This document shows positions 1-64,000 of a stretch of 64,000 bases of DNA, in pieces. A model generated the notes under the pieces. It saw only the letters and a list, made by a program, of their open reading frames with translations, did no database searches and had not been told where the DNA came from. Positions within the stretch are counted from its first letter, which is position 1. Each line of letters starts with the position of its first letter. The DNA lies in NCBI RefSeq assembly GCF_021389955.1, contig NZ_CP089980.1, positions 3,529,001 to 3,593,000 of the forward strand, read 5' to 3'. Both the position numbers and the translations under genes were made by a program. This DNA is from Fulvivirga maritima (GTDB lineage Bacteria > Bacteroidota > Bacteroidia > Cytophagales > Cyclobacteriaceae).

Positions 1-1
1 T

Positions 2-1810
2 ATATCCATGTTTGAAAAACAGGTTAGGAATAGTCCTGATAGTATAGCGGTTCAGTATGGAGAACAAAGTATTTCCTACAAGGAACTAAATAATAAAGCT
101 AATGTTATAGTCCATCATTTATCAAATATTTGCAGGCGCGATGGTGAAAAACGTATAGCACTTCTGTTTCGGCCCACCATTGATTTAATTGCCTCTATGC
201 TGGCTATAGTTAAAGTGGGATGTGCATATATAAACTTGTCGCCCGAGGAGTCAGTTGAAAGAAATAAGTTGAAATTCTTTGACAGTAAGGCTCAAGTTCT
301 TTTATATCAGCAAGATTTGAGTTCAGAACATGAAACATTTTTGGCATCAATTCCTGCTGAGAGAAGTTTCTCTATTGATAAAGATAATGAGGAGAATCCT
401 CCTGAGTTTAAAGGAGAAGCGAAGCCTGATGATCCAATTTATATCATTTATACGTCAGGAACTACTGGTAGGCCTAAAGGAGTGGAGGTTTTGAATAAAG
501 GAATTTTGAACATGGTTCACAACTTTCATAAGCAATTTGGCGTTTACCCCGGAACTGTTCTTAGTCAGGTGGCGAATCTTCTATTTGATGCTTCCGCCTT
601 TGAAATCTGGCCGGCGTTAGCCTTGGGAGGAACATTGAAGATAGCTCCTGCAGAAGTTCGGCTGGACCCCTCTTTAATGAAGCACTGGTTAGTGAATAAT
701 AAAGTGGAAATCACTTATCAGCCAACAGCTATTGCTGAATACCTACTAAGGGATGAGTGGACAGCTGTGCAAAATTTACGTGTTCTAAATATTGCAGGAG
801 ATAGACTTAAATACAAAGAAGACAAAAATCTCCCTTTTGAAGTATTCAATCTATATGGGCCTACAGAAGACTCTATATGGACAACTTTATGTAAGTGGCC
901 ATATAAGAGTGAGAACTATAGTATAGGTAAGCCTATTGCAAATAAAAAAATCAGAATTTTAGGCTCTAATGATGAATTGCTTCCTATTGGTGTTTCAGGT
1001 GAGATTTGTGTGTCTGGTATTGGCGTGGCTAAAGGATATTTAAATAGCGTAGAATTAAACGATAGAAAATTTGTTCCTGACCCATTTGATGACCAATTGA
1101 GGATGTATAGAACAGGAGATTTAGGGAAATGGTTAAATGATGGACATTTAGAGTTTTTAGGAAGAATTGATAGGCAGGTGAAAATTAGAGGTTATAGAAT
1201 AGAGCTTGATGAGATAGAGAAACAATTGTCTCAATATGATGGGATAAAAGAATGCGCAGTCATAGATGCAGACAGGGCAGATCAAAAATATATATTGGCT
1301 TATTATGTAGCTGAAGGTGATATAGTATCAAAAATGCTTAGAGATTATTTAGCTCAGTTACTTCCTGAATACATGATTCCTGCATATTTCATTCATATGG
1401 ATAAGTTGCCAATAACATCTAACGGCAAATTGGATAGGAATATCCTACCAGAGCCTGGTATTACTGATTCTGAGGCTTATATGGCAGCTTCTAACGATGT
1501 AGAAGTCAAGTTGGTCGAAATATGGGCGGAAATTCTGGATCTTAATACTGAAAAGGTCAGTGTTAATACAAATTTCTTTGAATTAGGAGGTAACTCAATT
1601 AAAATCATTGAGCTCAAGAATAAAGTGAATGAATATTTCAACTGTGACTTTTCTATAGCATCTCTCTTTAGATTAACTACGGTGGCTAAGATGGCAGACG
1701 ATATCCTGAATGGCGATGTTGGGATGAATGAGCTGGCCAAAAACATTGAAGATGAACTTTCTGAAGCCGAAAGTAACATTGATTTATTTAATGAGATAGA
1801 AGGTTTTTAA
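2..1810 (+). CDS. NRPS module end: A-T (5' part outside window)
   Basis: Adenylation plus carrier domains of a nonribosomal peptide synthetase. The frame is open to the left edge, and the first Met in view (base 8) lies in the segment that normally joins a C domain to an A domain, so the gene starts upstream. Visible A motifs are IYTSGTTGRPKG (A3), FDASAFEIW (A4), NLYGPTEDSIW (A5), YRTGD (A7) and SNGKLDR (A10 Lys). The carrier domain follows with FFELGGNSIK, where Ser takes the phosphopantetheine arm. Aligned by eye to GrsA PheA, the pocket reads D-A-F-T-N-A-L-I-W-K. I cannot assign this code; the DA/T/A positions recall pockets for hydrophobic or aromatic residues. The gene ends 38 bp before the PKS gene, so its aminoacyl chain is probably passed to that ketosynthase. 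Confidence 0.9.
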   Translation: MSMFEKQVRNSPDSIAVQYGEQSISYKELNNKANVIVHHLSNICRRDGEKRIALLFRPTIDLIASMLAIVKVGCAYINLSPEESVERNKLKFFDSKAQVLLYQQDLSSEHETFLASIPAERSFSIDKDNEENPPEFKGEAKPDDPIYIIYTSGTTGRPKGVEVLNKGILNMVHNFHKQFGVYPGTVLSQVANLLFDASAFEIWPALALGGTLKIAPAEVRLDPSLMKHWLVNNKVEITYQPTAIAEYLLRDEWTAVQNLRVLNIAGDRLKYKEDKNLPFEVFNLYGPTEDSIWTTLCKWPYKSENYSIGKPIANKKIRILGSNDELLPIGVSGEICVSGIGVAKGYLNSVELNDRKFVPDPFDDQLRMYRTGDLGKWLNDGHLEFLGRIDRQVKIRGYRIELDEIEKQLSQYDGIKECAVIDADRADQKYILAYYVAEGDIVSKMLRDYLAQLLPEYMIPAYFIHMDKLPITSNGKLDRNILPEPGITDSEAYMAASNDVEVKLVEIWAEILDLNTEKVSVNTNFFELGGNSIKIIELKNKVNEYFNCDFSIASLFRLTTVAKMADDILNGDVGMNELAKNIEDELSEAESNIDLFNEIEGF

Positions 1811-1848
1811 TAGGACTTGAACATTCTTTTAGATTAGACTTAGTATTT

Positions 1849-4800
1849 ATGGCGCAATACACGGGATTAGAGATAGCAGTAATAGGAATGTCCGGGAGAT
1901 TTCCTGGGGCAGAAAACATTAATGATTTTTGGTTCAACTTAAAAAATGGAGTTGAGTCAGTTTCCTTTTTTACAGATGAGGAACTGAGAGAAGCTGGAGA
2001 AGATAATGCTGACATTAATGACCCCTCTTATGTGAAAGCTAATGCCTACGTTGAAAACAAGGAGTTTTTCGATGCACAATTTTTTAACTATCGACCTGAT
2101 GAGGCCAGAATTATGGATCCGCAGACTCGACTGTTTCATCAATGTGTCTGGGAGGCCTTGGAAGATGCTGGTTGCAACCCCGAAAATGAGAAACATAAAA
2201 TAGCCCTTTTTGCAGGATCTTCTGCAAATATTAATTGGCAGGTGTATTCTCAGCTGATCAATCAAAAGGGACTAGTAGATAGTTTTACAGCGTCTCAGAT
2301 TAGTAATCCTCGTTTTATGTCCTCAAGGATTTCTTATTGCCTCAACCTGAGAGGTCCCGCAGTTTATTTAGATACAGCTTGCTCCACATCCTTAGTGGCT
2401 GTGCATGAAGCATGTAAAAGCTTGTTGACGATGGATTGTAATGTGGCAGTTGCGGGTGGTGTTACACTTACAAATAAATTTAAAAAAGGATATAAGTATC
2501 AGCCCGGAATGATATATTCCAAAGATGGGCACTGCCGTGCTTTTGATGCTGATGCTTCAGGTACGATAGGTGGCGAAGGGGCTGCGGTAGTAGTGCTTAA
2601 AACATTAAAAAAGGCAATTGCGGATGGAGACCATATATATGCGGTAATTAAAGGAAGTGGGGTAAATAATGATGGTAAGCAAAAAGTAGGTTATACGGCT
2701 CCTTCCGTAGATGGGCAAACAGAAGCAATTCTTAGGGCACAGAGATGGTCAAAGGTTGAGCCGGCAAGTATTGGCATGATTGAAGCCCATGGAACGGCAA
2801 CTGAATTAGGCGATCCTATAGAAATTGAAGCATTAAATCGAACATTTGGGAAAAGTGAAAAAAAGTATTGTGCTATAGGTTCTGTAAAATCTAACTTCGG
2901 CCATTTGGATGCAGCGGCCGGTGCTGCAGGCCTGATAAAAGCAGTTTTAGCACTTAAGAATAGACAAATTCCTCCATCCTTGAACTATCAGTCGCCAAAT
3001 TCTAAAATTGATTTTGACGATAGTCCGTTTTATGTGAATACTAGTTTGAAGGACTGGGCTAATGAAACGTATCCATTAAGAGCTGGCGTTAGTTCATTTG
3101 GAATAGGAGGAACAAATGCCCATGTCGTATTGGAGGAGCCACCTCTTCGACAGGAATCTTCAGAAAGTAGGAATTTTCAGTTACTGCTCGTTTCTGGTAA
3201 GACAGAAAACGCACTTAAGCGTAATATTGAAAATTTATCGCTATTTATTCAAAATGAAAGTAGTGTTAAGCTAGCTGATGTTGCTTATACGTTACAAAAT
3301 TCCAGGTCTCATTTCGAAATTAGAAAAGCTTTTGTATGTAATAATAATGAATATGAGGGGCTAAATTATCTTAATGATTCTTCTGACGAAACGAAGAGCA
3401 TTACTCCTGAAAAAATAGTATTTATGTTTTCAGGTCAAGGTTCTCAATATGTGGGAATGTGTAAAGAGTTATATGATAATGAAAACTGTTTTAAAGAAAC
3501 TGTAGATTATTGTCTGAACTTTATAAAACAGAAGTTTAGTAAAGATTTAAAACCTATACTTTTTTGTGTTGAAAACAATGACATAAATAATACTGAGTAT
3601 GCTCAACCTACACTGTTTATAATAGAATATGCATTATCTAAATTATTGATCAAATGGGGTATAGTGCCACATATTCTAATCGGACACAGCTTAGGAGAAT
3701 ACGTGGCTGCATGCATCAGTGGTGTTTTTACCATAAATGATGCCCTAACTTTGGTAGTTAAGCGTGGAGAATTGATGCAACAAATGTCTCCAGGTACCAT
3801 GCTAAGTATATCAATAAATGAGGAGAATCTTTTACCATTGGTTGGGCAGTATAAAGATGTTTCGTTAGCAGCCGTTAATAGCTCTGAATTATGCGTGGCG
3901 TCAGGTACTGATGAGGCTATTAATAATTTTTCAACCAAACTTAATGAGTTAGAAATTCAAAATAGAATTTTACATACTTCGCATGCCTTTCATTCATTCA
4001 TGATGGAGCCAATGCTGGAGGCATATCAATCAGAATTGGAGAAGATAAAAATTAATAAACCTCAAATACCTTTTATTTCTAATGTGACAGGAAAAGAGGC
4101 TTCTTACGAAGAAATTAGATTGACTAGCTATTGGAAAAATCAGCTCCGTCATAGTGTTAATTTCTCTAGGGGGAGTCGAAGCGCTGCTTTCAGTGAAAAC
4201 CATATGTTTTTTAGAGGTGGGGCCGGGCAATAGTCTCTCCACTTTTGTGAGATCAAATAGAAGCAGATTGAAATGTCATAAGGTTATTAATCTCATTAGG
4301 AGTGTGAAAGACAACTTCAATGATCTGTCTTTTCTGTTGTCTGGCTTGGGAAAGCTTTGGGAGAATGGTGTGGAAATAGATTGGGATGCATTTTATGATA
4401 ATGAGCAGAGAAATATTGTTTCCATTCCTACCTATTCATTTGAAAGGGTAAAATATCCTGTAAATGTTGATGCCTATAAAATCATATCAGATAGAATTGA
4501 TGGTAAGGAATTTAAGATCAATTTTTCAGATGAACTTGATACCATTGAATTGGCAGATGAACAACATCCCAAGAGTAGTGAAGAACAAAAACTACTTCAA
4601 TTATGGATAAGGTTTTTCGGACAAGGATCTATAGGTGTTGATGATGATTTCTTTGAAATTGGGGGTGATTCACTTAAGGTGCTAACCATGATTGGTCGTA
4701 TACATCAAGAGATGGGTGTAGAATTAAGTTTAAATGAATTTTTTGAAAATCCCACAGTCTCAAAATTAGTAAAGCGGTTAGAAGAAAAGAAAAATGAGTC

Positions 4801-7800
4801 TATTACTAGTGGATATCATGACATTCCAACAGCGCCCAAAAAGGATAGCTATGTTCTTTCATCTGCCCAAAAGCGTTTATATTTCTTGTACAAGTTTGAT
4901 GAGACCTCACTTGCTTATAACCTACCACAAGCATTTGATATTGTTGGTGAGGTTTGCTATGATAAGTTAGAAAGGGTAGTAAATCAATTAGTAGAAAGGC
5001 ATGAAAATTTGCGTACTTACTTTGCTTTAGATAATGGAAAGCCTGTACAGAAGATAATTGAAAAGCTGAATGTAAATGTTGAGAAATACAACGGAGACAT
5101 TGAAGATGTTACTCGGATAATGCAGGATTTTGTTAGACCTTTTGATCTTAATAATGCCCCTTTATTTAGAGTTGCTATCATTAAAACCAATGCTAACAAA
5201 TCCATTTTACTTATGGATTTTCATCACATAATTTCAGATGGAACCTCATTCGGTATTCTGATGCAAGAATTTATAAGTCTCTATATGAATAGAGAGCTTT
5301 CAGAAGCAAAGTTGCAATATAAGGATTATTCAGAGTGGCAGCAGAGTCCTGTTTATCAGAAACGGCTATTGACTCATCGGGAATTTTGGATAAATCAATT
5401 TCAAGTACCAGTGCATCCTATCAATTTACCAACAGATTTTAAACGACCAGTTATAAAAGGGTATGAAGGAGATGTGGTGGCTTTTGAATTAAATGAAGAC
5501 ATAAGGAGAGCATTAAATGTGGTTGCTGTTCAATCAGGGGCTACTATGTACATGGTTATACTCGCCATATACAATGTATTTCTAGCAAAATTAAGTTCTC
5601 AAGACGATGTGGTAATAGGTACACCTACGTCCGGTAGGTATCATAATGATACTGAAAAGATAATGGGAATGTTTGTTAATACAATTCCATTAAGAAATAC
5701 CTTTTCCAAAGGTATGAGCTTCATGGACTTCTTAAATAAAGTAAAAACAAATACCCTGGAAGCTTTCGAAAATCAGTCTTATCCGTATGAAGAATTGATT
5801 GATCAGTTAAATGTGGATAGGGACACAAGCCATAATCCCCTGTTCGATGTAATGTTTTCTTATCAGCGATCAGAGCCTAATGAGGAGCCTATTTCTGATT
5901 TAATTATTACTCCTCATACTACTGATAGTGTACTGTCACAATTTGATTTAACACTTTTTGCATTAGACAAATTGAATTCAATCCAGTTAAGATTTGAGTT
6001 CTCATCTCTTCTATTTAAAAAGAAAACGATAGAGAGTTTTGTTGGTTATTTTAACAAAATAATAGATGCTGTACTCTCGAAACCAGAGGTCATGCTGTCG
6101 AATATTGAAATCATTTCGGACAGACAGAAAAATATCATCTTACAGGATTTTAATAGTAACGATGTAGATTTTGGTGAAAATCAAAATATAGTTAATGCCT
6201 TTCAATCTACAGTGATCACAAATGAAGATAAAGTTGCTTTAAGGTATAACGAAAAGGTATTTACTTATAAAGTTTTAAACAGCAGAGCTAATCAATTGGC
6301 TCATAAAATAAAGAAAAAAAATATTGGTAATTCAGGTTTAGTTGGAATTATGATGCCCCGAACTGAGTTATTGTTCATCAGTATTTTGGGTGTGTTAAAG
6401 GCAGGTTATGCTTATGTACCTATTGATCCCACATATCCAACGGAGCGAATAAATCACATTATTAAGGATAGTGGCTTAGAATTGATTTTAACAGATGCAG
6501 CGCTTCAAGGAGATATTCAGGCAAAGCTGAAGCAAGTCCAGATACTAAATGTAGAAACTGAGCCTCAAATGGAATTAAATATTAATTTGGATTTGAAAAT
6601 TAGTTCTACCCATCTGGCATATATGATTTATACTTCAGGCTCTACGGGTAAGCCTAAAGGTGTAATGATAGAACATGGTAACGTAATTAATTTTATTGAA
6701 GGTATTACCAAACGGATACCTCTTGTTAACAGTTGTTTCTTATGCCTTACTACCGTCTCATTCGATATTTTTGTGTTAGAAAGTCTGTTACCGCTTATTA
6801 AAGGGCATGAAGTTGTACTGGCTGATGAGAGTTTGCAGAAAGATCCCGAATTATTATCCGAATTGATAATTGAAAAATCTGTAAATACAATTCAGATAAC
6901 ACCATCACATTTAAAAATGCTTATGTCTTCTAAGTATTCGGAGAGAATGCTGGAAATAATTACAACCTTGATGGTTGGTGGCGAAGCTTTTCCTAAGGAT
7001 TTATTACAAACGCTGCAGTCGACATTTAAGGGTGAAATTTTTAATATGTACGGACCTACTGAAACTACAGTTTGGTCTTCTGTTCAAGAATTAACAAATA
7101 AAAATACTATTGATATAGGCAAGCCAATAGCTAATACAAAGATGCTAGTATTGGATAGTGACGGTAATATTCAGCCTATAGGGATAGCAGGTGAGTTATA
7201 TATTGGAGGTAAAGGAGTAGGTCGTGGATATTGGGGCAATACTACCCTAACAAGCGAAAAATTCGTGTCAGACATAGGTGGTATGGATGGGAAATTTTAC
7301 CGTACCGGAGACAGCGTAAAATGGCTTAATAACGGGGCTTTAGAGTATTTAGGGCGTTTGGATAATCAAGTAAAAATTAGAGGATATAGAATAGAGATGG
7401 GAGAAATTGAGTCGGTCATTCTATCCAATGAGGAGGTGCAGAAAGTGGTGGTCCACGATTGTGTTATTAATCAAGACAAAGTTTTAGTCGCCTATTATGT
7501 TGCTCCTACCAATCTTGATGTAACAATGTTCAGGGCTTATTTAAGTCAATATTTACCTGATTATATGATACCTTCTTATTTTATTTTAATAAATGAAATA
7601 CCACTTACACCCAATGGTAAGGTAGACAGAAGGTCATTACCACAACCTGAATTCAAAAAGGATATGAAGTATGTGGGCCCCAATAATTATATAGAGAAAC
7701 AAATGGTTAGAATATGGGCTCAAGTACTAAAACTAAATGATGATTTAATAAGCGTAGATAGAAGCTTTTTTGAATTAGGGGGAAACTCCTTAAAGGCGAC

Positions 7801-7963
7801 AGAATTAGTTTCGGAAATTCAAAAAGAGTTTGATTTTGAATTGCCACTAAGAGACCTCTTTACCAAGCAGGACATTCAATCTATATCTGACTATATCATT
7901 ACGGCTAAGCAAATCGATATAGATTCAGATAGTTCCGAAGAAATTATGGAACTGTCTATTTAA
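1849..7963 (+). CDS. Hybrid PKS-NRPS: KS-AT-T-C-A(Gly)-T, frameshifted in AT
   Basis: Extends the chain by a ketide unit and then an amino acid. The KS has active Cys178 in DTACSTS, plus EAHGTA and NFGHL histidines. The AT has Ser614 in GHSLGEY and the HAFH motif typical of malonyl-CoA selection. A carrier (FFEIGGDSLK) follows, then a C domain (HHIISDG), an A domain (YTSGSTGKPKG, MYGPTETTVW) and a last carrier (FFELGGNSLK). No KR, DH or ER is present, so the ketide should stay as a beta-keto unit unless something acts in trans. The A pocket reads D-I-L-Q-M-G-M-V-W-K, close to the known glycine code DILQLGLIWK. The frame breaks in the AT at the G run 4169-4173. Dropping one G gives a continuous 2037-residue protein, so I treat the two open frames (1849-4233 and 4154-7963) as one gene. 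Confidence 0.9.
4169..4173 (+). other. Frameshift site 1 (G5 run) in the AT domain
   Basis: Before this run the + frame reads ...HSVNFSRG. After it, the next frame reads GVEALLS...FLEVGPGNSL, the usual end of an AT domain. Removing one G joins them without losing a conserved residue. Sequencing error or a recent mutation explains it better than programmed shifting, because no slippery heptamer or downstream structure is evident. Confidence 0.8.
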
Positions 7964-7999
7964 CTAATATTAATTTATTGATACTCAAACTGATTTAAA

Positions 8000-10900
8000 A
8001 TGAAAATTGACGAATACATAACTGGTCTGAGAAGAAATCATAAGATTAGTCTTACAGTAGAAGGAGAGGAATTGAAGATTCAAGGACAGAAAAAGAACCT
8101 TACTCCTGAAATTATATCAGACTTAAAGAAGCATAAGGCAGATATACTTGCATTTTTTAAAAATGTGGATCAAAAAAGGGCTTTCAGCAGTATCGATAGA
8201 AGTATGGACAAGGAATTTTATCAGCTATCTCCAGCCCAGAGAAGACTATATTTCCTATATGAATTGAATAATCAATCTACGGCCTATAACATGCCTCAGG
8301 TAGTGAAGCTAAAAGGAGTGTTAGATAGGCAGCGCCTAGAAAATGCCTTTCAACAGCTAATTATTCGTCATGAAGTTTTAAGAACGATATTCCAGGTTAT
8401 TGATAAACAGCCTTTTCAAAAAATAAAAGATAATATTAATCTGGGGATGGATTATTATGAATCTACTGAGAAGAAAGCCAAGAGTGTAATATCGAATTTT
8501 ATAAAACCTTTTGATTTACATAACGGGCCGCTAATCAGAACGGGCTTAATTGCGATATCTCCAGAGGAGCATATTTTAATGGTGGATATTCATCACATCA
8601 TTACAGACGGTGTATCTCAAGAGATCTTACTTAGTGATTTCATGAATATCTATAATGGAAATGCAATTCAGGAATTAGATATACAGTATAAAGATTATTC
8701 AGAATGGCTACTGGCAGATAGCCAGAAAATGGACCTGGCGAATCAAAAGGAATTTTGGATTAATGAATTTGCAGAAGAACCATCTTCACTGGAGTTGCCC
8801 TATGACTTCAAGCGGCCTGCTTCGAAAAGTTATAAAGGCAGTACAATAGAATTTGAGCTTACCAAAAATGAGACTACCAAATTAAAGAGCTTGGGAGAAA
8901 AAGAAGGTGCAACCATGTTCATGGTGGTTTTATCATTGTTTAATGTGTTTTTAAGTAAAGTAAGTAATCAGCATGATATAGTTGTAGGAACACCTAGCTC
9001 AGGCAGGAATCATGCTGACCTTAAGCACATGATTGGAATTTTTCTCAATACTTTAACCTTGAGACTCAATCCTAAAGGAACTTATACTTTCTTAGAGTTC
9101 TTAAAACAAACTAAAGAAAAAACTATTGAGTGTTTTGATAATCAAGACTATCAGTATGATGAGTTAGTTGACGCCCTAAAGGTAAAAAGAGAAACGTCAC
9201 ATAACCCTTTATATGATGTTAGGTTTGTTTTTCAGAACTATGATAAAAATGAATTCAAGATACCAGGTCTTACGCTTGAACCATTTGAATTGACACGTGA
9301 AGTATCACAATTTGATCTAACACTGTATGTAGATGCAGGGGAGCAAATAAGGATGAGCTTTAATTATGCCACGGATCTATTTAAGGAGGAAACTATTCTT
9401 AGATTCACTAACTACTTTAGGAAAGTAGTTTCTGAGATACTTGCAAATGAGAATATCCAACTCAAAGACATTAATGTGCTTTCTCTCTCTGAGCAAGATA
9501 AGATTTTAAATGATTTTAATAATACCTCTGTTACTCAAGAGAATTATGGATCGGTTGTTGAAATGTTTGAAAAGCAGGTGTCGTTAACGCCTGATCACAT
9601 AGCCGTGTCCTTTAAGGGTGAACAACTTACATACCAGGAATTACACTATATCAGTAATAATATTGCGGCGTCAATAGGTGCAGATGAAGATTTAGTAGCC
9701 TTGTACGCTGATGTTTCCCTGAGACATGATTGCGGGTATCTTGGGAATACTGAAAGCAGGTTCAGCCTTTTTACCACTAGATTCCAATCAGAATCTAAAC
9801 AGACAGAAAGTGATATTGCGAGAGAGTGGGTGCAATGTGCTGTTAACAAAGCCAGAACTACAGAGTGACCTTCAATTTAATGGGGAAAAGCTTTACCTCA
9901 GCCGTGAAAAGAACTCAGAATTTGCAGCTAATAGAGTAGGGGGAACAGTTTATGTAATTTATACTTCTGGTAGCACGGGTAAGCCAAAAGGTGTTAAAAT
10001 AAATGATAAAAATCTTTTGAATTATGTTCATTGGGCTAAGAGATTTCTAGAACTAAATACTGAGGATAAGAGCATATTAACATCTTCTTATGCATTTGAT
10101 TTAGGTTATACATCAATTTTCCCAATATTACTTAGTGGTGGAGAGCTTCACCTGGTGGATAAGGAGACTTATCAATCACCTGAAAAACTTCTTGAGTATA
10201 TAGAAATTAATAAGATTTCTTATTTGAAGATGACACCTTCTTTGTTTTCTACCCTTATTTCACCACTTCATAATTTTTCAAATGCATTAACAAGTGTTAA
10301 ACATGTTTTATTAGGAGGTGAGCCTATTCGTATAGATGATGTGCTTAAGGTAAAAGATAAGTTTGATCATATTCACTTTGTTAACCACTATGGGCCAACC
10401 GAAACAACAATAGGAGTCATAGCTGAGCGTATTGATGATTTTGAAAGATTTGCTCAGAATCCAGTAATAGGTAGGCCTATTGATAATATACAAATATATA
10501 TTGTGGGTGAAAATCATGAGTTACTTCCGGTAGGAGTAACAGGTGAAATTTGTATAGCTGGTAGTGGTGTTGGTGAGGGGTACTTAAATTCCCCTCATTT
10601 AACCTTTGAAAGGTTTATAAATAGTTCTTTATCGGATGGTAATGTGTATCGTACGGGTGATAAGGCTAGGTGGTTGCCGGATGGTAAAATTCAATTTTTA
10701 GGCAGGGTGGATGATCAGGTGAAAATAAGAGGATATAGGGTGGAATTAGGAGAGGTGAAAAAACACTTATTGTTAAATCCAGATGTTCTTGATGCCGCTG
10801 TAGTTGTAAAAGGCGATGATAGCCAAAAGATGATAGTGGCTTATTACGTATCACATAGCGAAATTGAATCCGATCAATTAAAGAATTACATGTCAGCATC

Positions 10901-12587
10901 ATTGCCCGATTACATGGTGCCTGGCTATTATATCGAATTACAGGTATTGCCTTTAACAGGTAATGGTAAACTAGATAAAAGGCAGCTTCCAGATCCGAAT
11001 GAAGATAAAGCTGATTTAGTAGGAACCAAAAATGAAAGACAAGAATTACTACTGGCGCTCTGGAGCGAAATATTAGGAAAGAGTGTAAATCAAATCGGCA
11101 TTCATAGCGATTTTTTTGATTTGGGAGGTAACTCAATAAATGCTATCAAACTGAATTATATGATAAAGCAGCAGTTTGAAGTGGAGCTAAATATGAGGCA
11201 AATATTTGATTTCCCTACTATTAGTCAACTTTCGGAGTTAATAGATAAAGCAAAAAAGAGCAAATCAGAGGACATTGGTCTTATCGGTCAAAAAGAGCAT
11301 TATACTGCATCTTCAGCGCAAGAAAGACTTTACCTGGAGCATTTTAGAGATGTGAATGATTTGACATATAATATTGCTACAGCTTATAAAGTAGTAGGGG
11401 AGATTGATGTAGATAAGTTTAGCAATGTTTTTCAAAAACTGGTGGATAGGCATGAAAATTTGAGAACCAGTTTTAGCCAGACGGATGATGGAGATATTGT
11501 TCAAAAAATCCATGAAGGGGTGGTATTCGAATTACAAATAATCGATGGGACAGTTGCAGATAGCATTGAAGAAGCAATGGAGGCCTTTGTGAGGCCATTT
11601 GATCTTGGAGATAAATCGCTCATGAGGGTTGCTCTTTTTAAGCATTCGGATTTAGGAAATTATTTGCTTCTAGATATTCATCACATTATCTGTGATGGTA
11701 TTTCCAAAAATATCCTTATGAGTGATTTTAAGAGGTTTTATAAGGGTGAGACCTTACCTTCAATACCCATCAGGTATGTAGATTATGCTCATTGGCAGAA
11801 AATCCAAAATAGCCTGTTAGATAAACAAAAGAAGTTTTGGATAGATAAACTTGAGGATCTACCAGCTCACCTTGATATGCCCAGGTTAAAAGAGCTTGAC
11901 CCTCATGTGAATAAAACCTCGTCATTTGAAGCTAGTTCTTTATCTGGAGAGCTCTATTCCAAGATCAAAAGACTTTCAGCCTCCGAAAATACATCGGACT
12001 TCATGTTCTTACTAGCAGCCTTTTACATCATGTTATCAAAAATAACGGGTCAGAAGGACTTAGTTATAGGTACTGATGTCGCCGGGCGTACACATTCAAG
12101 TTTAAAGAATGTAGTAGGAACATTCGTTAATCTCCTACCCTTAAGAATGATGGTAGAAGATGAAATGAAGATTGTTGATTTTATGCAGAAAGTGAAAGAG
12201 TGTGTGTTAGAGGCATATGATAATCAGGATTTTCAGTATGATCAAATGATTTCATTTTTAAATGAAAATAGTAGTATGCTTAGTCAATTGTTTCATGTAC
12301 ACTTTGCTCTAGTGAACTATCATGACGAAAGTGTGAAGTTTGATGTGCTGAAATTTGAACCTATTGATGTAAAATGGGCAGAAAGCTCTCCATTTGAATT
12401 TAAAATCCACGTAATAGATGAAAAAGATAGGTTTTTAGTGCACTTCATCTACAATACTGAATATTACGATAAGGATACTATTCAGCTACTAATAAGGTAC
12501 TACAATCATATTATAACCACAGTTATTGATGATAGCAATATTACTATTGGAGGTCTGGAAATGCAGAATGCACTCAACTATGCCTGA
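8000..12587 (+). CDS. NRPS: TubC-type docking, C-A(Asp/Asn)-T-C, frameshifted in A
   Basis: NRPS protein of 1528 residues once one base is removed near 9720-9725. Residues 1-55 resemble a TubC N-terminal docking domain (ends LKKHKADILAFF). Then come a C domain (HHIITDG, about residue 198), an A domain (YTSGSTGKPKG, HYGPTETTIG, GNGKLDK), a carrier (FFDLGGNSIN) and a second C domain (HHIICDG) that closes the protein. The C domain for the next module is therefore on this protein, not the next one. The pocket reads D-L-T-K-L-G-H-I-G-K, next to the known Asp (DLTKVGHIGK) and Asn (DLTKLGEVGK) codes. Before the break the frame reads VALYADVSL; after it, DMIAGILGILKAG, the normal A2 region. The neighbouring Asp-tailoring genes fit this assignment. 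Confidence 0.88.
9720..9725 (+). other. Frameshift site 2 in the A domain
   Basis: The upstream frame would run on out of register to a stop at 9866-9868, while the A domain continues one frame over from about 9723. Deleting any one of bases 9722-9724 restores the consensus order. Unlike the other sites this is not an obvious homopolymer. Confidence 0.7.
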
Positions 12588-12617
12588 TTAAATATTATAA
12601 ATTCCTAAACCATTATT

Positions 12618-13731
12618 ATGCAAAATCTTACCAAACAATTATTTGATCTTATGTCAGATGGAATCTGTCCATCAAAATTTAGTGGAATCTGTGAGGTTGC
12701 CTTATATGATAATGAGCAAAATCATAGGGCGTTTATAGAATTAAAGAATGATACCTTAACCTATAACTCAGAAATCACCACAACACCTGATGTGGTAGTA
12801 CAGATGCATGTACAAACACTTGGAGGAGTGCTGGCCCGTTTAGATAAATTTGATTTGCGTGATCCTGGTTTTTTAATGCAGGTTAATGTTCAGGGAGATA
12901 CAGAATTAGCAGGCTATTTGTTTAATTTAATAAAGAGGCCATCTAAGGAAGTAGCTCAGCTCATAAAGGAAACGGAAGACAAATGTGAGGATTATAAGCA
13001 GGAGATAAATACTATTGAAAAATTCCACAAGCCTACAAAAGATCAGGTTTTGCAATTAATTGATGATTCAATACCGTTTGTAATGACCGGTGTGCTGGAC
13101 GATTGGGAATTTTTAACCGCCAGTATGGAGGAAATAAAGAGTAAATATGGTAACACCCGGTTGCGTCCTGTGGTAGAAAATGGGAAGGAGGGTTTTGAGA
13201 CCATGGGTGATTTTATTTCAAAAGTAGAAAGTACTGATGGCAACATGGTATATACAGGTGGCTGTGATCTTCCGCCAGCTATGTGGTCTAAATTCAGAAT
13301 GCCTTTTTTCGCTCCAGAAACATTTACCACCCCTCAAATATGGATGGGATCTAAATCAGGAGATAGTCCATGTACCGCCTTACATCGAGATTGTTGCAAT
13401 GGCATGTTAGCCAATATTCAAGGGAGAAAAAAAAATGATCCTGTTCTCACCTGAGCAAACGGAATACCTGTACGCACTAAAAGCATTCAATTCCTTTCAA
13501 ACGTGTGAAATTAAAAATGTAATTGATGTTGATAAAGATCAGTTTCCACTCTTCTCACACACTCGTACCTTAGAAATAGTAGTAGGACCAGGTGAGCTTT
13601 TAGTAATACCTGCCTTCTGGTGGCACTGTGTTTATGCTGTAGATAATGTTTTCTCTGTAAGTGCAGGTATGCAATGGGATGCCTGGGAAGAGCTAAAGCC
13701 GGGTAATGAAACAATGAGTCTTACCATATAG
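12618..13731 (+). CDS. SCP2-like + JmjC/cupin_8 Fe(II)/2-oxoglutarate oxygenase (frameshifted)
   Basis: A 370-residue protein once one A is removed from the A9 run at 13427-13435. The N-terminal 110 residues (PDVVVQMHVQTLGG, MQVNVQGDTELAG) look like an SCP2-type lipid-binding fold. Residues about 150-370 are a JmjC/cupin_8 domain with iron-binding His256 and Asp258 (LHRD) and distal His336 (FWWHCV). Such enzymes hydroxylate amino-acid side chains with Fe(II) and 2-oxoglutarate. It lies between the Asp/Asn module and asparagine synthase, so a beta-hydroxylase acting on the Asp/Asn residue, free or carrier-bound, is a reasonable inference. The SCP2-like call is from pattern only. The second half is readable from 13435 as its own short frame but makes sense only as the end of this gene. 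Confidence 0.75.
13427..13435 (+). other. Frameshift site 3 (A9 run) in the JmjC gene
   Basis: With eight A residues the frame reads NIQGRKKMILFSPEQ, the normal beta-strand order of a JmjC core. With nine it stops at 13454. A long A run is a classic indel site. Confidence 0.85.
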
Positions 13732-13795
13732 TAACCAGAAGAGCTTATTGGCTATTGGTCATACTTTATAAAAAAAATAACACCCTTATAAAATT

Positions 13796-15656
13796 ATGTG
13801 CGGTATTTGTGGATTTGTAAAATTTGATAAAAAAGCTTCATACGAAGATAAAATGGTGGTAAATAAAATGAACGCCAAGCTTTATCATCGGGGTCCTGAT
13901 GCCCAAGCCTCGGCCATCTTTGATAATGTAGCTTTCGGGTTCAGCAGGCTTAGCATCATAGGGCTTGAAAATGGCATGCAGCCATTGTACAATGAGGATG
14001 ATACCCTAGTTCTTATCTGCAATGGAGAAATTTTCAACTACATAGAACTAAGACAACAGTTGAAGGCAAGAGGCCATTCATTTAAAACTAGTTCTGATGT
14101 GGAGGTAATACTCCATTTATATGAAGAGCAAGGCATGGAGTTTTTGAATGAGATTAATGGTCAGTTTGCTTTTGCATTATATGATAAGCGAAGAAAAAAG
14201 TTAATATGTGCAAGAGATCAGATGGGCATAGCACCATTATTTTACACCAAAATCGAGAACACATTCATATTTGGATCAGAAATCAAATCACTTCTTGAAC
14301 ACCCGCTTGTAAAAACTGAAATTGATCCTGTTGGTCTAGATCAGGTTATGACATTTGCTGGTCTTATAAGCCCAAGGACAATGTTTAAAGGTATCAATAG
14401 CTTGGAAAACGGACATTATTTGGAGGTAGATGATAACGGGGGTATTCTCAACATAGAATATTGGGATCTGATATACCCAGAAGGCGAAGTGAGAATGAAT
14501 GGAAAGCCAGAATCTTATTACGTGGATAAGCTTGAAGATTTATTCGAAAAATCTATCAATTTGAGGTTAAGAGCAGATGTTCCTTCTGGCTTTTACCTTA
14601 GCGGAGGCCTGGATTCCTCAATGATTGCAATGAAGGTAAATAAGCTCATACCTGACATTGAGAAGGAAGCTTTCTCTATTGACTTTATAGATTCTCAACA
14701 TTCAGAGTCGATTTACCAAAAATTGATTGCTAAAGAAAGCAATAGCAAACTAAATCAAAGAACCTTTTTTTATGAGGATATAAGTAAAAGACTTCAGTTA
14801 TCAGTATATCATAGCGAGTGTCCTATAAAGGAAACCTATAACACAGCCTCTTTAGCTCTTTCAGAGAAAGTGAGATCCAATGGAATAAAAGTCATTCAAT
14901 CTGGAGAAGGAGCTGATGAATTCTTTGCCGGTTATGTAGGGTATAGATTTGATAAGATGAGGCAGATGGGTTATGTGAAAAATGATGCAAGTGATGAAGA
15001 GAAAAAATTAAGAAAAAAACTTTGGGGGAGATGAAAGCTTTTTCTATGAAAGAAATTTTTTAGAGTATTATCAGGTCAAACAGAATTTATATTCTACAAG
15101 GATGAACAATGCCTACAGCGAGATTAACTGTCTTAATCACTATGTCATTGATAATGCAAAAGTTAATAACAGAGATGTATTAAATAAGAGAGCCTACATA
15201 GATTATAAAATCAGATTGGTAGATCATTTGGTTTCAGATCATGGAGATAGAATGGCATTAGCTAATTCAGTAGAGGCACGCTACCCATTTCTGGATAAGG
15301 ATTTAATTGATTTTTCTACCACTTTACCTTCAGAACTGAAGTTAAATGATTTTACTGAGAAATATATTCTAAAAACTATGGCTAAAAGATTTATGCCGAA
15401 GCAAGTTTTTGAAAGAGAGAAGTTTCACTTTATTGCTCCAGGTAGTCCATATCTTATTCAAAAGAATATTGAATATGTAAATGATCTTTTATCATATGAT
15501 ACGATAAAGCGCCAAGGCTTTTTCAATCCAGAAGAGATAGACAAACTAAAAAACACCTACAAACAAGAAGGTTTTACCATCAATGCACCGTATGAAACAG
15601 ACTTATTGATTACAGTAATAACATTTGGGATTTTACTAGAGCAATTTGTGGAATGA
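13796..15656 (+). CDS. asnB: Asparagine synthase, glutamine-hydrolysing (frameshifted)
   Basis: Class II glutamine amidotransferase plus ATP-dependent asparagine synthetase. It transfers ammonia from Gln to an aspartyl carboxylate. Cys2 (MCGICGF) is the glutaminase nucleophile, and the PP-loop SGGLDSS marks the synthetase half. The full length of 619 residues is normal for AsnB once one G is removed from the run at 15024-15028; without that the frame stops at 15034. The gene sits inside the NRPS operon, 64 bp after the JmjC gene, so it probably amidates Asp (or beta-hydroxy-Asp) for the peptide or forms another amide or lactam in the product. A housekeeping role cannot be excluded, but the operon position argues against it. 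Confidence 0.9.
15024..15028 (+). other. Frameshift site 4 (G5 run) in asnB
   Basis: Dropping one G continues the frame as LWGDESFFYERNFLEYYQ and on into the frame that resumes at MNNAYSE (15102). As given, the frame stops at 15034. Confidence 0.85.
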
Positions 15657-15719
15657 CGCCAAACAGTCATTCATACCCATGAGGTAGCTTAAAGGAATTT
15701 AAAATATATCTAATAAAGA

Positions 15720-18700
15720 ATGAGAAATATGACTTTTCAAAACGAGTTAATCAAACAGCTTAAATCTGGTGCTGATAGAGGACTTCAGGCTATCCAATCG
15801 GCAAGCAAAAACTTGTCTTATTCAGAGTTATTAGTTGAAGCCAATAAGGTTACTACTTTTCTATTAAATAGAGGTATGGAGAATCAAAGTAATAGGAGTA
15901 AACCTTCATGATGTCAGCGATATGATCTGCGCTGCCATTGGTATAATGAATGCTAGGTGCGTTTTTGTTCCGATAGACGATAAAATGCCTAGAGCACGAC
16001 TGGATAAAATGGTTGAGAGCTTAAAGTTAGATCACATTATTACTTTCAGGCAATCCTGTTTTAAAGATTATAATAATGTTTATTGTTACGAGTATGATGA
16101 TATTTTGCAGCTAAGATCAGAACAACCTGTCAAATACCCTACATATAAAGAAGATGATGATTTATATATTTATTTTACCTCAGGGTCTACCGGTGTTCCA
16201 AAGGGTGTAGTGGGACGAAATGAAAGTTTATTACAATTTCTAAAATGGGAAATCTCTGAATTTCAGATAGATAAACCATATAAATTTAGCCAATTTATAA
16301 GCCCTTATTTTGACGCATTTTTGAGAGACATATTTATCCCTTTGTTAACAGGAGGGGTTATTTGCATTCCGCCAAAAAATGCATCTTTTTTTAGCCCGGA
16401 AGAGATGGTTCCTTGGATAGATAAGACTGAAATTAATTATATTCACTGTGTTCCTAGTGTATTTAGGGTTTTTAATAAATCGGATTTAAACTCAATAAAC
16501 TATAAGGAACTCAAGTGTGTATTGCTTTCTGGAGAGAAAATAAACCCATCAGAGCTAATAAAATGGTATGAGATATTTGGCTCTCGCATCCAGCTGGTAA
16601 ACTTATATGGTGCTACAGAAACTACTATGATTCGTTCTTTCTATAGGATAAACCCAGAAGATGCCAAAAAACAGAAGATACCTATAGGCAAGCCAATTGC
16701 GGATACTGAGTTGCTCGTAGCTAATAATAACCTCGAAAAATGTCAGCCATTAGTTCCAGGTGATTTATATATAGTTACTCAATATACCTCTAATGGTTAT
16801 TTAAATAATCAAGAATTAACCAGTACAAAATTTCTTAGATGGAATACAGGTACTCCTAATGAAACAACCGCTTATAAAACGGGTGATAGGGCCAGGCTAA
16901 TGCCTGATGGGAGCATTGATTTAATGGGTAGGGAAGACAAACAGGTGAAAATCAATGGTATAAGGGTAGAGCTCGAAGAAATAGAAAATGTTATTTCAAA
17001 ATTGGATGGAGTGACTAGTGCAGTAGTTTTAAAGGTGGTTGATGAGAGCTTGAGTGAGCAGCTGGTTGCATTTTTACTGATTTCGGATGGTGATGAGGAT
17101 GATAATGAAATTAAAAAAAAGGTGCTAGATAGTGTGCACAAACATCTTCCTAAATACATGTTGCCATCTCAGTTAATCTGCTTGAAGGAATTCCCATTAC
17201 TTAGTAATGGCAAAGTTAACACTAAGCAACTGGAAGAATTAATTAATACAATTCAGTCTCCAATAATTAATCCTACAAATGAAATTGAAGAAGTTATATT
17301 AGGTATTTGGCAGGAGATTTTAGGTAGTAAACCAATATCAATAACTGACAGCTTCCATAGCATAGGAGGTAATTCTCTAAGTATAATGAGGTTAATAGGA
17401 CGATTATATAAGGAGTTTGGAGTGAGAGTAGGTTTAAATGAATTGTTTAACAATCTGACTATTGAAAAACAGGCTAAATTAATTCAAAAGTCAACAAAGG
17501 ATAACTTATATGTAATTAATAAGGCTGAGATTAAGGAGTATTATAATACCTCATCTGCTCAGGAAAATATGTATTATAATTACCAACTGGATACTTCATC
17601 TTCAGCGTTGAATCTGCCTTTAGCATGGAAGATTGGCAAAGATGTTGATCTGACTAAAATAGAGGATGCCCTAAATAAAATAATAGATCGACATGAAGCT
17701 TTTCGAACTTCGTTTAAGCTTGAAAACGATAAGTTAGTACAGAAAATAGAGGCTCAGATAAGGTTTGAAATAGAAGAAATCGATGCTACATCCATATCCG
17801 CCAAAGAGGCTTTATCCAGTTTTATCCGACCTTTTGATTTAAGTGTTGCTCCTCTCTTAAGATGTGCAGTAATATGGTTGAATAAAGATTCACGACTGTT
17901 AGTAATGGATACTCATCATATTATATGTGACGGTATGTCTCAAGTAATACTTTTTTCGGAATTTCTCCAGATTTTAAATGGTCAGTCTTTACCTCCTTTA
18001 AGTCTTCAGTATAAGGACTTTGCAGAGTGGGAATATAATTTTAGGATCAGTCAAGCTTATATAGCGAGTAGGGAGTTTTGGCTAACTCAGTTTGAAGGGG
18101 AAATACCAAGGTTATCACTACCAGTGGTACAAAAGGAAAACAGTAGTGAAGTAGGGCGAAAGGAAATTTTCGAACTAGAAAAGGACAGGCTCATTCCAGT
18201 GTTAGAAATGCTGAAAGATGAAGGTGTAACGCCATATTCGGTTTTATTCTCCATGTTTTTTATGTATATAAGCCAACTGACGGGGCAAGACGATATCATA
18301 ATAGGTAGCCCAAGTTCAGGAAGAACGCAGCATGAAATAGAAGGGGTCTTGGGTATGTTCGTTAAAACTCTGCCGATCCGTCGCCAAATAGAATTAGATC
18401 TAACATTTAAAGAATTTGTTCTTGCATCTCATAAACTTTTGGTCAAAGCTAATAGCCACCAAGTATATGATTTATCTGATATTGTAAGAGATGTAAATGA
18501 CGCACGAGCATTGATTTCACGTGATTTGTTTGAAGTATTATTTATCTTTCAAAATTTCCAGAAATCACCTATTAGTGCCTCTAATGAGGATTTTAAAAGG
18601 TATGAGTTAGATGAGGGCAATGTAAAGCACCCTCTTACACTTTTTGCTAATGAAGGAGGGGATGTATATCATTTTCGATTTGAATATTCCACAGCCTTTT

Positions 18701-18849
18701 TTACTCAGGCTGACATTCAAACAATTATCAATCAATTCAAACAATTAGTGTTCAAAATTGCGGATGATCCAGAAAAGAAGATTTTAGAATACTTAACAGA
18801 AGAAGCCCCGTCTTCTCATATAGAGGAGGAAATATCTTTTAACCTTTAA
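15720..18849 (+). CDS. NRPS: A(Ser-like code)-T-C, frameshifted near N-terminus
   Basis: Corrected length 1042 residues. The protein begins directly with an A domain; its partner C domain is on the preceding NRPS protein. Motifs: YFTSGSTGVPKG, FDAFLRDIF (A4, unusual), NLYGATETTM, YKTGD, SNGKV. A carrier (HSIGGNSLS) and a full C domain (HHIICDG) close the protein. The pocket reads D-A-R-H-L-S-L-M-I-K. The central H-L-S-L matches serine codes (DVWHLSLIDK) but the flanking positions do not, so serine is only a guess. The frame breaks at AAA 15886-15888: removing one A gives NQVIGVNLHDVSDMICAAIG, linking the 15720-15911 start to the frame that resumes at 15922. The gap to asnB is 63 bp. Confidence 0.87.
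15886..15888 (+). other. Frameshift site 5 (A3) in the third-protein A domain
   Basis: Removing one A keeps the expected A1-A2 spacing of the adenylation domain. The extra base brings a TGA stop at 15909. Confidence 0.75.
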
Positions 18850-18892
18850 AGAGGTCTTACTAATCATTTTATTAAAAATAGAAACTAAACCT

Positions 18893-20359
18893 ATGTTAAA
18901 AATTAGAAACCTATTATTGGTGGCTATGCTTTCCAATATGTACTTTGTGGTGTTAGCTCAAGATCAGAAGCAGTTTACTGCAAATGGCAAGGAGGTAATA
19001 ATAGCAGATTTTAATCAGCAGATCCATCATATGATGGATGAGGTAGGTGTGCCCGGTGCCTCAGTAGCAATAATTAATGAAAACGAGGTCGTATTTGCTC
19101 ATAATTACGGATTTAAAAACTTAAAGGAACAGAGTCAGGTTGATCGAAATACTCTTTTTGAGGCAGCTTCTTTATCTAAAAGTTTTCTGGTTTATGCAGC
19201 GTTCAAAATGGTGAAAGAAAGACAGTTAAATTTGGATAAACCCATGTATGAATATATGCCGCATGAACAACTAGCATACGATGAGCGCTACAAATTAATA
19301 ACTCCCCGTATGATTTTAAGTCACTCCTCAGGTATAGAAAACTGGAAGTCTAATAATAATTCAGACTCCTTGGAAATATTAGCCGAACCGGGAACTGAAT
19401 ATATTTATTCAGGGGAAGGTTATAATTACTTGGCAAAAGTAATGGCGAATATTAGAAATCAGACTGTAGAAGAGCTTTTTAAAGAGACTGTTTATCAACC
19501 ATTAGGTCTAAAGAATACTTATTCATTTTTCATGAGCGGAAAAGACAGTGTTAGTAACTACGCTATAGGCCATGATTCATTCAAAAAAGCGATAGATAAA
19601 TGGAAAAGTAAAAAGTTTTTGCCTTCTACAACTATTCACACTACTGCTGCAGATTATGCAAAGTTAATAGTATCAATTTTTGATGGGCATAATTTAAGCA
19701 CGAATAGTATGGGGGATATGTTGGAGCCTATAATTCCAATTGGGAAAGATTATCCCGGGTTATACTATGGTGCAGGTTTTGAAGTTTCATATTCAAGTGG
19801 AGATACTGTGGTTTTTCAGGCAGGAAGTAATGATGGATTTAAAGCACAATTATGCTATTCGATAACCAAGAAGAGAGGTGTAGTACTGCTCACAAATAGT
19901 GATAGAGGTACTCTTATGACTTCTAAAATTAATGAAATGACTTCACAGCTTAATCTAGAGCCATATTTTGGACCAGATCCTTTTGTTCAATACCCAAGCA
20001 ACGCAATTGAGCTCTTAAAGGCTTATAACAACCACGATTCTGATAAAATGTTCACACGTTTAGAAGAGATGAAGGTGGAAAGCAAAGGAGATATTGGAAT
20101 GAATACTCTCAACGAATTAGCTTGGGTTTTCATGCCAGAAGATATTCATATATCAAAAAAGATGGTTGAAGAAAATATTAAGCTCTATCCAGAATCATCA
20201 GTTTCCTATTATGTCTTGGGTAAAATTAATATGGCTCAAAAAGAATTTGGACTTGCTTATAAAAACTTAAAAAAGGCAGAAGAATTAGAGTTCGATATGG
20301 CGCCTTTGGAGTATGATATAAATTATTGCGCTAAGAAGATTGGAGAAACTAATCCCTAG
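18893..20359 (+). CDS. Secreted serine hydrolase, beta-lactamase/ClbP superfamily
   Basis: A 488-residue exported serine hydrolase. The N-terminus has a signal peptide (hydrophobic LLLVAMLSNMYFVVLA, then QDQ). The SxxK motif is Ser93-Leu-Ser-Lys96. The second motif is Tyr172-Ser-Gly where most relatives have YxN. After about residue 360 a helical, TPR-like tail follows (ESSVSYYVLGKINMAQ...). It sits inside the NRPS operon, 43 bp after one synthetase and 61 bp before the monooxygenase, so it probably acts on the product or a precursor in the periplasm: as a peptidase that trims a leader residue, or as a self-resistance enzyme. The fused exporter-peptidase at 37980 carries a second copy of this fold. 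The Gly in place of Asn may shift specificity. Family placement is firm; the substrate is unknown. Confidence 0.82.
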   Translation: MLKIRNLLLVAMLSNMYFVVLAQDQKQFTANGKEVIIADFNQQIHHMMDEVGVPGASVAIINENEVVFAHNYGFKNLKEQSQVDRNTLFEAASLSKSFLVYAAFKMVKERQLNLDKPMYEYMPHEQLAYDERYKLITPRMILSHSSGIENWKSNNNSDSLEILAEPGTEYIYSGEGYNYLAKVMANIRNQTVEELFKETVYQPLGLKNTYSFFMSGKDSVSNYAIGHDSFKKAIDKWKSKKFLPSTTIHTTAADYAKLIVSIFDGHNLSTNSMGDMLEPIIPIGKDYPGLYYGAGFEVSYSSGDTVVFQAGSNDGFKAQLCYSITKKRGVVLLTNSDRGTLMTSKINEMTSQLNLEPYFGPDPFVQYPSNAIELLKAYNNHDSDKMFTRLEEMKVESKGDIGMNTLNELAWVFMPEDIHISKKMVEENIKLYPESSVSYYVLGKINMAQKEFGLAYKNLKKAEELEFDMAPLEYDINYCAKKIGETNP

Positions 20360-20420
20360 CTACAAAAACGGCATCCTATATTTATTTCAAAATAAGATCA
20401 AAAAATAAACCCCAACAGTC

Positions 20421-21980
20421 ATGAAAAAGCATTATGATTATATTATTCTAGGAGCAGGACCCGCCGGCTTGCAACTAGGGTATTTTATGGAGCATAGCAG
20501 CGCAGATTATCTCATATTAGAGCGAGGTGAGGCTCCTGGTACTGCATTTAAAAAATTTCCACGACATGGTACTCTTATATCCATCAATAAGGTACATACA
20601 GGATATGATAATCATGAAATTAAACTCAGATGGGATTGGAATTCTTTATTAAGTAAAAATGAAGATTTAACCTTTAGAAGATACTCCAAAGAATATTTCC
20701 CAAAAGCTAAAGATTTGGTTGAGTACCTTAAAGACTATGCTAAGGATGCCAATTTGAATGTGGCATATAATAAAATGATCGCCAAAATATCAAAAGCATT
20801 AGAAAGCTCGGAAGGAAATTTTGAGTTAAAAACAACTGATGGAGATTCATTTTATTGTAATAAAATAATCATTGCAACTGGCTTTTCTCAACCCTACCTT
20901 CCAAGCATTCCTGGAATAGAGCATACGGATAATTATATAGATGTAACTTTAGATAAGAAGGAATTCGAAAATAAAAAAGTATTGGTTTTAGGGAAAGGAA
21001 ACTCAGGATTTGAAACAGCTGATTATTTAATAGATACAGCATCTCTCATTCATATTTCAAGCCCTAATTCGGTGAAGTTTGCCTGGCAAACCCATTATGT
21101 AGGTAATTTAAGAGCTATTAATAACAATTTTCTGGATACCTACCAATTAAAATCACAAAATGCATTGCTCGATGCAGACATTCAGGCAATTGTAATGAAG
21201 GATGGAAAATATAATGTTCATTTAGTTTATGCTCATGCGAATGGAGAAGAAGAGGTACTCGAGTATGACAAAGTAATCGTTTGTACAGGTTTTAAATTGG
21301 ATAAATCCATTTTTGCTCCGAACTGCATGCCTGCTACTGTAATAAATGATAAGTTACCTGCATTGAATTTAGATTGGGAGTCTCAAAATATACCTCATAT
21401 GTATTTTGCTGGGACTTTAATGCAATCTAATGCATACAAAAAAAACACTTCTGGTTTTATCCATGGGTTTAGGTATAATGTAAGGACTTTATTCCATATT
21501 CTTCAGTATAAGTATAACCATATGCCAATGCCTTCAAAGAATCTGGAGTGTAATTATCAGTCTGTGGCAGAAGAAATATTAAATAGAATAAATAGTTCAT
21601 CGGCACTTTGGCAGCAATTCGGGTATCTGTTTGATCTTGTTAGCATAGGTGATGAAGATGCCACTTACTTTTATGAATTACCTAAAGGGTATAAACCAGT
21701 GGAAAATCCAAACCATTACTTTACTATATCCTTAGAATTTGGGTCCAGCCAGGAAAATGTTTTTATGGTTAATAGAAATCCTACAGCTGATAAAGCAGAT
21801 GAATCCTTCTTTCTGCATCCCGTGATAAGGCATTATTGTGGTGATGAAATGATTTCATGTCTGCATTTGGTAGAAGACTTATTAGGGGAGTGGAAGCATG
21901 AAGATAAACATGTCATGGTGTTGAAAAAATACGTGGAAGCAGCCATGGAGAAGGTAAATGCTGATGCAATAATGAATTAA
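20421..21980 (+). CDS. FAD/NAD(P)-dependent flavin monooxygenase-like oxidoreductase
   Basis: A 519-residue two-dinucleotide-fold flavoprotein. GAGPAGLQLGY near the N-terminus binds FAD, and VLGKGNSGFETADYL about residues 190-205 is the NAD(P)H fold. VIVCTGFKLD is the conserved ATG-like segment that precedes the C-terminal part. It resembles the FMO/FOXRED2 group more than the IucD/PvdA lysine or ornithine N-hydroxylases, from which it differs in overall layout. In this operon it could oxidise an amino-acid nitrogen or carbon, possibly on the Lys/Orn-type residues that later modules appear to use. No secretion signal is seen, so it should work in the cytoplasm. The C-terminal 130 residues (FFLHPVIRHY, LHLVEDLLGEW) are not part of the core fold that I recognise. 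Confidence 0.78.
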   Translation: MKKHYDYIILGAGPAGLQLGYFMEHSSADYLILERGEAPGTAFKKFPRHGTLISINKVHTGYDNHEIKLRWDWNSLLSKNEDLTFRRYSKEYFPKAKDLVEYLKDYAKDANLNVAYNKMIAKISKALESSEGNFELKTTDGDSFYCNKIIIATGFSQPYLPSIPGIEHTDNYIDVTLDKKEFENKKVLVLGKGNSGFETADYLIDTASLIHISSPNSVKFAWQTHYVGNLRAINNNFLDTYQLKSQNALLDADIQAIVMKDGKYNVHLVYAHANGEEEVLEYDKVIVCTGFKLDKSIFAPNCMPATVINDKLPALNLDWESQNIPHMYFAGTLMQSNAYKKNTSGFIHGFRYNVRTLFHILQYKYNHMPMPSKNLECNYQSVAEEILNRINSSSALWQQFGYLFDLVSIGDEDATYFYELPKGYKPVENPNHYFTISLEFGSSQENVFMVNRNPTADKADESFFLHPVIRHYCGDEMISCLHLVEDLLGEWKHEDKHVMVLKKYVEAAMEKVNADAIMN

Positions 21981-22026
21981 AGAAGCAACATAACTAAACT
22001 CACTTAAACTTTAAAATAGAGATTAC

Positions 22027-24573
22027 ATGCCGAGAGAATCAATGTTAAATAAGAAACAGTTAGAAGCTAATAAGAACCTTATTGCTAAAAGTTACTGGAA
22101 AAGGCGATTTGAGGAATTTCAAAGTAATACCTATTTTGAAGGATATCGTTCTCAATTTCAGGACAGTGAAGAAAATGAGGTGAGTTTAGTTATTGAAAAA
22201 TCTTTCAGTAATATACTGGATCAGGTGGTGGGCTCACCAAAAGGAAAACATTTACTTCTTCTAGCGGCTTTTGGTGTATTTGTTCAAAAATGTACATCTC
22301 TGAGTGATGTGTGTATACTTACACCAGTTTACCAAGAATATAAAGAGAGTTACGACATAAATCATGTTATTCCTGTAAGAATAAATAAAGGTGGCGAGTT
22401 TAGCTTCTCTGAATTTCTTGGCTATGTAAAGCGTACTTTTCTGGAGGATTTAAAATTTGGGAATTACCCGCTTGAAAGAATTCTGGGACTGTCTTTACGA
22501 GATTTAGGTTTATTATCTAGCGTAGGTATTTTAGTTGATAATGTTCAAGATGAAAAGCCATTAGATGTAATATCAACTGATCTAAAATTTATTTTCAATA
22601 GTGATATACACTTGAAATTAAATGTTAAGTACAATAATAAGAAGTTCGATGAAAGTTATGTAAAGGTAATAGCAGAGCTTTTCTTAAACTTTGTAACCAA
22701 ATTACTCTCAAATAGTAATATTCCACTTGCCGGATTAGAACTTATCTCCGAGCAGGAGAAAGAAATGGTTCTGAGAGATTTTAATAATACCAAAGAGGAA
22801 TATCCTAAAGATGTAACATTAGATTATTTATTTGAAAAACAAGTAGCAGACACTCCTGATAATATTGCACTTATATTTAAAGATCAACAACTTACATATT
22901 TGGAGTTAAACCAAAGGGCCAATCAATTAGCTAGGAAGTTGAAGACACTGGGAGCTAAAAAGGGGGAGGTGATCGGCATTGTGCTTGATCGTTCTATGGA
23001 ATCTATCATTAGTATTTTAGCCGTGCTGAAAATGGGAGGTGTCTATTTACCAATTGATATAGAGCAGCCGGAAAACAGGTTAAGAGAAATTTTGTCTTCA
23101 AGTGGCATTAAATTTCTGGTGGCTGACAATGATCTAAATTCAAGGTTTCTAGATAATATTTTATTTGTAGACTCGAAGGAAATCATAAGCAATGATAAAA
23201 GTAATTTAAATGGGGGGCATAGCTCTCTAGACCTTGCTTACATTATCTCTACTTCTGGAACAACAGGAACACCAAAGGGTGTAATGGTTACTCATAAAAA
23301 TGTAATTAATCTGATTTATCATAGAAAGAGAGTATTCAATATTTGTGAAAAAGATAGGGTCTTACAGTTTTCAAACCTTAGTTTTGATGCTTCTGTGGAG
23401 CAAATATGGCTATCATTCTTATCTGGAGCAGGCTTAGTTCTAATTTCTTCGGAAACAATTATTGATAATGAATTATTTAATAAATATATAAAAGCACACC
23501 ATGTAACTCACCTTGATACTACGCCTTCTTTCCTAAATAGTATTGAGTTGGACCCAAACAATAATTTAAAAAGGATAATTATTGGAGGCGAGGAGTGTAA
23601 TTTGAAACTAGCTCGAGAACTCTCCAATCAATATGATTTATATAATGAATATGGAACTACTGAAACCACGGTAACTTCAGTCGCCGTAAGGGTCACTTGC
23701 CCAGATTTGGATACACTAAGAGTGCCAATTGGTAAGCCTATTGGCAATACTCAAGTTTATATTCTTAATGAGCAGATGTGCCCACTTCCCGTAGGAATTA
23801 AGGGCGAAATGTATATTGCTGGAGATGGTGTTGCATTAGGGTATATGAATAACTCAATCCTGACTAGTCAAAGGTTTTTAAAGAATCCATTTTCTAATAA
23901 TGGGAAATTATATAAAACAGGAGATGTTGCAAGGTGGATGCCAGATGGTAATATTGAATATTTTGGTAGAATAGATAAACAAGTTAAGATAAGAGGATTC
24001 AGAGTAGAATTGAAAGATATTGAAGACCAATTACTTAATCATCCCAACATTAAATCTGCGGTGGTATGTCTTTATGGAGAAGAGTTATCGAAGTATTTAG
24101 CTGCTTATTATGTATCAGATAGTGATTTAGATGAAGCTCAGTTAAAGGAATTTTTAACCAAAAGAATTCCAGGCTATATGGTTCCTTCTCATATCGTTCA
24201 ATTATTCAAGATGCCATTAACTATTAGTGGAAAAGTCGATGACAGAAATCTTCCGGAGCCTAAGTTGGCCGAATTAAAGTTTGAGCCACCGGAGAATGAA
24301 ATAGAGAAATCTTTGACTCAAATATGGGCTGGAATATTAAAAATTGAGAAGAATCATATCTCTGCCACACATAACTTTTTTGATATTGGAGGCCATTCAT
24401 TAAGGGCGACTATGTTGGTAAATCAAATCAATAAGCACTTTAGCACAGCCATTTCATTGAAAGAGGTTTTTGAAAAAACAACCATAAGACAACAAGCTGA
24501 TCTTGTTAAAATCAACAGTTGGCTTAATGATAGCAATCAGGAGAATGATGAGAAACATGAAATTACAATATAA
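22027..24573 (+). CDS. NRPS: half C-A(basic residue?)-T
   Basis: An 848-residue NRPS protein. Residues 1-235 look like only the C-terminal lobe of a condensation domain: SYWKRRFEEF, LLLLAAFGVFVQK and LPLAGLELIS-like linker features are present, but no HHxxxDG exists anywhere in it. The complete C domain needed upstream of this A domain is at the end of the previous synthetase (15720-18849), so this half domain is probably a relic or a docking surface. The A domain follows (STSGTTGTPKG, FDASVEQIW, EYGTTETTVT, YKTGD, SGKVD), then a carrier (FFDIGGHSLR). The pocket reads D-A-E-D-I-G-E-V-T-K; acidic positions 239 and 278 suggest a basic amino acid such as Lys or Orn. The next gene starts 8 bp downstream. 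Confidence 0.87.
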   Translation: MPRESMLNKKQLEANKNLIAKSYWKRRFEEFQSNTYFEGYRSQFQDSEENEVSLVIEKSFSNILDQVVGSPKGKHLLLLAAFGVFVQKCTSLSDVCILTPVYQEYKESYDINHVIPVRINKGGEFSFSEFLGYVKRTFLEDLKFGNYPLERILGLSLRDLGLLSSVGILVDNVQDEKPLDVISTDLKFIFNSDIHLKLNVKYNNKKFDESYVKVIAELFLNFVTKLLSNSNIPLAGLELISEQEKEMVLRDFNNTKEEYPKDVTLDYLFEKQVADTPDNIALIFKDQQLTYLELNQRANQLARKLKTLGAKKGEVIGIVLDRSMESIISILAVLKMGGVYLPIDIEQPENRLREILSSSGIKFLVADNDLNSRFLDNILFVDSKEIISNDKSNLNGGHSSLDLAYIISTSGTTGTPKGVMVTHKNVINLIYHRKRVFNICEKDRVLQFSNLSFDASVEQIWLSFLSGAGLVLISSETIIDNELFNKYIKAHHVTHLDTTPSFLNSIELDPNNNLKRIIIGGEECNLKLARELSNQYDLYNEYGTTETTVTSVAVRVTCPDLDTLRVPIGKPIGNTQVYILNEQMCPLPVGIKGEMYIAGDGVALGYMNNSILTSQRFLKNPFSNNGKLYKTGDVARWMPDGNIEYFGRIDKQVKIRGFRVELKDIEDQLLNHPNIKSAVVCLYGEELSKYLAAYYVSDSDLDEAQLKEFLTKRIPGYMVPSHIVQLFKMPLTISGKVDDRNLPEPKLAELKFEPPENEIEKSLTQIWAGILKIEKNHISATHNFFDIGGHSLRATMLVNQINKHFSTAISLKEVFEKTTIRQQADLVKINSWLNDSNQENDEKHEITI

Positions 24574-24581
24574 ATAGGCAT

Positions 24582-27500
24582 ATGGATCAACTGCTTTTAA
24601 AGCTTAATGCACTTGGTATTGATATTAGAGTAGATAAAGGTCAGCTTAGGTTAAATGTGCCAAAAGACTTTACAGATACTAATATTTTGGAGGAAGTACG
24701 GGCTTACAAACAGGATTTGATAGCTTTTATTTCAGAACGTACTAATATTAATGCTATCAAAAATATTCCTAAAGCAAGTAATAAAGAATTTCATCAACTC
24801 TCACCGGCTCAAAGACGTATATTCATATTGCATGAGATCGATAAAAAATCTCTTGCCTACAATATGCCGCACATATTGAAGATTCATGGAAAGGTTAATG
24901 TACAGGTTTTAAATTCGATATTCAAACAACTTATAGAACGACATGAAAGTTTAAGAACGTCATTTAAAGTGCTTAATGATGAACCTGTACAAAAAATTGA
25001 GAACAGTTTTGAATTTCAGATAGAAGAGTTTGAAAATGAAAGCGAATCGGTTGTAATCAATAGATTTATCAGGCCATTTAATTTGTCAAAAGCGCCTTTA
25101 TTTAGGGTAGGCCTGTTAAGCCTGAGGGGGGATGAATACTTATTGCTAATAGATATACACCATCTAATTTTTGACGGTGTGTCATTTAGTATTCTAATTA
25201 ATGATTTCGTTGCTCTATATACTGAGGTTAGTTTACAACCAGTGAACTTGCAATATAGAGACTATTCTGAATGGCTTCAACATGACAATTTTAAGTTAGA
25301 ACTTTTAAGGCAAAAAGAATTTTGGCATTCGATTTATAAAGAAGAAGTAAGCACACTGGATTTGCCAAATGATTACTCAAGGCCATTAAATAAGTCCTTT
25401 AATGGTTCCTCCCTTTCTTTCGAGCTTGATAAGGAAAGTACTGAAAACTTAAGCCTTATAGCTGATATGCAGAATAGTACTCTCTTTGTGATAATGCTTT
25501 CTGTTTTTAAGGTACTATTGAGTAAGTTAAGTAACCAGGAAGACATTATTATAGGTACGCCCACAGCAGGGCGTATTCATGCCGATTTAGAAAGTACTAT
25601 AGGTATGTTTGTTAATACTTTGCCTTTGCGGACTAATGTGGCAGGCCATTTATCTTTTTTAGATCTGGTCTCTGAATTAAAGAGACATACATTGGCAAGT
25701 TTTGACAATCAAAGTTATCCATATGAAGAGCTTGTAGACGAGCTGAATATACCTAGAAATTCAAGCCGTAATCCATTATTTGATGTTATGTTTGTCTATC
25801 AGAATTTGGAAAATTCTTTGATAGAGCTTCCTGATTTAGAACTTTCTGCATACCATAACAACCTAAATTTCTCCAAGTTTGATTTAACTCTGTCATTGGG
25901 TGAAAATGATGGCAAGCTTTCTTTAAACTTTACTTATTCCACAGATTTATTTAAGTGTGAGACCATTGAGAGATTCATTCTGTATTTAAAAAATATTGTA
26001 AAATCAGTTATTTTAAATCCTCAGATTTCTATTTCAGAGATTGATATCCTTCCTCCTAAAGAAAAGGATAGACTTCTGAATGTTTTCAATGACAATGCAT
26101 TGGCTTATTCAAAGGACTCTTTAATACATGAAATTTTCCAAGAAGAATCATTCAATAGTCCCGAAAAGGTAGCCGTCATTTGTAATGGACAAAGCATCTC
26201 CTACAAAGAATTAAACGAGAGGTCTAATCAACTGGCTAATTATCTTTCAAAGAAGGGTATTGGCGAAGGTGAGATCATAGGTCTTCTAATGATTAAATCA
26301 ATTGATTTGGTTGTGAGTATATTAGGCGTCTTAAAAACTGGAGCTGCCTATTTACCAATGGATATTCACCATCCTGCAAATCGTAACAGGTATGTTGTAG
26401 AGTCCAGTGGGATCAAGAGTTTGATTGTAACTAAGACTACTGATGAGGTAAATGATCTTGGGGTCAACATTATAAGCGTTGAAAATGAAGAAATCACTAA
26501 TGAGAGTATAGATTATACTGCCCCATCCTTAAATGGAGATAATATGGCTTATATCCTGTATACATCAGGTTCTACTGGTATTCCAAAGGGAGTTATGATC
26601 AAGCATAGTGCTGTTCTTAATTTAATTGCTTCTCAAACAAAAGAATTTGCAATAACTAAGGAAGATAATATTTTACAGTTTTCAACGGTTATTTTCGATG
26701 CATCTGTTGAACAAACATGGTTAGCTCTTTTAAATGGAGCTACTCTAGTGCTTTTGGATAATAGAACGATTACTGATAATAAGAGCTTTAATGAGTTTTT
26801 GAAAGAGCATTCAATTACACACCTACACGCCACTCCTTCTTTTTTTAGAAACAGTAGATTTGTTAAATGGTAATAAAATAAAAAGAGTAGTTGCTGGTGG
26901 AGAGGAATGTAAAAAGTCTTTGGCTAATAAGTTTTGTGAGGAATATGATTTTTATAATAAATATGGCCCTACAGAAACTACTGTTACCGCCACCATTAAA
27001 CATGTAAAGAGAAGGGTAGAAGCGAAGGTTCCTATAGGTAAGCCAATAGGTAATATAGATGTATACATTTTAGATAAAAACAAATTGTTGCTCCCTGAAG
27101 GGGCAATAGGAGAGCTTTATATTGGTGGAGATGGAATGGCTCTGGGGTATTTAAACAATGAAAAATTAACGGAAGATACGTTTATCTCTAACCCATATAG
27201 AATAGGTTCGAAGATTTATAAAACAGGCGACCTTTGTCGATGGAATTCTGATGGAGAATTAGAGTATTTTGGTCGGATAGATCACCAGGTAAAGGTTAGA
27301 GGATATCGTATTGAGTTAGGTGAAATAGAACATCATCTAGCAGGTTATAAAGACGTAGAAGAGGTTGCCGTAGTAGCCAATGAAAGGGCTGGAGATAAGG
27401 AACTTGTGGCTTATTATGTGTCTAAAAATGAGTTGGGTAGTGCTTTAATAAAGAAGTATTTAATGAAAAGCCTTCCTGAATATATGGTGCCAACCACATA

Positions 27501-30500
27501 TATTCATTTATCACAAATGCCATTTACCTCTAGTGGTAAAATTGATAGGAAATCGCTGCCTAAGCCTATTCTTGAAGTGAGTGGTGTTAATTTGCCAGAG
27601 ACCCATCTAGAGGAGGTGCTATTAGATATTTGGGGCCAGATACTTAAATTAGACAAACAGTTTATTGATATAGACAGGAGCTTTTTTGATTTAGGAGGAC
27701 ATTCACTTCGAGCAGTACTTTTAATTAACAGAATTCATAAAGATCTATCAGTAGACCTACCACTGCGAGTTATCTTTCAGCATCAGGATATTCGTAGCCT
27801 TGCTGGTTATATAGAGGGTCAGGATCAGGTGGCGTATCTATCTATTCCGAAGGCACGAGTTCAGGATTATTATCCTTTGAGTTCTGCTCAGCGCAGGTTA
27901 TACTTTTTATATGAGTATGATAAGGCATCTGTATCCTATAATATGCCTCAGTTTGTACGCCTGCGTGGCCCCTTAGATATAGCAAGGTTGGAGGCCTCTT
28001 TTGTTAATTTGGTATCCCGTCATTCTATACTACGCACAAGCTTTCATATGAAAGGAGAGGAAGCGTTGCAGCAAGTTCACCCAGAGGTAGATTTTAAAGT
28101 ATCCTATGAAGAGGTGGAAGAGTCAGAGGTTTCATCTATTATCCAATCATTTATACGCCCATTTGATCTAAGTAGTGGCTGCTTACTTCGGGTGAAGTTA
28201 CTGATTATAGATGCTATGAATCATTTGCTACTGGTAGACATGCATCATATAGTAAGTGATGGAGTATCCAGTGGTATTTTAGTTCGGGATTTGATGACTT
28301 ATTATGAAGGTTCCTCCTTACCCCCCTTGTCATTAGATTATAAAGATTACTCTGTTTGGCAGCAGAGTTCTTCACAGTCAGCATTGAAAGATGCACACCG
28401 ATCTTATTGGCATAGTGTATATAGCGAAGAGCCATTAGTGTTAGATCTTCCCTATGACTATGCACGTCCGTCACATGCGGTTCAGGAAGGTGCAGTTTAC
28501 CGATTTAAAATAGATAAGTCTTTAACAGATAGCATATCAAGTATAGCCGCAGGTTCTAACACTACAATGTTTACAGTTTTGTTGAGCGCTTATGGCATCT
28601 TGCTGGGTCGTTTAACCAATGAGGAAGACATCATCATAGGCACACCAGTTGCAGGTCGAGAGCATTCTGATCTAGAGGGGATGATAGGGATGTTTGTGAA
28701 CACCTTAGCCTTGCGTCTTTTCCCACAGGGTATAGAAGATTTTACGAGTTACTTACATGGAGTAAGAGATCATGTTTTGTCCAGCTTTGAGCATCAGAGC
28801 TACCCCTATGAAGAGCTGGTAGATGATCTACACCTTAGTCGCAATACGAATCGTAATCCGTTGTTTGATGTGATGTTCTCCTATGGGAATTTTGAGTCTG
28901 AGTCACTGACCATGGAAGGTATAGATTTAGAGAGTTACCCTACAGGTAATACCACTACTAAGTTTGATTTGTCCTTATCATGTTCAGAAGTAGAAGGCGA
29001 ACTTTGGTTAACTTTTGAGTATTCTACAGAACTATTTAAATCGGAGACCATTGAGAGGTTCAGTAATTATTTTGAATCTATTTTAAGAGTCATTACTGCT
29101 GAGGCTAATATATCTCTTTCTGCAATAGATATTCTTTCAGACAGAGAGCGTTCGACATTATTAAGTTCTTTTAATGATACATGGAAAGTTTATGAACCCG
29201 GAACGATAATAGATTACTTCGAACGTAGTGCTTTAAGTTCAGGCTCGGCAGTAGCCGTTTATTGTGAAGGATCATGTATGAGCTATGATGAGCTTAATAC
29301 TTCGGCGAACAGATTATGTTACTATTTAACAGAGCACTGTCAGGTAGGGTCTGGAGATGTAGTGGGTCTTTACTTCGAGCGGTCAGCCTCATTGATAGTA
29401 TCCTTATTAGGGGTGTTAAAATCTGGAGCAGCTTTTACAGCTCTCTCACCGGATTATCCAAAAGAGAGGGTAAATCAGATTATAAAAGGAGCTGATATTA
29501 AGGTGGTTATTAATAATACCGGAGAAAGCTTTGTGTATGGTAAACCAGAGTTGATGGTTGTAAATCCCTTATCATCTCTAATACAAGATGTTTCTCTTTC
29601 AGATAATCCATCCGTTACCCTTTCCGGATCAGATGCTGCTTATGTTATTTATACTTCAGGAAGCACAGGAGAGCCTAAAGGGATTATTATTAGCCACTCT
29701 AATATGGTGGACTATGTGTTGACCTTTTGCTCTTATTTTGGTCTTACAAAAGAGGATAAAGTAGTTCATCAATCTTCATTATCATTTGATACATCCATAG
29801 AAGAGATTTTCCCGGCCTTAATCTCAGGTTCTTCTATCGTTATATCTCCTGTTGGAGGTAAAGATATTATATCCTTAGCCTCCCTGATAGAGTCCCGTGA
29901 AGCGACTTTGCTAAGTGCTACTCCTTTGGTGCTTGGAGAGTTGAACAACTTTAGAGAACAGCTACATACGTTAAGAACGATAATAAGTGGTGGAGAGCTG
30001 TTATTGCCTTCGCATATTGATAAGCTTATAAGGCAGCAAGAAATCTATAATACTTATGGGCCTTCAGAATCTACTGTTTGCATCACCTATAATAAAGTTG
30101 TAGATCTTTCAGATGCATCTTTAATAGGTAGTCCTATAGCTAACCGTCAGGTTTATATATTAGATAAGTACCAGCAGTTATGTCCTTTAGGGGTAGCAGG
30201 AGAGCTATGTGTTTCAGGGAAAGGATTAGCCTCGGGCTATCTGAATAATGAATCCTTAACTGATGCTAAGTTTATAGCTAACCCATTTTTAGCAGGGGAG
30301 AGGATGTACAGAACGGGAGATTTGGCTCGTTGGAATTCGGAAGGCAAGCTTGAATTTATAGGGCGAATAGATAATCAGGTTAAGATAAGTGGTTTCCGCA
30401 TAGAGTTAGGAGAGATAGAGCATTGTATAGATAATCTTTCAGAAGTTCGAGATGTATCTGTTATAGCATATGGTAAGGAAAATGCACGTAAGCTGGTGGT

Positions 30501-33500
30501 GTTTTATGTTAGTGATGAAGAGATCGCCGCTGAAATATTTAGGGATCACCTATCCTCTAAGTTACCGGTTTACATGGTTCCCCACCACTACATTCACCTG
30601 GATCATATGCCTTTAACTGTTAATGGCAAGTTAGATAAACGCTCTTTACCAGCGCCAGAACTTACCAGCGGAGCTTACACTGCCCCTGTCAGTTCTATGG
30701 AGCATGACCTTGTTCAGATATGGTCAGAGGTGTTAAAGCAGCCATCAGAGTCAATAAGCGTTACCCGCAGCTTTTTTGAGTTGGGAGGCCACTCATTAAA
30801 GGCAGCATTTTTGGTGAACAGGATTCATAAAGATCTATCAGTAGACCTACCACTGCGAGTTATCTTTCAGCATCAGGATATTCGTAGCCTTGCTGGTTAT
30901 ATAGAGCGTCAGGATCAGGTGAGGTATCTATCTATTCCGAAGGCACCAGTTCAGGATTATTATCCTTTGAGTTCTGCTCAGCGCAGGTTATACTTTTTAT
31001 ATGAGTATGATAAGACATCTGTATCCTATAATATGCCTCAGGTTGTACGCCTGCGTGGCCCCTTAGATATAGCAAGGTTGGAGGCCTCTTTTGTTAATTT
31101 GGTATCCCGTCATTCTATACTACGCACAAGCTTTCATATGAAAGGAGAGGAAGCGTTGCAGCAAGTTCACCCAGAGGTAGGTTTTAAAGTATCTTATGGA
31201 GAGGTGGAAGAGTCAGAGGTTTCATCTATTATCCAATCATTTATACGTCCATTTGATCTAAGTAGTGGCTGCTTACTTCGGGTGAAGTTACTGATTATAG
31301 ATGCTATGAATCATTTGCTACTGGTAGACATGCATCATATAGTAAGTGATGGAGTATCCAGTGGTATTTTAGTTCGGGATTTGATGACTTATTATGAAGG
31401 TTCCTCCTTACCCCCCTTGTCATTAGATTATAAAGATTACTCTGTTTGGCAGCAGAGTTCTTCACAGTCAGCATTGAAAGATGCACACCGATCTTATTGG
31501 CATAGTGTATATAGCGAAGAGCCATTAGTGTTAGATCTTCCCTATGACTATGCACGTCCGTCACATGCGGTTCAGGAAGGTGCAGTTTACCACTTTAAAA
31601 TAGATAAGTCTTTAACAGATAGCATATCAAGTATAGCCGCAGGTTCTAACACTACAATGTTTACAGTTTTGTTGAGCGCTTATGGCATATTGCTGGGTCG
31701 TTTAACCAATGAGGAAGACATCATCATAGGCACACCAGTTGCAGGTCGAGAGCATTCTGATCTAGAGGGGATGATAGGGATGTTTGTGAACACCTTAGCC
31801 TTGCGTCTTTTCCCACAGGGTATAGAAGATTTTACGAGTTACTTACATGGAGTAAGAGATCATGTTTTGTCCAGCTTTGAGCATCAGAGCTACCCCTATG
31901 AAGAGCTGGTAGATGATCTACACCTTAGTCGCAATACGAATCGTAATCCGTTGTTTGATGTGATGTTCTCCTATGGGAATTTTGAGTCTGAGTCACTGAC
32001 CATGGAAGGTATAGATTTAGAGAGTTACCCTACAGGTAATACCACTACTAAGTTTGATTTGTCCTTATCATGTTCAGAAGTAGAAGGCGAACTTTGGTTA
32101 TCGTTTAGTTATTCCTCAGAGCTGTTCAAAGAAGAGAGTATCAAGCGTTTTGCAGACTATTACTGTTCTATCTTGGAACAGATAGGACGAGATTCATCAA
32201 TATCTGTTGGAGCTATAGACATATTATCAGATCAGGAGAAGCAAGAGCTTTTGGTGGATTTTAATGATACCGCTCATGACTACCCATTAGAAAAAACTAT
32301 TATTCAAGTTTTTAACGAGAAGGTAGAGGAATTTTCAGATCATGTGGCATTGGTATTTGAAGGAAAAAAGATGACTTATGCCTTACTTAAGCAAAAGGTA
32401 GATAGTGTAGCATCATATATATCGAAAGTAGGTATAGGTAAGAATGAGCTTGTGGGGGTATTAATGGATAAGTCATTTGATATGATAGTGGCAGTAATGG
32501 GAGTGCTTGAATCAGGGGCAGCTTTTCTCCCCATTGATCCAGGAAATCCTAGTGATCGTATTGATTATATGTTACGTGACAGTGGTTGTAGATTGTTGAT
32601 TGTTCAAAGTCATTTGCAAGATAGGTTTAGTGTAGATTTAGAGGTTTTGAAAATATCAGAAATAGATTCTAACTCTACCTGCTTTAAAAATCATAGCTCT
32701 CCAGAAGATTTAGCTTATCTGATTTATACATCAGGTACATCAGGAAAACCTAAAGGAGTGGCAGTAAAACATAAATCTTTAACAAATTTATGCTTTTGGC
32801 ATAATGAAACATTTAACATCTCAGAGCTAGACAGGGCAACCAAATATGCGAGCTTTAGTTTTGATGCTTCTGTTTGGGAAATATTCCCTTATTTAATTAA
32901 AGGTGCTTCAATACATATTATAAATAATTCATTAAAATTAGATGTTAAGAAGCTAAATGAGTATTATAATCGTAATGGAATTAGTATAAGCTTTTTGCCT
33001 ACTCAGGTTTGTGAGGAATTTATGAAGGAAGATAATTCTTCCCTTCGAATATTATTAACAGGTGGGGATAATCTTCGAAAAATGGCTAATAACCGCTATC
33101 AGATCTTTAATAATTATGGTCCTACTGAAAATACAGTTGTCAGTACAAGTGGGCAGTTAGAGTATGGTGGACATATTTCAATAGGCAGGCCAATTGCTAA
33201 TAGTCAAGTATATATTATAGATAGAAACGGTAATCTGGTACCTAAAGGAGTTAAAGGTGAGTTGTATGTTGGGGGAGCTAATCTTTCAGAAGGTTATTGG
33301 AATAAACTTGAGCTTACTAAATCAAAATTTATAAAAATAGAATGGTGTGAAAATGGCAAAGTTTATAAAACTGGAGATTTAGCGAGATGGTTGCCAGATG
33401 GACTATTAGAGTTTAAAGGAAGAGTCGATCATCAGGTTAAGATCAGAGGTTTCAGAATTGAATTGAGTGAAATTGAGAGTGTTTGTTTGGAGTATGATGA

Positions 33501-36500
33501 GGTTCGGGAGGTTGTAGTTGTAGTATACGAACAAGGAGGAGATAAACATCTTATACTATACTATACAGGGTTTCAGGATGTTGGTGATAATATCAAAAAT
33601 TACCTATCCTCTAAATTACCGGTTTACATGGTTCCCCACCACTACATTCACCTGGATCATATGCCTTTAACTGTTAATGGCAAGTTAGATAAACGCTCTT
33701 TACCAGCGCCAGAACTTACCAGCGGAGCTTACACTGCCCCTGTCAGTTCTATGGAGCATGACCTTGTTCAGATATGGTCAGAGGTGTTAAAGCAGCCATC
33801 AGAGTCAATAAGCGTTACCCGCAGCTTTTTTGAGTTGGGAGGCCACTCATTAAAGGCAGCATTTTTGGTGAACAGGATTCATAAAGATCTATCAGTAGAC
33901 CTACCACTGCGAGTTATCTTTCAGCATCAGGATATTCGTAGCCTTGCTGGTTATATAGAGCGTCAGGATCAGGTGAGGTATCTATCTATTCCGAAGGCAC
34001 CAGTTCAGGATTATTATCCTTTGAGTTCTGCTCAGCGCAGGTTATACTTTTTATATGAGTATGATAAGACATCTGTATCCTATAATATGCCTCAGGTTGT
34101 ACGCCTGCGTGGCCCCTTAGATATAGCAAGGTTGGAGGCCTCTTTTGTTAATTTGGTATCCCGTCATTCTATACTACGCACAAGCTTTCATATGAAAGGA
34201 GAGGAAGCGTTGCAGCAAGTTCACCCAGAGGTAGGTTTTAAAGTATCTTATGGAGAGGTGGAAGAGTCAGAGGTTTCATCTATTATCCAATCATTTATAC
34301 GTCCATTTGATCTAAGTAGTGGCTGCTTACTTCGGGTGAAGTTACTGATTATAGATGCTATGAATCATTTGCTACTGGTAGACATGCATCATATAGTAAG
34401 TGATGGAGTATCCAGTGGTATTTTAGTTCGGGATTTGATGACTTATTATGAAGGTTCCTCCTTACCCCCCTTGTCATTAGATTATAAAGATTACTCTGTT
34501 TGGCAGCAGAGTTCTTCACAGTCAGCATTGAAAGATGCACACCGATCTTATTGGCATAGTGTATATAGCGAAGAGCCATTAGTGTTAGATCTTCCCTATG
34601 ACTATGCACGTCCGTCACATGCGGTTCAGGAAGGTGCAGTTTACCACTTTAAAATAGATAAGTCTTTAACAGATAGCATATCAAGTATAGCCGCAGGTTC
34701 TAACACTACAATGTTTACAGTTTTGTTGAGCGCTTATGGCATATTGCTGGGTCGTTTAACCAATGAGGAAGACATCATCATAGGCACACCAGTTGCAGGT
34801 CGAGAGCATTCTGATCTAGAGGGGATGATAGGGATGTTTGTGAACACCTTAGCCTTGCGTCTTTTCCCACAGGGTATAGAAGATTTTACGAGTTACTTAC
34901 ATGGAGTAAGAGATCATGTTTTGTCCAGCTTTGAGCATCAGAGCTACCCCTATGAAGAGCTGGTAGATGATCTACACCTTAGTCGCAATACGAATCGTAA
35001 TCCGTTGTTTGATGTGATGTTCTCCTATGGGAATTTTGAGTCTGAGTCACTGACCATGGAAGGTATAGATTTAGAGAGTTACCCTACAGGTAATACCACT
35101 ACTAAGTTTGATTTGTCCTTATCATGTTCAGAAGTAGAAGGCGAACTTTGGTTATCGTTTAGTTATTCCTCAGAGCTGTTCAAAGAAGAGAGTATCAAGC
35201 GTTTTGCAGACTATTACTGTTCTATCTTGGAACAGATAGGACGAGATTCATCAATATCTGTTGGAGCTATAGACATATTATCAGATCAGGAGAAGCAAGA
35301 GCTTTTGGTGGATTTTAATGATACCGCTCATGCTTATGATCAGGAAGTCACGTTAATTGATCAATTTAGAAAACAGGTATCTAAGACTCCTCATGCAGTA
35401 GCTATGATCTACCATGATGATGAAATGGATTATCTCACCTTAGATGTGTATTCAGATCGATTGGCGTCTTTTCTTCAAAGTATTGGAGTTTCTCAAGGCG
35501 ATAAAGTAGGTCTGATGTTATCACGATCTTTCCAGATGATTATAGGTTTACTTGGGATCATGAAAGCTGGAGCAGCTTACGTGCCTATGGATATTGAACA
35601 GCCCACAAGTCGTAAGTTACATATTATAAAAGAATGTGATATTGAAGTTTTAATAACGGATGCAGGTGATGAAGTGAGCCTGCCGAATGTTAAATTAGTA
35701 AGGGTTAGTGATGGGCTAAATGTATCGGTGGGTACAAAGCGAGAGCTAAGAGGAGATCATACCGCTTATGTTATTTACACGTCAGGGTCAACAGGTCATC
35801 CAAAAGGAGTAATGATTACTCATAGAAGTGTTATTAATTATATAAGCTGTCAGCAAGAAAACTATCATCTCACAGCCGGAGAGCGAATACTTCAGTTCTC
35901 TTCAATAATATTTGATGCTTCGGTGGAGCAAATTTGGTTGTCATTACTCTCAGGTTCATCTCTGGTTTTACTGGATAAAGATCTGTTGCTTGACAGAGAT
36001 TCATTATGGAGCTATGTTAAAGCAAAAAGTGTTACTCATTTTCATTCTACACCTATTTTTCTTGAGGGGATACCTGTAGATGGGTGTAGCAGTCTTAAAC
36101 GCGTAGTGTCAGGAGGTGAAGAGTGTAAGCCAAGTTTAGTGAATAAGTTTATACCGTATTGTGATTTTTACAATAAATATGGTCCTACGGAAACTACTAT
36201 AAGCTCATTATTGCATTATATTGGTAAGGATACTCCTCAAAAAGGATCCATACCAATAGGTTCTCCTGTGTGGAATACCCAACTCTATGTATTGGGTAAA
36301 CATGGAGGCTTGCAGCCTAAAGGAAGTACCGGTGAGTTATATATAGGTGGTGCAGGTTTGTCTGGAGGGTATTTGAATAAATCATCTCTAACATCAGAGA
36401 AGTTTGTACAAAATCCTTATGAGTCAGGAGATATAATATATAAGACAGGAGATTTGGTACGCTGGCTTCCCGGTGGGCAGATGGAATTTAAGGGACGTAG

Positions 36501-37935
36501 TGATGATCAGATAAAGATTAGAGGTTTCCGTGTGGAGCCCGGAGAGATAGAAAATCATCTAAGGATCTATGCAGATATTACTCAGGTAGTGGTATTAGCT
36601 CTAGGTGATGGATCTGATCGTCATTTGGTTGCTTACTATGTTAGTAAGACTGAGCATTCATCAGATGATCTTCGCCAATATTTATCAGAGTATTTTCCAG
36701 AGTATATGGTTCCGTTATATTATGTATATCTGGAACATATGCCTCTAACGATTAATGGCAAGTTAGATAAACGCTCTTTACCATCGCCAGAACTTACCAG
36801 CGGAGCTTACACTGCCCCTGCCAGTTCTATGGAGCATGACCTTGTTCAGATATGGTCAGAGGTATTAAAACAGCCATCAGAGTCAATAAGCGTAACGCGC
36901 AGCTTTTTTGAGTTGGGAGGCCACTCATTGAAGGCAGCATTTTTGGTGAACAGGATCCATGATCAGCTAAATGTAGAAGTATCGCTTTATGATGTGTTTG
37001 ATAAGCCCACTATACGTGGATTGAGTAAAAGACTTGAGCAAATTAGTAAACCATCCTCTGCTTTTGATAATTCCGTTATTTCGCTAAAAACTAATGATCA
37101 ATCTGATTTGAATTTATTTTTCATTCATGATGGTGGTGGAGATGTGAGCGGCTATCTGAAATTGACGGAGCAAATAAGTGGTTGCAATTGCTGGGGCTTA
37201 AAAAGTGACACACTTAATAGCATAGGCCCTTCAGATACATGTATAGAAGAAATTGCAGATCGTTTTATGGAGAAAATTCTTATGATCCAAGACAAAGGTC
37301 CTTACTATCTGCTGGGATGGAGTTTTGGCGGCACATTGGCAGTAGAGATAGCCAGAAGAATAGAGCAGAAAGGCCTGGAAGTGGCTTTAGTTACAATTAT
37401 TGATAGTTATTTGCCTGTGACTAATGATGGCACGTATGTGAAGTTTGATTTAAATGAGGAGATTAAGTTTTTAAAGGAATTTGTTGACGTCAAATTATCG
37501 AATAAGAAAGAAACTTCCTTGGAGGATTTATGGGTAAATGCTTTAATGACAATAGAGAATAGATCGGAATACCTATTAAAAGTCAAAAATCAATTGGATA
37601 ATGGTCTTAAAAATTTAATGCCACATTGGGAAGAGTCTAATTTAGAGGAGTTAGTTAGAGGAATAAATACCATCAGAACCTTAAGAGAGATAAAAATTAA
37701 ATATTTGCCAGACTATAGAATTAAGGCTCAATGTGTTTATATTAAGGCTAATAAGTCTGAAGCCAACATTGATAATGTACAGGCATTCTTCAATAAGAAT
37801 TTATTAGTTCATGAGATTGAAGGTGACCATTTTAATATAATGAGGAAACCAAAAGTTTCTATGGTTTATGAGATTATAGAAAATCATTTAAAATCTCTTA
37901 GAGACATCTTTATTGATGAACTAATCTCTGAATGA
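24582..37935 (+). CDS. Giant terminal NRPS: docking-C-A-T-C-A-T-C-A-T-C-A-T-TE (frameshifted)
   Basis: About 4450 residues after one T is dropped from the run 26840-26846. Residues 1-52 resemble a TubC docking domain. Four C-A-T modules follow and a type I thioesterase ends the line (GWSFGG, active Ser near residue 4247; late His in EGDHFNIM), so this protein releases the peptide. C motifs are HHLIFDG and then three copies of HHIVSDG. Pocket codes by eye: D-A-E-H-V-G-K-V-T-K (unassigned); D-T-E-S-I-G-T-V-C-K (near the bacitracin Lys code DAESIGSVCK); D-A-W-S-L-G-N-V-V-K (near Leu DAWFLGNVVK); D-A-E-H-V-G-K-I-S-K (same type as the first). No epimerisation domain is seen. The last three C domains are near-identical DNA copies. 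TE-domain hydrolysis versus cyclisation cannot be told. Confidence 0.92.
26840..26846 (+). other. Frameshift site 6 (T7 run) in the giant NRPS
   Basis: With six T the frame reads ATPSFLETVDLLNGNKIKRVV, cut here for length at its key part ATPSFLETV, and continues into the frame that resumes at 26860. With seven T it stops at 26873, inside the A domain between motifs A4 and A5. Confidence 0.88.
27733..29010 (+). repeat. C-domain repeat, copy 1 (about 1.28 kb)
   Basis: Nearly identical in DNA to 30823-32100 (offset 3090) and 33877-35154 (offset 6144). It covers the end of a carrier domain and most of the following C domain. Identity stops sharply after ACTTTGGTTA at 29010. Scattered single-base differences are few, e.g. 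27961-27962 and 28090s. Confidence 0.93.
30548..32278 (+). repeat. A-end/T/C repeat, copy 2 (about 1.73 kb)
   Basis: Almost identical to 33602-35332 at an offset of 3054. It holds the last part of an A domain, the carrier and the entire C domain, and ends at GATACCGCTCATG just where the next A domain begins. The A cores between the copies are quite different. Confidence 0.93.
33602..35332 (+). repeat. A-end/T/C repeat, copy 3 (about 1.73 kb)
   Basis: Third copy of the C-domain repeat, and partner of the long repeat at 30548-32278. It differs from that copy by very few bases (for example one in the first 20). This points to recent duplication or ongoing gene conversion. Confidence 0.93.
36752..36956 (+). 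repeat. Carrier-domain repeat, extra copy
   Basis: About 205 bp, nearly identical to 30620-30824 and 33674-33878. It encodes the A10 motif and the carrier up to FFELGGHSLKAAFLVNRI. Here it leads to the thioesterase linker instead of a C domain. Confidence 0.88.
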
Positions 37936-37979
37936 TTTACTTCGAAGGTTCTTAATGGACCTTTGATAAGGAAGTTTAG

Positions 37980-40900
37980 ATGCGAATTTTAATTTTAAAT
38001 TATTGTCAAATGGGATGGAGGAAGTTCTATTGCCTATTAATTATTTACTTATTAGCTACGTCTGAGAGTTCATTTTCTCAAAATAAGAAGGAAGTGGATT
38101 CAGCGGTGATGGACAGGAAGGTTGTAGATTTAATGGATAAAGGGGGCATACCAGGGCTTAGCATTGTACTCGTTAACGGTGATGAGACTCTGGTTAAAGC
38201 TTATGGGTATTCAAATCTAAAAGAGATGGATACTGTGAATACTAGTACATTATTTCAATTAGCCTCATGTAGTAAAGCATTTACTGCGGTAGCAATAGCT
38301 AAACTTATATCAGAGAACCAAATTGAGTTAAGTGACAAGGTGTCAAAATATTTACCTTGGTTTAAAGTTGAATATAAAAATAAGGCTCAGAATATAGAGA
38401 TTAAACATTTATTACACCATACAAGTGGAATACCCTGGAATACAATTTCAGATATACCTACAGCTAATGATAAGTTTGCCTTAGAGAAAACAATAAGAAA
38501 GTTAATAGGTGAAAAGTTGAACTCAGAACCAGGTACTAAGTATGAATATGCAACTATTAATTATGACGTATTGGCATTAATTATTGAGAAAGTCACTGAA
38601 ATTCCATTTGAAACTTATTTGCAAACCAATATCATTAATCCTATAGGCATGTGTAGTACATCAGTGGGGGAGGCATCTCAAAAAAGGATGATGGCAAGTG
38701 GGTACAAAATAGGCTTTTTTAGTCCTCGTGAATTTAAGGCGCCAATTTATAAGGGCAATAATGCTGCAGGGTATGTGATTTCCAATGCTGATGATATGTT
38801 GAAATGGGTAGAAGTACAGCTAGGTAGAGGCGATTCTGCCATAGTTCAACTAGTAAAACAAACTCATGCAAGGGATAGAACAGTACCCTTGCATGGAATG
38901 TCTGCCTATGCCATGGGCTGGCATGTTAGGCTAAATGGTAGCGGTGAGATTTATCATGAAGGTCTAAACCCTAATTTTACATCTTACATAGTGATCAATC
39001 CAGATTTAGGGGGTGGGGTAGCAGTGATGGCAAATTCTAACAGTTCGTATACCGCTGTAATTGGTGAATATCTGATGAGTGCAATTACTGGTAAAGAGTT
39101 TATAGAGGATTCAGATCTCGGAGACGGTAATGATAAGGTATATTCTTATATCACGATGGCCCTTGTCTTATATACTTTAATTGTAATTAGTTTTCTGTTG
39201 TTTACCGCTTGGGCCATCGCAAAGAAATTCAGAAAATATAAGGAGTTAAATAGGAAACGAATTGGCTCTATGATGTTTTCAGTCTTATTGATTACACCAT
39301 TTGTGTATGCTATCTACCTATTTCCTGAAGCATTAGCTCAGTTTTCTTGGGAAGCAATACTTGTGTGGTCACCTGTGAGTCTAGAGGTGCTAATTATAGC
39401 TTTGAGTATTTCCGTTACGTTGAGTTATTTCTCCTATTTTGTAACATCCATCTTTCCTAGTGAAAATGAGTTTTTGGGTAAAGCACCGATGATCATACTT
39501 TTTAGTGTTCTTTCTGGCTTATCAAATGTTTTACTCATTATAATGATCACTTCAGCCATAGGCAGTGATATTGAACTAAAATATCTTATAGCTTACTATA
39601 TACTCATATTGAGTGTATATCTTTTAGGACGAAGATTTGTCCAAACTAACTTAATAAGATTTGCACGTGGCTTGGTTTATGATTTAAGAATCGAGCTAAT
39701 TGATAAAATATTTTCTACCTCATATGAGAAGTTCGAATATCTTGATCGTGGAAGAGTATATACTGCATTAAATGATGATGTAAATAATATTGGTGGTTCC
39801 ACTAACATGTTTGCCTCACTGATTACTAATACAATTACGGCTTTAGGTGCATTTGTGTATCTGGCCTCTATAGCATTCTGGGCTACCATACTAACCTTAT
39901 TCTTAATAGTAACACTCACAGTCATTTATTTCTTAGTGGGTAGAAGTACTAATGTCTATTATGAAAATGCCCGTGATGAGCGTAACGTTTTTATGCGTTT
40001 GGTTAATGGGATGATTGACGGGTTTAAGGAAATAAGTTTGCATCAGTTTAAAAAACTGTCTTATAAAGATGATGTAGCTCAAAGTGCTAAATTCTATAAA
40101 GAAAAAATATCTACAGCTGACATAAGGTTTGTTAATGCATTCTTGGTTGGGGAATCTTTATTGGTGGTTTTATTAGGGATAGTTGCCTTTGGGATGCCCA
40201 AATTATTTACAAACATTGAGCTTCATGTGCTTATGAGTTTTGTGGTTATATTATTGTATTTAATAGGTCCAATTAATACAATATTGGGAGCTATACCTAC
40301 AATGATGCAGTTAAAAGTTGCATGGAATAGACTCAAACAATTCAAAAAAGATATTCCGGCTAATCTTAAATTAGAAATTATGCCAATCTCTTTTCCTAAG
40401 ACCGATTCTTTTGAGGTTAGAGGAGTTAGTTATAGTTATAAAAATCAGAATGGAGATAATAGTTTTGAGGTGGGACCTATAAATCTAAGGGCAGAGGCCG
40501 GAGAGATAATTTTTGTAATAGGAGGTAATGGCAGTGGTAAAACAACATTTGCTAAATTGATTACAGGATTATATACACCTGATAAAGGTAATATCTTGAT
40601 TAATGGACATAATATTGATATAGCATGTGCAGGTGAGTTCTTTTCGACCATATTTAGTCCTGCTCATTTGTTCAAAAAAATCTACAGTAAAAAGCAATTC
40701 CAACAAGATGATCATAATCATTTATTGGAATTACTTCAACTCGCTCATAAAGTCCAGATTGATAATAATTCTTATAGTACCATTAAATTATCTGCAGGGC
40801 AACTAAAAAGACTAGCTATGTTTCAATGCTATTTGGAGGATTCGCCTATCTACCTTTTTGATGAGTGGGCGGCAGACCAGGATCCAGAGTTTAGACAATT

Positions 40901-41057
40901 CTACTATAGAGCATTATTGCCAGAGATGAAAAAAATGGGGAAAATCGTCATTGCCATTACTCACGATGATAATTATTTTGACGTAGCTGATCGTCTTTAT
41001 AAAATGGATCAGGGTAAGCTTAAATTATATCATAAAGAAGATACTATGGTCTTCTGA
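37980..41057 (+). CDS. Serine peptidase-membrane-ABC exporter fusion (ClbP/ZmaM-like)
   Basis: A 1025-residue fusion. A signal segment (about residues 12-33) leads to a periplasmic beta-lactamase-fold peptidase with Ser96-Cys-Ser-Lys99, Tyr190-Ala-Thr and a late HEG motif. About three membrane helices follow (near residues 388-500), then an ABC exporter membrane domain with several helices, and a nucleotide-binding domain with Walker A GGNGSGKTT (from residue 848), signature LSAGQ and Walker B IYLFDEW. The exporter part is of the PvdE/SyrD cyclic-peptide type. Ser/Lys/Tyr positions mirror those of the colibactin peptidase ClbP (S95, K98, Y186), and peptidase-ABC fusion is known for ZmaM of zwittermicin. 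The likely job is export of the NRPS product with periplasmic removal of an N-terminal prodrug residue, or cleavage for self-protection. Start could also be Met11. Confidence 0.85.
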   Translation: MRILILNYCQMGWRKFYCLLIIYLLATSESSFSQNKKEVDSAVMDRKVVDLMDKGGIPGLSIVLVNGDETLVKAYGYSNLKEMDTVNTSTLFQLASCSKAFTAVAIAKLISENQIELSDKVSKYLPWFKVEYKNKAQNIEIKHLLHHTSGIPWNTISDIPTANDKFALEKTIRKLIGEKLNSEPGTKYEYATINYDVLALIIEKVTEIPFETYLQTNIINPIGMCSTSVGEASQKRMMASGYKIGFFSPREFKAPIYKGNNAAGYVISNADDMLKWVEVQLGRGDSAIVQLVKQTHARDRTVPLHGMSAYAMGWHVRLNGSGEIYHEGLNPNFTSYIVINPDLGGGVAVMANSNSSYTAVIGEYLMSAITGKEFIEDSDLGDGNDKVYSYITMALVLYTLIVISFLLFTAWAIAKKFRKYKELNRKRIGSMMFSVLLITPFVYAIYLFPEALAQFSWEAILVWSPVSLEVLIIALSISVTLSYFSYFVTSIFPSENEFLGKAPMIILFSVLSGLSNVLLIIMITSAIGSDIELKYLIAYYILILSVYLLGRRFVQTNLIRFARGLVYDLRIELIDKIFSTSYEKFEYLDRGRVYTALNDDVNNIGGSTNMFASLITNTITALGAFVYLASIAFWATILTLFLIVTLTVIYFLVGRSTNVYYENARDERNVFMRLVNGMIDGFKEISLHQFKKLSYKDDVAQSAKFYKEKISTADIRFVNAFLVGESLLVVLLGIVAFGMPKLFTNIELHVLMSFVVILLYLIGPINTILGAIPTMMQLKVAWNRLKQFKKDIPANLKLEIMPISFPKTDSFEVRGVSYSYKNQNGDNSFEVGPINLRAEAGEIIFVIGGNGSGKTTFAKLITGLYTPDKGNILINGHNIDIACAGEFFSTIFSPAHLFKKIYSKKQFQQDDHNHLLELLQLAHKVQIDNNSYSTIKLSAGQLKRLAMFQCYLEDSPIYLFDEWAADQDPEFRQFYYRALLPEMKKMGKIVIAITHDDNYFDVADRLYKMDQGKLKLYHKEDTMVF

Positions 41058-41094
41058 GGCTCAGTTAAATTAGACTACACTTAAACCTAATAAA

Positions 41095-42042
41095 ATGAAA
41101 GAAACCACCTCCAAAATCGGACTACCTAAATCTTTTCAATTGCACGATTTGAAACCAGATGAGTTTATAACTTATTATTTCGAAAAAGAAAAGGAAATAG
41201 AGGATGAACTGCTTTTATCTGGTGCCGTGAAATTTCATGGTGTGCAAATTGAGTCTATTGATGTGTTTCAAAATATTGTTAACTCTATAGCAACCAAATT
41301 TTTGTCATATATTGATGGTAACTCCCCCAGAACCAAACTTACTGGTAATGTTTACACCTCAACAGAATACGATAAAACACAGAGAATCACCATGCATAAT
41401 GAGCTGTCTTATTCTGCTAAATGGCCAGGTAAGTTATTTTTCAGTTGCATTCAGCCAGCAGAATCAGGCGGAGAAACATTACTCGCAGATAGCCGTGAAA
41501 TTTTATCCTTGATGGATAATGATCTGGTTAAGGAAGTTGAGAGTAAGGGAGTAATGTATATTAGAAATTTACATGGAGGCAAAGGTATGGGGCCTTCTTG
41601 GCAAGATACTTTTGAGACAGAGAGTAAAGATCAATTAGAGGAATACTGTAAACAGTATAACATAGAATATGAATGGAAAGAAGATAATGGCTTGAGGTTA
41701 AGGCAGAAAAGTAAAGGCATTGTAGGACACAGAACCAGTGGCGAGAAAGTGTGGTTTAACCAGATAGATCAATTTCATCCATATCAGCTTGGAGAAGATC
41801 TTTATGAGGCTATGAAAGCGATATTTCCAACTCCTGAAGATTTCCCATCTTATGTAACCTTTGGGAATGGAGATGTCATTTCCGAAGAATTAGTGTCCGA
41901 AATTTTAAGAGTGACGCAGAAAGCAACCATAGCACCCGCTTGGAATAAGAATGAATTGCTTATTGTGGATAACGAACTGGCAAGTCATGGGCGAAACTCA
42001 TATACAGGCAATCGAACGGTTTTAGTTTCAATGTGTGAGTAA
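41095..42042 (+). CDS. TauD/SyrP-like Fe(II)/2-oxoglutarate hydroxylase
   Basis: A 315-residue TauD-family oxygenase. Iron ligands are His101 and Glu103 in MHNELSY and distal His298 in ASHGRNSYTGNR; the Arg after it binds 2-oxoglutarate. The HNE form with a following SY is typical of the SyrP group, which hydroxylates carrier-bound Asp at the beta carbon in syringomycin-type pathways. The start ATG lies 37 bp after the exporter gene, and the racemase starts just after the stop codon. Together with the Asp/Asn-coded module, the JmjC oxygenase, AsnB and the racemase, it suggests a beta-hydroxylated Asp/Asn in the product. Whether it or the JmjC protein does this step cannot be told. Confidence 0.85.
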   Translation: MKETTSKIGLPKSFQLHDLKPDEFITYYFEKEKEIEDELLLSGAVKFHGVQIESIDVFQNIVNSIATKFLSYIDGNSPRTKLTGNVYTSTEYDKTQRITMHNELSYSAKWPGKLFFSCIQPAESGGETLLADSREILSLMDNDLVKEVESKGVMYIRNLHGGKGMGPSWQDTFETESKDQLEEYCKQYNIEYEWKEDNGLRLRQKSKGIVGHRTSGEKVWFNQIDQFHPYQLGEDLYEAMKAIFPTPEDFPSYVTFGNGDVISEELVSEILRVTQKATIAPAWNKNELLIVDNELASHGRNSYTGNRTVLVSMCE

Positions 42043-42043
42043 T

Positions 42044-42832
42044 ATGATAAAAAAAACTATTGGAGTAGTAGGAGGTATGGGGCCTATGGCCGGGGTTGCA
42101 TTGGTAGAAAAGATTACACGTAACACCCCTGCACACAAAGATCAAGAACATTTTTCTGTAATTTTAGTTTCTAACCCAATGATAATTGACAGAACTCAAT
42201 TTCTAGAAGGGGAAGTCGATGAAAATCCTGCATATCAGATTTCGGAATCCATTGCGCAGTTGGCAAAGTGCGGGGCAGATGTAGTAGGTATAGCTTGCAA
42301 CACTTCTTATTCTTCGGCTATATATGATGTTTTATGTGAAGAATTAAAACGAAGAGATATTAAAGTTAATGTTTTGGATCTTCCTGGCGAAACATATGAA
42401 GAGCTTAGAAAGCATGGTGAAAATGTTAGGAAGGTTGGTATAATGGCCACAAATGGCACATATAAGTCCAGGGTTTATGAATCCATACTTACTTCTAATG
42501 GTTATGAAGTTGTCTTGCCAGATGTTAACTTTCAAGAAACTATTATACATCAGATCATTTATAATAGCGATTACGGCATTAAATCTCATCCCGAATGGGT
42601 TTCCGATGAAGCTAGAAAGAAATTTATTCAAGCATTAAACTTTTTTAAAATTAAAGGAGCTGATGCAATTATTTTGGCTTGTTCAGAACTTTCATTTCCT
42701 TTTAAAGAAATTTATCCAACAGATTTACTAATAATTGATCCAATGGAATGTATGGCTCGGGCTTTAATTAGAGAAGCTTCAGGAAAAAATGCTGAAAAGG
42801 AATCGCTAGAGCCGTCAATGGAAACAACTTAA
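42044..42832 (+). CDS. Aspartate/glutamate racemase family protein
   Basis: About 262 residues with the two catalytic cysteines of the cofactor-independent Asp/Glu racemases: Cys85 in GIACNTSY and Cys213 in LACSELSF, plus the N-terminal GGMGPMAG. I chose ATG 42044, one base after the upstream stop, over GTG 42035, which would overlap that gene by 8 bp. Both imply translational coupling with the hydroxylase. It would supply D-Asp (or D-Glu) as a free amino acid, which matters because no epimerisation domain is visible in the synthetases. Downstream the type II thioesterase begins 7 bp after the stop. Confidence 0.85.
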   Translation: MIKKTIGVVGGMGPMAGVALVEKITRNTPAHKDQEHFSVILVSNPMIIDRTQFLEGEVDENPAYQISESIAQLAKCGADVVGIACNTSYSSAIYDVLCEELKRRDIKVNVLDLPGETYEELRKHGENVRKVGIMATNGTYKSRVYESILTSNGYEVVLPDVNFQETIIHQIIYNSDYGIKSHPEWVSDEARKKFIQALNFFKIKGADAIILACSELSFPFKEIYPTDLLIIDPMECMARALIREASGKNAEKESLEPSMETT

Positions 42833-42839
42833 ATCATAA

Positions 42840-43547
42840 ATGGATAAAATTAAATTGTTCTGTTTTCCTTATGCTGGAGGCTCTGCATCCATATTTTATG
42901 AATGGAAAAGTTACTTATCTCCTCATATAGAAATTATTGCCATAGAGCTAAAAGGTAGGGGAAGACGTATAAAAGAAGACCTGTATGATAATGTAGATGA
43001 GTTGATTGATGACATTTTTTCTATCATTAAAAAGCATCTTCATAATTGTAACTACGCCTTTTTTGGGCATAGCATGGGAGCCATGATAGCCTATGAGCTC
43101 ACTTTAAGAATAAAAAGAGAAAAGTTGCATCTTCCTGTTCATTTATTTGTTTCAGGTAGAGGAGCACCTCATATTTATAAACCCAAAAACTATCATTTAT
43201 TAGATGATAAAAATTTTGAGAAGGAAATCCTCAAGCTTGGGGGTACTCCGCCGGAGTTTTTTGATTATCCTGAGCTTTTAGAGATATTTTTACCTCTACT
43301 TAAAAATGATTTTAAACTTTCTGACACCAAAAATCGGGATGATATTATTCCAATTGAAACAGGTCTTACAGCTTTTTTTGGTAATGATGAGGATTTGACT
43401 TTAGAGCAAATAGAGGAGTGGCGAAATTATACAAGTAGGATTTATGAAAAAAACATTTATCCTGGAGGACATTTTTTTATTAAGAAATACTATAAAAAAG
43501 TCATTAAAGTTATTAATAGTCGCCTTTCTGAAACTCTTTATAAATAA
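42840..43547 (+). CDS. Type II thioesterase
   Basis: A 235-residue alpha/beta hydrolase of the external thioesterase family. FCFPYAGGSA at the start and GHSMGA with Ser78 are diagnostic; GGHFFI near the end holds the catalytic His. These enzymes clear misprimed or stalled groups from carrier domains. It is the last gene of the biosynthetic operon: after it comes an AT-rich gap with an 18-bp palindrome and then IS-disrupted genes. Confidence 0.92.
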   Translation: MDKIKLFCFPYAGGSASIFYEWKSYLSPHIEIIAIELKGRGRRIKEDLYDNVDELIDDIFSIIKKHLHNCNYAFFGHSMGAMIAYELTLRIKREKLHLPVHLFVSGRGAPHIYKPKNYHLLDDKNFEKEILKLGGTPPEFFDYPELLEIFLPLLKNDFKLSDTKNRDDIIPIETGLTAFFGNDEDLTLEQIEEWRNYTSRIYEKNIYPGGHFFIKKYYKKVIKVINSRLSETLYK

Positions 43548-43563
43548 TTCAATATATTGAATT
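43546..43563 (+). other. 18-bp perfect palindrome after the NRPS operon
   Basis: AATTCAATATATTGAATT overlaps the thioesterase stop codon's 3' side. It could fold as a weak hairpin or act as an operator. It has no GC-rich stem or following T run, so a terminator call would be weak. Confidence 0.3.
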
Positions 43564-43630
43564 TAATTAAGGTGTGTAAATAAACACGTTTAGGGTATAA
43601 TATTCTCTTGGCTGGTTATTGCTGGTTGCT

Positions 43631-43948
43631 ATGAAGAAACTCAATGTCTACATACTAGCGCTGATTTTTTTATTGGGCTATTCTGTTTATGGTCAAAATC
43701 AGGAATCAAAAATTCAGAAATTAGTGGACTTAAAGCTGATAGACTCTGGTCAGGCACAAGTAATGAGTGAAATGTTGTCATATGAAGAACGAAATTCAAA
43801 TGCGCAGCTCATTTATGCTTTATTTCAAGTTGTATATCAGAGGGCCACAGGTGATCTATATTCAACGGAATTACTAATGAATTTTGATTTCAGAGAACCT
43901 AACGACAAAAAGCAACAATGTAAGCACCCCCAAATTAGGACTGTTTAA
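43631..43948 (+). pseudogene. N-terminal fragment of a secreted protein, cut by an IS3-family element
   Basis: The fragment has a signal peptide (MKKLNVYILALIFLLGYSVYGQ) split here as MKKLNVYILALIFLLG then YSVYGQNQ. A short helical stretch (KIQKLVDLKLIDSGQAQVMS) follows. The natural start is ATG 43631; an upstream TTG at 43619 is less likely. Coding sequence of the host gene ends at 43918; the remaining residues CKHPQIRTV come from the left end of the IS element. No family recognised. The matching C-terminal part is probably the fragments at 46311-46453 and 47882-48473. Confidence 0.6.
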
Positions 43949-43982
43949 ATGTATAGATTTCTAACAATTATTATTATTGAAA

Positions 43983-44852
43983 TCAGGTGTTAATTGTGGG
44001 TAACTCGATAGAGTTATCCACTGTTAACGCCCTCTGTGCATACAGCACCGGACTCAAGTCATTCAGACTTTCATGAGGCCTGAAAAAGTTATAGTCATTC
44101 ATCCACTTTTCAGTAGCTTCACGCACTTCATTTATATCATCAAAAATATACACATCCAATACATTTCTTCTGAAGGTGCCATTCAGCCTTTCTATGTAGG
44201 CATTTTGAGTGGGCTTACCTGGTTGTATATAAATGAAGTCGATTTCGTGCATTTGGCTCCATTCCTTAGTTAATGTTGCAATAAATTCAGGGCCATTATC
44301 CATCCTGATCCGCTCAGGTTTGCCTCGACGTTTAATTAAATGGTTTAAAACCCATACTATTTTATTGCTCTTAAGAGAATAGTCAATCTCTATATGTAGC
44401 GCTTCCCTGTTAAAATCATCCATTACATTGAAAGATCGAAACTTTCTGCCGTTCAATAGAGCATCACTCATAAAGTCAATAGACCAGGTATGATTGATTA
44501 CAGGCGGTATCTCCAAAGGCTCTTTCACTCTTGCGGGCAGTCTTTTTTTTGTCTTTCTACGCATACTTAATCCCATGGATTTATAGACTCTATGTACTTT
44601 CTTATGATTCCATTGATGACCCTCATTGCGAAGTCGCCTGAAAGCTTTCCAAAAACCTTCTCTGGGAAACTGCTCTGCTTTTTCTTTTAAAGCAGCCATA
44701 ATAGGCTCATCATTTTTAATAGATGAATAATAATAGACGGATTTGGCAAGATTTAAAACCCGGCACGCCCTGCTGATGCTGATCGCGTAATTAAATTCCC
44801 TTTTTATTTCCGTAACTAGCTGCTTTTTCTGGCAGGGCTTTAAAGCTTTTTT
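43983..44852 (-). CDS. IS3-family transposase OrfB (DDE integrase)
   Basis: Catalytic subunit made as OrfAB by -1 frameshifting. The DDE triad is visible as [15 protein letters not shown] and AYIERLNG, in the rve integrase fold. A Met at 44699 gives a shorter 238-residue reading, but the frame stays open up to the slippery site and encodes the HTH_21-like region ([17 protein letters not shown]), so I extend the call to 44852. Confidence 0.88.
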
Positions 44853-45106
44853 TCGATAATCTCTTTAGCAAGCTTAAGATCAAGGGCTAATTCCGCATGC
44901 ATGTGTTTGAGCCTGCGATTTTCCTCTTCAAGTTCTTTTAGCTTCCGTAACTCTGAAGCATCCATGCCTCCAAATCGCTGGCGCCACTTGTAGAAGGCTG
45001 CCTGACTAACACCATGCTCACGGCTGATCTCAGCCGCGGTCTTACCTGCATCAAATTCCTTCAAGATGCTGGCAATCTGTTGGGGTGAAAATTTCTTTCG
45101 TTTCAT
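44840..45106 (-). CDS. IS3-family transposase OrfA (HTH)
   Basis: An 88-residue helix-turn-helix protein: [18 protein letters not shown], then [18 protein letters not shown], then a leucine-rich coiled coil ([20 protein letters not shown]). It binds the element's ends and is the N-terminal part of the OrfAB fusion. Confidence 0.92.
44846..44852 (-). promoter_or_regulatory. Programmed -1 frameshift site A AAA AAG
   Basis: On the minus strand the OrfA frame reads GAA AAA AAG CTT TAA. Slipping back one base at A_AAA_AAG enters the OrfB frame (K-K-A-L-K-P). This is the standard way IS3 elements make transposase. Confidence 0.8.
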
Positions 45107-45142
45107 AGTGAACAGTTTAAATTTAATTAAATTTTTCTACTT

Positions 45143-46240
45143 TTAAACTGTCCTATTTTTAGGGGGCCTTACACATCTTTTTTTGATCTGTTTTCGGACT
45201 ACTTCCATCAATAATAGACAGATCAGGGCACTCCAAATTTGGATCTCAATAGCATTTTGGTTGTCCCCCAGAAAATATTTGAGAGGAAAGTTCTGCTTCA
45301 GCTTTTTAAATAAAAGCTCTATCTGCCATCGGTATTTATAAATGGCCGCTATTGTGGCTGCTTCCAACTCCATATTATTGGTCATAAACACTAATAATTT
45401 ATTATTGAGGTCATCATAATAGGCTATTCTTCTATTTTGAAGCTCTTGCACTTGTCCATCAGTCTTGAAACTGATAACAACTTTTTCATCCTTAAGTACA
45501 CAAAAGTCTTTATCTTCAGGCAGTTCTAGCTCATCTATTGATTGATATCTGGCATTTTCCTTCATTCTAGTAATGTAAAATATCCCTTGATGACTCCATT
45601 GTGCGTATTGTCTATAATCGATATACCCTTTATCCATCACCACATAGGATCCTTCTGGGAGTTGTAATTGCTTTAAAAATGTATGATCATGCTGACTTCC
45701 CTTGGTCAACCGTACTAAACATGGCATTAATTCTGCCGCATGAATCATTACATGAGCTTTAATGCCTCCCTTGCTTTTGCCATCTTTTCTAGGGCGTCCT
45801 GCTACCTTGAGAATATCTTTAAACAGACTAATAATCGTTGAATCAACAATATAAAGTTTATTGAGAACTTCCATTCTCAAGCGGCTGTCCGGCAAAAGGT
45901 GCCGATACTTTTTAAACAATTTCATGTAAATGTCTGCAAAGACTATACTACTGCGTTTTTTGTTGCTATCTGATAAAGTGGAACGTCTGGGTATAAATTG
46001 AATACCTAAATGGATCAGCTTGTTTTGGCAGGCCAAAAGCCCCGTAGTAAGCTCTCTGAGAGCACTTGCCCCACTGAAACAGCAGTATAACATGCTTACT
46101 AGGTGATGCCAAGTATTCAATTTCTTGTAATATCTGTCAGATTGGTATTTTGATATTATTTGATTTAACACCGATTTATCTATCAGCGATAATAGTTGAG
46201 AAAAGATTGGCTGTCCGTAGAAATATGTATTTTTACTCAT
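45143..46240 (-). CDS. IS4-family transposase (DUF4372 type), C-terminus replaced
   Basis: A 365-residue DDE transposase. The N-terminus matches the DUF4372 type (PIFSQLLSLIDKSVLNQI); DDE_Tnp_1 motifs include IVDSTII, VVMDKGYID and YKYRWQIELLFKKLK (YREK-like region). The last residues (VRPPKNRTV) are encoded by the right end of the adjacent IS3 element, so about 20 native residues and the IS4 3' terminus are missing. It may still be made but cannot mobilise its own element. Confidence 0.85.
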   Translation of the reverse strand: MSKNTYFYGQPIFSQLLSLIDKSVLNQIISKYQSDRYYKKLNTWHHLVSMLYCCFSGASALRELTTGLLACQNKLIHLGIQFIPRRSTLSDSNKKRSSIVFADIYMKLFKKYRHLLPDSRLRMEVLNKLYIVDSTIISLFKDILKVAGRPRKDGKSKGGIKAHVMIHAAELMPCLVRLTKGSQHDHTFLKQLQLPEGSYVVMDKGYIDYRQYAQWSHQGIFYITRMKENARYQSIDELELPEDKDFCVLKDEKVVISFKTDGQVQELQNRRIAYYDDLNNKLLVFMTNNMELEAATIAAIYKYRWQIELLFKKLKQNFPLKYFLGDNQNAIEIQIWSALICLLLMEVVRKQIKKRCVRPPKNRTV

Positions 46241-46310
46241 GTGTGATTTTTTGTTGTGGTAAACCGAAAATACACATTATGGGGCACTCTTGAAATTATT
46301 CAGAGGCCCC
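45174..46310 (-). mobile_element. Truncated IS4-family element
   Basis: It runs from the IS3 junction to about 46310, where a GC-rich stretch (GGGGCACTC ... GAGGCCCC) suggests the native terminus. The other terminus is absent. The right limit is approximate. Confidence 0.55.
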
Positions 46311-46480
46311 TATCTTTTTTCTCGGACACTAGTGATTATAAAGTATTTAATAAAATTTTAAGAGATTTAAAATCTCCTTACCGATTACACCTGATTAAAT
46401 TTAATTATAATCCTGAATCAGTTAGAGAACTTCAGTATTTTGGAATTATAGCGTTAAACCCGGATTATTCATTAGAATAA
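46311..46480 (+). pseudogene. Middle fragment of the IS-disrupted gene
   Basis: The open frame reads FSDTSDYKVFNKILRD and RELQYFGIIA, then enters the left end of the IS1380 element and stops at 46480. Skipping the element (46454-47881) and one copy of the flanking AGC(G/A) continues it in frame into ...NQETMFRQDD, the ORF at 47898. It is thus likely the part just upstream of that ORF. Left limit uncertain. Confidence 0.5.
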
Positions 46481-47881
46481 TCAAAAGGAGGACTAGTAGA
46501 CGATATGTTCAAGAATATTCCCTCCATCCAGGGTCTTCTTTTGGAGGGTAATGAGATTTTTAAAACCTTTTTATTAGCATGGTTTGCTGTCCAGGCTCCT
46601 AATGCAAAGCAATAGGATCTGAGGGTTGATAGGGTTGCTTTTCGATGATGGTTCAACGCAAAATGCCTGAATAAACTCATCAAATTGTAAGCCACCATGA
46701 TAAAGCGAAAGGAGGCTTCTGTTGCCCAAAAATCTTGTAAACAAAAATTTTCAAGCCCAAAATCTTGTTTCAATTCCTTAATTCTGTTCTCACAATCGGC
46801 GCGGGTGTTGTACATGTTCCAAATCTGATCCAGAGGTAAATCCATATTGGTCACATAGCAACTATATCGATAGCCAGGCTGATCTTCAAAAAGTTCCTTG
46901 CCTCCTGCATGTGGCCTGATGTCAACTTGCTTTTTTACAATAATGTATCGTCTTGGCTTACCGTTTTCATGACTGAAAACCATCTCGTTCAGCTCTATTC
47001 CCTTTGCCAGTTTGACCCAATCTTTAAGCCCCCAAACTTCGCTTTTTACATTGGGGTACATGCGTACAGCCATAATGTAATTGAGGAGTTCTTCATCTAG
47101 ATATGACATGATTTCTTCGTTGTAAAAACCACTATCGGCCCTTACCAGACCTACTTTTTGTCCTGCCAAGGCGTGCTTAAAGGTTTCTTCCATGAACTCC
47201 CTGCAACTACTACTGGCCGCTGTGTTGCCTGGCCTGAGCCATGCATTGGCCACCATTCTGGTTTGACTCACAAAGGCCATCAAGGGGTGATGTGAATTTC
47301 TCCCTCTTTTGTTGGGGTTATAACCTTTACTACTCCCTTGTTGATCTCCATATCGAGTGATCACAGTACTATCAAAATCAATGGTGAGTGCTCCTAAACG
47401 GAGCTGGTCAAAGAACCATTGTTGAAGCTCTGGAAATACTTCGTTGTTTAGGGATTGAGAGAATTTTCCAAAAAAACGACTGTAGGTACTTTGGCTAGGC
47501 ATACCATCCCATCCAAAAATTGACTGTAAAACAGTATCATATCTCAACCAGTCACAATGGATGTATCTACTAGCCCCTGTCCAGATACTCAGCCAAAAAC
47601 TCTCTACGATTTGCTTGGGGTCATACCCTCGGTTAGAACCAGGAGATGGAAGTGCCAGTTCGGCTAATTTTTCTCGTATCCCTACCTGATCGATAAATCG
47701 TTTCATTAAACTCATCCCTCCAAAGGGTGTCACTGGCTTGGAGGAATATTCAATGGGTAAAGACCCTATATTTTGAGTAACCATTCTGGTGATTTTTATA
47801 CCTCATCAAAATCGATCTTTTTACACAATTATCGAAGGATTTTCTAAACTTTTAGTTTTCTAATGCATAATCAGGGTTAAA
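46454..47881 (-). mobile_element. IS1380-family insertion sequence
   Basis: About 1428 bp. Ends read inward: left TTAAACCCGGATTATTCATT and right TTTAACCCTGATTATGCATT, with 21 of 24 terminal bases alike. Flanks AGCG and AGCA could be a 4-bp target duplication with one change. The transposase stop codon lies inside the left inverted repeat. Confidence 0.8.
46465..47784 (-). CDS. IS1380-family transposase
   Basis: A 439-residue transposase, full length for IS1380. Acidic-triad context is visible in LTIDFDSTVITRYG, VRADSGFYN and ADCENRIKELKQDFGL, with NKRGRNSHHPL typical of the family. It is intact and may be active, unlike the adjacent IS4 copy. The start codon at 47784 lies about 100 bp inside the element's right end. 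Confidence 0.93.
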   Translation of the reverse strand: MVTQNIGSLPIEYSSKPVTPFGGMSLMKRFIDQVGIREKLAELALPSPGSNRGYDPKQIVESFWLSIWTGASRYIHCDWLRYDTVLQSIFGWDGMPSQSTYSRFFGKFSQSLNNEVFPELQQWFFDQLRLGALTIDFDSTVITRYGDQQGSSKGYNPNKRGRNSHHPLMAFVSQTRMVANAWLRPGNTAASSSCREFMEETFKHALAGQKVGLVRADSGFYNEEIMSYLDEELLNYIMAVRMYPNVKSEVWGLKDWVKLAKGIELNEMVFSHENGKPRRYIIVKKQVDIRPHAGGKELFEDQPGYRYSCYVTNMDLPLDQIWNMYNTRADCENRIKELKQDFGLENFCLQDFWATEASFRFIMVAYNLMSLFRHFALNHHRKATLSTLRSYCFALGAWTANHANKKVLKISLPSKRRPWMEGIFLNISSTSPPFDYSNE

Positions 47882-47897
47882 AGCAAATCAAGAAACC

Positions 47898-48473
47898 ATG
47901 TTTAGGCAAGATGATAGTTATTGGGACTTGAGTTACGAGAGTTATGATCGTCAGCTTACATCAACGAAAATAGCTAAAGCAATTGATGAGTATAAAAAGA
48001 TAGGAGCGCTTGGTCATTTAGAAAAAGAGGAAATAACCAAAAGTATTGAGCTAATAAAAGAAAAAGAAATAATGAATCTTAATGATGTCATTAGCACTTT
48101 TTCAGATGTGGTTTTATCAGCTGATGTGGAATTGGGTAATTTACAAAATCCTTATGCAGAGCTAGTCTCTGGATATTCAGAAATCTCTCACGGCGAGTTT
48201 AGTCCCTCCCATGTTTATGATGACTTTGATTTGAAAAAAGAAGAGATTACTCTTTCTTTTGATCTTAATGGTGAAACTTATCAAACAAAATTTAAAGCTA
48301 ATGGAGATTGGATTGATCCGGCATTTTTTTCGTATCTAAACAAGGTAATAGCCGACAATAAATTGAGTGGTAAATTTTACCATATTTATGAGGACGGGAT
48401 GGGAATAATTTATTTAACATTAAGCCAATTTAAATATTTAAGTAATAATGAGCTTTTAGTTTTTACGGATTAA
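47898..48473 (+). CDS. Unknown protein; probable C-terminal part of the IS-disrupted gene
   Basis: A 191-residue ORF with no family I recognise: charged, mixed helix and strand, no signal peptide or membrane segment. Its first codons continue in frame from the fragment at 46311-46453 once the IS1380 element is removed. So MFRQDD is probably not the native start, and the native protein likely began with the signal peptide at 43631. The second half (EEITLSFDLNGETYQTKF, ANGDWIDPAFFSYLNKVI) looks like a compact beta-rich fold. Confidence 0.6.
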   Translation: MFRQDDSYWDLSYESYDRQLTSTKIAKAIDEYKKIGALGHLEKEEITKSIELIKEKEIMNLNDVISTFSDVVLSADVELGNLQNPYAELVSGYSEISHGEFSPSHVYDDFDLKKEEITLSFDLNGETYQTKFKANGDWIDPAFFSYLNKVIADNKLSGKFYHIYEDGMGIIYLTLSQFKYLSNNELLVFTD

Positions 48474-48512
48474 TTGCTATTATGAACCCCCTTCAAAGAC
48501 GATCAATAAAAT

Positions 48513-49028
48513 ATGAATACTAAAAAATATTTCTGCTGTGATTGTTGTGATGAATGGTCTTGGAAGTATTTGCTAAGGGATGTAATTCCAAATGCTCAGT
48601 TTGTTGAGTTTAATCAGCCGAATATGAAGCAGCTATTTCCTCAGGAATTGGCCTGGCTCAGTGAATTTCGGATTAATTCCGTAGCTGATCATAAGATTTA
48701 CCATTCAGGACAGTCACATAGGTTTGAGTTAAAGCAACCGGTAGAAGACTGGGTACTTAGCAAAGGTTTAAAATACTGGCCGAAAGCATTCTTGCAAGAT
48801 GTCTCATTTTTTGACGCCGAAGGGACTGAGTTGATGGCTACCATTTCACATAAGCGCTATATCATTAAGCTGTTATCTGAAGATGAAAGGTTACAGCTGA
48901 AAGATAAAGGGATTGATTTCTGGTGCAGCTGGAGGTCTTTAGAGGAGGTAGAGTCAACTGTTAAGTCACGTGATCGTAAGTCAATATTTAAGAGCCTGAT
49001 AGAAATTATTGAAGCCTTTATTAATTAA
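48513..49028 (+). CDS. Hypothetical protein with Cys-rich N-terminus
   Basis: A 171-residue protein, unrecognised. It starts MNTKKYFCCDCCDEWSWKYL: four cysteines in CCDCC within a dozen residues, followed by a Trp-rich stretch, which could bind a metal. No signal peptide. It starts 39 bp after the preceding unknown ORF and may be co-transcribed with it; the 348-bp gap after it separates it from the eCIS operon. Confidence 0.6.
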   Translation: MNTKKYFCCDCCDEWSWKYLLRDVIPNAQFVEFNQPNMKQLFPQELAWLSEFRINSVADHKIYHSGQSHRFELKQPVEDWVLSKGLKYWPKAFLQDVSFFDAEGTELMATISHKRYIIKLLSEDERLQLKDKGIDFWCSWRSLEEVESTVKSRDRKSIFKSLIEIIEAFIN

Positions 49029-49376
49029 ATACCTTTCCTCACCTCAAAATTACCCCAGTAAATCTATTTAGGACTCTATTGTAGGAATATAGTCATCCGA
49101 AGATATAATTTCATTATGTTTTTTTAACCTCAATTGCCTGCTCAATTCGGTCGGGAATTTGATAGTTTTTGTCGTTTTTGTTATAGTCATCGAGCGGCCC
49201 TCGTACCTACCTTTGTTGTGTTAATTTTTATCAACCTAAACGCCTTTTTTCTCACGTTTTCAGTGAGTAGTGTCCGCAAGTTATCTGCTAGATAGGTTTA
49301 TGTCATTATTCATTTAATGGTGTTATGTACGGTTTAAAAGTGATGTTTATACTTTTTTGACTTTAATAATTGCTCT
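49029..49376 (+). other. 348-bp intergenic region before the eCIS operon
   Basis: No gene found. It is AT-rich and contains a TAnnTTTG match at 49208-49215 and a small inverted repeat CTCAC-N7-GTGAG at 49251-49267. The last 50 bases before the first eCIS start are T-rich. It is the only long gap on this strand near the operon and so is the likely place for eCIS control. Confidence 0.6.
49208..49215 (+). promoter_or_regulatory. Candidate Bacteroidota -7 element (TACCTTTG)
   Basis: Fits the TAnnTTTG consensus of Bacteroidota primary promoters. The nearest upstream TTTG (49177-49180) is 27 bp away rather than about 20, so the -33 half is poor. A start here would leave a leader of about 155 bases before the DUF4255 gene. 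Confidence 0.3.
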
Positions 49377-49946
49377 ATGATACAGACCGTTTTGGAGGTG
49401 TTGAAAACCAGACTTAATGAGTTTTTTAGAATCAAAACAGGAGAAGAAGCTGATTTGGTAAAGTTCATTGATAGTGGTCATTCAGATCCTATTTCTTTCA
49501 CTAATAATGCAGTTACTCCTTTCCTTATCAATGTGTCAGAAGATCGTGTTTTTAGAAATGCTGATCAATACACTGGTGTGGTTCAAAATGGAGTGAGAAC
49601 ACAGTTTAACCCGGAAATAAGAATTGAATTGCTGGTTTTATTTGTATCTAAGTTTAGTGACTATAAGCAGGCTCTTACTTTCTTGTCTTATATCATTAAA
49701 TGCTTTCAGGCTAACCGCATTTACACACAAAAGAACTGCCCTGAGCTGGCAGGTGAAAATATAGAAAAACTGATTATGGAGTTGGTGTCTTTACCACTGC
49801 AGGAGCAAAATCAGGTTTGGCATTCTTTAAATACCTCTTATCTGCCTTCGGTTTTGTACAGGATAAGGCTTTTACATTTTGTAGACGAAGAGGGAGTGGC
49901 CTACGCTGGAGAAGGTATATCTCATGTTGGAATTGAAATTAACTGA
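49377..49946 (+). CDS. eCIS DUF4255 protein (Pvc16/Afp16-like tail terminator)
   Basis: A 189-residue protein with the DUF4255 layout: MIQTVLEVLKTRLNEFF at the start, then ISFTNNAVTPFLINVSEDRVFRN cut here to PFLINVSEDRVFRN, RIELLVLFVSKF and SLPLQEQNQVWHSL. In Afp/PVC particles this family caps the sheath-tube end and sets length. It opens the structural operon here, as in many Bacteroidota eCIS loci. The next gene starts 5 bp after its stop. Confidence 0.88.
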   Translation: MIQTVLEVLKTRLNEFFRIKTGEEADLVKFIDSGHSDPISFTNNAVTPFLINVSEDRVFRNADQYTGVVQNGVRTQFNPEIRIELLVLFVSKFSDYKQALTFLSYIIKCFQANRIYTQKNCPELAGENIEKLIMELVSLPLQEQNQVWHSLNTSYLPSVLYRIRLLHFVDEEGVAYAGEGISHVGIEIN

Positions 49947-49951
49947 AAAAG

Positions 49952-50728
49952 ATGTACAAAGTGTTATTTGAACTAGCCATTGATCATCAATATTTTTCTG
50001 CAGGCAGAGCTGATATTGCCATTGTGCCAGATGAAAAAACCGATCGGATGATGCGAGGACAGCATTTTTTGATGAAAAATACATTTAATGGAATAAGAGT
50101 GCTTACGCCTGTTTATGATAATGGGGATATGAAGCCCATACTAACCAAACAGGATCATTTCGCCTTCAACTTATACCCCACATCATCAATATTTAGTCAG
50201 GTTACAGAGCTGCCCAAAGCGGAGCCAGATAAAGTGATTTTGTATAATAATTCACGAATAGAAGATGAGGCTCTGTTTCTTACAACTACTGATCATAGCG
50301 CCAGTACTTTTAATGGTTACCCATTGGTGGCAAGAGTAGAAATTGGGGTGACAGACCAGTTGCTGGCTGGTGTGGAAGAGGTGCATAAAGTGGTTTTCAA
50401 TGCCCCGGCTATCAAATGGAAATATTACTTTATTTCAGAAGACTCAGCTCAGGACCTTTCCATTGAAGACGGCAGTAATATGTTAGTCTTTAATCAGGTG
50501 GATATTACTGAACAGGCTGATGATCCTTTGTTAATGTCCCTTAAAAAGACCTTTCCTGATCTATCCTTATCCCTTTTTGAGTCTGATTCTCCCGTAGTAG
50601 CTAGCAATTATGCAGTGAAAAAATTAGGTCTTTTGAGAGGGGGCGAGGTCATTATTAAGCACCTGCCTAACCCTGGTGTAGATGATGGGGGAGTAAAGAT
50701 TATAAAAACGATTCAAGTAAATAAATAA
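49952..50728 (+). CDS. Unknown eCIS-locus protein (258 aa)
   Basis: No family recognised. Predicted mostly beta (YKVLFELAIDHQYF, FNGIRVLTPVYDNGDM, VILYNNSRIEDEALFL), without a signal peptide or membrane helix. It is packed between the DUF4255 gene (5 bp) and the sheath gene (25 bp), so it is surely part of the same transcript. A structural or assembly role is inferred from position only. Confidence 0.75.
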   Translation: MYKVLFELAIDHQYFSAGRADIAIVPDEKTDRMMRGQHFLMKNTFNGIRVLTPVYDNGDMKPILTKQDHFAFNLYPTSSIFSQVTELPKAEPDKVILYNNSRIEDEALFLTTTDHSASTFNGYPLVARVEIGVTDQLLAGVEEVHKVVFNAPAIKWKYYFISEDSAQDLSIEDGSNMLVFNQVDITEQADDPLLMSLKKTFPDLSLSLFESDSPVVASNYAVKKLGLLRGGEVIIKHLPNPGVDDGGVKIIKTIQVNK

Positions 50729-50753
50729 AAGTTTAAACGTAAACATATTTCAT

Positions 50754-52397
50754 ATGCCCAGTTATCAAACACCAGGTGTGTATACCGAAGAGGTGCCTAC
50801 GCTACCACCATCCGTAGCCGAGGTGTCTACCGCCATTCCGGCATTTATAGGCTTTACCGAACGCGCCTCTAAGGCAGGTAAAGATGTATTTAATACAGCA
50901 GTGAGGATCTCTACTATGCTGGAGTATAAAGAGATATTTGGCGGGGCTGATCCTACCATATTTACCGTAGACCTTAATGCAGATGAGTCTATTAAGGAAA
51001 TTGCGCCTCAGGTACCAGTCAATACCCTTTACTATGCGTTAGATCTTTATTTTAAAAATGGAGGAGGGGCTTGTTATGTTATCTCTACAGGTAATTATGA
51101 AGCTACATTTGAGAAAAGTGTGTTTATAGATGCGCTTACTACCTTGAGTAAAGAAGATGAGCCTACTTTAATAATGTTAGGTGAAGCTACTAAGCTAGAG
51201 CAAGTAGATTACTATGAAGTATGCAGGCAAGCGCTGGCTCAGTGTGCTAACCTGAAAGATCGCTTTTGTATATTTGATGTGTTATCCATAGATGTAGATG
51301 CTCAGAGTTTTCGTGATAATATTGGCATCAATAACCTGAAATATGGAGCTGCTTATACCCCTTATCTACATACTTCGCTCAGTTATATGTATAAGGAAGA
51401 AGCGGTGTCAATTAATGGTTTGTCAGGCATAGAAAAGCCCGGATATAAGATCAATGGAATCAATATTATGTATTCCGGAGATATATCAGACCAGCCTAAG
51501 TTTAGAATTAATCAGAGTCAGGGGGCAGGAAATTCTTCTAACGATGTCACCTTTGATGTATCAGATAGCCAATTGACTATTCGTAATGTGGGCGATGGAG
51601 TGCCTGCACAGGAGTTGGTGAATTCTTGGCTAAATCATAATGAAAAAGGCCTTTTTGAAATAGTTGATATAAGTAATGGTACTGAAAAAGTAGAATCTAC
51701 AGGAGAGTTAGTGTTTTTGGAAGCATCAGAGCCTAATTCTATTACGCTGGCAGATATTAAAAGCACTAAATCAGCTCTATATAATAAACTGGTAAGTGAG
51801 CTTTCTAAATGGCGTGTGGTGTTGCCTCCTAGCCCTGCAGTGGCAGGCGTATATGCTGTTACTGACAGAACACGAGGCGTGTGGAAAGCACCTGCTAACA
51901 TAAGCCTTAATGCTGTAATTGGTCCGGTAGAAAAAATCACTACAGCAGACCAGGAGAAGCTCAATATTGATAGTGAAGCGGGCAAATCTATTAATGCTAT
52001 CAGAAGTTTTTCAGGTAAAGGAACACTGATTTGGGGAGCCAGAACGCTGGCAGGAAATGATAATGAGTGGCGCTATGTACCTGTGCGCAGGTTATTTAAT
52101 ATGATAGAAGAATCTACTCAAAAGGCATCTCACTTTGCTGTATTCGAGCCTAATGATGCAGCTACCTGGTTAAAGGTAAAGGCTATGATAGACAGTTATC
52201 TTTATGGTATTTGGCAGCAAGGAGCACTGGCTGGTTCTACCCCGGAGCAGGCTTATTATGTAAATATAGGCTTAGGCAAAACCATGACGCAGCAAGATAT
52301 TTTAGAAGGTCGTATGATCGTGGAGATAGGCGTGGCAGCGGTAAGACCAGTAGAGTTCATTGTGTTGAGGTTTTCTCATAAACTTCAGGAGTCTTGA
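50754..52397 (+). CDS. eCIS contractile tail sheath protein
   Basis: A 547-residue sheath subunit of the phage tail sheath/Afp2-4 family. MPSYQTPGVYTEEV at the start and the C-terminal domain with RRLFNMIEESTQKA, WLKVKAMIDSYL, GLGKTMTQQDI and the last strand VRPVEFIVLRFSHKLQ are typical; that terminal strand interlocks neighbouring subunits. Contraction drives the inner tube into the target. Only one sheath gene is seen, where Afp has three. An insert with lower similarity (about residues 220-330) probably forms the surface-exposed domain. Confidence 0.94.
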   Translation: MPSYQTPGVYTEEVPTLPPSVAEVSTAIPAFIGFTERASKAGKDVFNTAVRISTMLEYKEIFGGADPTIFTVDLNADESIKEIAPQVPVNTLYYALDLYFKNGGGACYVISTGNYEATFEKSVFIDALTTLSKEDEPTLIMLGEATKLEQVDYYEVCRQALAQCANLKDRFCIFDVLSIDVDAQSFRDNIGINNLKYGAAYTPYLHTSLSYMYKEEAVSINGLSGIEKPGYKINGINIMYSGDISDQPKFRINQSQGAGNSSNDVTFDVSDSQLTIRNVGDGVPAQELVNSWLNHNEKGLFEIVDISNGTEKVESTGELVFLEASEPNSITLADIKSTKSALYNKLVSELSKWRVVLPPSPAVAGVYAVTDRTRGVWKAPANISLNAVIGPVEKITTADQEKLNIDSEAGKSINAIRSFSGKGTLIWGARTLAGNDNEWRYVPVRRLFNMIEESTQKASHFAVFEPNDAATWLKVKAMIDSYLYGIWQQGALAGSTPEQAYYVNIGLGKTMTQQDILEGRMIVEIGVAAVRPVEFIVLRFSHKLQES

Positions 52398-52456
52398 TAA
52401 TCCATCAGAGATAGAATAGAACAAATACCAATTATTTATTCCTAAAAACAAAAGAA

Positions 52457-52933
52457 ATGGCTCTAACAAAAGACCAAATCAAAACCAACTATCCACTGCC
52501 GGTGTACAATTATCGGGTGGATATAGATAATACATCCATTAGTTTTTCTGAGGTATCTGGCCTGGAGCTTAGCTTTAGTCAAATTACCTATAAAGAGAGC
52601 TATGCTACCAGTGGTAAAAGTGGTCCTAATGTAATGATCATGCCCGGCCAAAAGCAGCCCACTACCATATCATTGAAAAAAGGCTTTGTAAAAGGCGTGA
52701 GCATTAAAGCACTCTATGACTGGATTAACGGTATAGAACTTAACAGGGTAGATAAAAAAGATATAACAGTACACCTGCTGGATGAGACCGGTTCAACCGT
52801 AGTAAGCTGGAAGTGTATCGATGCTTTCCCTACTAAGCTTACCGCTCCCACTTTTGATGCTAAGTCTGACGAAGTGGCTGTAGAGTCTATGGAGCTGGTA
52901 GCCGGAAGAGTAACTATGGAGGAAGCATCATAA
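52457..52933 (+). CDS. eCIS inner tube protein 1
   Basis: A 158-residue T4 gp19/Hcp-like tube protein: PVYNYRVDIDN, FSEVSGLELSFSQITYKE, then LKKGFVKG and TAPTFDAKSDEVAVESMELV. It belongs to the Afp1/Afp5 class. It lies 59 bp after the sheath gene and probably builds the bulk of the tube, as the first and closest to the sheath. Confidence 0.92.
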   Translation: MALTKDQIKTNYPLPVYNYRVDIDNTSISFSEVSGLELSFSQITYKESYATSGKSGPNVMIMPGQKQPTTISLKKGFVKGVSIKALYDWINGIELNRVDKKDITVHLLDETGSTVVSWKCIDAFPTKLTAPTFDAKSDEVAVESMELVAGRVTMEEAS

Positions 52934-52993
52934 TCATTCTGCGTTCAGGCCCTCTTTTTTGTACTCAGATTTGCTCATCAAAATTATATAGAA

Positions 52994-53440
52994 ATGGCAG
53001 TAAATAAGGCATCTATAACAGATGAATACCCTATTCCGGCATATAATTATCAGGTTTCTATAGCCGGAGAAAATACTATGGCCTTTTCTGAAATATCAGG
53101 CCTGGAGATACAGCACGAGCATGTGCTGTATCGGCATGGCTTCAGCTGGGTAATTGGAGACAACCTGATCCGCGGGCAGAGAAAGCCGATTAATATCACT
53201 ATGAAAAGAGGGGTAGTGAAAAACAGAAGCTATTTATATGATTGGATGCAAAAAGCCGATAAAAGAGATGTGAAAATCGACTTGTGTGATGAAAAAGGGG
53301 AGCCATTGGTCAGCTGGGAAGTATCTCGGGCATTACCTTATCAGCTAGATGCCCCCACCTTTAGTGCTAGCGCTAATGAAGTGGCAGTTGAAAAGGTGAA
53401 TTTGATCGCTCATGACTTAAAAATGAATTACCATCAGTAA
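52994..53440 (+). CDS. eCIS inner tube protein 2
   Basis: A 148-residue paralogue of the previous protein: PAYNYQVSIAGENTMAF, SEISGLEIQHEHVLYRHG, MKRGVVKNRSYLYDW and LDAPTFSASANEVAVEKVNL. It may form a special ring, for example at the baseplate junction, as Afp5 does. Confidence 0.92.
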   Translation: MAVNKASITDEYPIPAYNYQVSIAGENTMAFSEISGLEIQHEHVLYRHGFSWVIGDNLIRGQRKPINITMKRGVVKNRSYLYDWMQKADKRDVKIDLCDEKGEPLVSWEVSRALPYQLDAPTFSASANEVAVEKVNLIAHDLKMNYHQ

Positions 53441-53442
53441 TT

Positions 53443-53913
53443 ATGGAAGCTATTGATATATTAAATCCAAACCCTCCTTTGTCTCACAGGTTTGGCGTGT
53501 TTTATTTTCCCGTTGGAGGTTTTATTCCTAGTCCTTTTGATTTTAGATTTCAAAAGGTGTCAGGAATAAGTACAGAGGTAAGCATGCATTCGGTAAGAGA
53601 AGGAGGTCAGAATTTATATAATCACCGCTTGCCTAACCAGGTAAGCTATAATAATCTGGTGCTGGAACGTGGTTACGCTATTGGTTCTTTAATGGTGCAG
53701 GACTTCAATTATACCTTTTCTCAATTCAAATTTTATCCCTCTAAAGTCTTAGTCACCTTGTTTCATGAAACAGGCGCTCCCCTGGGAGCATGGCTCTATT
53801 TAGATGCTTACCCGGTAAAGTGGAGCATTTCCAGTCTGGATGCTCAGGCCAACTCAGTAGTAATAGAAAATATGGAATTAGCTTATAGCAGGTTTCAAAC
53901 CATAAGAATTTAA
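53443..53913 (+). CDS. eCIS inner tube protein 3 (divergent)
   Basis: A 156-residue gp19-type protein with a longer N-terminus (NPNPPLSHRFGVFYFPVGGF) and motifs FQKVSGISTEVSMHSVREGG, LERGYAIG and WSISSLDAQANSVVIENMEL. It starts 2 bp after the previous stop. The divergence suggests a junction ring next to the baseplate. Confidence 0.88.
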   Translation: MEAIDILNPNPPLSHRFGVFYFPVGGFIPSPFDFRFQKVSGISTEVSMHSVREGGQNLYNHRLPNQVSYNNLVLERGYAIGSLMVQDFNYTFSQFKFYPSKVLVTLFHETGAPLGAWLYLDAYPVKWSISSLDAQANSVVIENMELAYSRFQTIRI

Positions 53914-54087
53914 ATGGCGGTAGAAATTAAAGAAATAGTGGTGAGAGCAGTGCTTACTGATGGAGGAAAAGGTCAGACAAGCACTGATAATGACGGTTGT
54001 GATGAGCAAGCTGTAGATAAAAAAATGATCATACAGGAATGTGTAGATCAAGTGCTGAAAGTGTTGAAAAAGAAAAGTTTAAGGTAG
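53914..54087 (+). CDS. DUF5908-like small eCIS protein (57 aa)
   Basis: The ORF begins immediately after the preceding stop and ends one base before the next start. The translation opens MAVEIKEIVVRAVLTD and ends with a Lys-rich helix (QVLKVLKKKSLR). The IKE-VVRA start and the size match the DUF5908 family found in Bacteroidota eCIS loci. Function is unknown; the position between tube and LysM adaptor suggests a particle part or assembly factor. Confidence 0.78.
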   Translation: MAVEIKEIVVRAVLTDGGKGQTSTDNDGCDEQAVDKKMIIQECVDQVLKVLKKKSLR

Positions 54088-54783
54088 ATGAATCCTCTCA
54101 ATTTATTTAAGCTGGAAAAGCTAAAAATCAAATCCTACTCTACAGCCGAAAGGAATGATAAGCCCAAAATATTTGAGGCGATGTTTAATCCTGAGAGTTA
54201 TTCTCTTCATTATGAGAATAAATTCAATAAATGCCAAGGGGTAAACACTACAGGAGGTACTACCAATTATTCATTTAGCAGGCCGGAAAAGCTTAGTTTA
54301 AAGCTCATTTTAGATGGTACAGGAGCTAGTGTTACAGGCTACAATGTATTGCTGGGAAAAACCAGAGATGTCTATAATCAGGTTCAGGAGTTTTTGAGGC
54401 TCACCACTTTTATGGATGGTGATATTCATGAGCCGCCGTATCTTTTAATCATCTGGGGAGACCTGAATTTTAAGTGTCGCCTTACTTCGCTTGATATTAA
54501 ATACACTTTGTTTGATAGAAGCGGAGTGCCTTTGCGAGCCGAGCTGGATACATCATTTTTCGGTCAGCTGGAAGAAACAGAACGATTAAAGAACGAGAAT
54601 AAGAACTCTCCCGATTTAACGCATATCAGAGTGGTGAAGGCAGAGGATCAGTTGCCACTTATGTGTGAGCAAATTTATGGATCGCCTCATTATTACATTT
54701 CCGTAGCCAAAGCCAATGGCATTACAGATTTCAGAAACTTAAAACCAGGGCAAGAGATCTTTTTCCCACCTATTGAGAAGTAA
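54088..54783 (+). CDS. eCIS LysM tube-baseplate adaptor (Afp7-like)
   Basis: A 231-residue protein. The N-terminal domain (FEAMFNPESYSLHYENKF, LSLKLILDGTG, PPYLLIIWGDLNFKCRLTS) is the CIS tube/gp53-like fold. The C-terminal 50 residues are LysM-like, ending NLKPGQEIFFPP. In Afp this type links the tube to the spike and baseplate. The gene abuts its neighbours on both sides. Confidence 0.9.
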   Translation: MNPLNLFKLEKLKIKSYSTAERNDKPKIFEAMFNPESYSLHYENKFNKCQGVNTTGGTTNYSFSRPEKLSLKLILDGTGASVTGYNVLLGKTRDVYNQVQEFLRLTTFMDGDIHEPPYLLIIWGDLNFKCRLTSLDIKYTLFDRSGVPLRAELDTSFFGQLEETERLKNENKNSPDLTHIRVVKAEDQLPLMCEQIYGSPHYYISVAKANGITDFRNLKPGQEIFFPPIEK

Positions 54784-54786
54784 GGC

Positions 54787-56436
54787 ATGGCAGTAACCAC
54801 AATAACGATTAAAAGCGATGGCAAGGTAGTAGATCAAGGTCTGGAGATTCTTTCTATTGAGGTCAATAAGGAGTTGAATAAAATTCCTTTAGCTGAACTC
54901 AGGCTTATCGATGGAAATGTTGCCAAAAAGGAGTTCAAAGTTCTGGATAGTGGTGTTTTTGATATCGGTAAAAGTATAGAAATATTACTGAGACATGAGG
55001 GAAATCCGGGAGAAGAAGCGGCCGTTTTTAAAGGCATAGTGGTAAATATAGAATTAGCCATGACTAGCGGAAGAACCGCACTTACTGTGGAGATGAGTGA
55101 TGAAGCCATTCGTATGACCAATGGACGGCATAATGCTATTTATCATAAGAGTGATGCCGAAATTATTAAAGACTTGGCTTTACGAAATAAATTAAAGGCC
55201 GATAGAATAGCTAAAACTACAGTGAAGCATAAAGAAATGGTTCAGTTTTATGCTTCTGATTGGGATTTTGCCTTGTCAAGGGCAGAGGCCAATGGCCACA
55301 TGCTTATTGCTGATGACGGAGTTATATCTACGTTAAAGCCAGAAGTGAATACACCAGCTTTATCATTAGAACTGGGGCAGGATACCATTTATGATTTTGA
55401 CCTTCAGGTGAATGGTCGCCAGCAATGCTTTCAGGTAGACTCCATAGGTTGGGATATAGCAAAACAATCGCTTTCAAAACCAGCTTCAGGGAGCGTGTAT
55501 CAGTTTGCTCAGGGTAATCAAGATCTGGCTAAGTTTACTGATGTGGTAGGGGGTAAGTCTGTTACTCTCATGCACCCTGTGCCGCTGCCACCTCAGGAGC
55601 TCAGAACCTGGGCCGATGCACAAGTAATCAAGTCCAGGTTAGCATTAATCCGTGGCTGGGTTTGCATAACAGGCACTAATAAGGTGAAGCCAGGGCAAAC
55701 ACTAGAAATAAAAGGAATGAGCAAAAGCTTTACCGGAAGCAATATTGTTTCTGGGGTAAGGCAAGAAGTGAACCATGGTAGCTGGAATACTTATGTTCAA
55801 ATAGGAATGGACATAGACTGGTTTGCCACTAAAGCTAACATAATGGATACGCCCGCAGCAGGATTACTGCCCGGTGTTAATGGACTGCAAATTGGCCAGG
55901 TAACGGCTTATGAGAAAGATCCAGAGAATCATTCGAGAGTGAAGGTGCACATACCTGCTTTCAATAAGGAAAAAGAAACGGTTTGGGCGCGCTTAACCTC
56001 ACTGTATGCAGGTGCTGAGAGAGGTATGTTCTTCAGGCCTGAAATAGGCGATGAGGTAATAGTAGGCTTTCTAAATGATGATCCCAGACAGGCTATTATT
56101 CTGGGTGCGGTGCACAGTTCGGCCAAAAAAACGCCGCTGGATGTGACAAGTGAAAATGCACAAAAAGGCATTATCACCAAACAAAAATATCAGCTCCTAT
56201 TTGATGAAGAAAAGGAAACCATTACGCTTTCTACTTCCCCGGCAAACAGTATTTGCATAGATGAAAAAAACAAGCTGATAAACATTAAAGACATTAATGG
56301 CAATCAGGTAGAGCTAAGTAGCAATGGTGTAAAAATAGATAGCGCTAAGAATTTTAAAATTACCGCTAAGAAAAATATCGAAATGGAAGCCAAGGGCAAT
56401 GTTTCAATAAAGGGTGCTAAAATAGATTTAATTTAA
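54787..56436 (+). CDS. eCIS VgrG-like central spike (Afp8-like)
   Basis: A 549-residue spike protein. The N-terminal part holds the gp27-like hub (ELRLIDGNV, GKSIEILLRHEG, VVNIELAMTSGRTALTVEMS); an OB-fold region (GQVTAYEKDPENHSRVKVHI, WARLTSLYAG, FFRPEIGDEVIVGFLNDDP) follows, and the last 80 residues are a beta-helix spike rich in repeats (ITAKKNIEMEAKGNVSIKGA). A trimer forms the piercing needle and may carry cargo, tipped by the PAAR-like protein at 57053. Confidence 0.94.
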   Translation: MAVTTITIKSDGKVVDQGLEILSIEVNKELNKIPLAELRLIDGNVAKKEFKVLDSGVFDIGKSIEILLRHEGNPGEEAAVFKGIVVNIELAMTSGRTALTVEMSDEAIRMTNGRHNAIYHKSDAEIIKDLALRNKLKADRIAKTTVKHKEMVQFYASDWDFALSRAEANGHMLIADDGVISTLKPEVNTPALSLELGQDTIYDFDLQVNGRQQCFQVDSIGWDIAKQSLSKPASGSVYQFAQGNQDLAKFTDVVGGKSVTLMHPVPLPPQELRTWADAQVIKSRLALIRGWVCITGTNKVKPGQTLEIKGMSKSFTGSNIVSGVRQEVNHGSWNTYVQIGMDIDWFATKANIMDTPAAGLLPGVNGLQIGQVTAYEKDPENHSRVKVHIPAFNKEKETVWARLTSLYAGAERGMFFRPEIGDEVIVGFLNDDPRQAIILGAVHSSAKKTPLDVTSENAQKGIITKQKYQLLFDEEKETITLSTSPANSICIDEKNKLINIKDINGNQVELSSNGVKIDSAKNFKITAKKNIEMEAKGNVSIKGAKIDLI

Positions 56437-56438
56437 AA

Positions 56439-56645
56439 ATGATGGAAAAGCTAAACCTGGAAGTAACACTGGAAGAGGCCAATGTAATACTGGCCGCATT
56501 AGGTCAGCAACCTTATTTAAAGGTGGTAGATCTGATTCGTAAAATACAAGGTCAAGGTGCCGCACAGCTTAGATCAGATGCGGCGGAGAAAGAGGCAGGT
56601 CCTGATTTAGTAACTACAGAAATGCTTTATAAGAATGGAAAATAA
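56439..56645 (+). CDS. Small conserved eCIS-locus protein (68 aa)
   Basis: A helical protein: LEVTLEEANVILAALGQQP then VVDLIRKIQGQGAAQL. Similar short helical proteins occur in phage tail regions. It overlaps the next gene by 11 bp, so the two are translationally coupled. No function is assigned. Confidence 0.72.
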   Translation: MMEKLNLEVTLEEANVILAALGQQPYLKVVDLIRKIQGQGAAQLRSDAAEKEAGPDLVTTEMLYKNGK

Positions 56646-57033
56646 CTTTTTAGGTAAAGGCTGGTCATTCCCTCCTCAGTTTTATGCTGATGGAGCAGAA
56701 GTAGAGCTTGTAAGCGGAGAAGAAGATATAAAGCAAAGTTTGGAAATAATACTATCCACTTCTCTTAAGGAGCGTGTAATGATGTCTGATTTTGGCTGTG
56801 ATCTGTCCCAATTTCTATTTGAAGAGGTAGATCAGAGCCTGATTAACGAAATGCGTGGGGTGGTGTCTGATGCCATACTCAAGTATGAACCTCGTGTTAA
56901 GGCAGAGCAGGTAGCTATTAATAATTCAGCTGAAGAAGGCATGTTGGCCATCAGCATTGATTATGTAGTGCGCACTACAAATAATCGCTATAATCTGGTT
57001 TATCCTTTTTACCTGAAAGAGGCTTCGGTTTAA
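56635..57033 (+). CDS. eCIS gp25-like baseplate wedge protein (Afp9-like)
   Basis: A 132-residue protein of the GPW/gp25 family: GKGWSFPPQF, EDIKQSLEIILSTSLKERVM and SDFGCDLSQFLFEE, with a beta-strand end (VVRTTNNRYNLVYPFYL). It nucleates the sheath at the baseplate. The start ATG lies inside the previous gene. Confidence 0.93.
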   Translation: MENNFLGKGWSFPPQFYADGAEVELVSGEEDIKQSLEIILSTSLKERVMMSDFGCDLSQFLFEEVDQSLINEMRGVVSDAILKYEPRVKAEQVAINNSAEEGMLAISIDYVVRTTNNRYNLVYPFYLKEASV

Positions 57034-57052
57034 CCCTTAAAAGTATAAGCGT

Positions 57053-57472
57053 ATGGCATTAGATAACATCATTTTAGAAGGAGACTTTGTGGTTTTCTCA
57101 CCTGTTTTTCAAAATGCGGTAGTGGCAGTAAAACCAGGCAGGTTTACTACTTCAGGAAAAACCACAGTAAGAGGTAAGAAAGTGGGGCTCAAAGGAGATG
57201 AGAAAAAGCTGCAAGTGCCTAACTGTATCTATTCTGCTGGCGCTTTTGTGAATGGACAGGGTACGCTTACCATTAAAAAGTTGGCTTCTAATCAGCTGAC
57301 TAATTCAACCAAAAGTGGGCAAAAGCCAATGATTTTACAAGGAGGCCTGTTTGAGGCTGAGTTTAAAGTAGATGTAAAAGCGGTAGATGTGAATATGGTG
57401 CAAGACCCCAGCGCTAGCTATGCCGGTTTTGGGAAGTTTATACCTGCCAATACTAAAGTCAAGGCTTCTTAG
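57053..57472 (+). CDS. PAAR-like spike tip protein (Afp10-like)
   Basis: A 139-residue beta-rich protein between gp25 and baseplate J, the usual Afp10 place. Features are VFSPVFQNAVVAVKPG, GKKVGLKGDEKKLQVP and NCIYSAGAFVNGQGTLTIKK; the GQGTLTI segment and glycine spacing fit PAAR-like cones. No C-terminal toxin extension. The usual PAAR zinc residues cannot be placed by eye. Confidence 0.7.
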   Translation: MALDNIILEGDFVVFSPVFQNAVVAVKPGRFTTSGKTTVRGKKVGLKGDEKKLQVPNCIYSAGAFVNGQGTLTIKKLASNQLTNSTKSGQKPMILQGGLFEAEFKVDVKAVDVNMVQDPSASYAGFGKFIPANTKVKAS

Positions 57473-57492
57473 ATAATTGATTAAAAAAAGGA

Positions 57493-60400
57493 ATGAGTAA
57501 TAATACAAAATTAAATCCACTACTTTTTCGAGACGGTACCAGCCAGAGTGATAGGCATTCCGAGCAACTGAAACCTGAATATGTAGAAGTAGAAGATCGG
57601 AACCTTGAAGACTATATTTTGGAAGCTCAGCGGCTAGCTAAAGAGCTTTCCTTTTTTAATGATCAGAATCAACCGGTTAATAACTGGGAGGCTTTGCTTG
57701 TAGGTGATGCTGCAGCCTATCATAATGAAACTGAAACCATGCAGCAGCTGATGCGCAACCAGTGGGCTGCCAAGTTAGCCGCTTATGTGGAAGATCCTGC
57801 CAGCTTTAGTGCGGAAGCAGAAGAATATGCTCGGCTGTCACGACCTCATGTAGTACTTTTCCTTACTTTTCTTAAGCTGTTAAATCATATAAAAAGTCAG
57901 ATAAACGGGCTTACCCAGAAGCATCTGGACTTTTATTTTCAGGAAAGGCTGAGGCTTACCCCAAAACAGGCTGTGCCAGATGTAGTGAATGTGCTGCTAG
58001 AACTGGCAGATGACGTAGGCCAGTTTGAAGTGAAAGCAGGTACCATTTTGCAGGCCGGTACTGATGATGAAGGCAATGAACTGTATTATAAAACTGATCG
58101 TGATACTGTTATTACCGAAGCAAAAATAGAACAGATTAAAACTGTTTTTGTAGAGAATGAAATCATCACGATTGCTGATGCTCATCAAAAAAATCTTGAT
58201 AATCCTGACGGAGGGTTGCTTAAAATGATGCAGCTGGCACTGGGTTCACCTAAGCCTGGTGATGCGTTACCGCCTTTCCCTGATGGCGTAGCGGACTTGA
58301 TGGGTTTATATACAGGACTGAAAGATAATGCTGAAAAGCAGGCTTATGTTAATCGTGAGTTACATCTTACTGTAGAGGAGTTTGATAGAATAATTAGCAC
58401 TTATTTAGAAGATAAAGAAGGTGAAACTGAGCAATGGCAAGCTGTATATAATATTTTAGATAATGCCTTTAAAAATAAGGTTAAATTACAAAGGCAAAAG
58501 TCGTTACAGGCAGTACACGAGAATAGTAGTGATCAAGGTGTCACAGCTTTACTTAAGCATGTCTATGGTACTCCTAATCCGGTGATAGATTGCCATTATA
58601 CCTCGGTGCAGAGCCGTCTCTCTCTCAGCTTTATGCTGACTTAACGGCATCACCCTCTGAGTTTTCAGATGCAGCTGAAGAGGTGAAACAAGTGGAGGCT
58701 TCTCATTATGTGGTGAACGAACTGCTGCTTACAGAGAAGGATTTTGTGCGATTATATCAGGTGAGTAATAGCCCTGAAGCCTCTGCGGAAGAGTGGACTG
58801 AAGTATATGTGATGTTAGAGCTCGCCCAAAGAAAAGTGAGGAGTATTCAGCTACCCTCTCCTTATGTAGAGGAGCTACAAAATGTATATGCCGAAGCAGA
58901 TGTAGCGGACTCCGTTTTTAGTTTGTCTGGTGAGGAGGAAGAAAGCTTGCGCTTTGAGACTTTTGGAGGCCGGCAGAAAGGAATGCCTTTCACTTCTGAG
59001 CCAGCCAGGCTCGGTCTTGGCATCAGCTCCCCTTTATTATTGCTGAATGAAGGGAGAAGACATATTGAAATAGCCATAGCATTAGAAGACCTCAGTATAA
59101 AAGAGGTAGATCTGGAATATTTATTAGAATCTGATTCAGTCGCATTTCCGCCTTTTCTGGTGCAGCTTACCACTATCAAAGGTTGGATTGAGCCAGAAAA
59201 CACTAAATTCTTTTTTGGAGATTTTACTGTTAATAATGCTGAAACTGCCTTTGAAGGAACTATGGATGAAAACATAGTGAAAATGAGTAAGGGCAATGCT
59301 TTAGTACCAGATGATATTGGGAAATACCTGGTGTGGACTGATGGTAGTATTAACAAGATAATAAAAGTGCTGGCTGATGATACAGCTGAAGTATTACCGG
59401 TTGGAAGCACAGATCAACCATCTCAGATTCTGAAATATCATTCTTCAGATGTTTATTTAAAAGCGCTGAAAATAGAGGTTGACCTGGACGAAAATGATGC
59501 TGCCATTGAGCCATTAGCAGCTGAAAATGAAGAAAAAGTAATAGATCAGCAGTATCCGGCTTTCATGCTAATGCTAAATCATGAGAAAAAGGATTTTGGT
59601 TATGTAAGCCATTATCAGGAACTGAAGGATCTGAAAATGAAAAAAGTGCATTTACAGGTAGAGGTAGATGGACTACGTCAGCTTTATCTGCAAAATGATC
59701 AATCTCAGTTAGACTCTAAAAAGCCGTTTGAGCCTTTTGGCTTTGAGCCAGAAGCCGGTGGTCGTTTCTATATCTCGCACGAGGAGCTCTCCTTGAAACG
59801 TTTGACAGACATTAAATTCGATTTCCAATGGATGAAGGTGCCGGAAAACTTAGCCGCATATTATGATAGCTACAGTAAGATAGAAGGTCAGGAGAAGCCA
59901 AGCATAAATAGTAATAGTGATTTTAAAGCGCAGCTCTTTTTATGCCAAAGTAATACGGAAATGGATCTTTCGGCTGTTGAACTTTTTACGAATAACGGAC
60001 ACGCAGAAGTCAGTAATATTCCTGCTCATCTACAGCAAGAATATAAGGCTTTCCAATATTTAACTTTTAGCAGTATTGATAAAGAAGATGAAGTAATAGA
60101 CTGGGGTCGTTATTTTAGGTTGGAGTTGAATGATCCTGATTTTCAACATGATATATATGCTAATCTCTTTGTGAAACAGTCACAATTATCAGATGAAGCA
60201 ATAAGAAATCTCATCATAAATCCACCATATACACCTAAGCTGAAAAGTCTGAAAATAGGATATTCTGCATCTTCAGCTATTTCACCGGATGCTTCCGGAG
60301 AGTTAGGTCAGTTGTATCATGTTCATCCTTTTGGCTATTCTGAGGTTAATCCTGGTGAGCATATATTACCGCAGTATAATCAGGAGGGCGCGCTTTATCT

Positions 60401-61607
60401 TGGTGTTAGTAAGCTGATAGCTCCTCAAACTTTGTCTCTTTTATTTCAGATGGCAGAAGGAAGTGCTAACCCTGAAGTAGAGAAGCCAGTATTGAGCTGG
60501 AGCTACCTTCATAATAATGAATGGTTGCCTATTGCAGCTTCTGAAATACCGTTAGATACTACTAATAACTTACTCAATACCGGCATTATTCAGCTTAATG
60601 TTCCCGAAGGAGCTACCAATACAGATACGCTCATTCCCGGGCAGCTACATTGGCTAAGGGTATTGTGTAATGGTGATACCACAGGCATATCAGATACTAT
60701 AAGTATTAGAGCGCAGGCCATAAGCGCTACTTTTTCCAGTGAAAAGGTGGCTGTCAGCCATTTTAAAAATCCGCTTCTTTCAGGGGCGATATCAGAGCCA
60801 TTAGTGCCTACACCGGAGATTAACACCATTGCTCAGCCCTACACTTCAGACCGCGGAAAGCCAGCAGAGGAAAGTACAATTTTTTATAACCGAATAAGTG
60901 AACGGCTAAGGCATAAAAACCGGGCGGTGAATATGTGGGATTATGAACGTCTGGTGTTAGAGGAGTTTCCTGAAGTGTATAAAGTAAAATGTTTACCCAT
61001 GCATGCGGAGGCAGAAGGAGCGGTAAGTGTGATGGTAATTCCTGATATAAAAGGAAAATTACCTTTTAACCCTTTTCAACCCAAAGTGCCGGCAGATACT
61101 CTAGAGAAGATTCGATTGTTTCTTGATACCTGCTCGCCTGCTTATGCTACAGTTTTGGTTAAAAATCCTACTTATCTGCAAATAAAGACCAGGTGCTTAG
61201 TCAAGTTTAAAGAGGGGTATAATGAAGGCTTTTATAAAGAAAAACTCATTGGTGAGTTGAAGAAGTTTTTAGCTCCCTGGGCTTATGATGAAGGCAGTGA
61301 TATCACTATAGGAGGTACAGTGTATGCCAGCGTGCTGATCAACTTTATAGCAGAAAGGCCTTACATAGAATATGTGGCCAATATGAAACTCTTTCAAAGT
61401 GAAGATGGAAAGCAGTTTGTAGATGTGCGCACCCTGCATGGTGGTCAGAACAAAGTGGTGGCTCACAAGCCTGATATGATTCTCGTCTCTGCCACTAATC
61501 ATGAAATAGATGTGGTAGATGAAAGTGGGTATGATGACGAAAAATTTGAAGGAATTAACTACTGGAAAGTGGAATTAGATTTTATAGTAGGAGAAGATCT
61601 GGCATAA
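57493..61607 (+). CDS. Baseplate J-like large protein (Afp11-like), frameshifted
   Basis: About 1371 residues if one base is restored near 58588-58592; as given, two frames (57493-58644 and 58590-61607) overlap. The N-terminal half has FYFQERLRLTPKQAVPDV and ELADDVGQFEVKAGTILQAG; the C-terminal half has the gpJ-like RISERLRHKNRAVNMWDYERLV and FLAPWAYDEGSDITIGGTVY. These mark the baseplate arm protein of eCIS that controls contraction. This is the only split gene outside the NRPS cluster, and here a base seems missing rather than extra. The second frame opens at TTG with no plausible start signal, so separate genes are unlikely. Confidence 0.85.
58588..58592 (+). other. Frameshift site 7 in baseplate J gene
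   Basis: The upstream frame ends TPNPVID (GAT at 58588-58590); the downstream frame continues as LPLYLGAEPSLSQLYADL from TTG at 58590. Adding one base (for example a T to GATTGC) joins them as NPVIDLPLYLGAEPS. Confidence 0.75.
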
Positions 61608-61646
61608 GTAATAATAGATCAAGGCAAGCAAAAAGGATATATAATT

Positions 61647-62753
61647 ATGGAAATCAATAAGAAAAACAGGACAGAATTAAAAAATTACTTCCTGGCATAT
61701 AAAATTCCTACGGAGCAGCATTTTAAGGAATTAATAGACGCTTCTTTTAATCAGATGGAAGATGGGATAGCTAAGGTTCCCGGAAGCCCTATAGCTCTGG
61801 AAGCAGAGGGAGATGCCGCTGGCCTACAGGAAGTACTGAATTTGTTTAACAATTTTGAAGACAATAACCCTAGCTGGGGCATTAACTTAAACCCCCGTGT
61901 AGATCAAGATGAGCCCTCTAGCAATAAACCAGGTTTAAATTTTAGTGATGCCAGCGGCCAAAGTAAACTTTTTCTCAGGTCTGGAGATGGTAACATCGGC
62001 ATTGGCACTATAGAACCAGCTGCCAGGCTGACTATTAAAGGAAAGAGTAGTGGTCCTTTTATTGCTGCTTTTCCTGAAGATTCTGGTAAAAGTGTTTTTG
62101 TTGTTGCTCATGAAGGAGGAGGTGGAGTGCTTACACTAAAAAAGGATGATGGCACTGCTTTCTTTTCGGTGAAAAGTGATAAGGTACAAGTGAAAACGGC
62201 GTTAGAGGCCGCTAATTTTTCTCCTAAAGTAGATTTAGATGCTGATAAGGCTTCAGATCAAAGAATTTCCACTCAAAAGGCTGTAAAAACTTATGTTGAT
62301 AACCGACTCCCTAAAGGGGTTATTTGCATGTGGTCTGGCCAGCAGGCACCTGCTGGCTGGGCGCTGTGCGACGGGCAGAATGGAACGCCTAACCTTACAG
62401 GCAAGTTTGTGGTAGGCTTTGGTGGCTCTGGAGACTATAAGGCTATAGGAAATAAAGGAGGTGCTGAGCATGTGACGCTTTCAGAAGCTCAGATGCCTAA
62501 ACATGATCATTCAGGAACTACAGGTGCTGCGGGTAAACATACACACCGTATATCTCATAAAGCCTCTAAAAACACTACTGGAGATTCCTTAAATACTTAT
62601 GCTATGGATGGTGAAAATCATGGTACCAGACACTTAAATACGGATGAAGCAAGTAATCATACGCACTCATTCACCACACAAAAAGCAGGCGATAATCAGC
62701 CGCATGAAAACAGGCCTCCATATTATGTGCTAGCCTATATAATCAAATTATAA
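61647..62753 (+). CDS. eCIS fibre/receptor protein with phage tail collar domain
   Basis: A 368-residue likely trimeric fibre. The N-terminal part has helical attachment and GNIGIGTIEPAARLTIKG, typical of phage and Bacteroidota fibre proteins. The C-terminal 150 residues are a tail-collar (PF07484-type) domain: WSGQQAPAGWALCDGQNGTP, VGFGGSGDY, AQMPKHDHSGTTG, and His pairs (HDH, KHTH, NHTH) that bind metal in such fibres. It probably decides which cells the particle attaches to. It stands between the two large baseplate genes, 39 bp after the first and 15 bp before the second. Confidence 0.87.
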   Translation: MEINKKNRTELKNYFLAYKIPTEQHFKELIDASFNQMEDGIAKVPGSPIALEAEGDAAGLQEVLNLFNNFEDNNPSWGINLNPRVDQDEPSSNKPGLNFSDASGQSKLFLRSGDGNIGIGTIEPAARLTIKGKSSGPFIAAFPEDSGKSVFVVAHEGGGGVLTLKKDDGTAFFSVKSDKVQVKTALEAANFSPKVDLDADKASDQRISTQKAVKTYVDNRLPKGVICMWSGQQAPAGWALCDGQNGTPNLTGKFVVGFGGSGDYKAIGNKGGAEHVTLSEAQMPKHDHSGTTGAAGKHTHRISHKASKNTTGDSLNTYAMDGENHGTRHLNTDEASNHTHSFTTQKAGDNQPHENRPPYYVLAYIIKL

Positions 62754-62768
62754 TAAGGAAACATTACG

Positions 62769-64000
62769 ATGAATTCAGAGCCTATAACTACTATTCCTAA
62801 AGAACTGCCTCAAGACTCAGCACTGAGCTATAATTTCTTGAGGTCAGAAGGCATTAAGCATATACAGCGGCTTGCGGGCCACATCTGGACTGACCATAAT
62901 GCGCATGATCCGGGCATAACTATTTTAGAACAGCTTTGCTATGCCATTACAGATCTCAGCTATAGGATAGATCATGATATTAAAGACTTATTAGGCACAA
63001 ATGAGCAAAGTACTTATAAAGATCTGTATAGCCCGGCGACCATCCTTACTACTAAACCAGTAACTATTTTGGATATAAGAAAGGTAGTTATTGATGTGTC
63101 GGGGGTAAAAAATGCCTGGGTGGAAAAGGTGTCTCCTAAAATTGCTATTCCTGATTTTAATGAAATCACGGAGACAGCAGAAGGTGAGCAATCTGAAAGT
63201 GAAGTCGTTCTAAAAGGTTTATATCGTATTGTTTTTGAGAAAGAAGAATCTGCCGCTTCCTCCACTGTGCTAAATGATGTGAAGACGAGGTTACAGGCTT
63301 GCCGTGGTGCGTGCGAAGATTATCATGAGATCAGCTTGTTAAACACTCAATTTATTCAGCTTCATGGTACTATAGAAGTGGGACAGGTAGATGATATCAA
63401 TGAGTTTGCTGCCAATGTGCTACTTAGGGTGGCGCAATATATTTCACCAAAAATCACTTTTTATACACTTCAAGAGCTCTTGGCAGAAGGGAAGAGAATA
63501 GATCAGATCTTTGATGGACCTTCATTAAAACATGGCTTTATTAAAGATGAAGACCTATTAAATAGTAGCCGTAAGCAAGAATTACATACCTCAGCAGTTA
63601 TTAGAGAAATTATGGATGAAGCCCAGGTACAGGCAGTAAGTGTCATGTCTGTATCTACAGGCTCCGGTACGCCTGAAGAGTGGGTTTTACCGTTGGATCT
63701 GTCTAAAACCCCTAAGCTACAGGTAAAAAAGACGCTGGAGACGCTACAGTTTGTAAAACAAGGTTTACCTACTAATATAGATGCTGACCTTGTAGAAAAA
63801 CTTTATATAGCCAAGAGAGATGCAGAGCAAAACCAGAAATTACCAATCCATGCCCGAGATATAGTGCTTGCTGAGACTAAAGACCTTGAACTGGGCAACT
63901 ATTATCCTGTTCAAAATCAGTTTCCCGCCAATTATGGAGTAGGTAAATCTCCACTCCCTGAAGGATCAACTGAAAAGCGAAAGGCTCAGGCCAGTCAACT
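62769..64000 (+). CDS. Second large baseplate protein (Afp12-like), 3' end outside window
   Basis: I translated this frame from ATG 62769 to the window end without a stop: 410 codons so far. It opens MNSEPITTIPKELPQDSALS; HNAHDPGITILEQLCYAITD is the HDPG-x-T-x-L-E-L motif of baseplate J-type proteins. It lies 15 bp after the fibre gene. The position and the motif fit Afp12-like baseplate components; the C-terminal half is not visible. Confidence 0.82.
   Translation, partial: MNSEPITTIPKELPQDSALSYNFLRSEGIKHIQRLAGHIWTDHNAHDPGITILEQLCYAITDLSYRIDHDIKDLLGTNEQSTYKDLYSPATILTTKPVTILDIRKVVIDVSGVKNAWVEKVSPKIAIPDFNEITETAEGEQSESEVVLKGLYRIVFEKEESAASSTVLNDVKTRLQACRGACEDYHEISLLNTQFIQLHGTIEVGQVDDINEFAANVLLRVAQYISPKITFYTLQELLAEGKRIDQIFDGPSLKHGFIKDEDLLNSSRKQELHTSAVIREIMDEAQVQAVSVMSVSTGSGTPEEWVLPLDLSKTPKLQVKKTLETLQFVKQGLPTNIDADLVEKLYIAKRDAEQNQKLPIHARDIVLAETKDLELGNYYPVQNQFPANYGVGKSPLPEGSTEKRKAQASQ

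What the first reader, a model, noticed from the sequence alone, without database searches (positions are those of the whole stretch)
37980..41057. Peptidase-3TM-ABC exporter fusion as a prodrug-activating exporter
One protein joins a beta-lactamase-fold peptidase (S96-K99-Y190), a few membrane helices and an ABC exporter with intact Walker A, LSAGQ and Walker B. ClbP (S95, K98, Y186) and the ABC-fused ZmaM are established prodrug peptidases for colibactin and zwittermicin. In this operon it suggests that the peptide leaves the cell as an inactive precursor and is trimmed during export. This is uncommon in Bacteroidota NRPS clusters as far as I know.
Basis: partly seen in the sequence, partly recalled or inferred. 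Interest (0 to 1): 0.72.

Follow-up and report, generated by a model that had tools for sequence, protein, structure and literature searches.

The report
Prodrug-trimming peptide exporter in Fulvivirga
A bacterium of the Fulvivirga group appears to build a peptide with a fatty, removable cap and to carry one fused protein that both pumps the capped peptide out and cuts the cap off, the self-protection trick known from the antibiotic zwittermicin, here in a different branch of bacteria.

Summary
In detail: 37980-41057 (+) is one 1025-aa protein joining an S12 peptidase, a ClbP-like three-helix domain and a complete cyclic-peptide ABC exporter. About 56 kb upstream, same strand, the cluster starts with FAAL-ACP-C-A-T-E; its A domain reads DLTKIGEVG (Asn) and it has the only E motif found in the cluster. 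The peptidase has the ClbP D-Asn pocket; five other S12 proteins of the genome do not match it as a set. In a sample of 148 family genomes the full fusion occurs in three and the stand-alone starter in the same three. All 25 strong starters found in 23 named Bacteroidota genomes with the fusion read Asn (the query was itself an Asn module) and carry a FAAL (the query held none). Most likely a ZmaM-type prodrug-activating exporter. New: the FAAL-loaded starter, the phylum, and Q93 at ClbP E92. Against: Flp outscores ClbP over the bare peptidase domain; four of 27 fusion genomes gave no strong starter; at least five genes of this cluster are interrupted in this strain. No chemistry was tested.

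The parts
37980..41057 (+). Peptidase-3TM-ABC exporter fusion, 1025 aa (ZmaM-type)
37980..38081 (+). N-terminal hydrophobic segment, read by eye as signal sequence (residues 1-34); no predictor run
   Evidence: translation
38112..39047 (+). S12 peptidase domain, residues 45-356; catalytic S96, K99, Y190; pocket T192, N260, N330; Q93 at the ClbP E92 position
39132..39464 (+). Three-helix membrane domain, about residues 385-495 (limits by eye), aligning with the ClbP membrane domain; W457 and W463 = ClbP W460 and W466
39492..41021 (+). ABC exporter half, TIGR01194 match residues 505-1014 (membrane part 505-763, ATPase 833-964)
1..1810 (+). End of an NRPS gene (A-T) of the same cluster
1849..7963 (+). 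PKS-NRPS stretch (KS-AT read by eye, then T-C-A-T), frame change near 4.2 kb
8000..12587 (+). NRPS stretch C-A(code DLTKLGHIG)-T-C, frame change near 9.7 kb
12618..13728 (+). Cupin_8-like gene (Pfam match below cut-off), frame change near 13.4 kb
13796..15656 (+). Asparagine synthase-like gene, frame change near 15.0 kb
15922..18849 (+). NRPS gene A-T-C; the first part of the A domain is missing from the frame
18893..20359 (+). Second S12 hydrolase of the operon; G at the S188 position
20421..21980 (+). FAD/NAD(P)-dependent oxidoreductase
22027..24573 (+). NRPS gene C(partial)-A-T
24582..37935 (+). NRPS stretch C-A-T-C-A-T-C-A-T-C-A-T-TE, frame change inside the first A domain near 26.85 kb
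41095..42042 (+). TauD-type dioxygenase
42035..42832 (+). Asp/Glu-type amino acid racemase
42840..43547 (+). Stand-alone thioesterase

Best explanation
It is a ZmaM-type, N-acyl-D-asparagine-specific prodrug-activating exporter. Gene 1 of the cluster (G000:C1:3504587-3511045, 24.4 to 18.0 kb before window base 1) activates a fatty acid with its FAAL, puts it on an ACP, joins it to Asn and epimerises the Asn, so that the assembly line grows on an acyl-D-Asn cap. The finished capped product is taken out by the ABC half, which probably works as a homodimer. On the outer side of the membrane the fused S12 domain, with the acyl chain held at the TM2-TM3 linker, cuts after D-Asn and frees the amino terminus of the active product. 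Shown here: the fusion, its catalytic and pocket residues, the starter architecture and A code, and their co-occurrence. Inferred from ClbP/ZmaM biochemistry: substrate, side of the membrane, cleavage, that the cap keeps the product inactive, and any coupling of export and cleavage.
For: (1) Starter FAAL-T-C-A-T-E with A code DLTKIGEVG; its front matches solved FAALs such as 3pbk and FadD32. (2) It carries the only E motif (HHxxxDxxSW, with NYLGQ) found in the cluster, and one dual C/E motif rule found none. (3) Pocket: N330 = N331, T192 = S188, N260 = H257, W457/W463 = W460/W466; the roles of these residues are from PMC9889268 (passages). Five other S12 proteins of this genome do not match as a set. 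(4) 148 family genomes: full fusion in 3; a match over 650 bits in a frame of about 2150 aa in the same 3; chance 1.9e-6 if genomes were independent, which they are not. (5) 25 of 25 strong starters in 23 named fusion genomes, plus G072 and the own one, read DLTK[IV]GE[VI]G; all 26 fetched have a FAAL in front, one seen only in part (contig end) and one in a split frame. The query was an Asn module, so the Asn part is biased; it held no FAAL, so the FAAL part is not. (6) All 13 Bacillota loci that show an E module have an Asn-coded A-T-E near the fusion. (7) Starter and fusion share a contig in 16 of 27 cases, 15 on the same strand, 3.8-87 kb apart. (8) 51 of 63 fusions but 0 of 16 unfused relatives have an NRPS A motif in the fetched flank.
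Against: Flp (4gdn), which lacks the pocket, scores above ClbP. Of 27 fusion-bearing named genomes searched, 3 (bins) had no match at 1e-100 and Puia dinghuensis only a weak one with another code. Six Bacillota loci (L078, L086, L090, L091, L100, L104) and two bins (L063, L066) show other codes and no Asn code in the fetched flank; L061 and L099 gave no code. In 11 of 27 cases starter and fusion lie on different contigs of drafts. ClbP E92 is Q93 here and K235 is M238. Asn-coded modules also occur in genomes without the fusion (2 of 7 readable best hits). The meaning of the A code is recalled, not computed. In this strain at least five genes of the cluster are interrupted, so the pathway may not run here.
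Confidence: 0.87

Rival explanations
1. Right parts, dead pathway: fusion and starter are intact, but the cluster of this strain is decaying (or mis-assembled), so no prodrug is made here and the fusion has no substrate of its own. This can be true together with the best explanation, which is about what the parts are for.
For: Frame changes inside five genes or synthetase stretches, four of which are single frames in the matching Fulvivirga marina genes at 53-85% identity, the fifth inside an A domain where the two clusters differ more (38-40%); a sixth gene is short at its start. Background: 5 of 71 frames holding a TonB Plug domain are under 650 aa, by my estimate one per 40 kb or less, against 5-6 in about 68 kb. 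Three transposase/integrase ORFs lie just downstream.
Against: Three of the six places hold a homopolymer run of 6 or more, against 7.5% of 400 random 50-base windows, which fits plain read errors as well. The fusion, gene 1, and the genes at 18.9-22 kb and 41.1-43.5 kb are whole.
Confidence: 0.3
2. D-stereospecific resistance peptidase (BogQ/TriF type): the fused S12 domain destroys the finished peptide at an internal D-residue to protect the producer.
For: BogQ and TriF have the same catalytic motifs, come from NRPS producers and cut after D-residues (PMC8127968, passages). A racemase gene at 42035-42832 could supply a free D-amino acid.
Against: The only E motif found in the cluster is in the starter and no dual C/E motif was found; the pocket is the D-Asn pocket; the fusion co-occurs with the starter.
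Confidence: 0.05
3. Flp/PBP-like or esterase-like S12 enzyme fused to an exporter, with no prodrug role.
For: Best solved match of the peptidase domain is S. aureus Flp, 195 bits.
Against: Flp has N, D and L where ClbP and this protein have S/T, H/N and N. The window protein aligns with ClbP on through the three helices; the solved Flp chain (342 aa) holds no such part, so Flp cannot be compared there. Co-occurrence with the Asn starter.
Confidence: 0.03

Closest known systems
ZmaM (zwittermicin), with EdeA (edeine) and PamJ (paenilamicin): ABC-fused ClbP-like peptidases
   Same: Same order and similar size (about 1,100 aa in PMC9889268, passages; 1025 here): S12 peptidase, membrane helices, ABC half of the cyclic-peptide exporter type; beside an NRPS with a C-A(Asn)-T-E starter.
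   Different: Bacteroidota; the starter has a FAAL-ACP in front (26 of 26 fetched, against 0 of 13 Bacillota loci in the fetched flank). ZmaM's own sequence was not found in the plasmid collection and was not compared directly.
ClbP (colibactin)
   Same: Catalytic residues, D-Asn pocket, TM2-TM3 linker tryptophans, three-helix domain.
   Different: ClbP has no ABC half; ClbP E92 and K235 are Q93 and M238 here; the product is unrelated.
Staphylococcus aureus Flp (4gdn)
   Same: Highest score over the peptidase domain (195 bits).
   Different: N, D and L at the three pocket positions, not T, N, N.
Cyclic peptide export ABC transporters (TIGR01194)
   Same: ABC half over the family cut-off.
   Different: Most relatives in the family sample match only from about residue 460-535 on, in frames of about 530-640 aa, without a peptidase.
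BogQ/TriF D-stereospecific resistance peptidases
   Same: S12 motifs, D-specific, NRPS producers (PMC8127968, passages).
   Different: They destroy the finished drug at internal D-residues; here the only E motif found is in the starter. Their sequences were not compared.

Membership tests
N-acyl-D-Asn prodrug-activating peptidase (ClbP family) | SxxK and Y catalytic residues | tested here: met
   S96, K99, Y190
N-acyl-D-Asn prodrug-activating peptidase (ClbP family) | N331, strictly conserved in prodrug peptidases | tested here: met
   N330. Two of five other S12 proteins of this genome also align an N there, so it is not sufficient alone
N-acyl-D-Asn prodrug-activating peptidase (ClbP family) | S or T at 188 (N in the wider S12 family), H or N at 257 | tested here: met
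   T192 and N260. One of the two scan patterns selects T at 188 in the relatives
N-acyl-D-Asn prodrug-activating peptidase (ClbP family) | W460 and W466 in the TM2-TM3 linker | tested here: met
   W457 and W463
N-acyl-D-Asn prodrug-activating peptidase (ClbP family) | E92, highly conserved, which orients N331 (salt bridge with K235 in ClbP) | tested here: not met
   Q93 and M238. The source calls E92 highly conserved, not strictly; E92Q of ClbP kept wild-type-like D-Asn activity and gained D-Asp activity (PMC9889268, passages), so this does not speak against D-Asn cleavage
N-acyl-D-Asn prodrug-activating peptidase (ClbP family) | Starter module that makes acyl-D-Asn (C-A(Asn)-T-E) | tested here: met
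   Gene 1; the meaning of the A code is recalled
N-acyl-D-Asn prodrug-activating peptidase (ClbP family) | Cleavage of an acyl-D-Asn amide | not testable with these tools
   needs an enzyme assay
ZmaM-type ABC-fused subgroup | ABC half-transporter fused C-terminally | tested here: met
TIGR01194 cyclic peptide exporter | score over the curated cut-off | tested here: met
   345 bits, cut-off 286
D-stereospecific resistance peptidase (BogQ/TriF) | internal D-residue in the product to cut | tested here: inconclusive
   no E motif outside the starter was found; a free D-amino acid from the racemase is not excluded

The most novel reading that the evidence does not exclude
Bacteroidota hold their own class of removable-cap NRPS clusters: a FAAL fused to the starter loads the acyl-D-Asn cap, and the ZmaM-type fusion takes it off. 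Just under a third of these peptidases (9 of 32 Bacteroidota relatives plus the window; 0 of the 48 others) carry Q at the ClbP E92 position, the change that lets ClbP also cut D-Asp caps, so part of this branch may be naturally relaxed for D-Asn and D-Asp. The cap may double as the export address read by the fused exporter.
Probability: 0.5. Interest if true: 0.62.

Novelty: new variant of a known kind. Interest (0 to 1): 0.5.

Why it matters
In the known systems the cap keeps a harmful product inactive inside its maker, so each fusion plus Asn starter points to a likely bioactive peptide. The published survey of these peptidases names Firmicutes, Proteobacteria and Actinobacteria (PMC9889268, passages). 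Here 23 named Bacteroidota genomes, in addition to the own genome and G072, hold both the fusion and a FAAL-Asn starter (one of the 23, G560, is the same as G142 of the family sample). The boronic-acid ClbP inhibitors that also inhibit ZmaM (PMC9889270, passages) offer a direct way to make capped precursors pile up in cultured species such as Fulvivirga, Pedobacter and Chitinophaga.

Tried and rejected
Idea that Q93 goes with an Asp-loading starter: rejected. The starter found in the genome reads Asn for the window and for seven of the nine Q-bearing relatives (L034/G538, L040/G544, L045/G549, L048/G552, L058/G558, L059/G559, L060/G560), as for E-bearing ones. In four of these eight (window, G538, G549, G559) starter and fusion share a contig; in the rest the pairing is by genome only. 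L050/G553 had no starter match; L062 lies in a genome with several fusions and starters and cannot be paired.

Idea that an Asn-T-E module alone marks the system: rejected. G013 and G090 have Asn-coded modules (that of G013 is internal; that of G090 is cut by a contig end) but no full fusion. Their best S12 proteins (110 and 144 bits) have N at the 188 position and I or L at the 331 position.

Led nowhere: plasmid search, 11 records, all matching the exporter half only; PADLOC, one weak ATPase match; Rfam, no match in 36000-46000. Structure prediction could not be run, so no fold comparison was made. My first motif rule labelled some C domains as E; the strict rule replaces it, and E labels for window ORFs should be ignored. 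A codes were read only where the motif rule caught the A domain; several A domains of the cluster have none.
Full report
WHAT IS THERE. The ORF 37980-41057 (+) encodes 1025 aa: hydrophobic N-terminus, S12 peptidase (45-356), three-helix stretch (about 385-495), ABC membrane part (505-763, under the Pfam cut-off) and ATPase (833-964). NCBIfam puts the exporter in TIGR01194, cyclic peptide export, over its cut-off. The own genome has no second full-length copy. The window is G000:C1:3529001-3593000 of a one-contig 6.39-Mb genome. G142, placed in the same genus group, shares an identical stretch of at least 11 kb with L060, Fulvivirga sediminis, so the host is taken to be in the genus that holds that species; its species is not known.

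PEPTIDASE. phmmer of residues 35-384 against the PDB: Flp 195 bits, ClbP 158, next 105. With the helices included, ClbP rises to 179 bits and the alignment runs on through the TM2-TM3 linker; Flp stays at 194. Mapping: S95=S96, K98=K99, Y186=Y190, S188=T192, H257=N260, N331=N330, W460=W457, W466=W463, K240=K243, F243=F246, but E92=Q93 and K235=M238. The weight of these positions is taken from PMC9889268 (passages seen, not the whole text): N331 is strictly conserved in prodrug peptidases, 188 is S/T, 257 is H/N, W460 and W466 are the conserved TM residues, and E92Q of ClbP keeps D-Asn activity and gains D-Asp. Flp has N, D, L at 188, 257, 331. Of five other S12 proteins of the own genome aligned (the second S12 of the operon, L002, L003, L004, L006), none has T/S at 188, and none matches the set; two align an N at 331.

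STARTER. The operon begins before the window. Gene 1 (G000:C1:3504587-3511045) is FAAL-ACP-C-A-T-E, 2152 aa; the front part matches solved FAALs. Its A code is DLTKIGEVG; that this means Asn is recalled knowledge. The same code stands in an A-T-E module of all 13 Bacillota loci that show an E module; two of these (L088, L093) have a second E module with another code. Gene 1 carries the only strict E motif found from gene 1 to 44 kb of the window, and one dual C/E rule found none. Between it and the window lie an FtsX/MacB-like permease (named by eye), a 4571-aa NRPS-PKS and the start of the next NRPS; the other synthetase and tailoring genes run to 43547.

CO-OCCURRENCE. Family sample of 148 genomes: full fusion in G000, G072, G142; a match to the gene-1 A-T-E query over 650 bits in a frame of 2125-2170 aa in the same three. 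The other 145 have neither; 8 of them have weaker NRPS matches at 1e-120, the best 569 bits, 2 of the 7 readable ones Asn-coded. Scan of genome contigs: 242 pattern matches, 137 relatives, the best 80 kept; 63 are fusions with a Walker A, 1 is cut by a contig end, 16 are unfused proteins of 489-513 aa. A motif in the fetched flank (up to 10 kb, often less): 51 of 63 fusions, 0 of 16 unfused. Pocket in the 80: N331 N in 80, 188 T in 79 and S in 1 (partly selected by the scan pattern), 257 N in 79 and D in 1, W460 in 77, W466 in 77. I gave 32 of the 80 loci to the starter search; 30 were held, in 27 genomes. 24 of 27 have a match at 1e-100, 23 at 669 bits or more; G536, G553 and G557 (bins) have none and G554 (Puia dinghuensis) has 495 bits. 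These 23 genomes are all Bacteroidota by title and hold 25 strong matches in frames of 2084-2177 aa (one split, one cut by a contig end) and two more in larger frames; all 27 read DLTK[IV]GE[VI]G. The query was itself Asn-coded, so this is biased towards Asn. The 26 starters fetched (25 plus G072) all match the own FAAL at 46-65% identity, one over part only; the query did not include the FAAL. Of the 13 Bacillota loci, 12 were tested and all 13: none has a FAAL match like this (7 have 22-25% matches, the level of ordinary A domains; only the fetched flank was searched). Of 27 starters (25 named, G072, own) 16 share a contig with a fusion: 11 upstream of it on the same strand by 31-87 kb, 4 downstream on the same strand by 3.8-4.6 kb, 1 on the other strand 30 bases away; 11 lie on other contigs of drafts. 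A phylum sample of 395 genomes has the peptidase at 1e-50 only in the own genome, so the system is rare but scattered.

TREE. In a quick tree of 84 peptidases the 32 Bacteroidota need two changes of label and Bacillota one; the root is not known, so no direction of transfer is claimed. The window's nearest is Fulvivirga marina (54% over 442 columns), then G072. The 16 unfused Bacilli form one starred clade. ClbP and Flp are long branches and their place is unsure.

Q AT E92. Q occurs in 9 of 32 Bacteroidota relatives and in the window, and in 0 of the 48 others. It does not go with an Asp starter (see rejected ideas).

STATE OF THIS CLUSTER. Fulvivirga marina (G535:C55, about 12.8-82.9 kb) has the same order from the ParB-like gene through gene 1, the permease, the NRPS/PKS genes, cupin, asparagine synthase, A-T-C, second S12, oxidoreductase, large NRPS, fusion, dioxygenase, racemase and thioesterase, in frames that I saw as whole; the large NRPS before the fusion differs in modules (38-40% identity). 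In the window strain frame changes fall inside the PKS gene, the C-A-T-C gene, the cupin gene, the asparagine synthase-like gene and the first A domain of the last NRPS stretch, and the A-T-C gene is short at its start. Three of six places contain a homopolymer of 6 or more. Whether this is decay or read error is open; as background, 5 of 71 TonB Plug frames are under 650 aa.

A RELATED LOSS. G036, of the same genus group, has near similar neighbours (YebC-like and ParB-like genes, by eye) another PKS/NRPS cluster with a 644-aa protein that matches from residue 383 on, so with the helices but no peptidase; by eye the first linker tryptophan is kept and the second is R. G036's best A-T-E module does not read Asn. 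This fits a peptidase that is kept only where there is an acyl-D-Asn cap, but it is one case.

LITERATURE. In the papers listed (open-licence library, capped lists) I saw none that describes this mechanism in Bacteroidota. PMC9248904 (passages) describes chitinopeptin clusters with an S8 peptidase. PMC12565237 (passages) reports large NRPS/PKS clusters and antibacterial extracts in F. kasyanovii and has no occurrence of 'prodrug'. Subscription journals are mostly missing, so this absence is weak.

VERDICT. A ZmaM-type prodrug-activating exporter in a Bacteroidota NRPS-PKS cluster: a known kind, with a FAAL-loaded starter and, in part of the branch, a changed residue behind the pocket. Export, cleavage and product are not shown.

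Noticed in passing
window 4160-4235, 9715-9760, 13415-13445, 15015-15045, 15840-15900, 26830-26875: Genes of the cluster interrupted by frame changes (the fifth place: a gene short at its start), while matching Fulvivirga marina genes are whole.
   Followed up: partly
L014 / G036:C1:2496399-2498330: A helices-plus-ABC exporter without the peptidase domain in a same-genus genome; its best A-T-E module is not Asn-coded.
   Followed up: partly
L084, L087, L094-L098, L101-L103, L105-L110: Sixteen unfused 489-513 aa ClbP-like proteins in Bacilli have N at the N331 position but no NRPS A motif in the fetched flank; one clade in the tree. They may cut caps made elsewhere, or have another substrate.
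   Followed up: no
L052 (Puia dinghuensis): Fusion with D at the H257 position; neighbouring synthetase codes seen are not Asn and no strong FAAL-Asn starter was found.
   Followed up: partly
L055, L061, L063, L064, L066-L069, L073, L074, L085, L099: Fusions in bins named Aminicenantes, Acidobacteriota and Delongbacteria; F, not W, at the W466 position in L061, L063 and L069.
   Followed up: no
window 18893-20359: Second S12 hydrolase of the operon, kept in Fulvivirga marina (70% identity), with G at the 188 position; role unknown.
   Followed up: partly
window 26860-37935: Long near-identical C-domain stretches repeated three times in one synthetase, as from recent module duplication (seen by eye; same motif three times).
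   Followed up: no
window 43983-47784 (-): Three transposase/integrase ORFs of different families just after the cluster.
   Followed up: no
G535 (Fulvivirga marina): One genome with four different fusions and three FAAL-Asn starters.
   Followed up: no
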